A stretch of 64,000 bases of DNA, taken from assembly GCF_000425585.1 (NCBI RefSeq), contig NZ_KE384399.1:354459-418458 (forward strand), given 5' to 3'. The translations under genes were made by a program, and so were the position numbers. Below the pieces are notes generated by a model, which worked only from the letters and a program-made list of their open reading frames with translations, had not been told where the DNA came from and ran no database searches. Positions 1-64,000 of the stretch are shown in pieces (positions within the stretch are counted from its first letter, which is position 1; the number at the start of each line of letters is the position of its first letter). This stretch comes from Terrimonas ferruginea DSM 30193 (lineage in GTDB: Bacteria; Bacteroidota; Bacteroidia; Chitinophagales; Chitinophagaceae).

Positions 1-7
1 TTCGGGC

Positions 8-28
8 TAAGGCTTGAGGTATAAGGTG
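8..28. repeat. Degenerate 7-bp tandem repeat (TAAGGTG type)
   Basis: Three imperfect copies of a heptad close to TAAGGTG lie end to end at the left edge. The same unit recurs at 9557-9570 and 16697-16731. It is non-coding, lies beyond the 3' end of the first minus-strand gene, and may continue outside the window. Confidence 0.6.
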
Positions 29-70
29 GGAAGTTGCGGGTGAAAATTATTCATTACTTGAGTTGTTCAT

Positions 71-94
71 AAAAAAAGACCGCCCCGGCGGTCT
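71..94 (-). terminator. Rho-independent terminator of the PLP acyltransferase gene
   Basis: An inverted repeat GACCGCC/GGCGGTC at 78-93 is preceded on the plus strand by seven A residues. On the minus strand it is therefore a GC-rich hairpin followed by a U-tract. It lies about 70 bp past the stop of the minus-strand gene ending at 167. Confidence 0.85.
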
Positions 95-166
95 GTACGT
101 ATCAAGAATAAATTCATTTACATATTTACACATTCCGCCAAAGGCGGCACATTTTCACATTCTTTC

Positions 167-1420
167 TCAATCTGCCATATCCGGAATGGCCTCGGCCTTA
201 TAAGCTCCTGCGTCCAGTTTTTCTTTGGTAGCGGAGAACGCCTGCAGCGTCTCTTCGATGTCTGCATCGGTATGTGTGGCCGTAGGGATGAGGCGGTAAA
301 TGATATGTCCTTTCGGAATAACCGGGTATACCACGATAGAGCAGAATATGCGGTAGTTCTCACGCAGGTCCATTACCATGGCTGTTGCTTCTTCCACGCC
401 ACCTTTCATGTATACAGGTGTTACCACTGAATCGGTGTTGCCGATATCAAAACCACGTTCTTTCAATCCAGCCTGTAGTTTGAGGGCGTTGCTCCAGAGT
501 TTCTCGCGCAGTTCGGGTTGTGTGCGCAACAGGTCGAGGCGTTTAAGGTTACCGATCACGAGTGGCATCGGCAGGCTTTTGGCAAAAATCTGGCTGCGGA
601 TGTTGTAACGGATATAGTCGATGATCTTGCGGTCACCGGCAACGAATGCACCGATTGACGCCATTGATTTGGCGAATGTAGAGAAGTAGAGATCGATTTT
701 GTCCTGTACGCCTTGTGCTTCACCGGCACCGGCGCCGGTTGCACCGAGTGTACCGAAACCATGCGCATCGTCAACAAGAAGGCGGAAATCATATTTATCT
801 TTCAGTGCTGCGATCTCGGTCAGTTTGCCCTGATCGCCGGCCATACCGAATACACCTTCCGTGATCACGAGTACGCCGCCGGCATTCTGCTTGTTCACCA
901 GTGCAGAAGCGCGTTGCAATTGTTTTTCCAGGTCGGCGAGGTCGTTGTGTTTGTACACATAACGGTGACCGGGATGCAAACGCAATCCATCGATAATACA
1001 GGCGTGGCTTTCTGCGTCGTATACAATCACATCATGACGGCTGCAAAGCACGTCGATGATGCTCACCATTCCCTGGTAGCCGAAGTTGAGCAGGGCGGCA
1101 TCTTCTTTCATCACAAAAGCAGCCAGCTCGGCTTCGAGTTGTTCGTGATAATCACTGTTGCCGCTCATCATACGCGCACCCATCGGCAGTGCCAGGCCAA
1201 AACGTGCGGCACCGTCTGCATCAGCTTTACGTACTTCAGGATGATTGGCGAGACCGAGATAGTTGTTGAGGCTCCATACGATCATTTCTTTTCCGCGGAA
1301 TTTCATGCGGCTTGAAATGTCTCCTTCCAGTTTGGGAAATGCGAAATAGCCATGTGCTCTTTCGCGGTGTTGGCCAATAGGACCATAATTTTTAAGCAGA
1401 CGCTCAAAGATGTCAGCCAT
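167..1420 (-). CDS. AONS-family PLP-dependent C-acyltransferase (serine palmitoyltransferase / cysteate acyltransferase type)
   Basis: This 417-residue protein belongs to the alpha-oxoamine synthase family: fold type I PLP enzymes that condense an acyl-CoA or acyl-ACP with an amino acid and release CO2. Visible landmarks are the cofactor-binding D-D-A-H stretch near residues 217-220, the Schiff-base lysine in STFAKS (K251) and the G-T-L-G-A-T-G-A-G loop that follows. Length fits the family. In Bacteroidota, members make 3-ketosphinganine for sphingolipids or the cysteate-derived precursor of sulfonolipids (capnine). The sequence alone does not decide between serine, cysteate and alanine (biotin pathway) as substrate, but no biotin genes are near, so a lipid role is favoured. 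It is transcribed alone, with terminators on both sides. Confidence 0.8.
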   Translation of the reverse strand: MADIFERLLKNYGPIGQHRERAHGYFAFPKLEGDISSRMKFRGKEMIVWSLNNYLGLANHPEVRKADADGAARFGLALPMGARMMSGNSDYHEQLEAELAAFVMKEDAALLNFGYQGMVSIIDVLCSRHDVIVYDAESHACIIDGLRLHPGHRYVYKHNDLADLEKQLQRASALVNKQNAGGVLVITEGVFGMAGDQGKLTEIAALKDKYDFRLLVDDAHGFGTLGATGAGAGEAQGVQDKIDLYFSTFAKSMASIGAFVAGDRKIIDYIRYNIRSQIFAKSLPMPLVIGNLKRLDLLRTQPELREKLWSNALKLQAGLKERGFDIGNTDSVVTPVYMKGGVEEATAMVMDLRENYRIFCSIVVYPVIPKGHIIYRLIPTATHTDADIEETLQAFSATKEKLDAGAYKAEAIPDMAD

Positions 1421-1507
1421 ATGTTTATGAAGATTTTAGGTGAGGCCCCGCTCATGCCCGGGGCAGACGCTTTCCAAAAAAGCGTTGCAAAGGTAAGGTT
1501 TTGTCAG

Positions 1508-1535
1508 CAAAAAGCCCCGGCAAACTGCCGGGGCT
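1508..1535 (-). terminator. Rho-independent terminator of the penicillin-binding protein gene
   Basis: A perfect 10-bp inverted repeat AGCCCCGGCA/TGCCGGGGCT (1513-1522 and 1526-1535) with a 3-nt loop is preceded by A residues on the plus strand. Read on the minus strand it is a strong hairpin plus U-run, 22 bp beyond the stop of the gene at 1557. Confidence 0.9.
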
Positions 1536-1556
1536 AAGCTATTGAAGAGGAGTGCT

Positions 1557-3962
1557 TTAGTTCTCTTTTTTACCAAATAGTTTCTTGAAAAGCCCTTTTT
1601 TCTTCCGGGGCTCATCGGCTGCGGAACCGATTGGTTTGTTGTTCGGGTCTTTTTTCGAATCTTTTTTCTGCGTACTGTCTTTTTTAGGTGTAGTAACAGG
1701 CGCATCCGGATCCTGGAACGGACGCGATTCGGCCGGAAGGTCATATCCTTCTTCTGTACCTACGCCCACGTCTTCCTGCTGCGCGCCCGGCTCAATATCC
1801 GAGTCGATCTGCAGGGCATCCGCACTGAACATTTCGTTGTCCATTTGTGCCGGCTGTACAAATTTGGCGTCGCGTTCGATACCGAGTTTTTTGTCGGCGT
1901 ATACTTTTTTGAAGAAGTTTTCCCAGATAGGTCTTGCGGCTGCGCCACCAAAACCGCCGCTGCCTTCGTTGCGGATGAAACGGTCATCGCAACCAACCCA
2001 TACGCCACCGAGCAACTGCGGCGTATAACCCATGAACCATGCATCAGAGTTGTCGTTGGTCGTACCGGTTTTGCCGGCCATTTCAGCGGCACCGAGGCGT
2101 CCGCGCAATCCTGCTGCGGTACCTTTGTCTACGGTTCCCTGCATCATGCGGGCCATTTTATAAGCCGTGATCTCACTGATCACTTCCTTGCGGTTGGCAC
2201 TGTAATCAAAGCGTTTGATCACATTGCCATTGCGGTCTTCAATACGGCTGATGAAATAAGGCCTGGTTGAAAAACCTCTTCCTGCAAAAATGGTATAACC
2301 CCACATCATTTCGAAAAGTGAAAGTTCGCAGGAACCGAGTGCGATAGAGGGGAAAGCTTCTACTTTTGTGGGGATATTCAACCGTGCTATGAAATCGGTA
2401 AATTCTTTTACTCCCACCTGCTTCATGATATAAGCCGTAGCACAGTTTTTCGACCATGCCAGTGCGTTGGCCATCGTCATCGTGCGGCCGGAGCAGGAGC
2501 GGCTTGTTGCCGGCACCAGTTGACCATTGCCAAATGATTGCTGCTGATCCACCACCTCCGTTTCCGGCGTGAAGCCGCGTTCTTCCATTGCCTGTGTATA
2601 CAGCAGCGGCTTTATTGACGAACCAACCTGGCGTTTGGTGTTGAGGTTGGCGTGGTCGAGTTTATAGGTTTTGAAGTTGATGCCGCCCACCCATGCTTTT
2701 ACCTCACCTGTTACAGGGTCCATTACCATGAAGGCCGACTGCACCATGGTACGGTGGTATTTAATGGAGTCGTAAGGCGTCATCACTGTATCTTTTTCCC
2801 ACTGTTTATTCCAGGCAAATACTTTCATGGGCGTCTTTACAAAGAAGCTTGCTTTGATCTCTTTGTCGCTCAAGTTGTCTTCCACACCGTTTTTCCATCG
2901 ATCGCTGCGTTTCATTTCCCGTTCGAGTACGTTCTCGTGGTCTTTCCAGATCGAACCATTTTTGATTTTGCTTTGTGCCAGTAGTGCTTTTTGCAGGTTG
3001 GGCACCTGCGAAGCCATCGCTTCTTCGGCGTATTCCTGCATACGCGGATTGATGGTGGTATAGATCTTCAATCCGTCTTCATAAATATTATAAGAGCCGC
3101 CATCCGGCTTTTTCAGTTTCTTCAATTCGTTCTTTACTTCTTCGCGCAGTATTTCGCGGAAGTAAGGAGCATAACCGGTGTTTTCATCCAGCTTGCGGTA
3201 ATTCAGTTTGATAGGCATGGCGCGGTAGCGGGTGGCTTCGGCAGCCGTAATATTTCCGTTCTCTTCCATGCGTGTTAACACCAGGTTGCGGCGATCGCGG
3301 GCAGGGACAGGATTGCGTCGCGGGTTGTAGACGCCGGGACCGTTGATCATGCCTACCAGCAAAGCGGCTTCTTCAACAGTGAGCACATCGGGCTCTTTCT
3401 GGAAAAAAGTACGGGATGCATTGCGGATACCGAACACATTATCAGAAAAAGGAACGGCATTCAGGTATAAAGCAATGATCTCTTCTTTGGTAAAGTTGCG
3501 TTCCAGTTTTACGGAAATGATCCATTCTTTCAGCTTCTGCATCATACGTTGTGCCTTGTTGGTGGCACGCCGGTTGAAGAGAGCGAGTGCCAATTGCTGC
3601 GTGATGGTGCTGCCACCACCTTTACTGCCCAGTAGCAGCACGGCGCGCATGGTTCCTTTCAGGTCGATGCCGGAGTGATCATAGAAGCGCTTGTCCTCGG
3701 TGGCAATGAGGGCGTTGACCACATGCGGGGAAATGTCGCGGTATTTCACCACGCTGCGGTTCCCTTCCGGCAGATAATATTTTCCCATCAGCGTTCCATC
3801 TTCAGCATATACTTCGGATGATTGCAGGATGGAAGGATTTTCCAATTCTTTCATGGAAGGCATTTCTCCGAAGACACCGAAGTTGGCCATCAGCACGAGC
3901 AGCACAAAGCCGAGGAAGCCAAAAAGGAAAATGCGCCAGAAAATGCGGACTGATTTTTTCAT
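1557..3962 (-). CDS. Class A penicillin-binding protein (PBP1A-like, bifunctional)
   Basis: This is a bifunctional peptidoglycan synthase of 801 residues. An N-terminal membrane anchor (about residues 7-27) is followed by a GT51 glycosyltransferase domain, with the catalytic glutamate in ATEDKRFYDH (E89) and the GGSTITQQLA motif (about 116-125). A transpeptidase domain follows, with SxxK at S448-K451 (GSSIKP), SKN at 504-506 and KTGTT from K631. All three active-site motifs are intact. The last 70 or so residues are hydrophilic, rich in Lys, Asp and Pro, a low-complexity periplasmic tail. It is probably transcribed on its own: PorW lies 112 bp upstream and a strong terminator follows. Confidence 0.96.
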   Translation of the reverse strand: MKKSVRIFWRIFLFGFLGFVLLVLMANFGVFGEMPSMKELENPSILQSSEVYAEDGTLMGKYYLPEGNRSVVKYRDISPHVVNALIATEDKRFYDHSGIDLKGTMRAVLLLGSKGGGSTITQQLALALFNRRATNKAQRMMQKLKEWIISVKLERNFTKEEIIALYLNAVPFSDNVFGIRNASRTFFQKEPDVLTVEEAALLVGMINGPGVYNPRRNPVPARDRRNLVLTRMEENGNITAAEATRYRAMPIKLNYRKLDENTGYAPYFREILREEVKNELKKLKKPDGGSYNIYEDGLKIYTTINPRMQEYAEEAMASQVPNLQKALLAQSKIKNGSIWKDHENVLEREMKRSDRWKNGVEDNLSDKEIKASFFVKTPMKVFAWNKQWEKDTVMTPYDSIKYHRTMVQSAFMVMDPVTGEVKAWVGGINFKTYKLDHANLNTKRQVGSSIKPLLYTQAMEERGFTPETEVVDQQQSFGNGQLVPATSRSCSGRTMTMANALAWSKNCATAYIMKQVGVKEFTDFIARLNIPTKVEAFPSIALGSCELSLFEMMWGYTIFAGRGFSTRPYFISRIEDRNGNVIKRFDYSANRKEVISEITAYKMARMMQGTVDKGTAAGLRGRLGAAEMAGKTGTTNDNSDAWFMGYTPQLLGGVWVGCDDRFIRNEGSGGFGGAAARPIWENFFKKVYADKKLGIERDAKFVQPAQMDNEMFSADALQIDSDIEPGAQQEDVGVGTEEGYDLPAESRPFQDPDAPVTTPKKDSTQKKDSKKDPNNKPIGSAADEPRKKKGLFKKLFGKKEN

Positions 3963-4074
3963 TCGTTTCCGTTTTTAGGGGCATGAACATAGCAGGTTCA
4001 TGCAAACCGTTCGAAATTAGCAAAAACCCAGCCGCGGATTGAGCGTACCGGGTTTAATTTTTTCCCAAAAAACA

Positions 4075-7000
4075 TCAGAATTTGCCAGGCAGTTTGTTCT
4101 GGAGGAATTGCTGGTATTTTCCAAGTTCTTTGTTGGTTTTCAGCAGTTCAAGGTTGGCCTGGCTGATGATCAGGAAGCTGTACTTGCCACCTTTCAGCCA
4201 CGGAACGATCTGTGTGCTCGTTTTGGGCTGGTTCACGCTCACATATTCCAACGCTTCTTCCGCATTTTTAAACGGACTCATCAGCAGCAGGCGGTTGTCC
4301 GCATCGATCGTCACCAATTCGGAGGTGAGCGTCTTGCTGCGGTAGTTCTGCTGGTTGTGCAGGTTGAATGCATTCTGCGCTTCGCGGATGAATACCGGGT
4401 CTACTTTATTCAGCACCACCACTACATAATGCGGTACATCGGCGTTGTAGTTAAAGGCATTCGGATCTACCGGAGGTGCCGCAGGCTTCGGCACAGGAGC
4501 TTTTACCACGGTATCGGGGCGCGGAGTTACTGGTGCGGTCACCGGTGGCTTAACCGCCACAGTATCCTTGGGAACCGGTGTAACGGCTACCGTATCAGGT
4601 GCGGGTATGGGCGGCGCTTTGGTAATGAGTGAATCGACAGGTTTGGTTACCACCGTGTCTTTTACAGGTGGTACAACTACAGGAGGCTTCGCGGCCACGG
4701 TATCTTTTATTACGGGTGGTTTGGCGGCAACTGTGTCTTTAGCAGGAGGCGGCGTTACCACAACCGGTGGTTTGGCGGCAACCGTATCTTTTACTACCGG
4801 AGGTTGAGGTTTGGGTACAACAGCTACAGGCGGCTGTGTAACAACGGCGTTGCGGTCTTCCGCAGGTCTTTCAATCACGAGGTTGCGGAGTTCTTCCTCG
4901 ATTTCGGCACGGCGGTTCAACACGTTGAGCAGGTTGGTGGCTTTGGCGGCCATGGGAGTCTGATCGAAACGTGATATGATATTATTCAGTACGCCTTTGG
5001 CCACACTGTCTTCGCGTTGACGGATATAATAGACGGCTTCGATGTAGAGCAGCTGAGGTGTCCAGTAGCTGTTGCCATAAATGCTGTCCGCAGCTTTCTT
5101 GCGGGCAACGGCTTCCTGGAATTGTCCTTCAATGAAGAGGTCGTAAATTTCTTCGTAGGTGCGTGTGGCAGCAGTATTCGATTTCTGGTCTTTCGGATTT
5201 TTTCCGGTGGTTACGATCGCCGTCAGGTTGCTATTGGGAAATTGTTGTGACAACTGATTTTTCACCGCAGTGGCTTTGGCCATTTCTCCATTACGCTGGT
5301 AGCAATAATAGAGGTTGAACAAAATGTCTTCCATCTGCGGATGTTGCGGGAAGCGTGTGCGGACGGCTTCCAGCGTTTCGGTTCCGGCGGGGCAATCTTC
5401 CAGATCCTGGATATAAATTTTGCCCAGTTCGTATTGAGCGGTTTGCAGGGAGTCGTTGGACTTCTGCAGGCTTTCCGGGGTCAGGGGCAGCCGGTTATAA
5501 AGTATATCGTAAGTGCTTTCGCCACCACCGGTTGAAAGATCCTGGTTTGGATTGGAAGGATCGGGTGCCAGCAGATTGTTGTTGTTCTGAATCTGGTTCA
5601 TGAGCGATGCGCTCCGGCGCCAGTTGTCTACGTTGGGACGTTTGCCCCAGCGTGTACGGAAATCATTCTCTCCTTTCTGGCGTAACGTGGAATTGTAGAA
5701 ATACCAATCTCCTTTCTGCGTATTGCCGCCGAATAGGGGCGGTGCCTGGTTATTGCCGGGTAATGGAATGCCGGTAGTGATGGTGCCTTCGTCTTTCAGC
5801 CCTTGTGCTTTGCGAAGCTGACGGGCAAGTTTGCGCACGAGTTCTTTGCGTTCGTCTTCCGGAAGTGCGGCGATATGTTGCAGGCTATCCTGGCGTTCGA
5901 TAATGTCGAGGTTGGTTACGATTTTACCGAGAATGGTTTTACGTGCGGTAATGAGATCGGGATCTTTCAATGCCGGGTCGCTCATGTTGAGGCTGTCGTA
6001 AAAACGGTGTGCATCGCGGTAAACGCGTTTCTGGAAAGAGAGTTCTGCCAGTTGAAGAAAAGCGCGGTTGCGTTGTGATGCGTTGTTGGAGGCATAACGG
6101 GTACTTTTCAGTAAAAGTGCAAGTGCTGCATCGGTATTGTCGCGCTCGAGTTCCATTTGCGCAGCCATATAATAAATGATGTCGCGATAATCGGCGTATT
6201 TATCGCGGCGTGCCATTTTGAGCAGGGTGGAAATATTTTTCTCGATATAATTTTCTCCGCCGTCTTTGTTTACGCGGATGCTGGACAGGCGTGCATAGAT
6301 TTCGAGAATGGGATCATTGGCGTGGCTGATGGCTTTGCCATAATATTTTTCCGCGTCAGCGTAGTTGTTGCTCATCTCGAATAACTGACCGGCGAGGTAT
6401 TCCCAGCGGGCTCTTTCCTGTCTGTTGGTGGCATTGTCCAGCGCCTGCACCAGGTGTACGGCGGCACTGTCCCAATTGTTTTGTTTATAAAACATAAATG
6501 CCTGCACTTCTTCGAGGTCGCTGCGAAGACGTGAAGGAAACTGCGGATCATCTCTCAATACAACAATGAGGCTGGATGCTTCGGCAAACTGGTCCATCAT
6601 CAGGTGGTTGCGGATCTGCCAGATGAAAGCGTCGTTGCGGCTGGGTGGTTCGGAGAAAACTTTTTTCAGTACGTTTCTTTTCTCTTTGGTGCTAATGCTG
6701 TTGGCCGCGTTGCCATCGATGCGGCTGCCGATGGTTTTATAATAACCGTCTTTTTCGCGGGGAGCAAAAGCATAGTTAATGAACTGGAACATCAGGTAGG
6801 CCGAGTCGTGCTGTTGCTTCAGGTAGTAAGTGGCCCCCCATAATAAATACATATTGTCGATCCAGTCGTTGCGGAGGTCATGGATGGCGATGCCGGTCTG
6901 TGTTTTATAGCTCACCGAATCGAGTTGCGTGCTGTCGGCGGCTGTGGTTTCTAAAGAATAGTTGTAAAAAGAGAGTAACTGAGAGTAATCGTCGCGGTAA

Positions 7001-7275
7001 GCCTGTTTGGCGCGGTCGATGATCTCGTTGAGTTTGTTATTGGCGTTGAAATACCAGTTGTAATGGGTAACGGTGTTCTGGGTGAAGCGGCGGAAGCCGG
7101 GAATCTTTTTGTCGGTGGACTTTTCGGATGCGAGTTCGCGGTTTTCGTATTCTTTGGGCTTGGCAAACTGGTAGGAAATGCCCATCTGCCCGAAACATGG
7201 TACGAGGAACAGGCACAGAATAAGACTAAAACCCAGGGAAGCAGTATTTCTTTGGACTCGCATTGGCCGGCGCAA
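4075..7275 (-). CDS. PorW/SprE-like TPR protein of the type IX secretion system
   Basis: This 1066-residue exported protein begins with a hydrophobic signal (about residues 13-30) ending near Cys27. That could be a lipid-attachment cysteine, although the -1 residue is Pro, which is not canonical. The N-terminal region (FRRFTQNTVTHYNWYFNA, about 62-79) and the long array of TPR-like helical pairs to about residue 790 match the PorW/SprE family, which links the type IX secretion trans-envelope complex in Bacteroidota. About 100 residues rich in Pro, Val and KDTV repeats follow (roughly 830-935), then a compact C-terminal domain that may fold independently. The presence of this gene implies that the cell has type IX secretion. 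No other T9SS gene is in the window. The assignment rests on remembered family features, not an alignment. Confidence 0.75.
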   Translation of the reverse strand: MRRPMRVQRNTASLGFSLILCLFLVPCFGQMGISYQFAKPKEYENRELASEKSTDKKIPGFRRFTQNTVTHYNWYFNANNKLNEIIDRAKQAYRDDYSQLLSFYNYSLETTAADSTQLDSVSYKTQTGIAIHDLRNDWIDNMYLLWGATYYLKQQHDSAYLMFQFINYAFAPREKDGYYKTIGSRIDGNAANSISTKEKRNVLKKVFSEPPSRNDAFIWQIRNHLMMDQFAEASSLIVVLRDDPQFPSRLRSDLEEVQAFMFYKQNNWDSAAVHLVQALDNATNRQERARWEYLAGQLFEMSNNYADAEKYYGKAISHANDPILEIYARLSSIRVNKDGGENYIEKNISTLLKMARRDKYADYRDIIYYMAAQMELERDNTDAALALLLKSTRYASNNASQRNRAFLQLAELSFQKRVYRDAHRFYDSLNMSDPALKDPDLITARKTILGKIVTNLDIIERQDSLQHIAALPEDERKELVRKLARQLRKAQGLKDEGTITTGIPLPGNNQAPPLFGGNTQKGDWYFYNSTLRQKGENDFRTRWGKRPNVDNWRRSASLMNQIQNNNNLLAPDPSNPNQDLSTGGGESTYDILYNRLPLTPESLQKSNDSLQTAQYELGKIYIQDLEDCPAGTETLEAVRTRFPQHPQMEDILFNLYYCYQRNGEMAKATAVKNQLSQQFPNSNLTAIVTTGKNPKDQKSNTAATRTYEEIYDLFIEGQFQEAVARKKAADSIYGNSYWTPQLLYIEAVYYIRQREDSVAKGVLNNIISRFDQTPMAAKATNLLNVLNRRAEIEEELRNLVIERPAEDRNAVVTQPPVAVVPKPQPPVVKDTVAAKPPVVVTPPPAKDTVAAKPPVIKDTVAAKPPVVVPPVKDTVVTKPVDSLITKAPPIPAPDTVAVTPVPKDTVAVKPPVTAPVTPRPDTVVKAPVPKPAAPPVDPNAFNYNADVPHYVVVVLNKVDPVFIREAQNAFNLHNQQNYRSKTLTSELVTIDADNRLLLMSPFKNAEEALEYVSVNQPKTSTQIVPWLKGGKYSFLIISQANLELLKTNKELGKYQQFLQNKLPGKF
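4495..4815 (-). repeat. In-frame KDTV-AKPPV repeat tract inside the PorW-like gene
   Basis: The DNA encodes about eight imperfect repeats of a 10-13 residue unit built on K-D-T-V followed by A-x-K-P-P-V. This gives a Pro/Val-rich linker between the TPR region and the C-terminal domain. The repeats are degenerate at the DNA level. Confidence 0.8.
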
Positions 7276-7422
7276 ACTAAGTTCTTAATAACTGAAATTC
7301 AAACAATTTAGTATAAAAATAGGGCAATTTTTTTTGCCGAACTGTGGCATTTGCCGAAGGCTTTGATAATCACGGATCGACGGGGAAAAGACGAAAGCCG
7401 GTTACCTGGCGGGGCCAGCCTT

Positions 7423-7450
7423 TTTTGAATTTTGACATTTTAATTTTGAA
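7423..7450. repeat. Degenerate 7-bp tandem repeat (TTTTGAA type)
   Basis: Four heptads close to TTTTGAA lie end to end in the 231-bp gap between the divergent PorW-like gene and the operon starting at 7507. The repeat sits about 55-85 bp upstream of that start codon, so it may overlap promoter elements. Nothing else was recognised in the gap. Confidence 0.55.
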
Positions 7451-7506
7451 TTACTCTTCCACAAAGCGGGATTGCTTATTTTTATCCGAGTTAATAATTC
7501 CTGATT

Positions 7507-7905
7507 ATGGCAAAACTGGATCCCGGATCTACGCTCAAGCGGCTGCGCAACCGTTACCGGATGGTGGTGATGAATGATGATACGTATGAGGAGGTGGTGA
7601 CGTTTAAGTTGTCCAGATTCAGCGTATATGTGGGGTTGAGCACAGTTTTTGTGTTGCTCGTGGGCCTTACGGTGGCGCTGATCATCTTTACGCCGTTGCG
7701 TTATTATATACCGGGAGCGGCGAGCCAGCAATCTTCCGGCCGCGAACTGCGGGAGGTAAAGATCGGGGTGGATTCGGTGAGCCGCCAGATGGGCTACCAG
7801 GAAAAATACCTTGAAAACATCCGCATGGTGCTTCGCGGTGATATTCCGGTAAGCCGGGATACCACCACGCTGGAACTGCCAAAGGATGAATTCAGCGATG
7901 ACTGA
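7507..7905 (+). CDS. M23-peptidase-like membrane anchor lacking the LytM domain
   Basis: The 132-residue protein has a basic N-terminal cytoplasmic part, a segment KLSRFSVYVG leading into one transmembrane helix (about 36-60), and a short periplasmic region ending in an acidic tail. The stretch from the cytoplasmic NDDTYEE motif to the FTPLRYYIPG after the membrane matches the N-terminal half of the M23 (LytM-type) peptidases that neighbour bactofilin genes in Bacteroidota. The zinc-binding catalytic half is absent: the reading frame stops cleanly and bactofilin starts 24 bp later, leaving no room for it. It may act as a membrane partner of bactofilin, but no peptidase activity is expected. 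First gene of a five-gene operon. Confidence 0.7.
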   Translation: MAKLDPGSTLKRLRNRYRMVVMNDDTYEEVVTFKLSRFSVYVGLSTVFVLLVGLTVALIIFTPLRYYIPGAASQQSSGRELREVKIGVDSVSRQMGYQEKYLENIRMVLRGDIPVSRDTTTLELPKDEFSDD

Positions 7906-7929
7906 TCCTTCATTTAATCCAAGATAACT

Positions 7930-8337
7930 ATGTTCAATAACCCCAAAAAAACCGACATGCAGGAAAAAAGCATTTCCGGGGGCGCTACGCTGGTAAGTGC
8001 CGGCACCACTTTCAAAGGCGATATCAGCAGCACCAGCGATCTCCGCATCGATGGTAAAGTGGTTGGCAATATCCAGAGCACTGCGCGCGTGGTGATCGGT
8101 GCCAACGGAGAAGTGGAAGGAGATATAACGGGTAACCAGGCCGATATCGTCGGCAAGGTATCCGGTAATATCCGCGCCAAGGAATTGCTGCAACTGCGCG
8201 GCGACTGTGTAGTAACCGGTAACCTTTATGCCGGCAAATTACAGGTAGAGCCGACTGCCACATTCAACGGGCATTGCCACATGGGTAATAATGTAGTGGA
8301 AATGGCCAATAAAGAACTTCCTGCACTTGCCAAATAA
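7930..8337 (+). CDS. Bactofilin (polymer-forming cytoskeletal protein)
   Basis: At 135 residues this is a typical bactofilin. A short polar N-terminus precedes a right-handed beta-helix core, seen as regular hydrophobic/Gly turns (DLRIDGKVVGNIQS, VEGDITGNQADIVGKVSGNI), and a short polar C-terminal tail. Bactofilins polymerise without nucleotides and usually position cell-wall enzymes such as M23 endopeptidases. The upstream gene encodes only the anchor half of such an enzyme, so this bactofilin probably recruits a partner encoded elsewhere. It overlaps the next ORF if that gene uses the TTG start at 8327. Confidence 0.93.
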   Translation: MFNNPKKTDMQEKSISGGATLVSAGTTFKGDISSTSDLRIDGKVVGNIQSTARVVIGANGEVEGDITGNQADIVGKVSGNIRAKELLQLRGDCVVTGNLYAGKLQVEPTATFNGHCHMGNNVVEMANKELPALAK

Positions 8338-8542
8338 ACGTGTTCCCAACTGGATGAATTACCTGGGGCTGGGTATGCAGCTCCTGGTGTTGCTTGCATT
8401 GGCCCTCTGGGGCGGGATGGAGCTGGACAAACGTTTCAATATGTCGCCGTTCCTGACGCTTACCTTACCTTTGCTTGTCCTGATCATGACTTTTTACCGG
8501 GTGATCAGGGAAACGTCGAAACGAAAGAACAAAGATGAGTGA
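8327..8542 (+). CDS. AtpZ/AtpI family small membrane protein
   Basis: This 71-residue protein has two transmembrane helices (about 11-29 and 36-60) with a G-x-G plus L-D-K-R motif between them and a basic C-terminus, as in AtpZ. AtpZ proteins are normally encoded just ahead of the F-type ATP synthase genes and are linked to c-ring assembly or cation supply. The start is uncertain: TTG at 8327 overlaps the bactofilin stop, while an in-frame ATG at 8354 would give 62 residues and remove nine residues before the first helix. The stop overlaps the next gene by 8 bp. Confidence 0.8.
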   Translation: MPNKRVPNWMNYLGLGMQLLVLLALALWGGMELDKRFNMSPFLTLTLPLLVLIMTFYRVIRETSKRKNKDE

Positions 8543-8939
8543 AACCAAAGGCTTCGGCCACTTCAAGATCCCCGTATTGATATTTGTTGTAATCACGGCA
8601 GGCATTCTGCTTGCGCAGCAACCTTTGGAGAAAGCGGATGTAGACTACAGGGTATTGCTGGGCGGCAACCTGATTCTTTTCCTGGTATCGGTTGCTACCG
8701 GCGCCATGGCGCGTAAAGCACTGGGCAATACCAATCCCCACGCATTCACACGTGCCGTATACGCGGGTTTTGTACTTCGCCTGTTTGTATGCGCCATTGC
8801 GGCCGGGGTATATATTATTGCCTCCGGCGACCAACTGAATAAATACGGACTCTTCGGCAGTCTTCTTTTTTATTTCGTCTATACTTTTATTGAAATCACT
8901 TCTTTGCAGCGCCTGTTGAAGCAAAAAAAGAATGCCTAA
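8535..8939 (+). CDS. AtpI-like four-helix membrane protein
   Basis: This 134-residue protein has four predicted transmembrane segments (about 11-27, 41-60, 73-93 and 105-123), little loop sequence and a lysine-rich end. Size, topology and position behind AtpZ match the poorly conserved second small membrane protein (AtpI-like) that usually sits between atpZ and atpB in Bacteroidota. Here it is not followed by atpB: it overlaps an SprT-like gene by 8 bp. Function by homology is assistance in ATP synthase rotor assembly, but the sequence itself is weakly informative. Confidence 0.6.
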   Translation: MSETKGFGHFKIPVLIFVVITAGILLAQQPLEKADVDYRVLLGGNLILFLVSVATGAMARKALGNTNPHAFTRAVYAGFVLRLFVCAIAAGVYIIASGDQLNKYGLFGSLLFYFVYTFIEITSLQRLLKQKKNA

Positions 8940-9552
8940 GAAAGACGTTCCGATCAATACACTAGAACGGTTCCTTCCGGACAACACCTATGCACCTGTA
9001 CTGGCTTATCTCAATCAGTACAAGGTTCATCTCACCGTGACGCGCGAACGGAAATCCATTTTGGGCGATTACCGCCATCGTACGCGGCAGGATACGCACC
9101 GTATCAGCGTAAATGGTACGCTCAACAAGTATGCATTTCTCGTAACCTTATTGCACGAGCTCGCACACCTGCTGACATTCGAACAATTCAGCAACCGTGT
9201 GATGGCGCATGGCAAAGAATGGAAAGCCATTTACGGTCAGTTGCTCCATCAGTTTCTCGAACACAAAGTATTTCCGGACGACATTGCGTCGGAGTTGCAG
9301 CAGACATTGCGTAATCCTGCTGCCTCGAGTTGTGCAGAAGAGGGCCTGCTACGCGTGTTACGTCGTTATGATCAGCGGCCGGCGGAAGTAAAACTGGTGG
9401 AAGAACTGGCAGACGGCACTTTGTTCCGCACCACCGATGGTCGCATTTTCCGCAAAGGCCCGCGTTTGCGCAAACGTTTCAAGTGCGAAGAGGTAGGCAC
9501 GGGCAAGCAGTATTTGTTTAGTCCGGTGTACGAGGTGGTGAGTGTGGCATAA
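8932..9552 (+). CDS. SprT-like zinc metallopeptidase domain protein
   Basis: This is a 206-residue cytoplasmic protein. The zinc-binding HELAH sits at 75-79 and a third histidine in AHGKEW (H93), the arrangement of SprT/Spartan-like proteins. Such domains can cleave DNA-bound proteins, but bacterial SprT proteins are mostly uncharacterised. No CxxC zinc ribbon is present at the C-terminus, which is instead a basic beta-rich segment (about 160-206) resembling a small barrel. It is the last gene of the operon and overlaps the AtpI-like gene by 8 bp. Confidence 0.82.
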   Translation: MPKKDVPINTLERFLPDNTYAPVLAYLNQYKVHLTVTRERKSILGDYRHRTRQDTHRISVNGTLNKYAFLVTLLHELAHLLTFEQFSNRVMAHGKEWKAIYGQLLHQFLEHKVFPDDIASELQQTLRNPAASSCAEEGLLRVLRRYDQRPAEVKLVEELADGTLFRTTDGRIFRKGPRLRKRFKCEEVGTGKQYLFSPVYEVVSVA

Positions 9553-9556
9553 TACA

Positions 9557-9709
9557 TAAGGTGTAAGGCCCGATGCTTCGGCCTGTCGGGGTAACAGCCG
9601 CTATATGTTTAAGCTGTTGATAACGCTTTTCACACAAAGTGCGCAAACTAATGAAGACCCAAAGTCGATTCACCATTCACTATTGACCATTCACTATTGA
9701 CCATTCACC
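9557..9709. repeat. Two heptad repeat tracts in the gap before the beta-barrel gene
   Basis: The 237-bp gap 9553-9789 holds two copies of TAAGGTG (9557-9570) followed by a GC-rich imperfect inverted repeat. It then holds six perfectly phased copies of ATTSACY at 9668-9709. The second tract is the reverse complement of the GGTSAAT tract at 32052-32093. Confidence 0.7.
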
Positions 9710-9789
9710 CAGCCTACTACAAATTCGGTATTTCACATCCATTATCCCCCGGTTACTTTTACGTCATTCCTAATCAAAAAACGGGTGAC

Positions 9790-10374
9790 ATGAAAAAGTA
9801 TGTCTTTATTCTGCTGCTGACTATCTTGTCAGCTTCTGCTGATGCACAAGTAAGTTTCGGTCCCAAACTGGGATTGAATATTTCCAAACTTTCTTTTACG
9901 GACGATGATTTTAAAACCGGCTTCCGGCCCGGCTTTGCCATAGGTGGCGTAGTAAATTACAAAGTGATGGAGAAACTTTCGGTACAGGCCGAATTGTTCT
10001 ATTCCCTGGAAAGTACTTCTGAAAAGCGCATCAGCACCGATGCAAAAGGCCACATTAATATGAGCTTTGTGCATCTGCCCATCCTGGCGCAGTATGCTAT
10101 CTTCAAAGGGCTTTATGCAGAGGCCGGACCACAGATCGGTTTTCTGGTTGCTGCCAAAGAATCTTACGGCAGTCAGGACGCAGAAGATATCAAGCAATAT
10201 TATAAAAAAACAGATATCCGCTTTCCGGTTGGTGTCGGCTATAATCTGCCCATCGATGGTTTGAGTGCCGGTATCCGTTATTCTTTCAGCATTTCAAAAC
10301 TGAACACAGTTGAAGTCGGCGGCGGCAACCTGAAGTTTCACACGATCTGCCTCAGCGCTGCTTATCGCTTCTGA
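9790..10374 (+). CDS. Outer-membrane beta-barrel protein (PorT-type domain)
   Basis: The protein is 194 residues from the chosen ATG, which begins a clear signal peptide (MKKYVFILLLTILSASADA, cleavage near residue 19). An upstream in-frame start at 9697 would put 31 residues before the signal and is rejected. The mature part alternates polar and hydrophobic residues, with Gly and aromatic residues at strand ends (FGPKLGLNIS, FRPGFAIGGV). It ends in Phe (LSAAYRF), as do eight-stranded outer-membrane barrels of the Bacteroidota OmpA-like/PorT group. Specific function unknown. Monocistronic, convergent with the acetyltransferase gene and only 4 bp from its stop. Confidence 0.85.
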   Translation: MKKYVFILLLTILSASADAQVSFGPKLGLNISKLSFTDDDFKTGFRPGFAIGGVVNYKVMEKLSVQAELFYSLESTSEKRISTDAKGHINMSFVHLPILAQYAIFKGLYAEAGPQIGFLVAAKESYGSQDAEDIKQYYKKTDIRFPVGVGYNLPIDGLSAGIRYSFSISKLNTVEVGGGNLKFHTICLSAAYRF

Positions 10375-10378
10375 CCCG

Positions 10379-10864
10379 TTACAAGTCGCGGATCATCCAG
10401 TGACTGCAACCAAAATGACCACTATTACCCAACGGGGCTTCCAGGTAACGGAACCCCGTTTTTTCATATAATCCCAGGGCATTGGTGAGTTCGGGCATCG
10501 TTTCGAGATAGATTTTTTCATAGCCCATTTCCTTAGCAGTGGCGAGGCAATGTTGAATCAGTTTTTTACCAATTCCTTTGCCGCGGCCCTCCGGCAGCAA
10601 ATACATTTTTACCAGTTCACAAGTTTTGTCCGGCAGTCCTTCTGTGGGAAGTAATCCCGCACCACCCAACACGATATCATTTTCTTCCACTATAAAATAA
10701 CAGGAACCGGACTGGCGGAACAATTCATACAACGAATCCGTGCTCGCATCATAATAAACTGTACCGGGGTGATTGGCGCCGAATTCTTTCAGCGTATCGC
10801 GGACGATGCGGGCAATGACAGGATTATCTCTTTGCTCAATGGGGCGTATAACAGTTGCGCTCAT
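10379..10864 (-). CDS. GNAT family N-acetyltransferase
   Basis: This 161-residue single-domain protein has the GNAT acetyl-CoA binding loop LLPEGRGKGIGKKLIQ (about 91-106, R-G-x-G-x-G pattern) and the family C-terminal part (YEKTGFRYLEAP, about 133-144). Its substrate cannot be read from sequence. It is the last gene of a minus-strand series and lies 16 bp after the TPR gene, so the two may be co-transcribed. Confidence 0.9.
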   Translation of the reverse strand: MSATVIRPIEQRDNPVIARIVRDTLKEFGANHPGTVYYDASTDSLYELFRQSGSCYFIVEENDIVLGGAGLLPTEGLPDKTCELVKMYLLPEGRGKGIGKKLIQHCLATAKEMGYEKIYLETMPELTNALGLYEKTGFRYLEAPLGNSGHFGCSHWMIRDL

Positions 10865-10880
10865 GCGGCAAAGTTACTGA

Positions 10881-11663
10881 TCAGCGGATATGCACCAGCT
10901 TCCAGTTTACCTGGTAAGGATAAGGCTCGTAAAATGAGTTGTCTTCATTAACCGTATAGCCGTCCAGGAAGTCCTGCTTTGCCTCGCGGATAAGGAGAAG
11001 GCCTTCTTCTTCGCGATTCAATAACAATAAACATTTTCCTTTGAAATATTTGGCGTCGGAGAAACGCGGATAGACCGCCAGGCTGCGGTCAAATGCTTTG
11101 ATGGCATCGTTGTATTGTTGCAGTTCGTAATAAGCAATACCGAGATAAAACAGTTCCAGTTGATGTTGCGACGGACCCGAGGGGTTGGTTTGCTTTTGAA
11201 ATAATGCCAGCGCTTCCCTGAAGTGGTTTAGTTGCAGGTAGCAGAGCCCGGAGTAGAAATCAAAACCGTGATCCATCACGCTGCTGTTGCCCCATTTCTT
11301 CCGGCTAAGGGCGAAGTCTGACAATGCGGCTTCATAGGTTTTGGCAAAAATGCATTTGATAAAGGCGCGATAGGGCAGTAGCGTAGTATCACATTCAACG
11401 CCTTTGTCGAGGTAAGCCATGCCGGCTTCATATTTTCTTTGTTTGAAATAAGGCATCGCCCGCATCTGCCAGAGATACCCGATGCGTGGATTTTCTTTTA
11501 ACCCTTTATCGATCCAGTCGCCCCATTCGGGTGAAAAGATGCTGTGTAGCTCAGCACCACGGGTGAAATATTTTGCAATGGTACTGTCGGCAGGAATAGC
11601 CGGTTGTGCGTTTGATAGCTGCGTCACCAAAAGCAAAAACAGCAGGCAGTTGATCCGGTTCAT
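10881..11663 (-). CDS. Secreted tetratricopeptide-repeat protein
   Basis: The protein is 260 residues with a signal peptide (about 1-19, ending SNAQ). TPR-like helix pairs follow, clearest at about 140-205 (LFYLGIAYYELQQYNDAIKA and the next repeat). It is probably periplasmic or surface located and acts in protein-protein contacts. No catalytic motif was seen. It sits between the GNAT gene and the VOC gene, all on the minus strand. Confidence 0.75.
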   Translation of the reverse strand: MNRINCLLFLLLVTQLSNAQPAIPADSTIAKYFTRGAELHSIFSPEWGDWIDKGLKENPRIGYLWQMRAMPYFKQRKYEAGMAYLDKGVECDTTLLPYRAFIKCIFAKTYEAALSDFALSRKKWGNSSVMDHGFDFYSGLCYLQLNHFREALALFQKQTNPSGPSQHQLELFYLGIAYYELQQYNDAIKAFDRSLAVYPRFSDAKYFKGKCLLLLNREEEGLLLIREAKQDFLDGYTVNEDNSFYEPYPYQVNWKLVHIR

Positions 11664-11711
11664 AGCATGGTTTTGTCCGGACCAGACGGCCTGCTGCGGT
11701 TACAAGTTGCA

Positions 11712-12095
11712 TCAGCTTTCCGGCGGGGCTTCATAGTGCACGAAATCGATGCCGATGCCGTTAGGGTCAACGATCGCAAAATGCGTATCGCCCCAGGCTT
11801 CTTGTCTGATGTCGATTGCCATCGGCAGGCCACGGCCTTTCAGCGTAGCATACAACTCATGTACGTCTGCCACTTCGATGGTAAGAAATACACCCTGCCC
11901 CTGGAAGGCCGGCCGGAATATCGACGCCTGGTTGTCCAGCTCCGGTTGGAGAAATGCAAGGTCCTGGCTGCCGTCCGGCGTATGTAACAATAAATACCAT
12001 TCGTTTTTAAAGCGCACTCCAAAACCTAATTGTTCCGTGTAAAATTTTTCCGTTTCTGTCAGATGGGGCGTGATGATGCCTGCATTGAGTTTCAT
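11712..12095 (-). CDS. VOC family (glyoxalase/bleomycin-resistance fold) protein
   Basis: This 127-residue protein has the paired beta-alpha-beta-beta-beta modules of the vicinal oxygen chelate fold. The N-terminal MKLNAGIITPHLTETEKFY and the C-terminal DTHFAIVDPNGIGIDFVHY are typical of glyoxalase-superfamily proteins. The second module has D-P-N-G before the last strand. Substrate unknown. It lies 93 bp downstream of the AraC-type regulator on the same strand and could be in its transcript. Confidence 0.88.
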   Translation of the reverse strand: MKLNAGIITPHLTETEKFYTEQLGFGVRFKNEWYLLLHTPDGSQDLAFLQPELDNQASIFRPAFQGQGVFLTIEVADVHELYATLKGRGLPMAIDIRQEAWGDTHFAIVDPNGIGIDFVHYEAPPES

Positions 12096-12188
12096 AACAA
12101 CTGAGTTTATTTTTTGAAAAGAATCCCGCGGTTTGACGATACAAAGTTGGGATAAGTGCAGGCCGGAACCTTGTAAAAAAAGGACAAA

Positions 12189-13004
12189 TCAACGGAACGC
12201 GGCGGCCGGTGTATTACCGAACAGCGTTTTGAATTCCTTGATGAAGTGTGCCTGGTCGTAGTAGCCGGCAGTAAAGAAAATCTTGTTTTTCCGAAGACTT
12301 TCAGCGGATGGTTTTGCCTGGAGAATATGTTGAAAGCGTACGATCTTACTGAATGTTTTTGGACTGTCGCCAATGTATTCATCAAATAATCTTCTTAGTT
12401 GACGGGGGCTGACGCCGGTGCCCAGATCCTGGTTGAGGGAGGCTGTTCCCTGCGCACGCAAAATGAGGTGAACGGCTTCATAAAAACGGTTATCGGGCTG
12501 CCGCGCCGGATGGGCCAATGCTGTAAGAAACAGTTTATCAAAAATGGAGGAAACGTCATCGAGGCCGGCCGTTATTGCATTGATCAAAGCAATGCTTTTG
12601 CTCAACGCAGGCACCACATTTTCCAGTGCTTCAAAACGGTTGGTCAGCGCTGCCGCTTTGATGCCATATAAAAGCGGGAACGCACCCGGCAGAAACCGCA
12701 CACCGATATAATGAAACACATCCGGCAGGGGGAATTCGGTATAGCTGCTCGAAAATCCCATGATATAGGGTTGGTCCGGGTGCGCCGTTTCAAAGAAAAT
12801 ATCCATGCAGCCATCGGCTACCACGCGATAGTGAAAGGCAGTGTCAAGTGGTGCAAGGGTTTTTAATTCCCAATAGCAATAAATCCAATTTTGCAGGTCC
12901 TTGTGGGGAAGCACTTCACGATACAATACCTGTCCTTCCGATCCGCGCGTGGTTGGTTGCAGCGGACGGAAGAGCGTACGTATATCCGGAAGAGGCGACA
13001 ACAT
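12189..13004 (-). CDS. AraC family transcriptional regulator
   Basis: At 271 residues this has an N-terminal effector domain (about 1-150, beta-rich, with the FHYRVVADGCMDIFFE stretch typical of the small-AraC DUF6597 type) and a C-terminal double helix-turn-helix (about 165-268, DLGTGVSPRQLRRLFDEYIG then FTAGYYDQAHFIKEFKTLFG). Its start codon overlaps the stop codon of the CYTH gene by one base, so translation is probably coupled. Target genes are unknown. Its distance from the pectin locus and this neighbourhood argue against a role there. Confidence 0.9.
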   Translation of the reverse strand: MLSPLPDIRTLFRPLQPTTRGSEGQVLYREVLPHKDLQNWIYCYWELKTLAPLDTAFHYRVVADGCMDIFFETAHPDQPYIMGFSSSYTEFPLPDVFHYIGVRFLPGAFPLLYGIKAAALTNRFEALENVVPALSKSIALINAITAGLDDVSSIFDKLFLTALAHPARQPDNRFYEAVHLILRAQGTASLNQDLGTGVSPRQLRRLFDEYIGDSPKTFSKIVRFQHILQAKPSAESLRKNKIFFTAGYYDQAHFIKEFKTLFGNTPAAAFR

Positions 13005-13528
13005 CAGGCGGTTGTTTGTTGCAGCAGCAGGTCACTGTAAGAAACACGGATATGATCTTCGGGTTGTATGCCGAAAAAGCTGATGTAATGATCGCATTGT
13101 GCTTTCAGTTTGTCAACGCCAATCGATCCGTCCTGGTCAATGGCTTCCGCCTCGATGAAGGTGCCGAGCCCGTTTACAGTATCGAAATGAAACTTCACAT
13201 TTTCCACGAAATAAATACGGCGGCGCTTCTCCACGATCACCTTGATGCCGTGTACTTTTTCCAGGATGGCTTTCAGCGATTCGTCGGGCTGATGTTTGTA
13301 CAACAGGATGTTCGCCTGTTTGGCGCCGGCTTCATCCGGGCGGTCATACCAGATGAGGGCATTTTCAATATTGCCTTCGCGCAGTTTGAGTCGCCCCGTT
13401 GTTACGTTGTAATAGGTATCCTTTTGCAGGTCTTCACCGGCAAAACGCGGAGCGAGTGTTTGCAGTTTGGTTTCGTGAACAGTGGTATCGTTTACCCGGG
13501 CCTTGAATTCAATATTGGTAAGGGACAT
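13004..13528 (-). CDS. CYTH domain protein (class IV adenylate cyclase / CyaB-like)
   Basis: The protein is 174 residues from the ATG at 13528, which gives the canonical start MSLTNIEFKARV. An ATG 21 bp further upstream only adds a non-conserved extension. CYTH signatures are the N-terminal ExxxK-type IEFKA, the basic R-L-K-L-R-E strand (about 45-51), the VEKRRRIYF segment (about 103-111) and F-I-E-A-E-A (about 127-132). These line a tunnel that binds triphosphate compounds with divalent metal. Members include thiamine triphosphatases, tripolyphosphatases and CyaB-type proteins. Substrate is undetermined. The stop overlaps the start of the AraC gene. Confidence 0.85.
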   Translation of the reverse strand: MSLTNIEFKARVNDTTVHETKLQTLAPRFAGEDLQKDTYYNVTTGRLKLREGNIENALIWYDRPDEAGAKQANILLYKHQPDESLKAILEKVHGIKVIVEKRRRIYFVENVKFHFDTVNGLGTFIEAEAIDQDGSIGVDKLKAQCDHYISFFGIQPEDHIRVSYSDLLLQQTTA

Positions 13529-13569
13529 AATTGCGGTATTGTTCCTCAAAGGTACAGAATACCCATTTT

Positions 13570-14679
13570 TCAGAGGCCTTCCAGAAAGTTATCTGTGATA
13601 TAATCCACTACTGACGACAGGTTGCGTGTTTCTTCAAATACGGCCAGTTGCCTGTCGGCGCCGGTGCCGTTTTCGAGGATCTTATGTACATTTTCCACGC
13701 GATGACGGCTGCCGAGATGGTCCAGCACCGGATCGATGAAGTCGAGCAGTTCATAGATCAGGGCGCGCGTGTTTACTTCCTCTTCTTTACCAAAGTCGAT
13801 CAGGTAACCGTCGATGCCATAGCGGCTTGCGCGCCATTTGTTTTCATTGATCAACGGCCGTGAATACTGGATGAAGTTGAGATTCTTGTGCCGCAGCATA
13901 TAGATGCGTGCACACACGGCCTGGAACAGTGCCGCCATGGAAATAGTTTCGTCCACGGTCATCGGTATGTCGCAGATGCGGAACTCAACGGTGTTGAAGA
14001 ATGGATGTACGCGCAGGTCCCACCAGATCTTTTTCGCATTGTCGATACAATTCGTTTTGATCAGCATCTTCACGTAGTTGTCGTACGCTTCAATGCTTTC
14101 GAATGCATCGGGAATACCGGTGCGGGGAAATTTATCAAACACTTTTGTGCGGAAAGATTTATACCCGGTGGTACGTCCTTCCCAGAAAGGGGAGTTGGTG
14201 CTGAGCGCATAGATATGCGGCAGGAAGTAACGGGTGGAATTGGCAATGTGATTGGCCATTTCCCGCGTTTCCATTCCTACGTGTACGTGTAAACCAAAAA
14301 TGAGGTTGCTGCGCGCCGCCTCCTGCAATTCATTCACGATTTCGCTGTAGCGTATGTGGTCGGTGATGAGCTGACTTTCCCAATGGCTGAAAGGGTGCGT
14401 ACCCGATGCGCCCATCTTCAGGTCCAGCGACTCCGCGATACCGGAAATGGTTTTGCGGAGCAGTGCCACATCTTTGTAGGCTTCGTCCACATCCTGGCAG
14501 ATATCGGTGCCCACTTCCACTACGGCCTGGTGCATTTCTGCTTTTACTTTGTCCTTGATCACTTTTTGTCCTTCATGCACAATCCGCTGTTCATGGCTTT
14601 TGAGCTCACGTGTCACCGGATCGAGGACCATATATTCCTCTTCAACGCCGAGGGTAAAGCTTTTATAGTTAAGCACCAT
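13570..14679 (-). CDS. GCS2-type carboxylate-amine ligase (YbdK-like)
   Basis: The 369-residue protein belongs to the glutamate-cysteine ligase 2 family. The N-terminal TLGVEEEYMVLDP is the metal/ATP-binding signature and FGLHVHVGM (about 145-153) a second conserved block. WWDLRVHPFFNTVEFRICD (about 218-236) is a third. The family forms amide bonds between a carboxylate (often glutamate) and an amine using ATP. YbdK has weak glutamate-cysteine ligase activity, but the true product is generally unknown. It is the second gene of a pair, 45 bp after an ATP-grasp ligase, which suggests a two-step synthesis of a small peptide-like metabolite. Confidence 0.9.
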   Translation of the reverse strand: MVLNYKSFTLGVEEEYMVLDPVTRELKSHEQRIVHEGQKVIKDKVKAEMHQAVVEVGTDICQDVDEAYKDVALLRKTISGIAESLDLKMGASGTHPFSHWESQLITDHIRYSEIVNELQEAARSNLIFGLHVHVGMETREMANHIANSTRYFLPHIYALSTNSPFWEGRTTGYKSFRTKVFDKFPRTGIPDAFESIEAYDNYVKMLIKTNCIDNAKKIWWDLRVHPFFNTVEFRICDIPMTVDETISMAALFQAVCARIYMLRHKNLNFIQYSRPLINENKWRASRYGIDGYLIDFGKEEEVNTRALIYELLDFIDPVLDHLGSRHRVENVHKILENGTGADRQLAVFEETRNLSSVVDYITDNFLEGL

Positions 14680-14724
14680 TGGTGGTAAGTATTGTGTTTT
14701 TCTTCAAACAGTTGTTTGTTGTGA

Positions 14725-15678
14725 TTAAACGAGCGACAGTTTATTGCTGCTACGTTTTACGTATTGTCCCCAGGTGAGGTTGTCTTTGCCTTCTTCTGCT
14801 GTCTGTGCTTTTTCGATGGCATAATTAGCAGCGGTTTCCACTACCCATTCGAAGTTCTCTTCACCTACGCTGGCTTTGTCGGCATCCGGTGCAGGGTTGC
14901 AGAAGTCGATGGCATAGGGCACTCCGTTCCGCAGTGCCAACTCTACGGTATTGAAATCATATCCGAGGTATTGATTGATGCGCAATACGATGTCGGTCAT
15001 TTCCTGCAATTTCTCGGGTGTGGGAGAGAAGTCGGCTACATAACGCAGATGATGCGGGTTGCGCGGCTCATAAGGCATGATGCGAACGTGTTTGCCGCCG
15101 ATACAATAGCAGCGGTAATATTCTTCGAAAACAATTTCTTCCTGCAGCAGCATTACGAGTTGACCCGTTTCGCTGTGTTTCTGGAAAAAATCATCCACGC
15201 TGTCGAGCCGGTAAACGTGTTTCCAGCCGCCGCCGGCAAAGGGTTTCATGTAAGCGGGGAAGCCGACGTATTTAAAAATGGAATCCCAGTCGAGCGGGTA
15301 AGCCAGGTTGCTGAAAGATTCATTACTGGTATCATCCGGCAGGTCGCGGGAAGGAATGATGGCGGTTTTGGGAACCGGCACACCCACCTGCGTCATCAGG
15401 CAGTTGTTGAAATATTTGTCATCGGCACTCCACCAGAAAGGGTTGTTGATAACGGCGGTGCCCGTAACGGCGGCATTTTTCAGCCAGGTGCGGTAAAAGG
15501 GGACATCCTGTGAAATGCGGTCAATGATCACGCTGTAACCACTGTGCACACCCTGCATCGCTTTATCGATGCGAACCGGTTCGGCGGTAATGCCTGCTAT
15601 ATTTTTACTGTTTACACGTGCTACGAAGGCTTCGGGGAAAGAACGTTCTTTGCCATGCAGAATTCCAATTTTCTTCAT
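14725..15678 (-). CDS. ATP-grasp ligase (RimK-like)
   Basis: The 317-residue protein has an N-terminal pre-grasp alpha/beta region (about 1-100), then an ATP-grasp fold. PAYMKPFAGGGWKHVYR (about 145-161) is the nucleotide-binding segment, LLQEEIVFEEYYR (about 178-190) follows, and NTVELALRNGVPYAIDFCNPAPD (about 243-265) supplies Mg-binding acidic and Asn residues. The family couples ATP hydrolysis to amide or ester bond formation through an acyl phosphate. It precedes the GCS2-type ligase on the same transcript and diverges from an esterase. Product unknown. Confidence 0.85.
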   Translation of the reverse strand: MKKIGILHGKERSFPEAFVARVNSKNIAGITAEPVRIDKAMQGVHSGYSVIIDRISQDVPFYRTWLKNAAVTGTAVINNPFWWSADDKYFNNCLMTQVGVPVPKTAIIPSRDLPDDTSNESFSNLAYPLDWDSIFKYVGFPAYMKPFAGGGWKHVYRLDSVDDFFQKHSETGQLVMLLQEEIVFEEYYRCYCIGGKHVRIMPYEPRNPHHLRYVADFSPTPEKLQEMTDIVLRINQYLGYDFNTVELALRNGVPYAIDFCNPAPDADKASVGEENFEWVVETAANYAIEKAQTAEEGKDNLTWGQYVKRSSNKLSLV

Positions 15679-15801
15679 GAGATTGTTTTAAGGTAGTTGG
15701 TAAGATATTTTTCGCTCCCGAAGGGCGCGTAGTCAAGGGCTTTCCAAATATATTTTTTCAGCGTCAAAAAAACAAATAAGCTTCTGTGCTATTCGATTCA
15801 T

Positions 15802-15836
15802 TTTGACTGATCGGAGGCATCAATTCCTTATTTTTG
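15802..15836 (+). promoter_or_regulatory. Bacteroidota-type promoter immediately before the esterase start
   Basis: TTTG at 15802-15805 and a perfect TATTTTTG at 15829-15836 (TAnnTTTG pattern) are 23 bp apart, slightly longer than usual. The second box ends 5 bp before the chosen ATG at 15842, so the transcript could start at or very near the start codon. Confidence 0.4.
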
Positions 15837-15841
15837 GCGCC

Positions 15842-16657
15842 ATGCAACCTGAAAAAGTTTCCGGCGTACTGATAGAGCAACATATTATTCATTCGGATTA
15901 TCTTGGAAAAGAACTGACCATTGATTTCTTTCTTCCCCGTAATGTGGCGGAACCCGAGAACATGAGCCTGCTGCTACTCAATGACGGGCAGCAGTCGGAA
16001 GAACTTGGATTGAAAACGATCTTCAACGAAGGCTACGCTTCGCAGTCGATAAGACCGGTACTGTGCGCGGCCATTCATACCGACAAAGACCGCAAATTCG
16101 ATTACGGCGTTGCCGGTTACCCCGACTACCTCGACCGGGGCAATAAAGCCGCTCTTTATACCTCTTTTATAATTGAGGAATTGCTGCCGTTTATCAGCGA
16201 TACCTATAAAGTATACAAATTCCGCGAGAGGGCCTTTGCTGGTTTTTCGCTTGGCGGACTTACGGCGCTCGACATAGTATGGAACCATCCCGAGCTTTTT
16301 AGCACGGCGGGTGTGTTCTCCGGGTCGCTGTGGTGGCGCAGCGTCGATCAGGAAGACCCTGTCTACAGCGATGACAAACACCGCATCATGCACCAGGTGA
16401 TACGCGCCGGCACCTACCATCCCGGCCAGCGCTTTTTCTTTCAATGTGGCATATTGGATGAAACGATGGACCGCAACAACAATGGCATCATCGATTCCAT
16501 CGACGATACGCAGGACCTGATCCGCGAATTGGAGAATAAAGGCTATGACCGCGAAAAAGATATTTTTTATTTAGAAATGGCCGACGGCAAACATGATATT
16601 CCTACCTGGAGCCGGGCCTTGCCGGTTTTTCTGCAATGGGAATGGGGAGTGAGGTAG
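15842..16657 (+). CDS. Esterase D / putative esterase family alpha/beta hydrolase
   Basis: The protein is 271 residues from the ATG at 15842. An in-frame TTG 39 bp upstream would add 13 non-conserved residues. The nucleophile elbow G-F-S-L-G-G (serine near residue 138) lies in a PF00756-type fold, with WNHPELFSTAGVFSGSLWW after it and a late histidine in ADGKHDIPTW (about 251-260) completing the likely triad. No signal peptide, so cytoplasmic. It is divergent from the ATP-grasp/GCS2 ligase pair across a 163-bp gap, a neighbourhood seen in amidoligase gene clusters, and might process their product. Confidence 0.85.
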   Translation: MQPEKVSGVLIEQHIIHSDYLGKELTIDFFLPRNVAEPENMSLLLLNDGQQSEELGLKTIFNEGYASQSIRPVLCAAIHTDKDRKFDYGVAGYPDYLDRGNKAALYTSFIIEELLPFISDTYKVYKFRERAFAGFSLGGLTALDIVWNHPELFSTAGVFSGSLWWRSVDQEDPVYSDDKHRIMHQVIRAGTYHPGQRFFFQCGILDETMDRNNNGIIDSIDDTQDLIRELENKGYDREKDIFYLEMADGKHDIPTWSRALPVFLQWEWGVR

Positions 16658-16897
16658 ACGGCATAAGGCCCGACACTTCGGGCCGAAGTTTCGGCCTAAG
16701 GTGTAAGGTATAAGGTGTAAGGTTTGAGGCTTAGGACTTTGGTGCCCGAGGCCGATACTTCGGCTTCTCGAAGCTACAGTCGTAGTAAGTAATAACTAAT
16801 TCTTTGCGCCTTTGCGTGAAATCAGATGGCAAGTCCATTCGCGCTTTCTTTCACTCCCGAGGCTTCGGGATGACGATTCATGATCGCTATTCACTCC
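16658..16897. repeat. Non-coding gap with heptad repeats and inverted repeats
   Basis: No gene was found here. Five heptads close to TAAGGTG run from 16697 to 16731. Around them are GC-rich inverted repeats of the CCCGA/TCGGG kind (16669-16696, 16744-16764 and 16856-16869) and a doubled TTTGCG motif near 16803-16816. No conserved RNA family was recognised. Confidence 0.65.
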
Positions 16898-16935
16898 TCA
16901 GGAAAATAATCCATCAAGATAGTAAAACCTGCCAT
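16898..16935 (+). promoter_or_regulatory. Direct-repeat operator 1 (21-bp period) before the CoA operon
   Basis: Two 17-bp half-sites start exactly 21 bp apart: TCAGGAAAATAATCCAT (16898-16914) and ATAGTAAAACCTGCCAT (16919-16935). The second matches the first half-site at 45213 in 15 of 17 positions, the first in 12 of 17. Direct repeats two helical turns apart are typical of AraC-type DNA-binding domains, including those of hybrid two-component regulators. Confidence 0.6.
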
Positions 16936-16968
16936 TGAACACCCTGGCGCACCAGACTAATTTAAAGT

Positions 16969-16999
16969 TTTGGTTTTGAGACCCTTTTCCGTCTTTTTG
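16969..16999 (+). promoter_or_regulatory. Promoter of the CoA-transferase operon
   Basis: TTTG at 16969-16972, a 19-bp spacer and TCTTTTTG at 16992-16999 fit the Bacteroidota -33/-7 pattern (TTTG and TAnnTTTG) with one mismatch. The -7 box lies 73 bp after the start of the proximal operator half-site. The other two operator-linked promoters show 67 and 71 bp. Confidence 0.5.
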
Positions 17000-17024
17000 T
17001 CACTAACGATTGTAAAGGAAAAAT

Positions 17025-17207
17025 ATGCACAGGGATAGCAATTTGCCATTTGAAATGCCCGCCATCGCCGGACATCTTCCGGTCAATTCGGCAGCCGATC
17101 CGGCGTTTCTTCCCGTACGTATCATTCGTTTACTCGATCAGCAGGGCGGTATGTCTTTTCCCGGCATACAGGGGCCTCCTGTTTTTCATGATCATATTAA
17201 CCGATAA
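17025..17207 (+). CDS. Possible 60-residue leader protein at the head of the operon
   Basis: A short ORF starts about 25 bp after the predicted promoter, preceded by AAAGGAAAAAT, and ends 18 bp before the MaoC gene. The product (MHRDSNLPFEMPAIAGHLPV...) is soluble, has no signal peptide or cysteine motif, and resembles nothing I recognise. If it is not translated, the MaoC gene would have a leader of more than 200 nt. Whether it is a real small protein, a translation-coupling leader or chance is open. Confidence 0.4.
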   Translation: MHRDSNLPFEMPAIAGHLPVNSAADPAFLPVRIIRLLDQQGGMSFPGIQGPPVFHDHINR

Positions 17208-17225
17208 ACGACTGCACCTTAACCT

Positions 17226-17678
17226 ATGTTTGTCCGAAAGTATTTTGAAGCGTTTGAAGTGGGTGAACAGCGCCGTACCACCGGCCGTACCATCACCGAA
17301 ACAGATATTGTTGTGCATGCCGGCCAATCCGGCGATTTCTTTCCACATCACATGGATGAAGAATGGTGCAAGACCCAGCCATTCGGCAAAAGAATTGCCC
17401 ATGGCACATTGATCTTCACCGTGGCCGTCGGCCTCACCGCCGATCACATCAACGAAGTATCCATGACCTATGGTTACGAACGCCTGCGTTTCGTTAAACC
17501 CGTTTTTATCGGCGATACCATTCGTGTAACCGTTACCATCAAGGATAAAAAAGATCACAAAAAACCCGCATACGGACTGGTCACCGAGCTCGTGGAATGT
17601 TTTAATCAACATGGTGACCTCGTAATGTTGTGCGAACATTTACTGCTGGTCAGCCGACAAAATTCACCGGCCGCATGA
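17226..17678 (+). CDS. MaoC-family (R)-specific hydratase/dehydratase
   Basis: This 150-residue single hot-dog domain carries the hydratase-2 motif: D37 and H42 are the catalytic pair in [10 protein letters not shown], followed by FGKRIAHG (about 53-60). Family members add or remove water across the 2,3 double bond of a CoA thioester. The acyl group cannot be read, but two CoA-transferase genes in the same operon suggest a CoA-activated hydroxy acid. The stop codon overlaps the next start in an ATGA arrangement (17675-17678), indicating coupled translation. Confidence 0.9.
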
Positions 17679-18826
17679 GTAGGATTCAGTTAAAAGGAAT
17701 TACCTGGGGACACAGCCGTGGCATTACGCCGCTGCTGGCATTGGCACAGCGGTACAACGAACTGCATCCCGATGTGGAAATATCCTGGCGCAAGCGCACC
17801 TTGCAGGAGTTCGCCGATTTTCCCATAGAAAAATTGACGGAAGAATATGACCTGCTGATCATAGATCACCCCTGGGTAGGATGCGCGGCGGCAACCAATT
17901 GCGTGCTTGATCTTTCGCAACATCTTTCAAAAGCCTATCTCGCCGAACAGGAAGCGCATTCCGTAGGTTACGCTCATCTCAGTTATGCATACGGCGGTGG
18001 TCAATGGGCCCTCGCTATTGATGCGGCAACGCCCGTTGCCAGTTACCGCGCCGACCTGATCGGCACAGATATTCCCCAAAAATGGGAGGACGTATTATCG
18101 CTGGCGAGAAAAGGAAAAGTAGCCGTTGCCGCTATTCCCATCGATATACTGATGAATTTTTACACCTTCTGCATCGCCCTGGGAGAAAAACCTTTTCAAC
18201 GCGAAGACGAAGTGGTGAGCGCCGCCATTGGCAAACAGGCCATCGAAACCATGAAAGAATTATACGGCGTCATCGATCGCCGTCTTTTTCAATTTAATCC
18301 CATTGCCGTTGCCGAGTGGATGAGTTCCTCCAATGAAATATGGTATTGCCCGTTTGCCTACGGGTATTCCAATTATTCACGTACGGGCTATGCAAAATAT
18401 TTACTGCATTATACCGATGTTGTCAGCTTTGATAATACGCCTTTGCTGACAACAGTTGGTGGCACGGGCTTGTCTGTTTCCGCTTTCAGCAGGCATAAAG
18501 AAGCCGCGCTTGATTTTACACAGTGGGCCGTATCACCGCTTTGCCAGCAGACAATGTATGTACAGCACGGCGGCCAGCCCGGACATTTGCTGGCATGGCA
18601 GGATCCGCTTGCCAATCAATTGACCCACGATTATTTCACCAATACATTGCCGACGTTGCAACGGGGTTATATCCGCCCGCGCTACAATGGTTACCTGCAT
18701 TTCCAGGACCACGCCGGCGATCCGTTGCAGCAATGTTTGCAGCACAACGGCAATCCTGCAGATGCATTGGAGAAGATCAACAATATTTACCGCGAAAGTT
18801 TAAAAGCCGAGAAACAATTAATATGA
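17675..18826 (+). CDS. Solute-binding-protein-like protein without signal peptide
   Basis: The protein is 383 residues from the ATG that overlaps the MaoC stop. A start 45 bp upstream lies inside the MaoC gene and adds no conserved sequence. The fold resembles family 1 extracellular solute-binding proteins (type II periplasmic-binding fold): [20 protein letters not shown] at the N-terminus, [12 protein letters not shown] (about 67-78), [19 protein letters not shown] (about 133-151) and the late [21 protein letters not shown] (about 264-284). There is no signal peptide or lipobox and no ABC permease or ATPase nearby. It is therefore probably cytosolic and may bind a metabolite or intermediate of the CoA pathway. 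The stop overlaps the next start (ATGA). Confidence 0.7.
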
Positions 18827-19968
18827 ACCCGCGACCCTTAGATGGACTTGTTGTACTGGAGTTCAGCCAGTATTTGTCGGCGCCCTCCGCGGGGCTCCGC
18901 CTGGCTGATCTTGGCGCAAGGGTGATAAAAATAGAACGTCCCGGTACCGGTGACGCAGGCCGCAAACTGGCCATTAAAAATTTATGGGCAGATGACAATT
19001 CCCTGCTCTTCCATACCATCAACCGGAACAAAGAAAGTTTTACCGCCAACCTGAAAGATCCCGAAGAACTGGCGCTGGTACAAAAGCTGATACAAAAAGC
19101 TGATGTGCTCATTCATAATTTCCGTCCGGGTGTAATGGAAAAAACAGGATTGGGGTATGATGCATTGTCTGCATTAAACCCGCGGCTCATTTATGCAGAA
19201 ATTTCCGGGTACGGTAACGCCGGTCCCTGGAAAAATAAACCCGGCCAGGATTTATTATTGCAGTCACTCACAGGACTCACCTATACTACAGGTGACGCAG
19301 ATCAGCAACCGGTGCCTTTTGGTATTGCCATTGCCGATATTCTGTGTGGTGCACAACTGGTGCAGGGTATTCTTGCAGCACTCATCCGCCGGCAGAAGAA
19401 CGGCCAGGGCGCGCTGATACAGGCAAGCCTGATGGAATCCTTACTCGATTTTCAGTTTGAATTACTCACCACTTATTATGCGGATGGTCGTCAGCCGCAA
19501 AGAAGTGCTGTTAACAACGGGCATACTTTATTGAGTGCGCCCTATGGTTTATACCGCACGGCAGATGGTTATCTCGCTTTGGCCATGATGGATATCCAGG
19601 TAATGGGAGAGGCGCTGGAACACCCGCCGTTACTGCGTTTCAATGGCAACCAGGTTTTCAGTGAAAGAGACAGTATCAAGCAGGAGATTGCCACGCTACT
19701 GGCAACAAAACCCACCGCATACTGGTTACAAAAGTTGCAGGCACGCGGCCTCTGGGCAATGGAAGTGCTGAACTGGCAACAGATGCGCGAACACGACGCT
19801 TACAAAGCATTGGAGATGGAACAAACCGTGCATGCACTGGGAAAAGATTTTGTGACTACACGTTGTCCTGTGCGTATCGATGGTCAGCGTTTTACCTCTT
19901 CGCGTCCCGCTCCGCAATTAGGAGAACACCGCGATCGCATTATTGAAGAATTGATTAATCCGTCATAA
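18823..19968 (+). CDS. CaiB/BaiF family (class III) CoA-transferase, copy 1
   Basis: At 381 residues from the ATG overlapping the upstream stop, this is a full-length class III CoA-transferase, the family that moves CoA between carboxylic acids. The catalytic aspartate is in PGQDLLLQ (D143), preceded by [13 protein letters not shown] (about 98-110) and SGYGNAGPW (about 128-136). It is clearly related to the next gene (roughly half of aligned positions identical by eye), so the two arose by duplication. Class III enzymes form interlocked dimers, so the pair may form a hetero-oligomer. Donor and acceptor acids are unknown. Confidence 0.93.
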   Translation: MNPRPLDGLVVLEFSQYLSAPSAGLRLADLGARVIKIERPGTGDAGRKLAIKNLWADDNSLLFHTINRNKESFTANLKDPEELALVQKLIQKADVLIHNFRPGVMEKTGLGYDALSALNPRLIYAEISGYGNAGPWKNKPGQDLLLQSLTGLTYTTGDADQQPVPFGIAIADILCGAQLVQGILAALIRRQKNGQGALIQASLMESLLDFQFELLTTYYADGRQPQRSAVNNGHTLLSAPYGLYRTADGYLALAMMDIQVMGEALEHPPLLRFNGNQVFSERDSIKQEIATLLATKPTAYWLQKLQARGLWAMEVLNWQQMREHDAYKALEMEQTVHALGKDFVTTRCPVRIDGQRFTSSRPAPQLGEHRDRIIEELINPS

Positions 19969-19971
19969 TCT

Positions 19972-21141
19972 ATGCAGCTACTACAGGACATATTAGTTGT
20001 TGATTTCAGCCAGTTTCTTTCCGGTCCTTCGGCGAGTCTGCGACTGGCCGACATGGGAGCCGAGGTGATAAAAATCGAGCGGCCCGATGGCGGTGATATT
20101 TGCCGTCAGCTCTATGTTTCGGATGTGAAAATAGAAGGCGAATCAACCATTTTTCACGCCATCAACCGCAATAAAAAAAGTCTTGCGGCCGATCTCAAAA
20201 ATCCGCACGACCTGGAAAAAATAAAAGAACTGATCCGCCAGGCCGACGTGGTGATGCATAATTTCAGACCCGGCGTCATGGAACGCATCGGCCTGGATTA
20301 TGCGACCGTTCGCCAATTAAATCCTGCCGTGGTGTATGCCGAGGTGAACGGCTACGGCGAAGAAGGTCCATGGAAAGACCTGCCGGGCCAGGACCTGCTG
20401 CTGCAGGCCGTTTCAGGACTGGCCTGGTTGAGCAACGACCAGCAACGTCCGCCTACACCAATGGGTGTGGCGGTGGTGGATATTATGGCGGGTACGCACC
20501 TCACGCAAGGCATTCTTACGGCGCTTTATCGCCGTGGCGTCAGCGGCGAAGGCGGACTGGTACAGGTAAGTATGTTTGAAAGTATTCTTGATTTTCAATT
20601 TGAAGTGCTCACCTGTCACTACAATGATGGGCATGAATTGCCTGTCCGCAGCGCTGTTAACAGCGGACATGCTTATATTGCGGCCCCTTACGGCATTTAC
20701 CGGACGGCCGACGGCTACCTGGCATTGGCAATGGGAAACATATTGGTGCTCGGTGAATTGCTCGGATGTACGCCACTCGCCGCCTTCACGGACTCGCGGG
20801 ACTGGTTCAGCAAACGGGATACCATTAAACAACTACTCGCGGATCATCTGCAAACGGGCACAACGGCCGCATGGCTTACGATCCTTGAAAAAGCAGATAT
20901 CTGGTGCGCACCGGTAATCAACTATGATGAACTGGTAAAACAGGAGGGGTATAAATTACTGGAGATGGAGATAACCGTACAAACCTCCAATGGCCTGGCC
21001 ATCCGCACCACCCGCTGCCCGATCCGCGTGGATGGGATGCGTCTTACGGCAACACAGGGCGCACCCATGCTCGGAGAGCACACCGACGAAATAGAACACC
21101 AATACGGACTGACACCAAAATTGCAGTCAGCCGTCAAATAA
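19972..21141 (+). CDS. CaiB/BaiF family (class III) CoA-transferase, copy 2
   Basis: The 389-residue protein starts 3 bp after copy 1. The catalytic aspartate lies in PGQDLLLQ (D141), with [13 protein letters not shown] (about 96-108) and NGYGEEGPW (about 126-134) before it. Both copies keep the catalytic residue, so neither is an obvious inactive subunit. The duplication could reflect a heteromeric enzyme or two successive CoA transfers. It is followed after 1 bp by the amidohydrolase. Confidence 0.93.
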
Positions 21142-21142
21142 C

Positions 21143-21994
21143 ATGAGCGAACGCATTATCGATACACATCTGCATATATGGGACCTGCAACGGGCGGAGT
21201 ATCCCTGGCTGTCCGGCGATACATCGATATTGAACCGTTCATATGCGATAGATGAAGTAGGAAAGGAACGTGAAGAAGCGGGTGTAACAGAAGCCATATT
21301 GGTACAGGCTTCGGGTAATGCGGAAGATACAGCGTTGATGTTTGAAGCGGCAGCCGCCAACGATTGGATCACCGGTGTGGTGGCCTGGTTGCCCTTGCAG
21401 CAACCGGAAAAGACCGCTGCTCAATTGGATTTGTACCGCAGGAATCCCTTGTTCAAAGGCGTACGCCACCAGATACACGACGAGCAGGATCCGCAATGGT
21501 TGCTGCAACCTGCCGTAATCGAAAGCCTGCAACTATTGGCAAAAGAAAATATTCCTTATGACCTGGTGGGTATCCGCGCTGAGCATATCAGTACGGCATT
21601 GGAGTTATCCGGGCGCGTACCCGGTCTGCGAATGATCTTCGATCATTTGAATCAACCACCGATCGCAAAAGGAGAGAAGTTTGGCGAGTGGGGACAGCTG
21701 ATGCGCCAGGCAGCGGCACTCCCTCAGTTTCACGCCAAGATATCAGGACTGGGGACCACCGCCGGCCGTGGTAAAAACTGGTCAGCGGAGGATATCCGTC
21801 CTTACATAGCATTTATATTGGAGCATTTTGGCACCGGCCGTTGTATGCTCGGAGGAGATTGGCCTGTCGCATTGCTGGCAGGTTCTTATGCGCACACATG
21901 GTCGGTTTACCGCAGGTTGATAAATGAATTGTTGCCCGCACAGGAAGCAACAAAAATTTTCAGTGACAACGCGGCTGCTTTTTATGGTCTGTAA
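21143..21994 (+). CDS. Amidohydrolase family protein (L-fuconolactonase / sugar-lactonase type)
   Basis: This 283-residue TIM-barrel hydrolase belongs to the COG3618 group. Metal-site residues are visible in DTHLHIWD (H9 and H11), in the mid-chain IFDHLNQP, and in the final GGDWPVALL, which carries the catalytic aspartate. Several characterised relatives open sugar-acid 1,4- or 1,5-lactones such as L-fuconolactone and L-rhamnonolactone; others act on 2-pyrone-4,6-dicarboxylate. Between CoA-transferases and a RhaT-type transporter, a deoxy-sugar lactone is a reasonable guess for the substrate. Confidence 0.85.
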   Translation: MSERIIDTHLHIWDLQRAEYPWLSGDTSILNRSYAIDEVGKEREEAGVTEAILVQASGNAEDTALMFEAAAANDWITGVVAWLPLQQPEKTAAQLDLYRRNPLFKGVRHQIHDEQDPQWLLQPAVIESLQLLAKENIPYDLVGIRAEHISTALELSGRVPGLRMIFDHLNQPPIAKGEKFGEWGQLMRQAAALPQFHAKISGLGTTAGRGKNWSAEDIRPYIAFILEHFGTGRCMLGGDWPVALLAGSYAHTWSVYRRLINELLPAQEATKIFSDNAAAFYGL

Positions 21995-22012
21995 AACTGT
22001 TTGTTTAGCTAT

Positions 22013-23056
22013 ATGGAAGTAATGAATGGCATACTGTATCACGCAGTGGGAGCGTCTAGCGCTTCGTTGTGTTATACACCGCAGAAAAAAGTACGGCAGT
22101 GGTCCTGGCAGACTTACTGGCTGGCACAGGCCGCTATATGCTGGCTGGTTTTGCCTGTAGTAGTGGCATTCCTTACCATTCCCCATCTATCGGCAGTATT
22201 GGCTGAAGCTCCTTCATCGGCCATGTATCGGTCCTTTTTACTGGGCATGGCTTACGGCATAGGAGGTACTGCATTTGGTATCGCTATCCGTTATGTTGGT
22301 TTTTCTCTTACGTATGCTATTTCAGTTGGCATCAGTTGCGTATTGGGTACGCTGATACCACCCATCATGAATGGTTCTTTTTCACAGGTGATGGAAAGTA
22401 ACGGCGCCACCAGCATTTTCAGTGGCGTCGCGATGGGCGCCTTAGGTATTGCGCTTTGTGGTATAGCCGGCCGCAGTAAAGAAAAAGACATAGAGAAAAA
22501 ACAATCCGTTAAATCAGATTTCTCCCTTGCCAAAGGATTACCGCTTTGTCTCCTGGCAGGCGTATTGTCCGCCTTCTACAGTTTTTCACTGGATCAGGCA
22601 ACGCCCATCGCCACGATTGCAGAACAACATGGCGCTGGCGGACTGAAAGAAAATGTCAAATATCTTTTTTCCAATACCGGTGCATTTGTAACAACGCTGT
22701 TGTATTGTGTTTACCTGCATATACGTAATCGCACCTGGAAGGAGTACCGTTCCGCAGGCAGCGGATTGGGCAAAAATTATGTCATGGCTATCCTGACCGG
22801 CGTGTTGTGGTACGGCCAGTTCTTTTTTTATGGATTGGGACATGTGCGCATGGAAGCGGGAGGTTATGGTTTTTCCAGTTGGGCAATTCACATGATCATG
22901 CTGGTATTATTCAGTTCCGTTGCGGGATTGTTATTGAAGGAATGGAAAGGATGCAGCACCCGCACCATCCGTTTGCTGATGCTGGCATTGGTGGTATTGG
23001 TAGCAGCGGTATTGCTGCTTACGTATGGTAACTATGAGGCCAGTCAGGCTAATTGA
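22013..23056 (+). CDS. rhaT: L-rhamnose/proton symporter (RhaT family)
   Basis: The protein is 347 residues from the ATG at 22013. A TTG 12 bp upstream is possible but less likely. Ten hydrophobic segments and several blocks match E. coli RhaT closely: GASSASLCYTPQKKVRQWSW, GMAYGIGGTAFGIAIRYVG, the GVLWYGQFFFYGLGH stretch and GLLLKEWKG near the end. RhaT imports L-rhamnose, and related 6-deoxysugars, with protons across the inner membrane. No rhamnose isomerase, rhamnulokinase or aldolase gene is in the window, so here the imported sugar may enter an oxidative route. Confidence 0.88.
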   Translation: MEVMNGILYHAVGASSASLCYTPQKKVRQWSWQTYWLAQAAICWLVLPVVVAFLTIPHLSAVLAEAPSSAMYRSFLLGMAYGIGGTAFGIAIRYVGFSLTYAISVGISCVLGTLIPPIMNGSFSQVMESNGATSIFSGVAMGALGIALCGIAGRSKEKDIEKKQSVKSDFSLAKGLPLCLLAGVLSAFYSFSLDQATPIATIAEQHGAGGLKENVKYLFSNTGAFVTTLLYCVYLHIRNRTWKEYRSAGSGLGKNYVMAILTGVLWYGQFFFYGLGHVRMEAGGYGFSSWAIHMIMLVLFSSVAGLLLKEWKGCSTRTIRLLMLALVVLVAAVLLLTYGNYEASQAN

Positions 23057-23062
23057 TTTTTA

Positions 23063-24124
23063 ATGTCGTTGACCAAAGATATAACGTATTCCATCCCTGT
23101 TTTTATAATAGGAGCCGGTGGCATCGTCAATGATGCGCACCTGCCCGCTTATAAGAAAGCCGGCTTTGCAGTGAGTGGTATTTATGATATTGATAAGGAA
23201 AAAGCACAGGCAACGGCCAATCGTTTTTCTATACAACATGTATATAACAGTATCGGAGAAATGGTGATCGCAGCCAATGAGCAGAAGGTGGTTTTTGATG
23301 TGGCGGTTCCCGGTAATGCCGTGCTGAAAGTATTGGAACAATTGCCTGACGGTGCGGCGGTGCTGATACAAAAGCCAATGGGCGAAACATTTGCCCAGGC
23401 ATTGTCCATCCGTGAGTTGTGCCGGCGTAAACACCTGATTGCTGCCATCAATTTTCAATTGCGCTATGCGCCATTTGTTACGGTGGTGCGTGAGCGTATC
23501 AGGGAAGGCAAGCTCGGTACGTTGGCGGATATCGAGATCAATATCAATGTCTACACGCCCTGGGACCTGTGGGATTTTTTGTCCGGTGCACCGCGTGTAG
23601 AAATTCTTTATCATAGTATTCATTACATCGATCTTATCCGGAGTTTTTTGGGTAACCCGCGTTCCGTATACGCCCGCACTACGCGGCATCCCTCGCAACC
23701 TTCGCTCGCGGCCGTGCGCAGCGACATCATCCTGGACTATGGTGATTGGATCCGGGTGAGCATACATACCAATCATCAACATATGTATGGCGCGGAAGAA
23801 CAGCAGTCTTATATAAAATGGGAGGGTACCGGGGGCGCTGCGAAGGTGGAATTGGGGGTATTGAAAAATTATCCCAATGGAGAACCGGACCGTTTGCGCG
23901 TCACAGACGGCCGGGATGGTCAGCCCAAAGAATGGAAGGATATTGCAACCGGAAGCTGGTTTCCCGACGCGTTTGCCGGTAGTATGGCGGAGTTGATGAA
24001 AGTGGTGATGGGCGAAAAAGACAGACCGGATCATTCCGTGGAAGATTGCATTCATACGATGGCCTGCGTCGAAGCGGCCTATCAGTCAAGTGACGCGGGA
24101 GGTATTCCTCCTCGTGTCGAATAA
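23063..24124 (+). CDS. Gfo/Idh/MocA family oxidoreductase
   Basis: This 353-residue protein has an N-terminal Rossmann domain with GAGGIVNDAHLPAYKKAG (about 14-31) binding NAD(P), and the IQKPMGET motif (about 97-104) whose lysine is usually catalytic. A C-terminal alpha/beta dimerisation and substrate domain follows, with an HSIHYIDLIR segment (about 187-196). Family members oxidise or reduce sugars, inositols and their derivatives. Located 6 bp after rhaT, it could oxidise the imported sugar to a lactone for the upstream amidohydrolase, though other sugar redox reactions are equally compatible. Confidence 0.9.
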   Translation: MSLTKDITYSIPVFIIGAGGIVNDAHLPAYKKAGFAVSGIYDIDKEKAQATANRFSIQHVYNSIGEMVIAANEQKVVFDVAVPGNAVLKVLEQLPDGAAVLIQKPMGETFAQALSIRELCRRKHLIAAINFQLRYAPFVTVVRERIREGKLGTLADIEININVYTPWDLWDFLSGAPRVEILYHSIHYIDLIRSFLGNPRSVYARTTRHPSQPSLAAVRSDIILDYGDWIRVSIHTNHQHMYGAEEQQSYIKWEGTGGAAKVELGVLKNYPNGEPDRLRVTDGRDGQPKEWKDIATGSWFPDAFAGSMAELMKVVMGEKDRPDHSVEDCIHTMACVEAAYQSSDAGGIPPRVE

Positions 24125-24145
24125 ACCTGTAGACCTTAACCTTTT

Positions 24146-24159
24146 TGAAAATGTTTTCA
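24146..24159. promoter_or_regulatory. LacI-type palindromic operator-like site before susC1
   Basis: TGAAAATGTTTTCA is a 14-bp palindrome except for the central base pair step, close to operators bound by LacI-family regulators (TGAAAACGTTTTCA-like). It lies in the 104-bp gap between the oxidoreductase and the first susC. No LacI-family gene is in the window. Confidence 0.35.
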
Positions 24160-24176
24160 TCGCTTGCTTGGTAAAG

Positions 24177-24195
24177 CGGATGTTTTGCACATCCG
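24177..24195 (+). terminator. Hairpin between the CoA operon and susC1
   Basis: CGGATGT and ACATCCG form a 7-bp stem with a 5-nt loop, followed by a pyrimidine-rich stretch with only short T runs. It could be a weak terminator or leader hairpin controlling the level of the SusC transcript. Confidence 0.4.
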
Positions 24196-24228
24196 GAAGG
24201 TTCTTATTTTCTTAAAAAAAAATGCCAG

Positions 24229-27200
24229 ATGAAAAAACGATGCTCACTGCTTCGCACAGCCGTACTTGCCCTCGTACTGCTGATGACGCTTTCCGTCGCC
24301 TCCGCCCAGGAGCGAACGGTTTCAGGTACAGTTATTGACAGCGCCTCCGGGCAACCCATCCAGGGTGTCAATGTAACTGTCAAGGGTACAAACACCACTG
24401 TTACAACGAATCCAAACGGCGCCTTCTCCATCGTTGTGCCATCCACACAATCAGTATTGTCGTTTTCTTATGTGGGTTATTCCGCCACAGAAACGCCGGT
24501 GGGTACCAACACATTATTGGCGGTGGCCATGTCCGGTGCTTCCGGCAGCCTCAATGAAGTGGTGGTGATTGGTTACGGCTCGGTACGTAAACGGGACCTG
24601 ACCGGTGCCGTTACCTCGCTCAAAGGCGATGTGATTACCCAAACACCCACCCACAACCCGCTCGAAGCGATCCAGGGACGTGCCGCCGGTATCGACCTTG
24701 TGCGTGCTTCCGGCGCGGCCGGCGCAGGCGTCAACATCAACGTCCGCGGTTTTAAATCCATTGCCGCCACGCGTTCAGACATGGACAAACGCAATGCTCC
24801 GCTCGTGATCATTGATGGTTTCCAGGGTGGCGACCTCTCTACGCTCAATGCCAACGACATCGAATCAATTGAAATCCTCCGCGATGCTTCATCGACGGCT
24901 ATCTACGGTTCGCAGGGCGGTAACGGCGTTATCCTCGTTACTACCAAAAGAGGTGCGGCCGGTAAGATTAAAGTAAACTACGATGCTTATTATGGCATCA
25001 GCACGTTCATGTATCCCAAAGCCAGAACAGGCGAAGATTATATCAACCTGCGCAGACAGGCGTTCCGCACTACCGGCGATTGGGCCAGCCCAACAGACGA
25101 TCCTATTCTTTTTGCCAATCTCGCAGGCGAATATGCAGCCTACCAGGCGGGTGATTGGGTAGACTGGATCGATCTGGTGAGCCGCGACGGCGCACAACAA
25201 AGCCACAATATCTCCATGACGAGCGGCACGGAAAAAACCAAGTTCTATGCTGCAGGCGGATACTTTAATGAAAAAGGTATGCTGCGTGGCAACGATTTCA
25301 AACGTTACAACATGCGCCTCAACGTTGATCAGACCTTGTCGAAAATTGCAAAGGCTGGTGTTACTTCACAGATCACTTACACCAACCTCAATAGCCGCCG
25401 CGATCCGCTCGGCACGGCCATGACCCTGCCTCCGCTGGGAAAACCTTTCAATGACGACGGCACTATCCGCCAGTTTCCGCTGGACAACGATACACGCATC
25501 AGCCCGCTGGCCGATGAAAAGAACGAATTCATTTCCCGCGATAACCTGATCCGTACCAACGTCGTTGCCGGAGCGTATGTAGAACTCACGCCCATCAAGG
25601 GTTTGAGCATCCGCAGTAACCTCGGCACTACCTTCAACTTCAGCCGCCGCGGTACTTACAACGATAAAACATCGCTGGCGCAAAAAGACAACCAGGTTTC
25701 CATCGCATCGCAGACCACCGGTTTCAGCCGTTTCCTCAACTGGGACAACGTGATCACGTATAACAAGAAAATCAACGATCACGCATTTACCGTTACCGGT
25801 ATCACCAGCTATCTGCGCAATGACGAAGATCAGCTGACAGCTACCGGCCGCGGACAGATACTTGCTTCTCAAATCTATTATGGTCTGGCCTCCAGCAGCA
25901 CGGCATTTGTCAGAGACATCTCCTCACCATTTGCCCGTTGGGAAAACATGGCCTACGCTGCCCGTCTCAATTATAGCTTCCGGGGTAAATACATTCTTTA
26001 TTTGTCTGGTCGTTATGATGGTGCATCCCGCCTTTCTCCCGGCAATAAATGGGCATTCTTCCCTGCAGCCGGTCTTTCATGGAACGTAAGCGACGAAGCT
26101 TTCATGGAACGCATCAGTGTGATCTCCAATCTTAAGCTGCGCGCCACTTATGGTGTGAGCGGTAACTATAACATCGACGTGTACGGCACGCAGAGTGGAC
26201 TTACTTATTCTGCACGTATGTCATTCGGTGAAGTGCCGGCACCTGCTTACCTGTTTAATACAACGGTAGGCAATCCCGATCTTGGCTGGGAAAAAACAGC
26301 TACGACCAACATCGGTCTTGACTTCGGTCTGTTTAAAAACCGGATCAGCGGTTCGATCGACGTATTCGATGCACGCACAACGGATATTCTGTACAAACGC
26401 GTATTACCACAATCTTCCGGCGTAACGGATGTATATGAAAACATTGCTGCTACCCGTAACCGTGGTATTGAAGTAATGGTCAATACCGAAAACATCAGCC
26501 GCAAAGATTTCACCTGGACATCCACCCTTACGTTCAGCAAGATCAAGCAGGAGATTTCCGATGTGATCGATGGAAGAAATATTATTCACCCGACGAACTC
26601 GGAGCGTGAATCGCTGCTGATCGGACGCCCGATCACTTCGTTCTACACATTTGTAAAAGACGGTATCTGGCAGGCGGACGAAGCGCAACAAGCGGCTGCA
26701 CTGCGCTATGGCAGCGCAACAGGTAACACGTTCAAACCCGGTGATATCAAACTGCGCGATATTTCTGGTCCCAACGGCGTACCCGATGGCATCATCGATG
26801 CCACCTATGACCGCATGTATGTTGGCTCAACAGTTCCTGATTGGGTAGTGGGATTGCAGAATACCTTCCGTTATAAAAACCTCGATCTGGGCGTATTCCT
26901 GTTTATGCGTTGGGGACAAACGATCGATGCGGAATTCCTCGGACGTTATAACCCCGCAGGTACCGGTAACGGTCCCGCTATGATCAACTACTGGACACCG
27001 GAAAATCCAACCAATGATTTTCCCCGTCCGAGCCGCGGAGCCAACCTGATCAACTATGCCGGTTACCAGGCACTGACATTCGTAGACGGATCGTTCTTCA
27101 AAATCAAGAATGTGACACTCGGATACACACTGCCTGCCACCTGGACAAACAGCATCAAGATGGAGCGTATCCGCGTATATGCTACGGCATCGAACCTGGC

Positions 27201-27309
27201 CGTTTTTGCCAAAAGTCACCTGATCAAAGATTATGACCCCGAGCGTGGAGGAGCTGAATCCAATCCAATCGGCCGTCAATTCGTATTTGGTGTTAACGTA
27301 GGTTTTTAA
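24229..27309 (+). CDS. SusC/RagA-family TonB-dependent outer-membrane transporter 1
   Basis: This 1026-residue protein has a signal peptide (about 1-26), then a carboxypeptidase-regulatory-like beta-sandwich (about 30-105, GTVIDSASGQPIQGVNVTVK). The TonB box region EVVVIGYG (about 110-117) leads into the plug domain with GVNINVRG and the SusC signature SIEILRDASSTAIYGSQGGN (about 216-235). A 22-strand barrel ends in Phe. It imports oligosaccharides with its SusD partner, encoded 9 bp downstream. There is no N-terminal STN domain, so it probably does not signal through an anti-sigma factor. Immediately downstream of the CoA operon, it probably imports the substrate of that pathway. Confidence 0.96.
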   Translation: MKKRCSLLRTAVLALVLLMTLSVASAQERTVSGTVIDSASGQPIQGVNVTVKGTNTTVTTNPNGAFSIVVPSTQSVLSFSYVGYSATETPVGTNTLLAVAMSGASGSLNEVVVIGYGSVRKRDLTGAVTSLKGDVITQTPTHNPLEAIQGRAAGIDLVRASGAAGAGVNINVRGFKSIAATRSDMDKRNAPLVIIDGFQGGDLSTLNANDIESIEILRDASSTAIYGSQGGNGVILVTTKRGAAGKIKVNYDAYYGISTFMYPKARTGEDYINLRRQAFRTTGDWASPTDDPILFANLAGEYAAYQAGDWVDWIDLVSRDGAQQSHNISMTSGTEKTKFYAAGGYFNEKGMLRGNDFKRYNMRLNVDQTLSKIAKAGVTSQITYTNLNSRRDPLGTAMTLPPLGKPFNDDGTIRQFPLDNDTRISPLADEKNEFISRDNLIRTNVVAGAYVELTPIKGLSIRSNLGTTFNFSRRGTYNDKTSLAQKDNQVSIASQTTGFSRFLNWDNVITYNKKINDHAFTVTGITSYLRNDEDQLTATGRGQILASQIYYGLASSSTAFVRDISSPFARWENMAYAARLNYSFRGKYILYLSGRYDGASRLSPGNKWAFFPAAGLSWNVSDEAFMERISVISNLKLRATYGVSGNYNIDVYGTQSGLTYSARMSFGEVPAPAYLFNTTVGNPDLGWEKTATTNIGLDFGLFKNRISGSIDVFDARTTDILYKRVLPQSSGVTDVYENIAATRNRGIEVMVNTENISRKDFTWTSTLTFSKIKQEISDVIDGRNIIHPTNSERESLLIGRPITSFYTFVKDGIWQADEAQQAAALRYGSATGNTFKPGDIKLRDISGPNGVPDGIIDATYDRMYVGSTVPDWVVGLQNTFRYKNLDLGVFLFMRWGQTIDAEFLGRYNPAGTGNGPAMINYWTPENPTNDFPRPSRGANLINYAGYQALTFVDGSFFKIKNVTLGYTLPATWTNSIKMERIRVYATASNLAVFAKSHLIKDYDPERGGAESNPIGRQFVFGVNVGF

Positions 27310-27318
27310 CGAAAAAAA

Positions 27319-29094
27319 ATGTCAACAATGAAACGCATTAAATATCTGCTGCCGGTTTCAGCCTTTGCGCTGGCTTGCCTCGCAGCTCCTTCCTGCAATA
27401 AACTGGAAGAATACAACCCGTCCAATGCAACAGCGGACGCTACCTGGAACACCCCGGAAGGGTTCATCACAGCCGTGAATGCGGCCTATTCCGAACAACG
27501 CTCCTGGTATGGAAAAGAAGACGGTGCCTTCATGTCCGAATCAGGTACCGACCTCTGGTACAACCGCGATAAGAATACCTATGCCCGTCAGCTTACACAA
27601 TATGATGGTCTCACCGCAGCCGACGGCAACCCGCACAAAGCTGCCTGGGTATTGTTGTGGAAAGCGATCAACCAGGCCAATGCCGGCATCAACCGCATAG
27701 ATGGCGCAGGGTTTACCAACGACGCCGAAAAGAACAGAAGACTTGGTGAACTCCGCTTCCTGCGCGGCTTCTACTACTGGCATGTGGTGGAGACATGGGG
27801 TGGTGTGATGTTGCGCACCACAGAAACGCAGTCTCCCGTGCTAACGGCGGTGCGTAGTACCGTGGCACAATTCTATGATCAGATCTTTGCGGATCTGCAA
27901 TTTGCAGCAGACAACCTGCCAAACGAATGGCTGGTAAATGCCAGCACCAATGAATACAGCCGCGCTACCAAAAAATCTGCTTTAGGATTTCTGGCCCGCG
28001 CTTATTTATCCCGCGCTTATTATTCAACCGGCGCCGAAGCGCAGGGCTTTTTCACCAAAGCCCGCGACGTGGCAAACGATGTGATCGCACGTCAGGCCGA
28101 ACTCAAGATCAGTCTCTGGCCCAGCTATGCCGAACTCTTCAATCCCGCCCGTAATAAAGACATGGGAAAAGCAGGCGGAGAAGCGTTGTATGTGATCAGT
28201 AATTCCGTTAACCCCGGTCTGAACTATGACGACAACGGTAACCGTTTGTTTCATGTGTATCAGGCGCCTTACATGGGGAAGCCCGGATTGATCCAGAGTC
28301 TTGCTTATGGCTATGAAAACAACCGCCGCCTGATGCCTTCGCTGAGCCTGTTGAATTATTACAATGAAAATATCGACTCGCGTTACGAAGGATCGTTCCA
28401 GGAAGTATGGCTGGCGAATGCCACTACCACCTTCACCTGGACGGCAGCACAGGCCACTACTTATCAGAAAGATGCCAGTGTGATCGGTAAGACCATCGCT
28501 CCCGGCGATACCGCCATGCTGATCACCAAACAAGTGATTGCAGATAAAGCAACACGCAAATACGTGGTGTATGACCGCAATGATGTATACAATACAGACG
28601 GCACAATCAAGACCGGTAACAACTATGTATCGTTGCGCAAATTCCGTGACCCGGATCGCAGTGCGCCCAACGTACAGGCCGGAACAAAAGACGTGATCGT
28701 AATGCGCCTGGCGGAAATGTACCTGATTTCAGCAGAGGCGGAATTTCAGTTGAACAGTCCCGGTACAGCAGCTACACGCATCAACGTGTTACGCACGCGG
28801 GCGGCCAAACCCGGACAGGTAGCGGCCATGCAGGTGACTGCCGGTGACATCACCATTGATTTCATTCTCGAAGAAAGAGCCAGGGAACTTGCAGGAGAAA
28901 ATATCCGCTGGTTTGATGTGAAGCGCATTAAAAACGGGCAGAACGGGGCGGAAGCATTTTCGGCTTACATCAAAAGAAAAAATCCCGATGTCAATAAGGT
29001 CCAGGACTTCCATCGTCTTCGCCCCATTCCCATCGCGGAAATGCAGGCATTGCAAAATGCAGCGGAGTTCGGTCAAAATCCCGGATACCAGTAA
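27319..29094 (+). CDS. SusD/RagB-family nutrient-binding lipoprotein 1
   Basis: This 591-residue lipoprotein pairs with the preceding SusC. The lipobox A-A-P-S-C places the acylated cysteine at residue 26 from the first ATG. A second ATG three codons in (27328) is an equally good start. The SusD helical TPR-like core is seen in RRLGELRFLRGFYYWHVVE (about 133-151) and ALGFLARAYLSRAYY. The C-terminal RagB signature is VMRLAEMYLISAEAE, then FILEERARELAGENIRWFDVKR. It caps the transporter and binds glycans at the surface. A strong terminator follows. Confidence 0.96.
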   Translation: MSTMKRIKYLLPVSAFALACLAAPSCNKLEEYNPSNATADATWNTPEGFITAVNAAYSEQRSWYGKEDGAFMSESGTDLWYNRDKNTYARQLTQYDGLTAADGNPHKAAWVLLWKAINQANAGINRIDGAGFTNDAEKNRRLGELRFLRGFYYWHVVETWGGVMLRTTETQSPVLTAVRSTVAQFYDQIFADLQFAADNLPNEWLVNASTNEYSRATKKSALGFLARAYLSRAYYSTGAEAQGFFTKARDVANDVIARQAELKISLWPSYAELFNPARNKDMGKAGGEALYVISNSVNPGLNYDDNGNRLFHVYQAPYMGKPGLIQSLAYGYENNRRLMPSLSLLNYYNENIDSRYEGSFQEVWLANATTTFTWTAAQATTYQKDASVIGKTIAPGDTAMLITKQVIADKATRKYVVYDRNDVYNTDGTIKTGNNYVSLRKFRDPDRSAPNVQAGTKDVIVMRLAEMYLISAEAEFQLNSPGTAATRINVLRTRAAKPGQVAAMQVTAGDITIDFILEERARELAGENIRWFDVKRIKNGQNGAEAFSAYIKRKNPDVNKVQDFHRLRPIPIAEMQALQNAAEFGQNPGYQ

Positions 29095-29130
29095 AATCTT
29101 CATTTTTTTAGAGCAATCGTTTATTTCCGA

Positions 29131-29153
29131 GGGGCCTTTCCAGGCCCCTTTTT
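29131..29153 (+). terminator. Rho-independent terminator after susD1
   Basis: GGGGCCT/AGGCCCC form a perfect 7-bp stem (29131-29137 and 29142-29148) with a TTCC loop, followed by five T residues. It closes the CoA-operon/SusCD1 transcription unit. Confidence 0.92.
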
Positions 29154-29192
29154 CCATTGATAAATCAGCCAAAAAGAGAAGCAGGTGGATAA

Positions 29193-29230
29193 ATAGTAAA
29201 ATCCTCCATGCCCGCAGTCATTTTTTACCT
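29193..29230 (+). promoter_or_regulatory. Operator 2 before the GH138-like gene
   Basis: ATAGTAAAATCCTCCAT at 29193-29209 matches the half-site at 45213 in 16 of 17 positions. The position 21 bp downstream (29214-29230) shares 9 of 17 bases with it, so the second half-site is degenerate. It lies in the 226-bp gap after the susD1 terminator. Confidence 0.55.
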
Positions 29231-29260
29231 TTTTATCGGGTGCATCTTCCCGTACTTTTA

Positions 29261-29288
29261 TTGCGTCCTTATTACCCGTATCGCTTTG
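29261..29288 (+). promoter_or_regulatory. Candidate promoter of the first glycosidase operon
   Basis: TTG at 29261-29263 and TCGCTTTG at 29281-29288 resemble -33 and -7 boxes, with one mismatch in TAnnTTTG and a 17-bp spacer. The -7 box starts 67 bp after the degenerate second half-site of operator 2. The start codon follows at 29321. Confidence 0.4.
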
Positions 29289-29320
29289 CGGGAGAGATTG
29301 TTTGACCATAAATTACCCGG

Positions 29321-32044
29321 ATGAATAGTTGCCGCCGTTTCGCGTTCGTTTTCCTGTTACTGATTACTGTTACCCATATTGCCCGGGCCGGTTTGAATCC
29401 AATCCGGATCGTACTGGTTGTAGAGAACAATGCCGCTCCCCGCGTAGCGTTTGGTGTGGAAAAACTCAGCGAAGCGCTGCAGCAACATGGATACATTGTT
29501 GTAAAAGCTAAAGCGGGACAAAAAACACGCGACCGTATCATTCAGATAACACTCGCTTCTTCCGGCAAGAAAGAAAGCTTTGCCATCAAAACGGATGGCA
29601 AAGGCAAATTAGTCATATCCGGCGCCGACGCATCAGGTATACTTTACGGATGTCTCGAAGTCGCAGACAGAATCCGCGCACAGGGTACACTGCCCGATAC
29701 CATCAATTTCAGCGATGCGCCTGAAATGGTCCTGCGCGGTGCCTGTATCGGTGTACAAAAACCTTATTACCTGCCCGGGCGTACCGTATACGAATATCCT
29801 TACACCCCCGAAACATTTCCCTGGTTATACGACAAAGAACATTGGGTGCGCTACCTCGATACACTCGTCACCAACCGCATGAACTCGTTGTATCTCTGGA
29901 ACGGTCATCCCTTCGCTTCGTTGGTGCGGCTGAAAGATTATCCTTATGCAGTGGAAGTGGATGATGCCACTTTTCGCAAGAACGAGGAAATGTATAAGTT
30001 CCTGACCACGGAAGCAGATAAAAGAGGTATATGGGTGATACAAATGTTTTACAACATCATCGTATCAAAACCATTTGCCGAAAAACATAACATGAAAACG
30101 CAGGAGCGTGAACGTCCGATTATTCCAATCATCGCCGATTATACCCGCAAATCCATCGCAGCATTCGTAGAAAAATATCCCAACGTGGGACTGATGGTTT
30201 GCCTCGGTGAGGCCATGGAAGGCGTGGGCCATGATGACATTGAATGGTTCACTAAAACCATTATTCCCGGTGTGAAAGATGGATTGGACGCATTGGGCAA
30301 AACGGAACAACCTCCGATCGTGCTTCGTGCGCACGACACCGACGCACCTGCCGTCATGCGTGCTTCTTTGCCTTTATATAAAAATCTGTATACCGAAGCC
30401 AAGTTCAACGGCGAAGCGCTCACAACACCCGAGCCGCGTGGACAGTGGGCAGCCTTGCACCGTGAACTCAGCGGACTGGGATCCGTGCAGATAGAGAACA
30501 TTCACATTCTCGCCAACCTCGAACCGTTCCGTTACGGCTCTGCAGATTTTATTCAGCGATCTGTCATCGGTATGCATGACAGCATGGGCGGTAATGGTCT
30601 TCACCTTTATCCGCAGGCATCATACTGGGACTGGCCTTATTCTGCTGATAGTGTAAAAGGCGGCAAACGTCTCTTGCAGATCGAGCGCGACTGGATCTGG
30701 TACCGCGCCTGGAGCCGTTATGCCTGGCATGCCCGCCGCGACCGCAAAGAAGAGATTAATTATTGGAGTGGCTTGCTGGCTGCCCGTTACGGGTGCGCAC
30801 CCGGAAACGGACAACAAATTCTCGAAGCATACGAACAATCAGGAGAGATCGCGCCCAAACTGCTGCGCCGCTTTGGTATTACCGATGGCAACAGGCAAAC
30901 ATTGACATTGGGTATGCTCATGACGCAACTGATCAATCCTTTCCGTTACGGACTGTTTACTTTGTTGTATGATAGTGAAAGCCCGGAAGGAGAAATGCTG
31001 ATTCAATATGCGGAAAAGGAATGGAAAAAAGAAAAACATATCGGTGAAACGCCTGTGCAAATCATTGCAGAAGTAAAAGAGCATGCGCGTAAAGCAGTGG
31101 CCGCCGCTGAAGCCGCCGCTGCCGGTATCACCCAAAACAAGGAAGAATTTGAGCGGCTGAAAAATGATATGTATTGCTACCAGGCATTGGCTTTTCATTT
31201 TGCTTACAAAGCTGAAGCGGCCTTGTCCATATTACGATACAAATATTCCAACGATGTAACGGACCTGGAAAAAGCATTGCCCCTATTGGAGAAAAGTGTA
31301 GACTATTATCGCGAGCTGGCAAAACTGACCAGCAGTTCTTACCTGTATGCCAATAGTATGCAGACGGGTCAGCGAAAAATCCCCATCCGCGGAACCGACG
31401 GCAAAATGAAAACATGGACAGAAGTGTTGGTGCCCTTTGAAGGAGAACTCACGCATTTCCGGCATGCTGTTGATTCATTAAAAAACAAACCTGCAACAGG
31501 AGTCAAGATAGTGGAAGTCCGCGCCGCTACGGTGAAGCTGGCCGATGCAGGGCTGAAAAGATTCAAACTTGCTGCGGGTCAATCAGCTTTCAGCGATACA
31601 GTTGCGCTTACGGGTAAGTTCACGCCCGAGCTGGCCCGTATGGAAGGTGTACAACTCAACTGGCAGAAGCAGATCGAACAGGGAACACAACTCACCTTTA
31701 CGACCGATAAACCGGTGAAAGTGCTGGTCGGTTATTTCAAAAAACGCCAGGCAGCCTTCAGCGGACCGTCGGTGTACCTGAAAGCCCCCGAACTGGAAAC
31801 CAACGCGAGCGCTAATGACTACGGGCAAGCGGATATCAGAATAGCCAATGCATTGGTGGTAAAAGGACAGCCCCCGGTGAACATTCACACGTATAGTTTT
31901 CCGGCGGGTACGCACACATTGAAACTGGCGAAAGGTGTTTGCATGATCGTTGGTTTTGCCGAAGGATCAAGTGAGGTGCCGGTGTTTGACGCCGGGCTTA
32001 CGGAAAATGGCAGCAGCCGCGAGATTGACTGGCTTTTTGAATAA
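29321..32044 (+). CDS. GH138-like protein (alpha-galacturonidase type), secreted
   Basis: The protein is 907 residues with a signal peptide (about 1-23). An N-terminal alpha/beta domain (about 25-130) resembles those of GH20/GH67-type enzymes, with the KLVISGADASGILYGCLEVA segment. A barrel-like catalytic region follows, with candidate acids E297 in VCLGEAMEG and E359 in LYTEAKFNGEA, spaced as expected for a glycosidase pair. A helical region (about 440-700) and a C-terminal beta-sandwich (about 730-900) follow. Overall order and size suggest GH138, known for removing alpha-linked galacturonic acid from rhamnogalacturonan-II. This rests on remembered features, not an alignment. It has its own operator-linked promoter. 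Confidence 0.55.
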   Translation: MNSCRRFAFVFLLLITVTHIARAGLNPIRIVLVVENNAAPRVAFGVEKLSEALQQHGYIVVKAKAGQKTRDRIIQITLASSGKKESFAIKTDGKGKLVISGADASGILYGCLEVADRIRAQGTLPDTINFSDAPEMVLRGACIGVQKPYYLPGRTVYEYPYTPETFPWLYDKEHWVRYLDTLVTNRMNSLYLWNGHPFASLVRLKDYPYAVEVDDATFRKNEEMYKFLTTEADKRGIWVIQMFYNIIVSKPFAEKHNMKTQERERPIIPIIADYTRKSIAAFVEKYPNVGLMVCLGEAMEGVGHDDIEWFTKTIIPGVKDGLDALGKTEQPPIVLRAHDTDAPAVMRASLPLYKNLYTEAKFNGEALTTPEPRGQWAALHRELSGLGSVQIENIHILANLEPFRYGSADFIQRSVIGMHDSMGGNGLHLYPQASYWDWPYSADSVKGGKRLLQIERDWIWYRAWSRYAWHARRDRKEEINYWSGLLAARYGCAPGNGQQILEAYEQSGEIAPKLLRRFGITDGNRQTLTLGMLMTQLINPFRYGLFTLLYDSESPEGEMLIQYAEKEWKKEKHIGETPVQIIAEVKEHARKAVAAAEAAAAGITQNKEEFERLKNDMYCYQALAFHFAYKAEAALSILRYKYSNDVTDLEKALPLLEKSVDYYRELAKLTSSSYLYANSMQTGQRKIPIRGTDGKMKTWTEVLVPFEGELTHFRHAVDSLKNKPATGVKIVEVRAATVKLADAGLKRFKLAAGQSAFSDTVALTGKFTPELARMEGVQLNWQKQIEQGTQLTFTTDKPVKVLVGYFKKRQAAFSGPSVYLKAPELETNASANDYGQADIRIANALVVKGQPPVNIHTYSFPAGTHTLKLAKGVCMIVGFAEGSSEVPVFDAGLTENGSSREIDWLFE

Positions 32045-32051
32045 GTGAATA

Positions 32052-32174
32052 AGTGAATGGTGAATGGTCAATGGTCAATGGTGAATCGTCAATCGTGTAT
32101 ACACGAACCAGATCCGGAGCACTGCACCTAAACTCATAACTTACTACTTACTACTTAATACTTACTACTTATTA
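32052..32174. repeat. Two heptad repeat tracts between the GH138-like and GH28 genes
   Basis: Six copies of GGTSAAT-type heptads run from 32052 to 32093, and five copies of CTTACTA-type heptads from 32140 to 32174, the last ending 5 bp before the GH28 start codon. The first tract is the reverse complement of the one at 9668-9709. Confidence 0.75.
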
Positions 32175-32179
32175 CTCAA

Positions 32180-33745
32180 ATGAAAAGAATATTCTTTGTT
32201 GCAGTACTGCTGACATCCGCCACAATCCTCCACGCGCAGGGCTGGTACGATGTAACGAAATTCGGAGCGAAGCGCGACAGCTCGGCGAAAGCAACCGCCG
32301 CCATCGCCAAAGCCATTGCCGCTGCCTCCAAAGCAGGCGGCGGTACGGTTTATTTTCCCGCAGGGAAATATCTCACCGGTCCCATACACCTGAAAAGTAA
32401 CATCACTATCCACATCGATGCGGGCGCCGAATTACATTTCAGCGACAACTTCGACGATTACCTGCCAATGGTAGAGACACGGTATGAAGGGGTAGATGTT
32501 ACCAGCTTTTCCCCGCTATTCTACGCTTACAAAGCAGAGAACATTACCATCACCGGACGCGGGCTGATCGATGGACACGGAAAGAAATGGTGGGATTTTG
32601 TAGAAGGATATAAAAATGGTCAACCCCGTTCACGTTGGCAGATACTATTCGATAGTTTGAATAAAAACATCCTGCTGCCGGATGATCCCAAACAAATGAA
32701 ACGCGGTTTTTTACGTCCGCCTTTCATTCAACCGATGTTTTGTAAAAATGTGTTGATCGAAGGCATCAGCATCCGCAATTCACCTTTCTGGACCGTCAAT
32801 CCACAGTTCTGTGAAAATGTAACGGTGAAAGGCGTAACGATCAACAATCCGCCTTCACCCAATACGGACGGTATTAATCCGGAGTCTTGCAAGTATGTAC
32901 ATATTTCCGATTGTCATATCAGCGTGGGCGATGATTGCATCACTATTAAATCCGGAAAAGATATTCCCGGCCGAACAAAAGCCGCGCCGGCACAGAATTA
33001 CACCATCACCAACTGTACCATGCTTTCAGGACACGGCGGCGTGGTGATCGGCAGCGAGATGAGCGGCGGCGTTAAAAATATTGTGATCAGTAATTGCGTA
33101 TTTGATGGCACGGATCGCGGTATCCGTATCAAGACCACCCGCGGCCGGGGCGGCGTAGTGGAAGATATCCGTGTCGATAACATCATCATGAAAAATATCC
33201 GCGAACAGGCAATCGTGCTCGATATGGCTTATTCCAAAACAACACCTGAACCTGTTTCCGAACGCACGCCAAAATTCCGTAACATCCGGTTGAGCAATAT
33301 CACGGCTTATACAAAGGAAGCTATCTTTATCAACGGGCTGGACGAAATGCCGGTGCAGGAATTCAGCATCCAGGATGCGTATTTTGAAGCAGAAGCCGGT
33401 ATCATCATCCGCAAGGCAAAAGATATCGAATTGAAAAACGTACGTATTGCCACAACGCGCGGGGCGGCCATCGATGTAAGCGAAACCGAGCGCATCGATA
33501 TAGATGGTTTGAGTTCGGTACAGGTGCGTGACAGCCTGCCGCTGATCCAGTTGAATGATGTGAAGCAGGCGGTGATCCGCAACAGTTGGCCGCAACAGGG
33601 GACGACACGTTTTGCCGAAGTAAAAGGAGCAAAAACAACACAGGTTATTTTCCATAATAATATTTTGCCGCAGGCAGCACCCGGTATTCAGATCAATGGA
33701 GATGTGCCTGCAAAAGCCGTTACTATTTCTTCATCCGTTAATTGA
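32180..33745 (+). CDS. GH28 family polygalacturonase-like hydrolase
   Basis: This 521-residue secreted enzyme has a signal peptide (about 1-20, ending HAQ) and a pectate-lyase-like right-handed beta-helix. All GH28 active-site motifs are present: NTDG (D230), GDD (D251 and D252), SGHGG (H285) and RIK (316-318). GH28 enzymes hydrolyse alpha-1,4-linked galacturonic acid in pectin backbones by inversion; some act on rhamnogalacturonan. Start is the only Met before the signal peptide. The gene is 6 bp from the GH95 gene and heads a run of five tightly spaced glycosidases. Confidence 0.95.
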   Translation: MKRIFFVAVLLTSATILHAQGWYDVTKFGAKRDSSAKATAAIAKAIAAASKAGGGTVYFPAGKYLTGPIHLKSNITIHIDAGAELHFSDNFDDYLPMVETRYEGVDVTSFSPLFYAYKAENITITGRGLIDGHGKKWWDFVEGYKNGQPRSRWQILFDSLNKNILLPDDPKQMKRGFLRPPFIQPMFCKNVLIEGISIRNSPFWTVNPQFCENVTVKGVTINNPPSPNTDGINPESCKYVHISDCHISVGDDCITIKSGKDIPGRTKAAPAQNYTITNCTMLSGHGGVVIGSEMSGGVKNIVISNCVFDGTDRGIRIKTTRGRGGVVEDIRVDNIIMKNIREQAIVLDMAYSKTTPEPVSERTPKFRNIRLSNITAYTKEAIFINGLDEMPVQEFSIQDAYFEAEAGIIIRKAKDIELKNVRIATTRGAAIDVSETERIDIDGLSSVQVRDSLPLIQLNDVKQAVIRNSWPQQGTTRFAEVKGAKTTQVIFHNNILPQAAPGIQINGDVPAKAVTISSSVN

Positions 33746-33751
33746 TTGCGT

Positions 33752-36553
33752 ATGCTTCGCCGGTGGAATATATGTATACTGCTGATCCTGCTGTCGCAGC
33801 TAACGAATGCACAGGATAACCTGTCGCTGTGGTATAAACAACCGGCTGTGCGCTGGACCGACGCATTGCCCTTAGGCAATGGCCGCATCGGTGCCATGGT
33901 CTTCGGCGACGTAAAAGAAGACCGCATTCAATTTAACGAAGAAACATTATGGACCGGTGAACCGCGTGACTACACGCGTCCGGGGGCTGCACAATATCTG
34001 GATACCATTCGCCAGTTGATCGCACAGGGAAAGCAAAAAGAGGCGGAGGCATTGGCAGAACTGCATTTCATGGGCAGCAAATCCACCGAAGGCAAAACGG
34101 CGGAATGGGAAAAGCAAATATTGTCACGCCAGGGATTAAAAGGCAACCCGGCTTTGTCTGATTATGATGATGCAAAATGGAAGACCATGCCGGTGCCATC
34201 CTATGAAGGGTGGGAGAGTGCAGGTTTCGAAGGATTAGACGGTGCCGTATGGGTGCGTACCCGTTTTTCCGTTCCGGATCAATGGCTGAAGCAGGAAACA
34301 ATACTTGATCTCAACCGTGTACGTGGCGATGATTATGTCTATATCAATGGTCAGCCGGTAAAGCGTAACGACCAATACAAATACAACATACCTGCGGGGC
34401 TTCTGAAGAAAAGAAATAATACAATCGCCGTGTTGGTGCTTAATTATTTTGACAAGGGAGGCGTTGCCGGTTATAAAGACACGACAAAAAAGATCGGCAT
34501 CTATCCTGTGAGCAGCAGTGGCAACGATCGCCTGGTCTTAAACGGCAACTGGAAATATTTTATCCAGGATGATAATCCTCCGCCCGCGCCACGTTACCAG
34601 GCAGATTATCAGCCTTTCGGTGATCTGTGGCTGCGTTTTTTTCACAATGAAAAAATGATAACCGGCTACCGGCGCAGTCTCGATATCAGCAAGGCCATTT
34701 CCTACACCACCTACAAATCCGGCGATACCACCTTCCGTCGTGAATACCTGGTGAGCCAGCCGGATCAATTGCTCGCAGTAAAACTGGATGCAGATCGCGC
34801 AAGGTCGGTCAGTCTGCAGATCGCATTGACCAGTCCGCATAAAATTGCTGAAGTGCGTACCCGCCCGGATGGTTCCATGACATTAAAAGTGCAGGTCCGT
34901 AACGGCGCATTGAAAGGTCAGGCCGATCTGCAGGTAAAAATCCGCAATGGGAAATTGTCGGTAAAAGACAAACGTGTGGTTATTGAAAAAGCCGACGAGG
35001 TCATTATCTATCTTACAGCCGCCACCAACTATCGCAATTATAACGATGTATCGGCCGATCCGGCTAAACTGTCTGCCACCGTGATGCAGCAACATGGCAG
35101 GCGTTCGTTTGACCAGGTAGAGGCGGCACATCTCGCGGAGTATCGTGCTTATTATGATCGCTTCTTTGTGGAGTTTGATAAATCCCTCAATGATCATATC
35201 CCAACTGATGAGCGGCTGGCAAATTTTGCAAAAGCACCCGATCCTTCCTTTGCGGCGTTGTACATGCAGTACGGCCGTTACCTGCTCATCGCTTCTTCGA
35301 GACCGGGTACGCGCCCGGCAAATCTGCAAGGTATCTGGAATGACCTGTTGCAGCCACCGTGGGGAAGCAAATACACAACTAATATCAACCTCGAAATGAA
35401 TTACTGGCCGGCGGAATTACTGAATCTTTCTCCGTTGCATGAGCCGTTATTCAACATGATAAAAGAACTGGCGGAGACCGGCAGGCACACCGCCAAAGTT
35501 CACTATAACATGCCTGGCTGGGTCTTGCATCACAATACCGATCTCTGGCGTGGTACGGCTCCGATCAATGCCGCCAATCATGGCATTTGGGTAACCGGTG
35601 GCGCCTGGTTGTGCGATCATTTGTGGGAACATTACCGTTATACAAAAGACATAGATTTTCTTTCGGAGAAAGCCTATCCGCTCATGAAAGAAGCCGCGCT
35701 TTTCTTTCAGCATTTCCTTATCCGCGATCCTAAGACGGGCTGGATGATCAGCACGCCATCCAATTCTCCCGAACACGGTGGACTGGTTGCCGGTCCTGCC
35801 ATGGATCACCAGCTCATCCGCAATCTTTTCCGGCAGGTGATCAGTGCGTCCGAAATATTGAATAAAGATGCAGTCTTCCGCGATAGTTTGAAAAAGCAAC
35901 TCACGCAGATTGCGCCGGATCAGATCGGTCGTTTCGGACAATTGCAGGAATGGCTGGAAGACAAAGACGATAAAAATGATAAACACCGGCACGTATCTCA
36001 TCTGTGGGCAGTGTATCCGGGATCGGAGATTAATGCAGACGAGCAGCCCGCTTTATGGAAGGCAGCGCAGCAATCGTTACTTTTCCGTGGTGATGAAGCC
36101 ACCGGTTGGAGCCTCGGCTGGAAGATCAATCTCTGGGCGCGTTTTCTCGACGGTAATCATGCTTTCAAATTGATAAAAATGCTATTAAGCCCTGCCGGAA
36201 ATGGTGCAGGCAGTTACACAAATCTTTTCGATGCCCATCCGCCTTTCCAGATCGACGGTAATTTCGGTGGTGCGGCAGGGATCGCGGAAATGTTGCTCCA
36301 AAGTCATACAAAGTACATCGATATACTTCCCGCGCTGCCGGCTGAATTACCGGAGGGCACCATCCGCGGACTTTGTGCACGCGGCGGATTTGTTATAGAT
36401 ATTGATTGGAAAAACGGTGCGCTGGTTCAGGCGAAGATTGTATCAAATGCAGGAGATACACTCCGTTTACGTTACAAAGGGCAGGTAAAAGAATTGCCCA
36501 CTGCCAAGGCAGGTGTTTATATTTTTGACAGTAATCTGAAGAGGATAAATTAA
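33752..36553 (+). CDS. GH95 family glycosidase (alpha-L-fucosidase/galactosidase type) with inserted domain
   Basis: The protein is 933 residues from the ATG at 33752 (a TTG 6 bp earlier is also in frame), with a signal peptide ending near TNAQ. The N-terminal beta-domain motif ALPLGNGRIGAMVFG and the catalytic (alpha/alpha)6 region, with LQGIWNDLLQPPWGSKYT and NLEMNYWPAELLNL, identify GH95. The late NLFDAHPPFQIDGNFGGAAG agrees. About 165 residues (roughly 118-285) are inserted into the N-terminal domain before YQPFGDLWL. They resemble a galactose-binding-like sandwich (DDYVYINGQPVKRN, NNTIAVLVLNYF). In rhamnogalacturonan-II loci GH95 enzymes remove alpha-L-galactose. The stop overlaps the next start by 1 bp. 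Confidence 0.93.
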   Translation: MLRRWNICILLILLSQLTNAQDNLSLWYKQPAVRWTDALPLGNGRIGAMVFGDVKEDRIQFNEETLWTGEPRDYTRPGAAQYLDTIRQLIAQGKQKEAEALAELHFMGSKSTEGKTAEWEKQILSRQGLKGNPALSDYDDAKWKTMPVPSYEGWESAGFEGLDGAVWVRTRFSVPDQWLKQETILDLNRVRGDDYVYINGQPVKRNDQYKYNIPAGLLKKRNNTIAVLVLNYFDKGGVAGYKDTTKKIGIYPVSSSGNDRLVLNGNWKYFIQDDNPPPAPRYQADYQPFGDLWLRFFHNEKMITGYRRSLDISKAISYTTYKSGDTTFRREYLVSQPDQLLAVKLDADRARSVSLQIALTSPHKIAEVRTRPDGSMTLKVQVRNGALKGQADLQVKIRNGKLSVKDKRVVIEKADEVIIYLTAATNYRNYNDVSADPAKLSATVMQQHGRRSFDQVEAAHLAEYRAYYDRFFVEFDKSLNDHIPTDERLANFAKAPDPSFAALYMQYGRYLLIASSRPGTRPANLQGIWNDLLQPPWGSKYTTNINLEMNYWPAELLNLSPLHEPLFNMIKELAETGRHTAKVHYNMPGWVLHHNTDLWRGTAPINAANHGIWVTGGAWLCDHLWEHYRYTKDIDFLSEKAYPLMKEAALFFQHFLIRDPKTGWMISTPSNSPEHGGLVAGPAMDHQLIRNLFRQVISASEILNKDAVFRDSLKKQLTQIAPDQIGRFGQLQEWLEDKDDKNDKHRHVSHLWAVYPGSEINADEQPALWKAAQQSLLFRGDEATGWSLGWKINLWARFLDGNHAFKLIKMLLSPAGNGAGSYTNLFDAHPPFQIDGNFGGAAGIAEMLLQSHTKYIDILPALPAELPEGTIRGLCARGGFVIDIDWKNGALVQAKIVSNAGDTLRLRYKGQVKELPTAKAGVYIFDSNLKRIN

Positions 36554-39500
36554 TGAAGACCTGGTTTTGCTTTTTGGTTTTTTGTTTGTGCTGTGCTGCT
36601 ACAGAAGCACAACGTGTCTCCACGCGCCTGGACGATAACTGGTTGACGATTGCGGGCGACATGCACACGCTTCCCGCTTCACAATACGCGGCAGCCTCTA
36701 TTGAAACAAAGAATTGGAAAAAAGTTTCGGTGCCGCATAACTGGGATGCTTACGAAGGTTACCGGCGATTGCTGCATGGCAACCGCCACGGTGAAGCCTG
36801 GTACCGCCGGTCGCTTCGTATTGGCCAATCACTGAAGAACAAAAGAGCTTTGTTGTTTTTTGAAGGTGCCGGTTCTTATGCAACGGTTTATCTCAACGGC
36901 AGACAAGTCGGTTATCATGCCGGCGGGCGTACGAGTTTTACTATCGATATTACAGAGGTGGTTAAAAAGGATAACCAGGAAAATATACTGACCGTTTATA
37001 CCGGGCATCCTGCCAATATCCGCGATCTGCCCTGGGTTTGTGGTGGTTGTTCGGAAGAGCGGGGCTTTTCCGAAGGCTCTCAGCCCATGGGCATTTTCCG
37101 CCCGGTTCACCTGGTCATTACATCGGATATTTCCTTTGCTCCCTTTGGTATTCATGCCTGGAGCGGCGAGGACGTAAATAAAGAAAAGGCTGTTTTGCGG
37201 GTACGTACTTCATTTAAAAATAAAGCTACAGCCAACAGGAAGGTCACACTGGTTACGCGTCTCGTCAATCAGGAAGGAAAGATCATTACAACGATCTCTT
37301 CTCAACATTCAGTAAAACCGCTCGATTCGATCGATGTAGATCAGCAGCCCGTTACTGTCACTGCGCCGCGCCTGTGGTCGCCGGCCGATCCTTATTTGTA
37401 TAAAATTATTTCCGAACTCCGCGATGAAAAAGGCGTACTCGACAAAATAGAGACCGATTATGGCTTCCGTAAAATAAAATGGGACAGCAGTAGTCACCGG
37501 TTTTTTATAAATGACCAGCCGTTGTTCATCAATGGTGTGGCGGAGTACGAACACATCATCGGGCAAAGCCATGCGTTCAGCGATCTGCAGGTAGAAGCCC
37601 GCATGCGCTGGTTGCAAAGTGCCGGCTTCAACGCCTTCCGCGACGGACACCAGCCGCATAACCTGCGCTATGGTCAGTGGTGCAACCGCATGGGAGTGCT
37701 CTGGTGGACGCAATTGTCCGCACACGTTTGGTTTGACTCTCCCGCCTTCCGCGAGAATTTTAAAACCTTGTTGAAAGAATGGGTGATTGAAAGAAGGAAC
37801 GATCCCGCGGTTATTCTCTGGGGTTTACAGAACGAGAGCAAATTACCTGAAGACTTTGCACGTGAATGTACCGAACTCATTCGTTCGCTCGATCCGACCG
37901 CTTCTGTGCAAAGACTGGTAACTACCTGCAATGGCGGTAGCGGCACCGATTGGGATGTGCCTCAAAACTGGACCGGTACTTATGGTGGTGATCCGGCTAC
38001 TTATGCCAACGATCTCAAACGACAGGTATTGGTGGGCGAATACGGCGCGTGGAGAACAATTGATCTGCATACGGAAGGCCCGTTTGTTCAAAACGGTCCG
38101 CTGAGTGAAGACCGCATGACGGAATTAATGGAACAGAAAGTCCGCCTGGCAGAATCTGCGAAAGACAGTCTCGCCGGTCATTTCTTCTGGCTCCTTACTT
38201 CACATGACAACCCCGGCCGCGTGCAGGGTGGCGAAGGCTGGCGGGAACTTGACCGCATCGGCCCGGTGAACTATAAAGGATTGTTGACGCCGTGGGAAGA
38301 ACCCCTGGACGTTTACTATATGTATCGCAGCAACTATGCCGATCCGGTTACACAACCGATGGTGTATATCGTGTCGCATACCTGGCCCGGCAGATGGACA
38401 AAACCAGGCATAAAAAATGGCATTACTGTTTATTCCAATTGTACCGAGGTAGAACTTTTCAATGATCTTGATAATGCTTCATTAGGACGGCGTAAACGAA
38501 ACGGCATTGGCACCCATTTTACCTGGGACCATGTGAACATTCAATACAATGTACTGTACGCGGTAGGCTATCGCGATGGCCGGCCTGTTGCGAGAGATAC
38601 GATTGTATTAAATCATCTTCCGCAGGCCCCGGGGTTGAAAAAATTTTATGAAAAACAACCGGACATCACCACACCGCAGAAAGGATCTCATTACTGGTAT
38701 CGTGTGAATGCGGGCGGTCCGGCATATATGGACAAACTGGGCCAACGCTGGATGGCTGACCAGGTCTGGGAAGGCAAAGGCATATGGGGCTCTCAATCGT
38801 GGACGAAGCAGTTTCCCGGTCTGCCTGATTTTTTTGCCAGTCAGCGGAGAACATTTGTGCCACTGAAGGGGACAAAAGATCCTGAGCTGTTCAGCACCTT
38901 CCGTTATGGAAGAGACGAGTTGACCTATCATTTTCCGGCTCCCGCAGGAGAGTACAGTATTGAACTTTATTTCACCGAACCCTGGCTGGGTATTGGCGGT
39001 GGTACAGATGCAAAAGGTATGCGCGTGTTTGATGTGGCGGTGAACGGCAAAGTAGTGTTGAAAGACCTGGATATCTGGAAAGAAGCGGGCAGTAATAAAG
39101 TACTGAAGAAGATCATTACCGCGCAATCAGCCAATTCAGAATTGATCATCAGTTTTCCGCGGTTGACGGCAGGACAGGCCGTAATATCCGCTATTGCTAT
39201 AGCGACAAAGAAACCACCTAAACTGAAGGCAAGAGAACTTTCTTTGGCCACTATACATTCACCTTCCAATGTGAGCACAGAACACTGGCTGGATATCGGT
39301 CAGCAGGTTTTTGCCGATACGTCTATTTCATTCAATGCATTGCCTCCGGCTGTCTTTGGTGCACAATGGATAAAACCGGCATCGCCTGATCCGCAGAGCT
39401 ATCATTTTTCCGTAACAAAACCAACCGACGTGTACGTGGCTATCGATACGCTAAAAATGGTAAAGGATGAATGGAAGGAATTTGAAAATACGCAGACATT

Positions 39501-40032
39501 TCTTGAAACGGATGAAAACGGCGGTAAGTCATACACCTTATACCGGCACAGGCTGCGAGCTACGCGCATGCTCAAACTGAGCAACGTTACCGGTCCGGTA
39601 ATCCTTGTGCCGGTATCGACCATGCAGCCGGCTTTCGATCTGAAGAAAACAATACCTTATCGCGCAGAAAAAGCGACTCTTTCCACAGGCGTCGCAATGG
39701 AATCATTCGGCGGTCGCAACTGCGCTGTCATAAAAGTTAACGATCCGGTGAAAATAGCGTGGACCATTGAAACCGGCGTTGCCGATGTATACGCATTGAC
39801 ATTTAAATACTATTCACCACAGGAAAAAAATATCAGGGGACGTATAGAGGTAAGAGATGCCGGCAACACGTTGCTGGTAGATAAAGAAGTAGACCTTGAT
39901 TTTACGCGTCCCGGCAAATGGAACCAGTTTACATTTGATACGGGTACGCAGATCAATGCGGGAAGTTATAAAGTGATCTTTCATACATCCGGTGCAGCGG
40001 GCATTGCTGTTTCGGGAATTGAAATACAATGA
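36553..40032 (+). CDS. GH2 family glycosidase with malectin-like and C-terminal carbohydrate-binding-like modules
   Basis: At 1159 residues this is longer than typical GH2 enzymes. After a signal peptide (about 1-19) come a sugar-binding sandwich, an immunoglobulin-like domain and a TIM barrel. The acid/base glutamate is in GLQNES (about 427) and the nucleophile in VGEYGAW (about 496). The next part contains VYIVSHTWPGRW and a YSNCTEVELF module, then a malectin-like domain at about 765-895 (YSIELYFTEPWLGIG). Two further beta-rich segments reach the end. Likely substrate is a beta-linked galactose, galacturonic or glucuronic acid branch of pectin. It is coupled to neighbours by 1- and 4-bp overlaps. 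Confidence 0.85.
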   Translation: MKTWFCFLVFCLCCAATEAQRVSTRLDDNWLTIAGDMHTLPASQYAAASIETKNWKKVSVPHNWDAYEGYRRLLHGNRHGEAWYRRSLRIGQSLKNKRALLFFEGAGSYATVYLNGRQVGYHAGGRTSFTIDITEVVKKDNQENILTVYTGHPANIRDLPWVCGGCSEERGFSEGSQPMGIFRPVHLVITSDISFAPFGIHAWSGEDVNKEKAVLRVRTSFKNKATANRKVTLVTRLVNQEGKIITTISSQHSVKPLDSIDVDQQPVTVTAPRLWSPADPYLYKIISELRDEKGVLDKIETDYGFRKIKWDSSSHRFFINDQPLFINGVAEYEHIIGQSHAFSDLQVEARMRWLQSAGFNAFRDGHQPHNLRYGQWCNRMGVLWWTQLSAHVWFDSPAFRENFKTLLKEWVIERRNDPAVILWGLQNESKLPEDFARECTELIRSLDPTASVQRLVTTCNGGSGTDWDVPQNWTGTYGGDPATYANDLKRQVLVGEYGAWRTIDLHTEGPFVQNGPLSEDRMTELMEQKVRLAESAKDSLAGHFFWLLTSHDNPGRVQGGEGWRELDRIGPVNYKGLLTPWEEPLDVYYMYRSNYADPVTQPMVYIVSHTWPGRWTKPGIKNGITVYSNCTEVELFNDLDNASLGRRKRNGIGTHFTWDHVNIQYNVLYAVGYRDGRPVARDTIVLNHLPQAPGLKKFYEKQPDITTPQKGSHYWYRVNAGGPAYMDKLGQRWMADQVWEGKGIWGSQSWTKQFPGLPDFFASQRRTFVPLKGTKDPELFSTFRYGRDELTYHFPAPAGEYSIELYFTEPWLGIGGGTDAKGMRVFDVAVNGKVVLKDLDIWKEAGSNKVLKKIITAQSANSELIISFPRLTAGQAVISAIAIATKKPPKLKARELSLATIHSPSNVSTEHWLDIGQQVFADTSISFNALPPAVFGAQWIKPASPDPQSYHFSVTKPTDVYVAIDTLKMVKDEWKEFENTQTFLETDENGGKSYTLYRHRLRATRMLKLSNVTGPVILVPVSTMQPAFDLKKTIPYRAEKATLSTGVAMESFGGRNCAVIKVNDPVKIAWTIETGVADVYALTFKYYSPQEKNIRGRIEVRDAGNTLLVDKEVDLDFTRPGKWNQFTFDTGTQINAGSYKVIFHTSGAAGIAVSGIEIQ

Positions 40033-42734
40033 TGAAGTATAAAATAAGTCTGTTCGTATTGTCCCTGTTCCTCTTTTCGGCAACGAAAAGATTGGTGGCG
40101 CAATCATTGTCCGTGGCCGCCTTGCAATGCGAATACTTAACCGAACCGCTTGGTATAGAAGCGGCAAAACCCGGATTAAGCTGGCAGATCAGGTCATCTG
40201 CTCAGCAGGTGATGCAGACCGCTTACCGCATTCTCGTCAGCGATGACTCGCTCGCGTTGCTACGCAACCAGGGAACAATATGGGATTCCGGAAAAATCCC
40301 GTCAGATCAATCGCTCATGGTGGGCTATAAGGGCAAGTCATTGAAAGCCGCCACGAAATATTACTGGAAGGTAATGGTGTGGGATAATAAAGGCCGCAGT
40401 TCCCCGTGGAGCGCGGTTGCGAGCTGGCGCATGGGACTATTGACCAGGGCCGATTGGAAAGGCGCGTCATGGATCGCTTATGACGTATTGCCCGATTCTT
40501 CCGTGATCGTTCCCCTGGCGCATGGCCGTGGAAAAAAAGAATGGGGACCCAGACGCGACGTACTTCCTTTATTCAGAAAGTCATTCATCATCCATAAAAA
40601 AATAAAGAGCGCTACAGCTTTCGTAACCGGCCTTGGACAGTTTGAGTTTTTTGTTAATGGTACAAAAGCTGGCGATCACTTTCTCGATCCCGGATGGACA
40701 CAATACAGCAAACATGCACTGTATGTGCCGTTTGATATAACCAGTCAATTGAAACCAGGAGAGAATGTGTTGGGCGCTATGCTGGGCAATGGCTTTTACT
40801 ATATCCCGGGTGAACGTTACCGCAAACTAACCGGTGGTTATGGTTATCCTAAAATGATTGCCAACATCGTGATCGAATATGCAGACGGAAGCACCGTGAA
40901 TATCGTAACTGATCAATCATGGAAAACGGCGCCTTCACCCGTTTATTTTTCCAGCATCTATGCCGGAGAAGATTATGATGCGGCGCTTGAACAGGACGGT
41001 TGGGATAAAACAGGATTCAGCGATAATCATTGGCAAACGGTGAAGATCACGGATGGCCCGCCCGAACTGGATGCACAGCTTATTCATGCAGTGAAAGTGA
41101 TGCAACGGTTTACTGCTGTCAAAACGACAACCCTCCGGCCCGGTGTACAAGTAGCCGATCTCGGACAAAATGCATCCGGTATTCCATTCATTCGTGTCCG
41201 CGGTCAGAAAGGCGATACCATCAGGGTGATACCGGCTGAACTGATTAACGAAGATGGTTCGGCCAACCAGAAATCAACCGGCAGTCCGGTATATTATACT
41301 TATGTATTAAAGGGCGAAGGAGAAGAAAGCTGGCAACCACGTTTCGCTTACTATGGTTTCCGTTATTTGCAGGTAGAAGCTATTGCAGGAAACGGTCATA
41401 CGCAGGCACCAACAGTATTAAATGTCGAAGGCCTGCACATCCGCAATGCCGCTCCGCAAAACGGAGCTTTTCAATCATCGAGCGTTTTGTTTAACCAGAC
41501 ACATGAACTGATCCGCTGGGCGGTAAACAGCAATATGGTGAGTGTGTTCACCGATTGTCCGCACCGCGAAAAATTGGGCTGGCTGGAACAAACACACCTC
41601 GTGGGAAGCTCAGTCCGCTATATCTATGACATTGCTGCACTGGGTCGGAAAGTGGTGCGCGACATGATGAATTCGCAAACCCCTGATGGACTGATACCGG
41701 AGATATCTCCCGAGTTCCACCAATTCGTCGATCCGTTCCGCGATTCGCCGGAGTGGGGAAGTGCCGGTATTATCCTGCCCTGGTATTTGTACCAATGGTA
41801 TGGCGATAAACAAATCGTGGCGGAAGCTTATCCGATGATGCAGCGTTATATTACTTATCTGCGTGGCAAAGCCAATAATCATATTCTCACGCAAGGCCTG
41901 AGTGACTGGTACGATCTGGGGCCTGAGCGCCCGGGCTTTTGTCAGTTGACAACGCCGGGCATCACCGCAACGGCCATCTATTATTACGATCTTTGCATTC
42001 TCGAAAAGATCGCAGCCATGCTTGGCCAAACCGCCGATGCAGCGGATTATAGAAAACAGGCGCAGGAAGTAAGAAAAGCCTTCAATGATAAATTCTTCAA
42101 CGGGCAAACAAAACAGTACGGCACAGGAAGTCAGACATCCAATGCGATGGCGCTTTACATGGGCCTGGTAGAACCGGCTAATCGCAAAGAAGTGTTGAAT
42201 AATCTAGTACATGATATACGCACCCGTGATTATGCGTTAACGGCCGGTGATATCGGTTACCGTTATGTGTTGAAGGCATTAGAAGAAGGTGGCTACTCAG
42301 ATGTGATCGTAAAAATGAATAGCCGGACCGACGTTCCCGGTTATGGTTATCAGCTGGCGAAAGGCGCTACGGCGCTTACGGAATCATGGTCGGCACTGCC
42401 CGTTGTTTCCAACAATCATTTCATGCTGGGACATCTGATGGAGTGGTTCTATGCCGGGCTTTGTGGTTTGAAAACGGAAAATGGAAGTGTGGCCTTTAAG
42501 CAGATCCGTATCGCACCGCAGGTAACCGGCGACATCACCAATGCATCCGCGCGTTACGAGTCGCCCTATGGCCTGGTATCCGTTAATTGGGAGCGTAAAG
42601 GAAAACAGTTCAGGATGCGGGTAGTCATTCCTCCGAACACAACGGCTTCGATCGAATTGCCCGCGAACAACAAATACAAAACACCGGTCACAACAGGTTC
42701 AGGTGAACATGTTTATGAAGTGACCTTACAATAA
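40029..42734 (+). CDS. GH78 family alpha-L-rhamnosidase
   Basis: This 901-residue secreted enzyme shows the full GH78 layout. A signal peptide (about 1-24) and fibronectin-like N-terminal domain come first (KPGLSWQI, TKYYWKVMVWDNKG), then beta-sandwich domains (VTGLGQFEFFVNGTKAGDH). The (alpha/alpha)6 catalytic region begins at DCPHREKLGW (about 507-516) and continues with GLIPEISPEF and WSALPVVSNNHFMLGHLMEW. A C-terminal beta-domain ends the protein. It releases terminal alpha-linked L-rhamnose from pectin side chains. The start overlaps the upstream stop (ATGA at 40029-40032); a second ATG follows directly. Confidence 0.95.
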   Translation: MMKYKISLFVLSLFLFSATKRLVAQSLSVAALQCEYLTEPLGIEAAKPGLSWQIRSSAQQVMQTAYRILVSDDSLALLRNQGTIWDSGKIPSDQSLMVGYKGKSLKAATKYYWKVMVWDNKGRSSPWSAVASWRMGLLTRADWKGASWIAYDVLPDSSVIVPLAHGRGKKEWGPRRDVLPLFRKSFIIHKKIKSATAFVTGLGQFEFFVNGTKAGDHFLDPGWTQYSKHALYVPFDITSQLKPGENVLGAMLGNGFYYIPGERYRKLTGGYGYPKMIANIVIEYADGSTVNIVTDQSWKTAPSPVYFSSIYAGEDYDAALEQDGWDKTGFSDNHWQTVKITDGPPELDAQLIHAVKVMQRFTAVKTTTLRPGVQVADLGQNASGIPFIRVRGQKGDTIRVIPAELINEDGSANQKSTGSPVYYTYVLKGEGEESWQPRFAYYGFRYLQVEAIAGNGHTQAPTVLNVEGLHIRNAAPQNGAFQSSSVLFNQTHELIRWAVNSNMVSVFTDCPHREKLGWLEQTHLVGSSVRYIYDIAALGRKVVRDMMNSQTPDGLIPEISPEFHQFVDPFRDSPEWGSAGIILPWYLYQWYGDKQIVAEAYPMMQRYITYLRGKANNHILTQGLSDWYDLGPERPGFCQLTTPGITATAIYYYDLCILEKIAAMLGQTADAADYRKQAQEVRKAFNDKFFNGQTKQYGTGSQTSNAMALYMGLVEPANRKEVLNNLVHDIRTRDYALTAGDIGYRYVLKALEEGGYSDVIVKMNSRTDVPGYGYQLAKGATALTESWSALPVVSNNHFMLGHLMEWFYAGLCGLKTENGSVAFKQIRIAPQVTGDITNASARYESPYGLVSVNWERKGKQFRMRVVIPPNTTASIELPANNKYKTPVTTGSGEHVYEVTLQ

Positions 42735-42743
42735 TTGAGTTGC

Positions 42744-45197
42744 ATGAAGCAGAAAATCGTACTACTGGCTTTGATAACAATGGCATTGCTTCCTTTTCAA
42801 TCAGGTGCGCAATCTGCCGTGCGCATTATCAGGGATTTTGACAAAGGGTGGAAGTTTAAACTGGGTGATGATAGCCTGGCTTCGCAACGGATCTATGCCG
42901 ATGCAAAATGGCGGAAGCTCGATTTACCACACGATTGGAGTATAGAAGGAGATTTTAATCAAACTAATCCGGCGACCACGCAAGGCGGCGCATTGCCCAC
43001 GGGCACGGGCTGGTACAGAAAAGACTTTTTGGTTCCGGCAGCATGGGATAAAAGAAAGGTATCGGTGGAATTCGATGGTGTTTATTGCAACAGCGAAGTA
43101 TGGATCAATGGCTATTACCTCGGTAAACGCCCATACGGATATAGCTCATTCAGCTATGACCTTACATCTCACATCAATCCCGGTAAAACAAATACGGTCG
43201 CGGTACGTGTCGACAACAGCCGTCAACCGAATTCGCGCTGGTATACGGGGTCGGGTATTTATCGTCATGTACGATTGGTGGTTACATCACCGGTAGCCGT
43301 TCAGCAATGGGGCGTGGCTGTTACTACCGAGGTAGAAGCAAACAAAGCGATGATCAACATTGCTACTTCGTTGAATATTTTGCATGACAGAAGATCGATG
43401 GTTTCGGTGGTGAGCAGTATTTATAATGCAAAAGGAAAGCTTGTTGTGCAGGGCAAACCCAAAACCCATCCGCTGCTGGCTATTCCCGGCGCCTTTCACG
43501 AAACATTGGCGCTGGCTAATCCCATCCTTTGGTCAATCGAAAATCCCTACCTGTATAAAATAGTGACACGTGTATATGAAAACCAAAAACTGGTAGACGA
43601 ATATGAATCGCCACTCGGTGTGCGGTATTTTCACTTCGACAAAGACAAAGGATTTTTCCTGAATGGACAGTGGTTGAAAATAAAAGGTGTGTGCAATCAC
43701 CACGATCTTGGCGCACTCGGTACCGCTGTCAATACACGCGCCATGGAACGCCAGTTACAGATACTGAAAAAAATGGGCTGCAATGCTATCCGCACGGCAC
43801 ACAATCCTCCCGCTCCCGAATTACTCGACCTCTGTGACAAAATGGGATTTCTCGTGATGGACGAATCCTTCGACATGTGGAAGAAAAAGAAAAACAAACA
43901 CGATTACAGCGAAGATTTTTCCGCGTGGTATAAAAGAGATCTGGCAGACATGGTGCTGCGTGATCGTAATCATCCCTCTGTTTTCATGTGGAGTATTGGC
44001 AACGAGATCCGCGAACAGGTCGACAGCAGCGGCATTGGTTTTTCCAGGGAAATGGTAGCGATCGTCAAACAGCTCGATTCTACACGCCCGGTGATGGCCG
44101 CCTTGAGTGAATGGAACCCGGAGAAAAATTTCATGTATAAATCCGGCGCCTTCGATGTAATCGGGTTGAATTATCACCACGAGGTGTACGAAGATTTTCA
44201 AAAGCATTATCCCGGACAGATCTTTATCGGTGCGGAAAACATGTCGGCCTTTGCTACGCGTGGTCATTATGATCAGCGGTCGGATACGATCATGTTCTGG
44301 CCTGCTCGTTCGCCTTTAAAGACGGTGGAAAAAGGCAATCCTGATTTTACCGTTTCGGCTTATGACCAGGTATCAGCTTATTGGGGAAGCACACACGAAA
44401 AGACCTGGGGTATCATAAAAAAACATCCTTACCTGTCTGGCTTGTTTGTATGGAGCGGCTTTGATTTTTTAGGTGAGCCAATCCCTTATCCCTGGCCTGC
44501 ACGCAGTTCTTATTACGGCATCATCGACCTCGCAGGTTTTCCGAAGGATGTGTATTATATGTACCAGAGCGAATGGACCACCCGGCCGGTATTGCATTTG
44601 TTTCCGCATTGGAACTGGCAGAAAGGACAGACCGTTGATGTGTGGGCTTATTACAGCCAGGCCGATGAAGTAGAATTATTTGTCAATGGCAAATCGTTGG
44701 GAGTAAAGTCCAAACCGGATGACACCACGTTTCATGTAATGTGGCGCGTGCCGTTTGAACCGGGGCAATTGGTGGCTGTATCGAAAAAAGGTGGTAAGGA
44801 AGTATTGCGCAAAGTCATCAACACGGCAGGCGCTCCGGCTAAACTGGTATTGCTGGCCGACCGCGACAGCCTGCAGAACAATGGCCGCGATCTGAGTTTT
44901 ATCCGTGCTTCCATCACCGATGCAAACGGCAACCTGGTTCCGGATGCAGACAAAGAAATTACGTTTACGGTAAAAGGACCGGGGTTTATCGCAGGCACTG
45001 ATAATGGTTACCAGGCCGATACGGTGTCGTTAAAATCGCCGGTCCGCAAGACCTGGAAAGGGCTGGCGCTGGCGATAGTGGGCAGTACTGAGAAGGCCGG
45101 TACCATAGAAGTGGAGGCGCGGATACCGGGATTACCGCCTGCCAGGCTGCTGCTGAAAAGCAATAAAATAGCCCAAAAACGGGCACCGGTCTGGTAA
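42744..45197 (+). CDS. GH2 family beta-galactosidase-like glycosidase
   Basis: The protein is 817 residues from the ATG at 42744; a TTG 9 bp upstream is less likely. A signal peptide ends near SGAQS. The layout is classical: sugar-binding domain (LPHDWSIEGDF, GTGWYRKDF), immunoglobulin-like domain, TIM barrel with LKIKGVCNHHDLGALG and IRTAHNPPAP. The acid/base glutamate is in WSIGNEIRE (about 420) and the nucleophile in FIGAENMS (about 497). C-terminal DUF4982- and GH2_C5-like beta domains follow. It probably removes beta-linked galactose or a uronic acid. It is the last gene of its run, with no clear terminator. Confidence 0.93.
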   Translation: MKQKIVLLALITMALLPFQSGAQSAVRIIRDFDKGWKFKLGDDSLASQRIYADAKWRKLDLPHDWSIEGDFNQTNPATTQGGALPTGTGWYRKDFLVPAAWDKRKVSVEFDGVYCNSEVWINGYYLGKRPYGYSSFSYDLTSHINPGKTNTVAVRVDNSRQPNSRWYTGSGIYRHVRLVVTSPVAVQQWGVAVTTEVEANKAMINIATSLNILHDRRSMVSVVSSIYNAKGKLVVQGKPKTHPLLAIPGAFHETLALANPILWSIENPYLYKIVTRVYENQKLVDEYESPLGVRYFHFDKDKGFFLNGQWLKIKGVCNHHDLGALGTAVNTRAMERQLQILKKMGCNAIRTAHNPPAPELLDLCDKMGFLVMDESFDMWKKKKNKHDYSEDFSAWYKRDLADMVLRDRNHPSVFMWSIGNEIREQVDSSGIGFSREMVAIVKQLDSTRPVMAALSEWNPEKNFMYKSGAFDVIGLNYHHEVYEDFQKHYPGQIFIGAENMSAFATRGHYDQRSDTIMFWPARSPLKTVEKGNPDFTVSAYDQVSAYWGSTHEKTWGIIKKHPYLSGLFVWSGFDFLGEPIPYPWPARSSYYGIIDLAGFPKDVYYMYQSEWTTRPVLHLFPHWNWQKGQTVDVWAYYSQADEVELFVNGKSLGVKSKPDDTTFHVMWRVPFEPGQLVAVSKKGGKEVLRKVINTAGAPAKLVLLADRDSLQNNGRDLSFIRASITDANGNLVPDADKEITFTVKGPGFIAGTDNGYQADTVSLKSPVRKTWKGLALAIVGSTEKAGTIEVEARIPGLPPARLLLKSNKIAQKRAPVW

Positions 45198-45212
45198 AAC
45201 TTCGTTATCCAC

Positions 45213-45250
45213 ATAGTAAAATCTTCCATCATTATAGCAAAACCTTACAT
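45213..45250 (+). promoter_or_regulatory. Direct-repeat operator 3 (21-bp period) before the DUF3826 gene
   Basis: ATAGTAAAATCTTCCAT (45213-45229) and ATAGCAAAACCTTACAT (45234-45250) are identical at 14 of 17 positions and start exactly 21 bp apart. This is the clearest of the three copies in the window. It lies between the last glycosidase of the upstream run and the operon containing SusCD pair 2. Confidence 0.7.
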
Positions 45251-45304
45251 TGTTGCCGCTTGGGGCCACGTGTACCTTTAATTCCGGCTGATGAATATAA
45301 ATTG

Positions 45305-45312
45305 TCGTTTTG
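45305..45312 (+). promoter_or_regulatory. Candidate -7 box of the DUF3826-SusCD2 operon
   Basis: TCGTTTTG matches TAnnTTTG with one mismatch, the same position that deviates at 16992 and 29281. It begins 71 bp after the start of the proximal operator half-site. No convincing -33 element was seen. The start codon is at 45347. Confidence 0.35.
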
Positions 45313-45346
45313 ACAATCATTCGCCCTAACGATTAAAAGGATTTGC

Positions 45347-46051
45347 ATGAAACTGCCCCGGATTGCCATGATACTTCTTGTACGGAGAACCTCCGTTGCG
45401 TTTACCTTTTTATTATTGGCAATTACGGGAATAGCAAATGCGCAGGAGGCCGATACCGTTGCCTACAGAAAAGTAGTCACTGAACGGTCGGCCAAAATTG
45501 TAAAAACGCTTTCCATCAACGATTCTGCTGCTTACTATCGCGTAGTAAATAAGATCGCCGATCAATACATTGCTTTAAATAAGGTACACGATGGCAGCAA
45601 AGCTGCAGTGACCGCGCTGAAACAACAAAATCTTTCCAAAGAAGAGCTGGCAACGGCCGTAAAAAAAGAAGAGGAAAATAAAAATGCTTCTTTGCGTCAG
45701 TTGCATACATCATTTATTAAGCTGCTGAGTGCCGATCTCAACACTGCACAAGTGGAAAAAGTGAAGGACGGCATGACCTATGGCGTGTTGCCGCTCACCT
45801 GGACCGCTTACCAGGACATGTTACCCAATCTTACCAAACAACAGAAAGAACAGATTTACGCTTACCTCGTGGAAGCGCGTGAACTGGCCATGGATGAAGG
45901 CACTTCTGACAACAAGCACAAAGTGTTTGGAAAGTACAAAGGGAAAATCAACAATTATTTATCTGCTGCCGGTTATGATATGAAGAAGGAAGGAGAGGAG
46001 TGGCAGAAAAGGATCAAAGAACGGGAGGCTGCCAAAGCTCCCAAAGGCTAG
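45347..46051 (+). CDS. DUF3826 family secreted protein
   Basis: At 234 residues, with a signal peptide ending around IANAQ (about 33), the mature protein is almost entirely helical and charged. It contains the family-like block DGMTYGVLPLTWTAYQDMLPNLTKQQ (split here by position: about 143-168) and KYKGKINNYLSAAGYDMKK near the end. I recognise it as DUF3826, which recurs in Bacteroidota polysaccharide loci and has no established activity. It resembles a small periplasmic helical-bundle protein. As first gene of the SusCD2 operon it may have an accessory role in glycan binding or uptake. Confidence 0.75.
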   Translation: MKLPRIAMILLVRRTSVAFTFLLLAITGIANAQEADTVAYRKVVTERSAKIVKTLSINDSAAYYRVVNKIADQYIALNKVHDGSKAAVTALKQQNLSKEELATAVKKEEENKNASLRQLHTSFIKLLSADLNTAQVEKVKDGMTYGVLPLTWTAYQDMLPNLTKQQKEQIYAYLVEARELAMDEGTSDNKHKVFGKYKGKINNYLSAAGYDMKKEGEEWQKRIKEREAAKAPKG

Positions 46052-46111
46052 AGAGAATTTCACAACTGCTATATTTTGTATTTGCCTAACGTTCAACTAA
46101 AACTAAGCCAT

Positions 46112-49100
46112 ATGAATTGTCTGCGACCATCCAAGTTACTGCTGCTTTTCATGCTCCTGGGCTGCTCACTGCTTGCATTCGCTCAGGATAAGTCTGTTAC
46201 CGGCCGCGTAACGGACCTGAAAACCGGCAACCCGATGGGAAATGTGAGTGTCCGTGTGAAGAACGGAACTCAAACCACCCGGACCGATAGCTCGGGCCTT
46301 TTCACGATCAATGTACCTTCCGAAGAATCTATTCTTTCGTTTTCACACGTTGGTTATTCCATTTATGAAACCAAAGCCGGATCATCCGGTTCGCTGAGCA
46401 TCGCCATGAACTCTACCGAGAGCCAGATGGACGATGTGATTGTAGTGGGTTATGGCACCAAGAAACGTGCAAACGTACTTGGCTCCGTGGGTTCCATGAA
46501 TCCGAAAGAAATCGAAGACATACCTTTTACCAACCTCTCTACCGGTCTCGTGAATAAAGTGCCCGGTGTAAGTGTTAACCAAACATCCGGCAAACCCGGT
46601 GCCACTACCAACCTGCGCATCCGTAACCCAACGACCTTCGGTAACTCGGGTAGTGTGGAACCGCTTTACGTGATCGATGGAATTGCTTACAACAACCCAG
46701 AGGGTAAAGAATTCTTCGACAACCTCGACGCTACGATGGTAGATAATATTTCCTTCCTGAAAGATGCGGCCGCTTCCGTTTATGGAGCGCGTGGCGCTAA
46801 CGGCGTAATCCTCGTTACGACCAAAAAAGGAAAACCTGGCCGCCCACGCGTGAGCTACTCGGGCTCTTATGGCGTTTCAGATGCGGTAAACGTACCTCAA
46901 ACACTGACAGCCTACGAACACGTAAGCCTGCTCAATAATAAGTATCGCGCCAACCCTAACTGGAACACTTTCGTGTATGACCAGTCGGAACTGGATTATG
47001 CAAAAGGTTTGAAAAATAGCTGGTTTGACGATACATGGGAAGCTTCCAGTATACAGCGTCACACAGTTAATATCAGTGGCGGTTCAGATAAGATCACGTT
47101 CTTTGGTGGTGCTAACTATCTCAAAGAAACCGGTAACCTGCAGGATCTCTACGCTAATAAATATGGATTCCGTATCGGGGCAACCGCCAAGATCACCAAT
47201 GAGCTGACGGCTGATATCTCTTTCAGCAACGACAATTCGATCCTCGACCGACCCACTCCAAAGGGTATTACCAGTTTCGCCGGTCAGTCTTCCGACCAGA
47301 CCGATCAGATGAATGCTACCATGGCGGCATTGCTGCTGATTCCGAAATGGGTACCGATGTATGTGGATGGCAAACCGGTGTATACCACCGCGCCTCAATG
47401 GCATCCGAAAGAATTACAGAATACCAATTCCTACGCACGCACTAACTCAAGAGGTAACAACATTACCGCGAGCATGAACTATAAGGTGCCGTTCATCGAA
47501 GGCCTTTCTCTCCGTGTGTCTTACGGACAAAACTCCCGTACGTCGCTCGGCAAGGAATATTATGTTTCCTATAGTCTGTATGATTTCGAACGTACCGGTA
47601 CCTCCGTTTATCCTTCATCTCCCGGCAAACAACGTATCATTTATACCAATACACCAACGGCAACGAACTCCGTTCGTTCGATCAAGAATGGCAACTCGCT
47701 CCGCATGAGCAATGATAACTCCAAGAGTTACCAGTTCAACCAGGCCATCAACTACCAGCGTACTTTTGGCAAACACGATATCGATGTGTTGCTGCTGGCA
47801 GAACAAAGTGAATCTTCTGCGGAAGGGTTCTTCTCCAGTGTAGAAGGACAGGTTATTCCCGGTGTGGACGAATTGTGGGGCTTTACACAGGATCGTACAT
47901 TCTACGATCACGCGAGCTCCCGTTCGGAGATCGGCCGCGCCAGCTACCTGGGACGTTTGAATTATGCATTCATGGACCGCTACCTGCTTGAAGGTTCTTT
48001 CCGCGCAGATGCTTCTCCCAACTTCCCTCCGGGTTCACGCTGGGGTTATTTCCCTTCAGTAGCCGTGGGCTGGAAAATTTCACAGGAAAATTTCTTCCGC
48101 AATATCACATTCGTGGATGACCTGAAACTGCGTATGCAGGTTGGCCTCACCGGCAGCGATGCGGTTAGAAACTACCAGTACCGTGAGCGTTATACACAAA
48201 CCACCGGTATGCTGTTTGGCAATACCATGACCAACGGTTTGAATCCTAACGCGATTCCCAACCCCGACATTACCTGGGAAAAAGCGCTCTATACCAACTT
48301 CGGTATCGATGGTAGTTTCCTGAAAGGAAAATTCAATGCATCGATCGATGTATACCGCCGTTACAATACCGACATGCTCGAAACGCCTACTTCTACCGTG
48401 CCTTCAACATTCGGTGCTACCATTGCCGACCGCAACTATTCCCGCATGAAGTCATGGGGTGTGGAAGGTGCACTGGGCTATAATGGAAAAATTTCAAAAG
48501 ACTTCGGCTTCAACGTTCAGGTGAACCTTGGCTGGACGGATAACAAAGTGCTCCGCCGCTACTACAACGTGAACTCAGATACTGGGTATAAAAATCCGAT
48601 CGGTGTACGTACCGACCGTGGTATCGAAGGTTACATTGCAACCGGCATTCTGCGTACACAAGCGGATGTGGATGCACTGCTGGCAAAATATCCCAACTGG
48701 AGAATCGACGGCCAAGTGCCACAAGTTGGCTTCATGAACTACCAGGACCTCAATGGCGATGGCGTGATTACAGATGCTGACCGTACACGTATCGCCGAAC
48801 GTTCCGGCAACATTTTCGGCATCGGCCTCAACCTCGGTTTTTCCTGGAAAGGACTGCGCCTGAGTGTGAACAGCAGCCTGGGTATCGGCGGCAAACGTTC
48901 TTATGACAACTCTGCCCGCCGTGCTCCGACAGAAAGCCAGAACGGCCTTTCTATCTGGAAAGATTCCTGGTCTCCTGAAAACCCGAACGCGAAATATCCC
49001 GTGATCAACAGTCCGCTGATCGGCGATATCTCTACCTTCTGGCTCACGGACGCAACAACATGGCGCATCAACAATGCACAGCTTTCTTACTCACTGCCTG

Positions 49101-49267
49101 CCGCATTGAAAACGCGTTATAAAATTCCTGAAATGCGCCTTTTCGTGGTGGCAACCAACCTGGGTGCGATCATCAATCCCCAGCCGTATAAGGATGTGAA
49201 CGCTAACATCGCGATCGATTATCCTACACTGCGTACTGTGACATTTGGTGCCAACATTTCTTTATAA
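46112..49267 (+). CDS. SusC/RagA-family TonB-dependent outer-membrane transporter 2
   Basis: The protein is 1051 residues from the ATG at 46112. An in-frame TTG 36 bp upstream would put 12 residues before the signal peptide. Signal peptide (about 1-25), carboxypeptidase-regulatory-like domain (GRVTDLKTGNPMGNVSVRVK), TonB-box region DVIVVGYGTKK and plug follow in order, with the SusC signature NISFLKDAAASVYGARGANG. A beta-barrel ends in Leu after NISL. It differs clearly from SusC 1 in sequence, so it probably imports a different oligosaccharide. It lies 60 bp after DUF3826 and 20 bp before its SusD. Confidence 0.96.
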   Translation: MNCLRPSKLLLLFMLLGCSLLAFAQDKSVTGRVTDLKTGNPMGNVSVRVKNGTQTTRTDSSGLFTINVPSEESILSFSHVGYSIYETKAGSSGSLSIAMNSTESQMDDVIVVGYGTKKRANVLGSVGSMNPKEIEDIPFTNLSTGLVNKVPGVSVNQTSGKPGATTNLRIRNPTTFGNSGSVEPLYVIDGIAYNNPEGKEFFDNLDATMVDNISFLKDAAASVYGARGANGVILVTTKKGKPGRPRVSYSGSYGVSDAVNVPQTLTAYEHVSLLNNKYRANPNWNTFVYDQSELDYAKGLKNSWFDDTWEASSIQRHTVNISGGSDKITFFGGANYLKETGNLQDLYANKYGFRIGATAKITNELTADISFSNDNSILDRPTPKGITSFAGQSSDQTDQMNATMAALLLIPKWVPMYVDGKPVYTTAPQWHPKELQNTNSYARTNSRGNNITASMNYKVPFIEGLSLRVSYGQNSRTSLGKEYYVSYSLYDFERTGTSVYPSSPGKQRIIYTNTPTATNSVRSIKNGNSLRMSNDNSKSYQFNQAINYQRTFGKHDIDVLLLAEQSESSAEGFFSSVEGQVIPGVDELWGFTQDRTFYDHASSRSEIGRASYLGRLNYAFMDRYLLEGSFRADASPNFPPGSRWGYFPSVAVGWKISQENFFRNITFVDDLKLRMQVGLTGSDAVRNYQYRERYTQTTGMLFGNTMTNGLNPNAIPNPDITWEKALYTNFGIDGSFLKGKFNASIDVYRRYNTDMLETPTSTVPSTFGATIADRNYSRMKSWGVEGALGYNGKISKDFGFNVQVNLGWTDNKVLRRYYNVNSDTGYKNPIGVRTDRGIEGYIATGILRTQADVDALLAKYPNWRIDGQVPQVGFMNYQDLNGDGVITDADRTRIAERSGNIFGIGLNLGFSWKGLRLSVNSSLGIGGKRSYDNSARRAPTESQNGLSIWKDSWSPENPNAKYPVINSPLIGDISTFWLTDATTWRINNAQLSYSLPAALKTRYKIPEMRLFVVATNLGAIINPQPYKDVNANIAIDYPTLRTVTFGANISL

Positions 49268-49287
49268 TCTGACAAACGATTACTACC

Positions 49288-51081
49288 ATGAAAAAAGCAA
49301 TTATATATTCTCTCCTCGCTGCAACCACCCTTACCGGTTGCACGAAGAAAATACTTGACAAACGCGACCTGACTGGTCTGGGTGACGAAACCTGGAGCAA
49401 TGAGTCAACCGCTACCTTGTACCTCAACCGCTGCTATGCGGTGATGATGCCGGGTTTTCCGGCCAACAACGGTACCTCGTTGCTTCCGTACGCCCTGCAT
49501 GACGTGAGTGACGAGTCTAATACTACTCGTACGACCGCAATGTTACTTGGCAACCTTGCAGATAATGCCGTTACGGATTTTGGTAATAGTCCGACTTCCA
49601 ACACCAGCACGTACGCCAATATCCGCAGATGTAATATCCTGATCCAGGAAATCGATAAGGGAACTCTTTCGGAAGATGTCCGCACACGTCTGAAAGCAGA
49701 AGCTTATTTCCTGCGTGCATGGAACTATTTCAACATGGTGAAGTTGTACGGCGGCGTACCTTACGTTACGACTGCACAGGAATGGGACGAGAACGTGATC
49801 AATGTACCGCGTAACAAAACGTCGGAGTGTATCGATTCACTCGTAAGAGACCTTAATATGGCCGCGGCTGGTTGTGCCAAGACAACGATAGCTTCCCAAA
49901 CCACGGGCAACCGCGGACGTATCACGCGCGGTGCAGCGCTGGCCATGAAAGGCCGCGTATTGCTCACATGGGCAAGCGCACAATTCAATCCAACCAATAA
50001 TGCGGCGCGCTGGGAAGAAGCCTATAAAGCTAACAAGGCGGCCTATGATTCACTTATACTCGATGGTCACGCATTGTTTGGCACATTTGCTAACGTATTG
50101 ACGGACGAAAGCTCTGGCAATAAAGAAGTGATCATGGTCCGTTCTTATAATGGAACCGATGGCTGGTCAAATTCTTACGAAAACTCAGCCCGTCCCCGTT
50201 CTGAAGGTGCTGGCGGCCAGTATCAGCCTACCTGGGACCTGGTAAAAGCTTTCCCCATGAAAAATGGTAAAGCCATCGATGAAGCCGGTTCCGGGTATGA
50301 TGCCACTTATTATTGGAAAGACCGCGATCCACGCTTTGCTGCTACCGTTGCTTATAACGGTGTTGTATGGGGATTGAGCGCACAGCCTACGCGCAAACAA
50401 TGGACATACATCGGTACCCCCAACCCTGAAGCTACTGTTACCACAACCGGTTTCTACAGCCGCAAAGGAATTAACCTGAATACGCTCGCTGTTAACGCAG
50501 CACTCGGTACTACCGACTGGGTGGAGATCCGCCTCGCTGAAGTAATGCTCAACCTGGCTGAGTGTGCCAACGCAACCAACCGCCAGGCGGAAGCGTATGA
50601 TATGTTGAAAAGAATTCGCACACGCGCAGGTATTACCGCCGGCTCAGACAACCTTTATGGTTTAAAAGCGTCTATGACAACAGATGAGATGTTCAAGGCG
50701 ATTATGAATGAGCGTCGCATCGAACTCGCTTTTGAAAACAAACGTTATGACGATCTTCGCCGCACAAAAATGTGGAGCACGGCGTTGAACGGAACAAAAC
50801 GTCAGCGTCTGGAAATTGCAGTGAAAGCGCCGTACACGGCAACGATCCTGAACAACTTCATTGCCGGTTCAACTACCGTACGTGTACGCGACACCATCAA
50901 CGTAGATGGACCAAGCTACACGCAGTTCTTTACAGCTACTGTTAAAGACCTGGATGCGCAGCCGATCAACTACCTGGATAAATATTATTTCTATGGTATC
51001 CCGAATACGCACCTTACACGGAGTCCGTTGATCAAAAACACAAACGGATGGACCGGTGGTACATTCGATCCATTGCAATAA
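49288..51081 (+). CDS. SusD/RagB-family nutrient-binding lipoprotein 2
   Basis: This 597-residue lipoprotein has the lipobox T-L-T-G-C with the acylated cysteine at residue 18. SusD-family segments are RLKAEAYFLRAWNYFNMVKLYGG (given here as its core, about 132-150), ALAMKGRVLLTWASAQFNP, EIRLAEVMLNLAECA and the C-terminal IMNERRIELAFENKRYDDLRR. It works with the upstream SusC at the cell surface. A rho-independent terminator follows immediately. Confidence 0.96.
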   Translation: MKKAIIYSLLAATTLTGCTKKILDKRDLTGLGDETWSNESTATLYLNRCYAVMMPGFPANNGTSLLPYALHDVSDESNTTRTTAMLLGNLADNAVTDFGNSPTSNTSTYANIRRCNILIQEIDKGTLSEDVRTRLKAEAYFLRAWNYFNMVKLYGGVPYVTTAQEWDENVINVPRNKTSECIDSLVRDLNMAAAGCAKTTIASQTTGNRGRITRGAALAMKGRVLLTWASAQFNPTNNAARWEEAYKANKAAYDSLILDGHALFGTFANVLTDESSGNKEVIMVRSYNGTDGWSNSYENSARPRSEGAGGQYQPTWDLVKAFPMKNGKAIDEAGSGYDATYYWKDRDPRFAATVAYNGVVWGLSAQPTRKQWTYIGTPNPEATVTTTGFYSRKGINLNTLAVNAALGTTDWVEIRLAEVMLNLAECANATNRQAEAYDMLKRIRTRAGITAGSDNLYGLKASMTTDEMFKAIMNERRIELAFENKRYDDLRRTKMWSTALNGTKRQRLEIAVKAPYTATILNNFIAGSTTVRVRDTINVDGPSYTQFFTATVKDLDAQPINYLDKYYFYGIPNTHLTRSPLIKNTNGWTGGTFDPLQ

Positions 51082-51090
51082 ACCGATATG

Positions 51091-51125
51091 GTAAAAGGAG
51101 CTTCAAAAACTCCTTTTACTTTTTT
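51091..51125 (+). terminator. Rho-independent terminator after susD2
   Basis: GTAAAAGGAG and CTCCTTTTAC form a perfect 10-bp stem (51091-51100 and 51110-51119) with a 9-nt loop, followed by six T residues. Confidence 0.9.
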
Positions 51126-51200
51126 ACATGATACATGCATTAACAAAACCTTAAACTGCGATCCTGAAAGTATTTGTCATTCAATTAATCGTTATCACTC

Positions 51201-52853
51201 ATGAATCGTAACCGGAACATTTTTTTTGCTGTTGCAGTTAGTTTAGGTTTTACCATTCCCGCGGCAGGCCAGTATCCGACTATTACGCCGGAAGTAAAGA
51301 AGGCGTCCGACTCGCTGATGCGGGCTGCCGAAGAACATTCTGAAAAAGCCTGGGCCATCGCTTATCCCATCATCCGGGAGCAGGCGCGCAATGGCCGTCC
51401 TTATATTCCCTGGGCTTCCAAACCCGATGATCTTCCGCAGGCAGACATCCCCGCATTTCCCGGCGCGGAAGGCGGCGGCAAGTTTACCTTCGGCGGACGC
51501 GGTGGCAAAGTGTATGTAATCACCAACCTGAACGACGATGGTCCCGGCAGTCTTCGCTGGGCTTGTGAACAAGGTGGCGCGCGCACGGTGGTCTTCAATG
51601 TGGCCGGTATCATCCGTCTTAAAACACCCTTGATCATCCGCGCTCCTTATATCACCATTGCCGGACAAACAGCGCCCGGTGATGGTGTGTGTGTGGCGGG
51701 CGAATCAGTTTGGATCAATACCCACGATGTAATCGTTCGATTCATGCGTTTTCGTCGTGGTGAAACATGGGTAGGCCGTCGTGATGACGCCATCGGAGGT
51801 AATCCCATCGGCAACATCATGATCGACCACGTATCGGCCAGTTGGGGATTGGACGAAAACATGAGCATGTATCGTCACATGTATAACGACAGCACCGGCA
51901 AACCGGCAGAAGATAAATTACCAACGGTGAACATCACCATCCAGAATTCTATTTTCTCCGAAGCACTCGATACCTGGAACCACGCATTCGGCAGTACACT
52001 CGGCGGGGAAAACTGCACCTTTATGCGCAACCTCTGGGCCAACAACGCGGGACGTAACCCGTCTATCGGCTGGTATGGTATCTTTAATTTTGTAAACAAT
52101 GTGGTGTTTAACTGGGTGCACCGTTCTATCGATGGAGGTGATTACCGCGCGCAGTATAATATCATCAACAACTATTTTCAACCCGGACCTGCGACGCCGA
52201 AAAATGCAGTAGGTCATCGTATCCTCAAACCTGAGTCCGGCCGCAGCAAACTCAAATACCTCACATTCGGCCGTGCCTACGTTAACGGTAATATCATGGA
52301 AGGTTATCCTGCTATTACGAAAGACAACTGGAATGGTGGTGTGCAGGTAGAAGACCGTGCCGATGCCGGTCAATACAGAGACGATATCAAATGGGATAAA
52401 CCTTTGCCCATGGCTCCGCTCACCATTCTTAAAGCAGAAGACGCGCGTAAATTTGTTTTGGCCAATGCCGGCGCCACCCTGCCTAAAAGAGATCCGGTTG
52501 ACACGCGTATTGCCGAAGAAGTGCGTTCCGGTAAGATCACGGCATTACCCAATGTGCAGTTGCCCGATTCACAATTCAAACACCGTCGTGCGCCGATCGA
52601 TTCTTACAAAATCGGTATCATTACCGATGTAAGCCAGGTTGGCGGATATCCCGAATACAAAGGCACCCCTTACAAAGACAGTGACAACGACGGTATTCCC
52701 GACGAGTGGGAACGCAAAAATGGATTGAATCCAAATAATCCGGATGATGCATCTCAATATTCCAAAAGCAAATCCGGCTACACCAACATCGAAGAATATC
52801 TCAACAGTGTAGTACCTGTTCAACAGGTTCGGCCTGCTGTCACCAGCAAATAA
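51201..52853 (+). CDS. PL1-type pectate lyase-like protein with Ca-binding repeat
   Basis: The protein is 550 residues with a signal peptide (about 1-24). The parallel beta-helix begins at FPGAEGGGKFTFGGRGGKVY (about 90-109) and shows PL1-type segments IIRAPYITIAGQTAPGDGV, VRFMRFRRGETW and MIDHVSASWGLDENMSMYRH. Such enzymes cleave polygalacturonan by beta-elimination. Near the C-terminus, DSDNDGIPDEWERKNGLNPN (about 493-512) is a thrombospondin-3-like calcium-binding repeat often found in Bacteroidota PL1 proteins. It is transcribed separately, with terminators before and after. A half-site-like CAAAACCTTA at 51144 is too close to the start to be judged. Confidence 0.9.
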   Translation: MNRNRNIFFAVAVSLGFTIPAAGQYPTITPEVKKASDSLMRAAEEHSEKAWAIAYPIIREQARNGRPYIPWASKPDDLPQADIPAFPGAEGGGKFTFGGRGGKVYVITNLNDDGPGSLRWACEQGGARTVVFNVAGIIRLKTPLIIRAPYITIAGQTAPGDGVCVAGESVWINTHDVIVRFMRFRRGETWVGRRDDAIGGNPIGNIMIDHVSASWGLDENMSMYRHMYNDSTGKPAEDKLPTVNITIQNSIFSEALDTWNHAFGSTLGGENCTFMRNLWANNAGRNPSIGWYGIFNFVNNVVFNWVHRSIDGGDYRAQYNIINNYFQPGPATPKNAVGHRILKPESGRSKLKYLTFGRAYVNGNIMEGYPAITKDNWNGGVQVEDRADAGQYRDDIKWDKPLPMAPLTILKAEDARKFVLANAGATLPKRDPVDTRIAEEVRSGKITALPNVQLPDSQFKHRRAPIDSYKIGIITDVSQVGGYPEYKGTPYKDSDNDGIPDEWERKNGLNPNNPDDASQYSKSKSGYTNIEEYLNSVVPVQQVRPAVTSK

Positions 52854-52868
52854 TAAGTAAGCAAACTG

Positions 52869-52915
52869 TTGCCACAGGTGGAAGTTTAACTCCTGCCTGT
52901 GGCAATTGGTTTTTA
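52869..52915 (+). terminator. Rho-independent terminator after the PL1 gene
   Basis: TTGCCACAGG and CCTGTGGCAA (52869-52878 and 52896-52905) form a 10-bp stem with a 17-nt loop that can itself pair further. A T-rich stretch follows. Confidence 0.75.
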
Positions 52916-52954
52916 TGAATTAATTCTACCTTTCCGCTTTAATCAGGAAAGCCG

Positions 52955-55900
52955 GTGAAGATGCATACATACCATATCTTTTTCAGAAAAAAATATTTCC
53001 GGTTTTGCGCCACAGCAATACTGATGGCGGCGTTGCTGCTGTCGGAAAGCAAGGCACAGAAAAAAGAAAAACCCGTCCCTCCGCTGGCGTATAAAAATGG
53101 TCAGTTGATTTATACGCCCGATTCACTCGGCAACCGTATTCCCGATTTTTCTCATTGTGGTTACAAAGGCGGTGATGAGGTTATTCCCGATCTGCCGGTC
53201 AAAGTCATTGTGCCGCCATCAGCAGGCGATGCAACCGCACGCATACAGGCGGCGATTGATTTTGTAAGCAAACAAAACGCCGATGCAAAAGGATTCCGCG
53301 GTGTAGTGCTACTGCAACCGGGTACCTATCTCGTTGAAGGTTCACTTCGCCTCCGTATGTCTGGTGTGGTACTGCGGGGAAGCGGGATTGATAAAACCAT
53401 TCTTCGCGGCACGGGTCTCAGCCGCGCAACGCTCATAGAAATAAATGGAACAGATGACCGTATCAGCGGAGATACCATTTCCATACAAACGAATTATGTG
53501 CCGGTGAATGCCACGTCTTTCGAAGTAGGAAATACAAAAGGCTTGAAAGAAGGGCAGGAGTTGCAAATCATCCGCCCTTCCGTTCAGCAATGGATACAGT
53601 TGCTCAAAACCGATCATTTCGGCGGCGGTATTACTTCACTTGGATGGAAACCCGGGCAACGCGACATCCGCTGGACACGCACCATCACGGCTATCAAAGG
53701 AAATCAACTCACCATCGATGCACCGTTGACAACAGCGTTGGATATTAATTACGGCGGCGGGAAAATTGTTCCGTTTACCTGGAAAGGCTGTATCAGTAAT
53801 TGCGGCGTGGAAGAGCTGACACTAGAAGCTGATTTCAATAAAGCGAACGCAAAAGACGAAGACCATCGCTGGATGGCCATCACCATCGATGAGGCAAAAG
53901 ATTGCTGGGTACGTCGCGTACAGTTCCATCACTTCGCCGGATCGGCTGTGGCGGTGTATGAAAATGGTGCACGTATTACCGTTGAAGATTGCATCGCTCA
54001 AAAACCTGTTTCCGAAATAGGCGGTGAACGCCGTAATGTTTTTTTTACCGCAGGCCAGCAAACACTTTTCCAGCGCTGCTTTTCGGAAGAAGGTATACAC
54101 GATTTTGCAACAGGATTTTGTGCACCGGGCCCGAATGCTTTTGTGCAGTGCGAAGCGAAGAATGCTTATGGTTTCAGCGGTGGTATCGACAGTTGGGCCC
54201 CAGGTGTTTTGTTTGATATCGTAAACGTCGATGGCAATGCCATTTCTTTTTTCAATCGCGGGCAGGACGGACAAGGAGCAGGATGGAATACCGCAAACAG
54301 TGTTTTGTGGAATTGCAGCGCCGCGAGAATCGATTGTTATCAGCCACCCGGAGCACAGAACTGGTCATTTGGTGCATGGAGCCAGTTTGCAGGCGATGGC
54401 TATTGGGGCGAATCCAACAATAGCATCGAACCGCGCAGTTTGTATTATGCGCAATTGCGCGAGCGCCTTGGCAAAAAGATAGATTCACGCCCGCAGGTAA
54501 TGAATATCCAGACCGATGCCAGCAGCAGTCCTTCTGTTGCCACGGCGGCTGAACTTACTTCATTGGCCAAAAATCCTGCACAAACATTGGTAGAATTTAT
54601 TTACACGGTGATCAGTTCTAACCCGGTCATTACGGATGTTCGCGGGGTTAAAACAATTGATCAGATTGGTGTGCCGGCGCCACCACGCTATCACGTGCTG
54701 TCTGCATTGGAGGTGAAAAATGGCTGGCTGCAAAGACAAAATGCTGTTGTAGCAGGCAACCGCCTCAGCGTTCCCTGGTGGAATGGCAGCGCACGTCCCT
54801 ATGGCGCGGCAAAAGCAGGAATGGCGATTACAAGATTTGTTCCGGGCCGCACCGGCACGGGATTAACAGATGACCTCGATGCCGTTGCCGACACCATGCA
54901 GTCCCGCAATATCCTGGCGATCGAACAGAATTATGGCTTGTGGTACGAGCGCCGCCGCGACGACCATGAACGTATCCGCAGGATGGACGGAGAGGTATGG
55001 GCACCGTTTTATGAATTGCCGTTCGCGCGCAGCGGGCAAGGCACTGCCTGGGACGGCCTTAGTAAATACGATCTCACAAAATACAATGCCTGGTACTGGA
55101 ATCGCCTTCGCCGGTTTGCCGATCTGGCCGATCGGAAAGGACTGATCCTCGTTCACCAGAATTATTTTCAACATAATATCATCGAAGCAGGCGCACATTA
55201 CGCGGACTTCCCCTGGCGTCCTGCCAACAATATCAACAATACCGGTTTCCCTGAACCCGTTCCCTATGCAGGCGATAAACGCATCTTCATGGCGGAGCAA
55301 TTTTATGATGAAACACATCCGGTGCGTCGCCCCTTGCATATTGCCTATATCCGTCAATGCCTCGATAACTTCCGCGGCAATGGCAGCGTGATCCATACCA
55401 TCAGCGAAGAATTTACCGGTCCTTTACATTTTGTAAAATTCTGGACAGGTGTGATCGCGGAGTGGGAAAAGGAAAAAGGTGAGCATCCGATGATCGCATT
55501 GAGTGTAACGAAAGATGTGCAGGACTCCCTGCTTGCCGACCCGCAACATGCTGCAGTGATCGATATCATCGATATCCGTTACTGGCATTACCAGGCTGAT
55601 GGAAGCGTGTACGCACCCGCAGGAGGACAAAACCTCGCGCCCCGTCAGCATGCGCGATTGCTGAAACCAAAACGATCATCCTTCGAACAGGTATATCGCG
55701 CCGTGCGTGAGTACCGGGAAAAATATCCGCAGAAGGCCGTGATCTACTCGGCAGACAGCGATAACCTCGGCTGGGCCGTGTTCATGGCCGGTGGCTCGAT
55801 GGCGCAACTGCCACGATTGCCGGAAGGAATGCTAAGTGATGCAACGCGCATGCGCCCGCTTCCTGTAACCGGCAAACAATATATTTTATCCGATGATGCC

Positions 55901-56092
55901 GGCAACTTCATTGCTTATGGTGAATCGGGTACTGAACTGAAACCCGGCCTCTCCGGCAAGCCGGCAACGGCCACCTGGATCGATCCGCGCACAGGAGCCA
56001 TCCGCAAAAAAGAACAAATCCGGAATAATAAAACCGCAAGCCTCACTCCGCCATCAGGCAGTTGGGTGCTTTGGGTAAAAGTTAATGAATGA
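52955..56092 (+). CDS. Secreted beta-helix protein with large unassigned C-terminal module
   Basis: The protein is 1045 residues with a signal peptide (about 1-35). Residues 70-470 form a pectate-lyase-like beta-helix (DATARIQAAIDFV, VVLLQPGTYLVEG, GVVLRGSGIDKTILRG, AVAVYENGARITVEDCIAQ), of the kind used by lyases and hydrolases of pectin. Residues about 620-930 form a second module with barrel-like alternation (MQSRNILAIEQNYGLWYERR, KGLILVHQNYFQHN, VIYSADSDNLGWAVF) that I associate with DUF6298. A short beta-rich end follows (WIDPRTGAIRKKEQ). Neither half shows a catalytic pair I can assign. Two-module layout and operon position suggest a pectin-active enzyme. The stop overlaps the GH140-like start. 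Confidence 0.6.
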   Translation: MKMHTYHIFFRKKYFRFCATAILMAALLLSESKAQKKEKPVPPLAYKNGQLIYTPDSLGNRIPDFSHCGYKGGDEVIPDLPVKVIVPPSAGDATARIQAAIDFVSKQNADAKGFRGVVLLQPGTYLVEGSLRLRMSGVVLRGSGIDKTILRGTGLSRATLIEINGTDDRISGDTISIQTNYVPVNATSFEVGNTKGLKEGQELQIIRPSVQQWIQLLKTDHFGGGITSLGWKPGQRDIRWTRTITAIKGNQLTIDAPLTTALDINYGGGKIVPFTWKGCISNCGVEELTLEADFNKANAKDEDHRWMAITIDEAKDCWVRRVQFHHFAGSAVAVYENGARITVEDCIAQKPVSEIGGERRNVFFTAGQQTLFQRCFSEEGIHDFATGFCAPGPNAFVQCEAKNAYGFSGGIDSWAPGVLFDIVNVDGNAISFFNRGQDGQGAGWNTANSVLWNCSAARIDCYQPPGAQNWSFGAWSQFAGDGYWGESNNSIEPRSLYYAQLRERLGKKIDSRPQVMNIQTDASSSPSVATAAELTSLAKNPAQTLVEFIYTVISSNPVITDVRGVKTIDQIGVPAPPRYHVLSALEVKNGWLQRQNAVVAGNRLSVPWWNGSARPYGAAKAGMAITRFVPGRTGTGLTDDLDAVADTMQSRNILAIEQNYGLWYERRRDDHERIRRMDGEVWAPFYELPFARSGQGTAWDGLSKYDLTKYNAWYWNRLRRFADLADRKGLILVHQNYFQHNIIEAGAHYADFPWRPANNINNTGFPEPVPYAGDKRIFMAEQFYDETHPVRRPLHIAYIRQCLDNFRGNGSVIHTISEEFTGPLHFVKFWTGVIAEWEKEKGEHPMIALSVTKDVQDSLLADPQHAAVIDIIDIRYWHYQADGSVYAPAGGQNLAPRQHARLLKPKRSSFEQVYRAVREYREKYPQKAVIYSADSDNLGWAVFMAGGSMAQLPRLPEGMLSDATRMRPLPVTGKQYILSDDAGNFIAYGESGTELKPGLSGKPATATWIDPRTGAIRKKEQIRNNKTASLTPPSGSWVLWVKVNE

Positions 56093-57489
56093 TGAGAATA
56101 ATAATCGCAGTTTTAGTAGTACTGTTCATGAGTGGCTGCAGCGAACCGCTGAAATCCGGCGTTGAAGGCATGCAGGCGCTTAAAATCGGAGAAGACAAGC
56201 GCAGTATCGTTACCGCAGATGGCAAACCCTTCTTCTGGCTGGGTGATACCGGCTGGTTGCTGTTTGTAAAACTTACCCGTGAAGAAATTGCACAATACAT
56301 GGCCATCCGCAAAGAACAGGGCTTTAATGTGGTGCAGGTAATGACGATTCATGATGTGAACAATGCCGTGAACGTATATGGTGATAGCGCATTGATTAAT
56401 AAAAATATTGCGCAACCACTTACAACGGAAGGAGCGGATTACAAAGACAGTTCCCAATACGATTTCTGGGATCATGTGGATTATGCGATTGATGAAGCAG
56501 CCCGTCATGGAATATACATGGCATTGGTACCGGTATGGGGCTCCAATGTAAAAGGCGGTAAAGTGAACCAGGAGCAGGCCGGTGCTTATGCAGGTTTTCT
56601 TGCCGAGCGCTACAAGAACAAACCAAATATCATCTGGCTCAACGGCGGCGATATCAAAGGAAGCGATTCACTGGACGTATGGAAAGTATTGGGATCAACA
56701 TTGAAACAAAAAGACCCTGCCCACCTGATGACCTTTCATCCGCGCGGCCGTACCTCTTCTTCGGAGTGGTTTCACAACGAACCCTGGCTCGACTTCAATA
56801 TGTTCCAGAGCGGACATAAAACTTACGCGCAGGATACCAATAGCAATGAAACGCGTCACTATGGGGAAGATAACTGGCGTTATGTAGTGGAAGATTTTAA
56901 AGGGCAACCGGCAAAACCAACAATTGATGGTGAACCTTCCTACGAGCACATTCCCTATGGTCTGCATGATTCATTGCAGCCCCGGTGGAATGATGCCGAT
57001 CTGCGCCGCTATGCCTACTGGAGTGTGTTTGCCGGAGGATTCGGTTTTACTTATGGTAACAACGCGGTTATGCAGTTTCATCACAAAGGTGACAAAGATG
57101 CCAACTTCGGCGTGCGCGAAGAATGGAAGGAAGATATTAAAGCCCCCGGCGCTATGCAGATGGTGCACCTGCGTAAACTGATGGAAGCTTATCCGGGTAC
57201 ACGCAGGCCGGCGCAAGACCTGGTTGTTGACAACACCCGCAAACAATACCAATACATCCTCGCTACGCGTGGCGATAAATTTTTGCTGGCTTATACCTAC
57301 ACCGGATTGCCTGTTCGCATCGATCGCGCAAAACTGGGATGGGAAAAAATAAAAACCCGCTGGTTCAATCCGCGCACCGGTGAATTTACCGGATGGGAAA
57401 AGTCGGGTGCTGCCGATAACCTGTTCACGCCCATAGTACGGGAAGAAAAAAATGGCAACGATTGGGTATTGGTAGTAGAACCAAATTGA
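56089..57489 (+). CDS. GH140-like apiosidase (DUF4038 plus C-terminal beta domain) lipoprotein
   Basis: The protein is 466 residues, with lipobox F-M-S-G-C and acylated cysteine at 17. The catalytic DUF4038-type TIM barrel runs from FFWLGDTGWLLFVKL (about 48-62) to about residue 375. Likely catalytic residues are D188 in LNGGDIKG and E282 in IDGEPSYE, which fit the pair known for GH140. The C-terminal ~85 residues form the small beta domain found behind DUF4038 (WFNPRTGEFTGWEKSG). GH140 cleaves the apiose link of rhamnogalacturonan-II side chains; close relatives may have other targets. The start overlaps the upstream stop by 4 bp. Confidence 0.82.
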   Translation: MMRIIIAVLVVLFMSGCSEPLKSGVEGMQALKIGEDKRSIVTADGKPFFWLGDTGWLLFVKLTREEIAQYMAIRKEQGFNVVQVMTIHDVNNAVNVYGDSALINKNIAQPLTTEGADYKDSSQYDFWDHVDYAIDEAARHGIYMALVPVWGSNVKGGKVNQEQAGAYAGFLAERYKNKPNIIWLNGGDIKGSDSLDVWKVLGSTLKQKDPAHLMTFHPRGRTSSSEWFHNEPWLDFNMFQSGHKTYAQDTNSNETRHYGEDNWRYVVEDFKGQPAKPTIDGEPSYEHIPYGLHDSLQPRWNDADLRRYAYWSVFAGGFGFTYGNNAVMQFHHKGDKDANFGVREEWKEDIKAPGAMQMVHLRKLMEAYPGTRRPAQDLVVDNTRKQYQYILATRGDKFLLAYTYTGLPVRIDRAKLGWEKIKTRWFNPRTGEFTGWEKSGAADNLFTPIVREEKNGNDWVLVVEPN

Positions 57490-57494
57490 TTGAT

Positions 57495-58421
57495 ATGAAA
57501 CGTACACCTTTCACGATACTGTCCGGCTTTCTTTTGATGATTTGTTTTACTTCCTGCTCATCAAAAGCCTACCTGTTCACGTCTTTCCACGAACCGGCCG
57601 ATCAGGGATTGCGGATGTTATATAGCTACGACGGTTACAAATGGAAAGAGCTCGATACTGTTTTATTAAAACCCGAAATCGGTCAGCAAAAGGTAATGCG
57701 TGATCCTTCGATGGTGCAGGGACCTGACGGCACTTTTCATCTCGTATGGACCAGCAGTTGGCGCGGCGACAAAGGATTTGGCTATGCTTCGTCTAAAGAT
57801 CTTGTGCACTGGACACCACAACGTTTCATTTCCGTAATGGAGCAGGAGCCCACAACCGTGAACGTATGGGCACCCGAATTGTTTTATGATGAAGAGGCCA
57901 GACAATACCTCATCATCTGGGCATCCACGATCCCCGGCCGTTTTGAACGCGGACAGGAAGCGGACAGCAACAACCATCGCATGTACATTACGTCCACACC
58001 TGATTTTCAAACGTTCAGCAAAACGCAATTGTTTCTCGATCCGGGATTCAGCGTGATCGATGCGCAGATCGTCAAGAGAGCCAAAGACAATTATGTATTG
58101 GTGTTGAAAGACAATACGCGCCCCGAGCGAAATATCAAAGTGGCTTTTGCTGATAAACCCGCCGGACCTTATAAAAATGTATCGCCACCCTTCACCGAAC
58201 CTTTCACAGAAGGCCCCAATACAGTTAAGGTGAAAAATAAATGGCTGATCTATTTCGATTCTTACCGCAATAAGACCTATGAAGCGGTAAGTACTACCGA
58301 CTTTGTCCATTTTGAAAATATCAATCAACAGATTCAGATCCCGACGGGACATAAACACGGAACGATTGTTCCGGTAAAAAAGAAAACGGTCAAAAAGCTG
58401 CTGAAGCAACTTGACCGCTAA
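57495..58421 (+). CDS. GH43-like five-bladed beta-propeller glycosidase, lipoprotein
   Basis: The protein is 308 residues from the ATG at 57495, which gives a lipoprotein signal with lipobox F-T-S-C (C21). An upstream in-frame start at 57462 lies inside the previous gene and disrupts the signal. The propeller carries the GH43-type acidic trio: D in MRDPSMV (about 70-76), D in VIDAQIVKR (about 187-195) and E in FTEGPNTVK (about 237-245). HKHGTIVPV lies near the end. GH43 enzymes mostly remove alpha-L-arabinofuranose, some act on beta-galactans or beta-xylosides. Five bp separate it from the GH140-like gene. Confidence 0.8.
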   Translation: MKRTPFTILSGFLLMICFTSCSSKAYLFTSFHEPADQGLRMLYSYDGYKWKELDTVLLKPEIGQQKVMRDPSMVQGPDGTFHLVWTSSWRGDKGFGYASSKDLVHWTPQRFISVMEQEPTTVNVWAPELFYDEEARQYLIIWASTIPGRFERGQEADSNNHRMYITSTPDFQTFSKTQLFLDPGFSVIDAQIVKRAKDNYVLVLKDNTRPERNIKVAFADKPAGPYKNVSPPFTEPFTEGPNTVKVKNKWLIYFDSYRNKTYEAVSTTDFVHFENINQQIQIPTGHKHGTIVPVKKKTVKKLLKQLDR

Positions 58422-58433
58422 GAGGGTTACGAC

Positions 58434-60272
58434 ATGAAGACAACAAAAAAAATAGCGTGCTGGCTTGGTGCAGTTATGCTGATCGCAGCGCCGTTTGCCT
58501 TGCAGGCACAGGACACTGCGCGTTACACCGGCACCACGCTTTCCAATGTAGACTATCACCACGGGCAACTCAGTCCCGCGCTGGGTGTGCACAATATCCA
58601 GACCATGCGGGCCAATCGCGCAGATACATCTAATAGCTGGACTTACAACCACGCGCCGATGCTGGCTTATTGGAAAGGGAAATTTTACCTGCATTACCTG
58701 AGTGATCCTGTGGGCGAACACGTACCGCCCGGACAAACATGGTTCCAGCAATCACCCGATGGTGTCAACTGGACTAACCCTGTTCCGCTTTTCCCCGTAT
58801 ACAAAATACCAGATGGATTTACGAAACCCGGAAGGGCAGACGTGGCCAAAAACACCTATGCGGTCATGCACCAGCGGATCGGTTTCTATACCTCCAAACA
58901 AAACCGGTTGTTTGCCTTAGGTTACTATGGTATTGTGTTAGGGAAAAAGGATGACCCGAATGATGGTAACGGCATTGGCCGCGTGATCCGTGAGGTGAGG
59001 GCCGACGGCAGCTTCGGGCCGATTTACTTCCTCCGTTACAACCATAATTTCAACGAAAAAAATACGAACTACCCTTTTTATACTTCATCAAAAGACAAAG
59101 GACTGGTTGCTGCATGTAAGGAAATTCTCGATTCGCCTCTGCTGATGCAGCAGATGGTGGAAGAGTCCGACCGCAATGATCCGCTCATTCCGTTGAAGAA
59201 GGATTTCAAAGCATTCAGCTATTATCGTTTGCCCGATCAGCGTGTGGTTGGATTCTGGAAATATGCACTGACCAGTATCAGTGCCGATGGTGGCAGAACC
59301 TGGCAATACAATCCTGTTCGCGCTCCCGGTTTTGTCAATGCCAATGCCAAAATCTGGGGGCAACGTACGGCAGACGGGCGTTACGCCACAGTATACAATC
59401 CTTCCGAATTCCGCTGGCCGCTGGCCGTGAGTGTGAGTAACGACGGATTGCGTTATCATAATTTATTATTGGTAAATGGCGAGATCACTTCCATGCGTTA
59501 TGGCGGTGAATACAAAAGCTACGGCCCGCAATATGTGCGGGGTATTATGGAGATGAATGGCGTACCACCGGATAGCGTCATGTGGGTTACCTACAGCATG
59601 AACAAAGAAGATATCTGGGTCAGCCGCATTCCGGTGCCGGTGATCGATAAAGAAACCGGTAACGTAAACGATGTTTTCACCAATTTGCCCGCCGGAAAGG
59701 AACTCGATCGTTGGAACCTCTACAGCCCGCTCTGGTGCAGGACGGAAATCTTCCGGCAGGGAAATGAAAAAGTGCTGAGCTTACACGACAGCGATCCGTT
59801 CGACTATGCAAAGGCCGAGAGAATGTTTCCTGTATCAAGTGCCGTAGTAGCTGAGTTCGCCATCACCCCGAAACAAGCGGACAACGGCCATCTCGATATT
59901 GAAATCGTGGATGAAAAAGGAACGCCTTGTTTGCGGTTATCACTGGATTCGACAGGAACCGTCTATACCAAAGCCGGCTACCGGAATCGTTCCATCGGAA
60001 CTTATAAGGCCGGGGAAAAACTGACCGTAAAGATTGAACTGAACGCGGCCACCCGTTTTTATACAGTCACATTGAACAACGGCAAGCCGGTAAACAATAT
60101 TTGTTTTGCGCCCATTGCTAAAGCGCAACGTATCGTATTCCGCACGGGCGGTGTGCGCCGTTTTCCCGACGCAGATACACCAACCGACCAGGACTATGAT
60201 CTGCCGGGTGCTGATAGCCGGTTGAAAGAGGCCGTTTACCAGATTCATTACCTGAAGACCCAAACATTTTAA
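58434..60272 (+). CDS. Secreted sialidase-fold beta-propeller protein with C-terminal sandwich
   Basis: The protein is 612 residues with a signal peptide (about 1-26). Three Asp-box motifs mark a six-bladed sialidase-like propeller: SPDGVNW (107-113), SADGGRTW (about 282-289) and SNDGLRY (about 335-341). Residues from about 450 form a beta-rich C-terminal domain resembling a concanavalin-type lectin (LDIEIVDEKGTPCLRLSLDS, TVTLNNGKP). No arginine triad typical of true sialidases was identified, and no CAZy family could be assigned. It may be an exo-hydrolase for an unusual pectic sugar such as a 3-deoxy sugar acid. It lies 12 bp after the GH43-like gene. Confidence 0.6.
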   Translation: MKTTKKIACWLGAVMLIAAPFALQAQDTARYTGTTLSNVDYHHGQLSPALGVHNIQTMRANRADTSNSWTYNHAPMLAYWKGKFYLHYLSDPVGEHVPPGQTWFQQSPDGVNWTNPVPLFPVYKIPDGFTKPGRADVAKNTYAVMHQRIGFYTSKQNRLFALGYYGIVLGKKDDPNDGNGIGRVIREVRADGSFGPIYFLRYNHNFNEKNTNYPFYTSSKDKGLVAACKEILDSPLLMQQMVEESDRNDPLIPLKKDFKAFSYYRLPDQRVVGFWKYALTSISADGGRTWQYNPVRAPGFVNANAKIWGQRTADGRYATVYNPSEFRWPLAVSVSNDGLRYHNLLLVNGEITSMRYGGEYKSYGPQYVRGIMEMNGVPPDSVMWVTYSMNKEDIWVSRIPVPVIDKETGNVNDVFTNLPAGKELDRWNLYSPLWCRTEIFRQGNEKVLSLHDSDPFDYAKAERMFPVSSAVVAEFAITPKQADNGHLDIEIVDEKGTPCLRLSLDSTGTVYTKAGYRNRSIGTYKAGEKLTVKIELNAATRFYTVTLNNGKPVNNICFAPIAKAQRIVFRTGGVRRFPDADTPTDQDYDLPGADSRLKEAVYQIHYLKTQTF

Positions 60273-60274
60273 TC

Positions 60275-61816
60275 ATGCGTCGATTCTGCGTCATCTGTTT
60301 TTTATGTGTAGTTGGTTTGTTTGCGCAAGCGCAAAAACTAAAACCTGCTATATTGAAACCTGCAGCGTTCCGCCATTACGTTGATTATTTCAACGGTATG
60401 GAAGACGAAAATATCCGTCAGGCTATCCCCAACGACAGTGCCTGGGACTGGATGCAGCAGAATATTCCATTGTTCGAATGTCCGCAACAGAACTTCGAAG
60501 AGATGTTCTATTACCGTTGGTGGACATTGCGCAAGCACATCAAAAAAACAGAACAGGGATATGTGTTCACCGAGTTTCTTGTACAGCGCAGCTATGCCGA
60601 CAAATACAATATGATCAGCAGTGGTCTTGGTCATCACATATACGAAGCACGCTGGTTGCATGATCAGCAATACCTGAACGACTATATCCGCATCTGGTAT
60701 CGCGGCAATAATGGTGGTCCGATGAAAAAATTGCGTTTTTACAGCAGTTGGAATATCGATGCTATTTACAACCGTTATAAAGTGAATGGTGACCGGGAAA
60801 TATTGCTGGACTTATTGCCCGATCTGACGGCAGATTACAAGGCATGGGAACAGGAGCGCAGAGGTGCAGACGGACTTTTCTGGCAATACGATGTGCGTGA
60901 TGCCATGGAGGAAACGATCAGCGGTGGCCGCAAGGAAAAAAATCCGCGCCCGTCCATCAACAGCTATATGTATGGGAATGCAAAAGCGCTATATGCAATA
61001 GCGAACCTTGCCTGGAAAGATGAAATGGCAAAATTATACAAGGCCAAAGCAGATACATTAAAGCAATTGGTACAGCAGAAGTTGTGGAGCAACGACGACG
61101 ATTTTTTTGAAGTAAGAAAGGAAAAAGGCGATACGCTGGCCCGCGTGCGCGAAGCGATTGGGTTTGTTCCCTGGTATTTTAACCTGCCGGATGCAAAGTA
61201 TAATGTAGCCTGGAAAGCGGCGCTCGATCCGAAACATTTCTGTGCGCCGTTTGGCTTAACAACTGCCGATCGCAGTCATCCGCAGTTCCGTACACACGGC
61301 TGCTGCAATTGCGAGTGGGACGGTGCGGTGTGGCCCTTCGCTACTTCGCAGACGTTGACCGGTATGGCCAACTTGCTGAACAACGGCAGACAGGACATTG
61401 TTTCTCATTCGGCTTATTTCGATTTGCTGGAAACCTATGTCGAATCGCAGTATTATCGCGGCCGCCCTTATATCGGAGAATACCTCGATGAAAAAACAGG
61501 TTACTGGCTCAAGGGCGATCAGGAACGCAGCCGCTACTATAATCATTCAACGTTCAATGATCTGATCATAACGGGCCTGGTCGGTCTTCGTCCCGTGGAG
61601 GGAAATACTTTTACAGTCAATCCCTTACTGCCTGCTGATAAATGGGATTGGTTCTGTCTTGATAATGTTTTATACCAGGGAAAAATCATTACGATACTTT
61701 GGGACAAGACTGGGAAACATTACAACAAAGGCAAAGGCCTGAGTGTATGGGTAAATGGAAAAAAACGACAGAGCCGCGACGAGCTCGGACCATTGACCGT
61801 ATATGGTGGAAAATAA
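60275..61816 (+). CDS. Secreted (alpha/alpha)6-barrel glycosidase-like protein
   Basis: This 513-residue protein with a signal peptide (about 1-20) has the helical-hairpin pattern of six-hairpin glycosidases (MGH1-like, related to GH63 and GH142 folds). Examples are GLGHHIYEARWLHDQQYLND, LFWQYDVRDAMEETISGGR with possible acidic catalytic residues, and NCEWDGAVWPFATSQTLTGM (about 345-364). ending with a small beta stretch after HSTFNDLIITGLVGLRP. Relatives act on alpha-glucosides, trehalose or beta-L-arabinofuranosides; in a rhamnogalacturonan-II-like locus a GH142-type arabinofuranosidase is plausible but unproven. It lies 2 bp after the propeller gene and directly abuts the next start. Confidence 0.6.
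   Translation: MRRFCVICFLCVVGLFAQAQKLKPAILKPAAFRHYVDYFNGMEDENIRQAIPNDSAWDWMQQNIPLFECPQQNFEEMFYYRWWTLRKHIKKTEQGYVFTEFLVQRSYADKYNMISSGLGHHIYEARWLHDQQYLNDYIRIWYRGNNGGPMKKLRFYSSWNIDAIYNRYKVNGDREILLDLLPDLTADYKAWEQERRGADGLFWQYDVRDAMEETISGGRKEKNPRPSINSYMYGNAKALYAIANLAWKDEMAKLYKAKADTLKQLVQQKLWSNDDDFFEVRKEKGDTLARVREAIGFVPWYFNLPDAKYNVAWKAALDPKHFCAPFGLTTADRSHPQFRTHGCCNCEWDGAVWPFATSQTLTGMANLLNNGRQDIVSHSAYFDLLETYVESQYYRGRPYIGEYLDEKTGYWLKGDQERSRYYNHSTFNDLIITGLVGLRPVEGNTFTVNPLLPADKWDWFCLDNVLYQGKIITILWDKTGKHYNKGKGLSVWVNGKKRQSRDELGPLTVYGGK

Positions 61817-64000
<2,184 letters not shown>

Follow-up and report, generated by a model that had tools for sequence, protein, structure and literature searches.

Primary plant cell walls contain rhamnogalacturonan-II (RG-II), whose breakdown has been traced down to the glycosidic bonds, the Bacteroides thetaiotaomicron RG-II degradation system comprising GH137-GH143. 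RG-II contains two methyl sugars, 2-O-methyl-D-xylose and 2-O-methyl-L-fucose (MeFuc), the latter being the methyl sugar of side chain B. Our literature search found no paper on the fate of these methyl sugars inside the cell, and no published pathway for 2-O-methyl-fucose or CoA-based sugar route of the kind considered below. Among described catabolic systems, the oxidative L-fucose/L-rhamnose pathway proceeds through FucDH, a lactonase, a dehydratase, a 2-keto-3-deoxy acid dehydrogenase and an FAH hydrolase, and carnitine dehydration by CaiB/CaiD relies on a class III CoA-transferase plus a crotonase.

In the window, that is, the whole 64,000-nucleotide stretch of Terrimonas ferruginea DSM 30193 DNA that was analysed, profile searches and reading of the sequence confirmed seven operon genes, all on the + strand and all matching their named families. 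They encode a MaoC-type hydratase (17226..17678; PF01575, E 1.5e-25), a putatively cytosolic solute-binding-protein-like (SBP-like) protein (17675..18826; PF13416), class III CoA-transferase 1 (CoAT1; 18823..19968; PF02515, E 3.2e-100), class III CoA-transferase 2 (19972..21141; PF02515, E 8.4e-99), a fuconolactonase-like Amidohydrolase-2 lactonase (21143..21994; PF04909), a RhaT-type deoxysugar/proton symporter (22001..23056, with a possible ATG start at 22013; PF06379, 203 bits) and a Gfo/Idh/MocA oxidoreductase (23063..24124; PF01408 and PF02894). The MaoC/SBP and SBP/CoAT1 junctions overlap by 4 bp, and the gaps after CoAT1 are, in order, 3, 1, 6 and 6 bp, the one before RhaT widening to 18 bp with the ATG start. 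The tight coupling of seven linked genes claimed in the original prediction was thus borne out in families, strand, and overlaps and gaps. Of 92 loci compared across genomes, 23, counting the window itself, show the seven-gene order, which is therefore not a product of chance.

The operon is followed on the same strand by a SusC/SusD pair (24229..29094; TIGR04056, 818 bits; PF07980) and an RG-II-type GH138 alpha-galacturonidase (29321..32044), which scores 1463 bits against a cut-off of 1300 with NF049878, a model that we take to represent the RG-II enzyme GH138. Profile matches further identify pectin/RG-II-type glycosidases of GH28, GH95, GH2-malectin, GH78 and GH2 (32180..45197, +), and then Apiosidase, GH43-like and BT_1020-type propeller proteins (56089..60272, +; PF13204, PF04616, PF24067). 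With GH138 beside SusC/SusD, the locus qualifies as an RG-II polysaccharide utilisation locus, and the pectin locus noted originally next to the operon is, more precisely, RG-II-like, as GH138, Apiosidase and the BT_1020-type propeller indicate. GH138 comes straight after the seven genes in 12 of the 92 loci. The window resembles the B. thetaiotaomicron system in GH138, apiosidase, the BT_1020-type protein, GH78, GH2 and GH95, and GH137 and GH139 are found elsewhere in the genome (L240); it differs in that its organism has a dedicated cytosolic CoA module.

Bacteroidota, Paenibacillus and rhizobia share the core of this module, in which the SBP-like gene is joined by one or more class III CoA-transferases, Gfo/Idh and MaoC. 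Contrary to the earlier statement that these activities are rarely seen together, SBP relatives occur in at least 559 genome stretches plus 145 plasmid records, and 85 of the 91 distinct module loci combine MaoC, Gfo and CoA-transferase; the gene grouping is uncharacterised rather than rare. These locus counts rest on HMM matches over all ORFs. The set of 92 leaves out SBP loci with no detected CoA-transferase and includes two that share the same SBP, and the 91 distinct loci are the 92 minus one duplicate (L073 = L033). RG-II-type marker glycosidases occur in 56 of the 91 distinct module loci versus 1 of 54 control loci, where the control loci span at most 18 kb, some ending at contig ends, the module loci extend up to ~21 kb, and 25 of the marker matches are GH141, which may not be exclusive to RG-II. 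Rhizobial and Flavobacterium-type clusters additionally carry a rhaM-type mutarotase, SDR and FAH, and enolase-type dehydratases adjoin the module in rhizobial clusters and also in genome G214 (L161).

Both putative CoA-transferases belong to class III (CaiB/BaiF), and PF02515 spans residues 7-371 of the first and 4-371 of the second. PDB relatives of CoA-transferase 1 are YfdE and succinate-hydroxymethylglutarate CoA-transferase, and CoA-transferase 2 is related to formyl-CoA transferase (10uh, 211 bits). The motif around the catalytic Asp, presumably Asp169 of formyl-CoA transferase, is kept in both proteins (GIAIAD and GVAVVD, respectively), and 174 of 183 proteins in the CoA-transferase cluster match it. 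Their best NCBIfam matches, all under cut-off, include succinate-glutarate and succinyl-CoA:mesaconate enzymes.

MaoC-type hydratases are an (R)-specific family whose usual chemistry is hydration at the beta carbon. The module's MaoC contains the domain with its Asp/His pair, and GD-x2-P-x-H-x-D is kept in 82 of 86 cluster members. Its best PDB match is an uncharacterised protein (4ffu, 181 bits), its best NCBIfam match is the hydratase end of PaaZ (108.6 bits, far under the whole-protein cut-off), and a sub-threshold match to mesaconyl-CoA hydratase was also seen. The PaaZ hydratase domain, which acts in oxepin-CoA ring opening, is the nearest characterised relative and shares with the module's protein a CoA thioester, presumed for the latter, and, within a 10-residue motif, the D-x4-H spacing of residues D561/H566 (PMC6739347). 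Unlike PaaZ, the module's MaoC is a stand-alone 150-aa protein in a sugar context, with no aldehyde dehydrogenase fusion. We propose that it dehydrates a CoA-activated sugar acid and hydrolyses the resulting enol ether, the latter activity being an extrapolation by analogy to PaaZ.

The SBP-like protein is predicted to adopt a MalE-like fold (model pLDDT 93.7; 6dtq, TM 0.81). A part in membrane transport was considered and rejected: inspection of the protein's start by eye revealed no signal peptide, and a Pfam search found no ABC permease among the seven operon genes. Its gene adjoins a CoA-transferase in several phyla, and the protein would be a cytosolic partner of that enzyme. In the genome sample searched, SBP was confined to families f1, f3, f5 and f24, and no relatives were found in phage records. 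Current annotations label the SBP-like proteins as binding proteins that are extracellular or belong to ABC transporters. In Sinorhizobium meliloti L-fucose is bound by SMc02774 (PMC3454389), which belongs to an SMc locus and not to the pSymB module locus, the latter located at about 731-755 kb in strain 1021.

As for the remaining genes, the lactonase reaches 168.6 bits with the L-fucono-1,5-lactonase model NF052480 (cut-off 400), making it a member of the same family and not an equivalog, and it matches 4dlf in the PDB (111 bits). The symporter scores above the Pfam RhaT threshold and gives 316 bits with its best NCBIfam model, NF010024, below the cut-off of 468. The Gfo/Idh protein is proposed to be a sugar 1-dehydrogenase.

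We then examined the 2-O-methyl-L-fucosidase family GH139 (PF18961, DUF5703_N). A weak match (E 0.001, 41 residues) gave the clue that DUF5703 is GH139, via PDB 9HMB; other glycosidase neighbours in the PDB searches were relatives of GH78 and GH95. Of 19 module genomes, 15 have GH139 and 4 lack it, compared with its presence in 2 of 55 FAH-positive module-less genomes and 5 of 80 others, a co-occurrence that is not separable here from general RG-II use; the contrast of 15/19 with 2/55 gives a Fisher p of 2.5e-10 with kinship ignored. In 14 of the 15 genomes GH139 lies on the module's contig, in 11 of them at most 40 kb away, and few module loci have it adjoining the module. It stands within the operon, together with GH29, in L069 and L076, and one small ORF upstream of SBP in L022. 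In G138 and G080 a single strand carries SBP-CoAT-CoAT-SBP2-Gfo-MaoC-FucP-GH106-GH139-FucDH-ADH, where some unlabelled genes separate GH106 from GH139. The genome of the window has GH139 at G000:C2:456559-457416 (PF18961, 364.7 bits), followed at L240 by an unlabelled stretch and then FucP, lactonase and FucDH. One of the two GH139 proteins studied in the literature (PMC12282258, PMC12168206) showed no activity.

With this gene content, conserved grouping, motifs and link to RG-II-type enzymes and GH139, the best explanation, which we hold tentatively and at somewhat under an even chance, is that the operon supplies the cytosolic steps of MeFuc catabolism in aerobic plant-matter degraders. We infer MeFuc as the substrate, as well as each reaction and the role of SBP. 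GH139 would release MeFuc, RhaT or, in other lineages, a FucP-type importer would bring it into the cell, Gfo/Idh or L-fucose dehydrogenase would oxidise C1, and the amidohydrolase would open the lactone to give 2-O-methyl-L-fuconate. One CoA-transferase would move CoA onto this acid, helped by the SBP-like protein, which would hold the sugar acid. MaoC would then take the C2 proton and the 3R-hydroxyl to yield 2-methoxy-enoyl-CoA, and would hydrate the enol ether, with loss of methanol, to 2-keto-3-deoxy-fuconyl-CoA. A CoA-transferase would hand the CoA to the next acid, and free 2-keto-3-deoxy-fuconate would be oxidised by an SDR, after which an FAH-type hydrolase would cleave it into pyruvate and L-lactate. 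Counting against this pathway are the module genomes that lack GH139, the GH139 protein that showed no activity, the enolase-type dehydratases beside the rhizobial and G214 modules and the usual beta-carbon chemistry of MaoC; in addition, lactonisation may befall an aldonyl-CoA whose 4-OH is free. The earlier outline of import, lactone formation, lactone opening, CoA loading and dehydration is compatible with the predicted families and the conserved grouping; of the rare rhamnogalacturonan sugar acid suggested with it, the tie to RG-II is evident, and the evidence agrees better with a methyl sugar.

The proposed chemistry resembles that of CaiB/CaiD in that a 3-hydroxy acid would lose water through a class III CoA-transferase acting with an enzyme of the enoyl-CoA-hydratase type, CoA being recycled. 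In contrast to CaiB/CaiD, the module has a MaoC fold, a crotonase being limited to some related loci, along with a pair of CoA-transferases, an SBP-like partner, a presumed sugar-acid substrate and an RG-II setting. With the oxidative L-fucose/L-rhamnose pathway it has in common the lactonase family, the mutarotase, SDR and FAH of related loci, and the SDR and FAH encoded on contig C21 of the window's genome, but most Bacteroidota modules have no dehydratase of the usual UxaA or enolase type next to them, and the module has CoA enzymes. It is possible, yet doubtful, that the whole represents a novel route in which a 2-O-methylated sugar undergoes CoA activation, beta-elimination and PaaZ-like enol-ether hydrolysis by MaoC, with an SBP fold as CoA-transferase partner, (R)-type MaoC serving 3R sugars (2-O-methyl-L-fucose) and crotonase variants serving 3S sugars (2-O-methyl-D-xylose).

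FAH is present in 16 of 19 module genomes versus 55 of 376 others, its score against the NF053535 equivalog cut-off of 500 bits being 363.7 in the window's genome, and none of the 19 module genomes or 14 controls exceeding it. In the window's genome no UxaA, enolase-type, IlvD or UxuA match lies beside SDR and FAH (L173), and UxaA is on another contig. Such loci bear on the unlikely reading that the module performs CoA-dependent dehydration of a plain aldonate (L-fuconate, perhaps L-galactonate), CoA-transferase and MaoC replacing a dehydratase of the enolase, IlvD or UxaA type and no methyl group being removed. It would account for Flavobacterium-type loci that contain FucP, FucDH (351 bits, cut-off 300), lactonase, SDR and FAH and no recognised dehydratase. 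A dehydratase occurs in 2 of 22 FAH-bearing module loci (weak UxuA-like in L090; enolase-type beyond L034, seen in L161), and a 14-locus subset has one dehydratase-type match, weak and UxuA-like; most of the 22 are close kin, and the contrast is stronger by locus than by genome. In G343, moreover, the three enolase-superfamily matches resemble an epimerase, a MenC-like protein and an enolase in length and coverage, one IlvD-family gene is present, and the single UxaA is in another locus near GH28. However, when genomes are counted, 8 of 16 with the module and 21 of 53 without it (G096 and G267 left out) show no recognised dehydratase at any FAH locus retrieved, so that the idea of the module replacing a missing fuconate dehydratase was rejected as showing no discrimination by genome. 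Five Flavobacterium-type genomes plus G033 and G214 already have SDR and FAH in a cluster of the UxaA type, and a further route to this product at the expense of CoA would be redundant there; four of the Flavobacterium-type genomes have a second FAH in the module locus, there without UxaA. The plain aldonate also leaves the GH139 link unexplained.

Somewhat less probable is a different sugar specific to RG-II, most notably aceric acid, which has its carboxyl group from the outset, but also 2-O-methyl-D-xylose, with the carboxylate loaded as in the mesaconate/glutarate enzymes. The RG-II-type markers of the module loci and the sub-cut-off matches of both CoA-transferases and MaoC would suit it, but the mutarotase, SDR and FAH of rhizobial and Flavobacterium-type clusters suit 6-deoxyhexoses, and a branched-acid lyase was not seen among the module's labelled genes. 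It is improbable that CoA-transferase and MaoC act on a separate acid, an acyl substituent or lactate, merely co-regulated with the sugar genes: the putative roles of the SBP-like proteins and of Gfo would leave room for this, and SBP relatives also pair with mannonate-dehydratase-like genes where CoA-transferase is absent (L028, L083), but MaoC, Gfo and CoA-transferase stay united despite very different surroundings. Least probable is L-rhamnose, taken up by RhaT and processed via rhamnono-lactone, rhamnonate and CoA, a substrate named originally and consistent with the RhaT family member and the GH78 and GH106 rhamnosidases close to many modules, but disfavoured by the finding that 17 of 19 module genomes, that of the window among them, encode a RhaD-type rhamnulose-phosphate aldolase/dehydrogenase scoring above cut-off, by the FucP-type importer of other lineages (365 bits, cut-off 280) and by the GH139, GH29 and GH95-like glycosidases enclosed in those operons that are the most compact (rhamnose isomerase PF06134, in 8 of 395 genomes and none with the module, is uninformative).

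If MeFuc catabolism is the correct reading, a widespread uncharacterised gene set of soil Bacteroidota, Paenibacillus and rhizobia would gain a function, CoA-based chemistry would serve in sugar demethylation, and proteins now annotated as ABC or extracellular binding proteins would be cytosolic catabolic partners.

The seven plus-strand genes at 17226-24124 were assigned in the original prediction to a RhaT symporter, a Gfo/Idh oxidoreductase, a lactonase-type amidohydrolase, two class III CoA-transferases (CoATs), MaoC and a cytosolic solute-binding-protein-like (SBP) protein, and family searches bore these names out. The sequence joins them by overlaps of 4 bp or spacings of 1-18 bp, and the SBP gene starts at 17675, within the 3' end of the MaoC gene; no signal peptide was seen on its product. 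Both CoATs possess the class III Asp motif, and the closest characterised relative of the MaoC protein is the PaaZ hydratase domain. The SBP adopts a MalE fold (predicted model, pLDDT 93.7; TM 0.81 with 6dtq), and an alignment of 41 relatives contains numerous invariant positions. On account of this fold and these residues, the SBP probably binds a sugar acid for the CoAT.

Of 395 Bacteroidota genomes sampled, 19 encode relatives of the SBP, as do 145 plasmid records (90 from Sinorhizobium); a genome scan returned at least 559 stretches, of which 80 were kept. The SBP gene overlaps or abuts a class III CoAT gene in Bacteroidota, Alphaproteobacteria, Variovorax, Streptomyces and Paenibacillus, and MaoC, Gfo and CoAT stand together at 85 of 91 distinct module loci. 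Among 92 loci holding SBP and CoAT, the window's seven-gene order recurs in 23, with GH138 immediately behind it in 12, and the most frequent operon (30 loci) is SBP-CoAT-CoAT-SBP2-Gfo-MaoC-FucP, where FucP is an importer. SBP2 is a second, very divergent (15% identical) cytosolic SBP-like gene, mutually exclusive with the lactonase: on the same strand and ≤7 kb from the SBP, 52 of the 91 loci have SBP2 only, 32 the lactonase only, none both and 7 neither. Since SBP relatives without a CoAT adjoin mannonate-dehydratase-like or enolase-superfamily genes (loci L028, 14998-16170, L077, L079, L080 and L083), the SBP may have a broader role as a partner of enzymes that act on sugar acids.

Three lines of evidence, namely marker glycosidases, GH139 co-occurrence and GH139 within operons, point to rhamnogalacturonan II (RG-II). 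The window's operon is followed by a polysaccharide utilisation locus of RG-II type, with GH138 (over cut-off), GH95, GH28, GH78, GH2, Apiosidase and a BT_1020-type propeller, families that we assign to RG-II partly from Bacteroides thetaiotaomicron work. Its halves are separated by a DUF3826 protein (45347-46051), relatives of which adjoin other modules (L054, L057). RG-II markers (GH137, GH138, GH139, GH141 or BT1001-like GH78; 13, 15, 2, 25 and 7 loci, respectively, overlapping) were present at 56 of 91 module loci versus 1 of 54 loci with an FAH-type hydrolase in module-less genomes; this sole positive, L183 of genome G206, also has GH139. The 2-O-methyl-L-fucosidase family GH139 was scored as PF18961 DUF5703_N, an identification that rests on PDB 9HMB and on the PMC12282258 data statement. 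It was found in 15 of 19 module genomes, compared with 2 of 55 genomes that have the FAH and lack the module and 5 of 80 other genomes. These counts carry no correction for kinship, and here the signal cannot be distinguished from a general use of RG-II. At the genus level, GH139 is present in 7 of the 10 genera with the module; 4 of the 19 module genomes lack it. At L069 and L076, GH139 (183 and 170 bits) and GH29 lie inside the module operon itself, and at L022 a single small ORF separates GH139 from the SBP. In genomes G138 and G080, a single run of genes on one strand comprises the module, FucP, GH106, GH139, L-fucose dehydrogenase (FucDH), a zinc alcohol dehydrogenase and some genes without a label. 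In the window's genome, GH139 is found 83 kb further downstream on this contig and is followed by FucP, a lactonase and FucDH. In a published assay, one GH139 protein showed no activity.

G206 (L183, L246) has GH139, Gfo, FucP, FucDH, the FAH and its partner dehydrogenase (SDR), with no SBP match at E 1e-20 and neither a CoAT nor a MaoC match beside Gfo and FucP; this pattern suggests partial loss of the module. At L091 (2-2479, minus strand), a GH141-type protein and a C-terminal L-rhamnose mutarotase (rhaM) domain share a single polypeptide. The module may also serve a different fucose-type sugar, because GH29 and sulfatase-like genes accompany the module at L023 and L049, one of them from a marine Persicobacter.

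L-Rhamnose is an unlikely substrate, as 17 of 19 module genomes already encode a RhaD-type (rhamnulose-phosphate aldolase/dehydrogenase) enzyme. For L-fucose, PMC3454389 gives the S. meliloti binding protein as SMc02774, separate from the pSymB module locus.

The FAH is the last enzyme of the oxidative 6-deoxyhexose route. It is present in 16 of the 19 module genomes versus 55 of 376 others, and in rhizobia and Flavobacterium-type loci it lies close to the module together with its SDR. In the canonical clusters of many Bacteroidota (L178-L181, L237-L239), SDR and FAH adjoin a UxaA/galactarate-dehydratase-family gene, which is a candidate for their L-fuconate dehydratase. In four Flavobacterium-type genomes (G222, G324, G316, G170), this canonical cluster is accompanied by a second FAH in a module locus without UxaA, which suggests a parallel acid that UxaA- and enolase-type enzymes cannot process; G025, a fifth such genome, combines the canonical cluster with a module stretch without FAH. 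Both dehydratase types require a free 2-hydroxyl, so 2-O-methyl-fuconate would be such an acid. Counting against 2-O-methyl-L-fucose, besides the module genomes that lack GH139 and the inactive GH139 protein, enolase-type dehydratases lie near the module in rhizobial clusters and in G214. Counted by genome, a missing local dehydratase is not module-specific (8 of 16 module versus 21 of 53 module-less genomes). At L036 (7620-8633) and its relatives, a zinc alcohol dehydrogenase like PRK10083 adjoins FucDH and lactonase; it may handle L-galactonate derived from RG-II L-galactose.

The leading but unproven reading is that 2-O-methyl-L-fucose is degraded via CoA-dependent dehydration and demethoxylation. 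The CoA thioester would acidify the C2 proton of the sugar acid, from which MaoC would eliminate the 3R-hydroxyl. MaoC enzymes are specific for 3R-hydroxyls; derivatives of L-fucose and L-rhamnose have the 3R configuration and D-xylose the 3S, a difference that could explain loci L029-L031, L047 and L048, where a crotonase occurs without MaoC near the SBP/CoAT pair. The ring opened by PaaZ is an enol ether; if the window's MaoC acted likewise on a 2-methoxy-enoyl-CoA, methanol would be released. According to PMC6739347, PaaZ carries out ring opening on a CoA thioester, and its proposed catalytic pair is D561 and H566. The catabolic module itself is real and conserved, as yet uncharacterised, and linked to loci of RG-II type.
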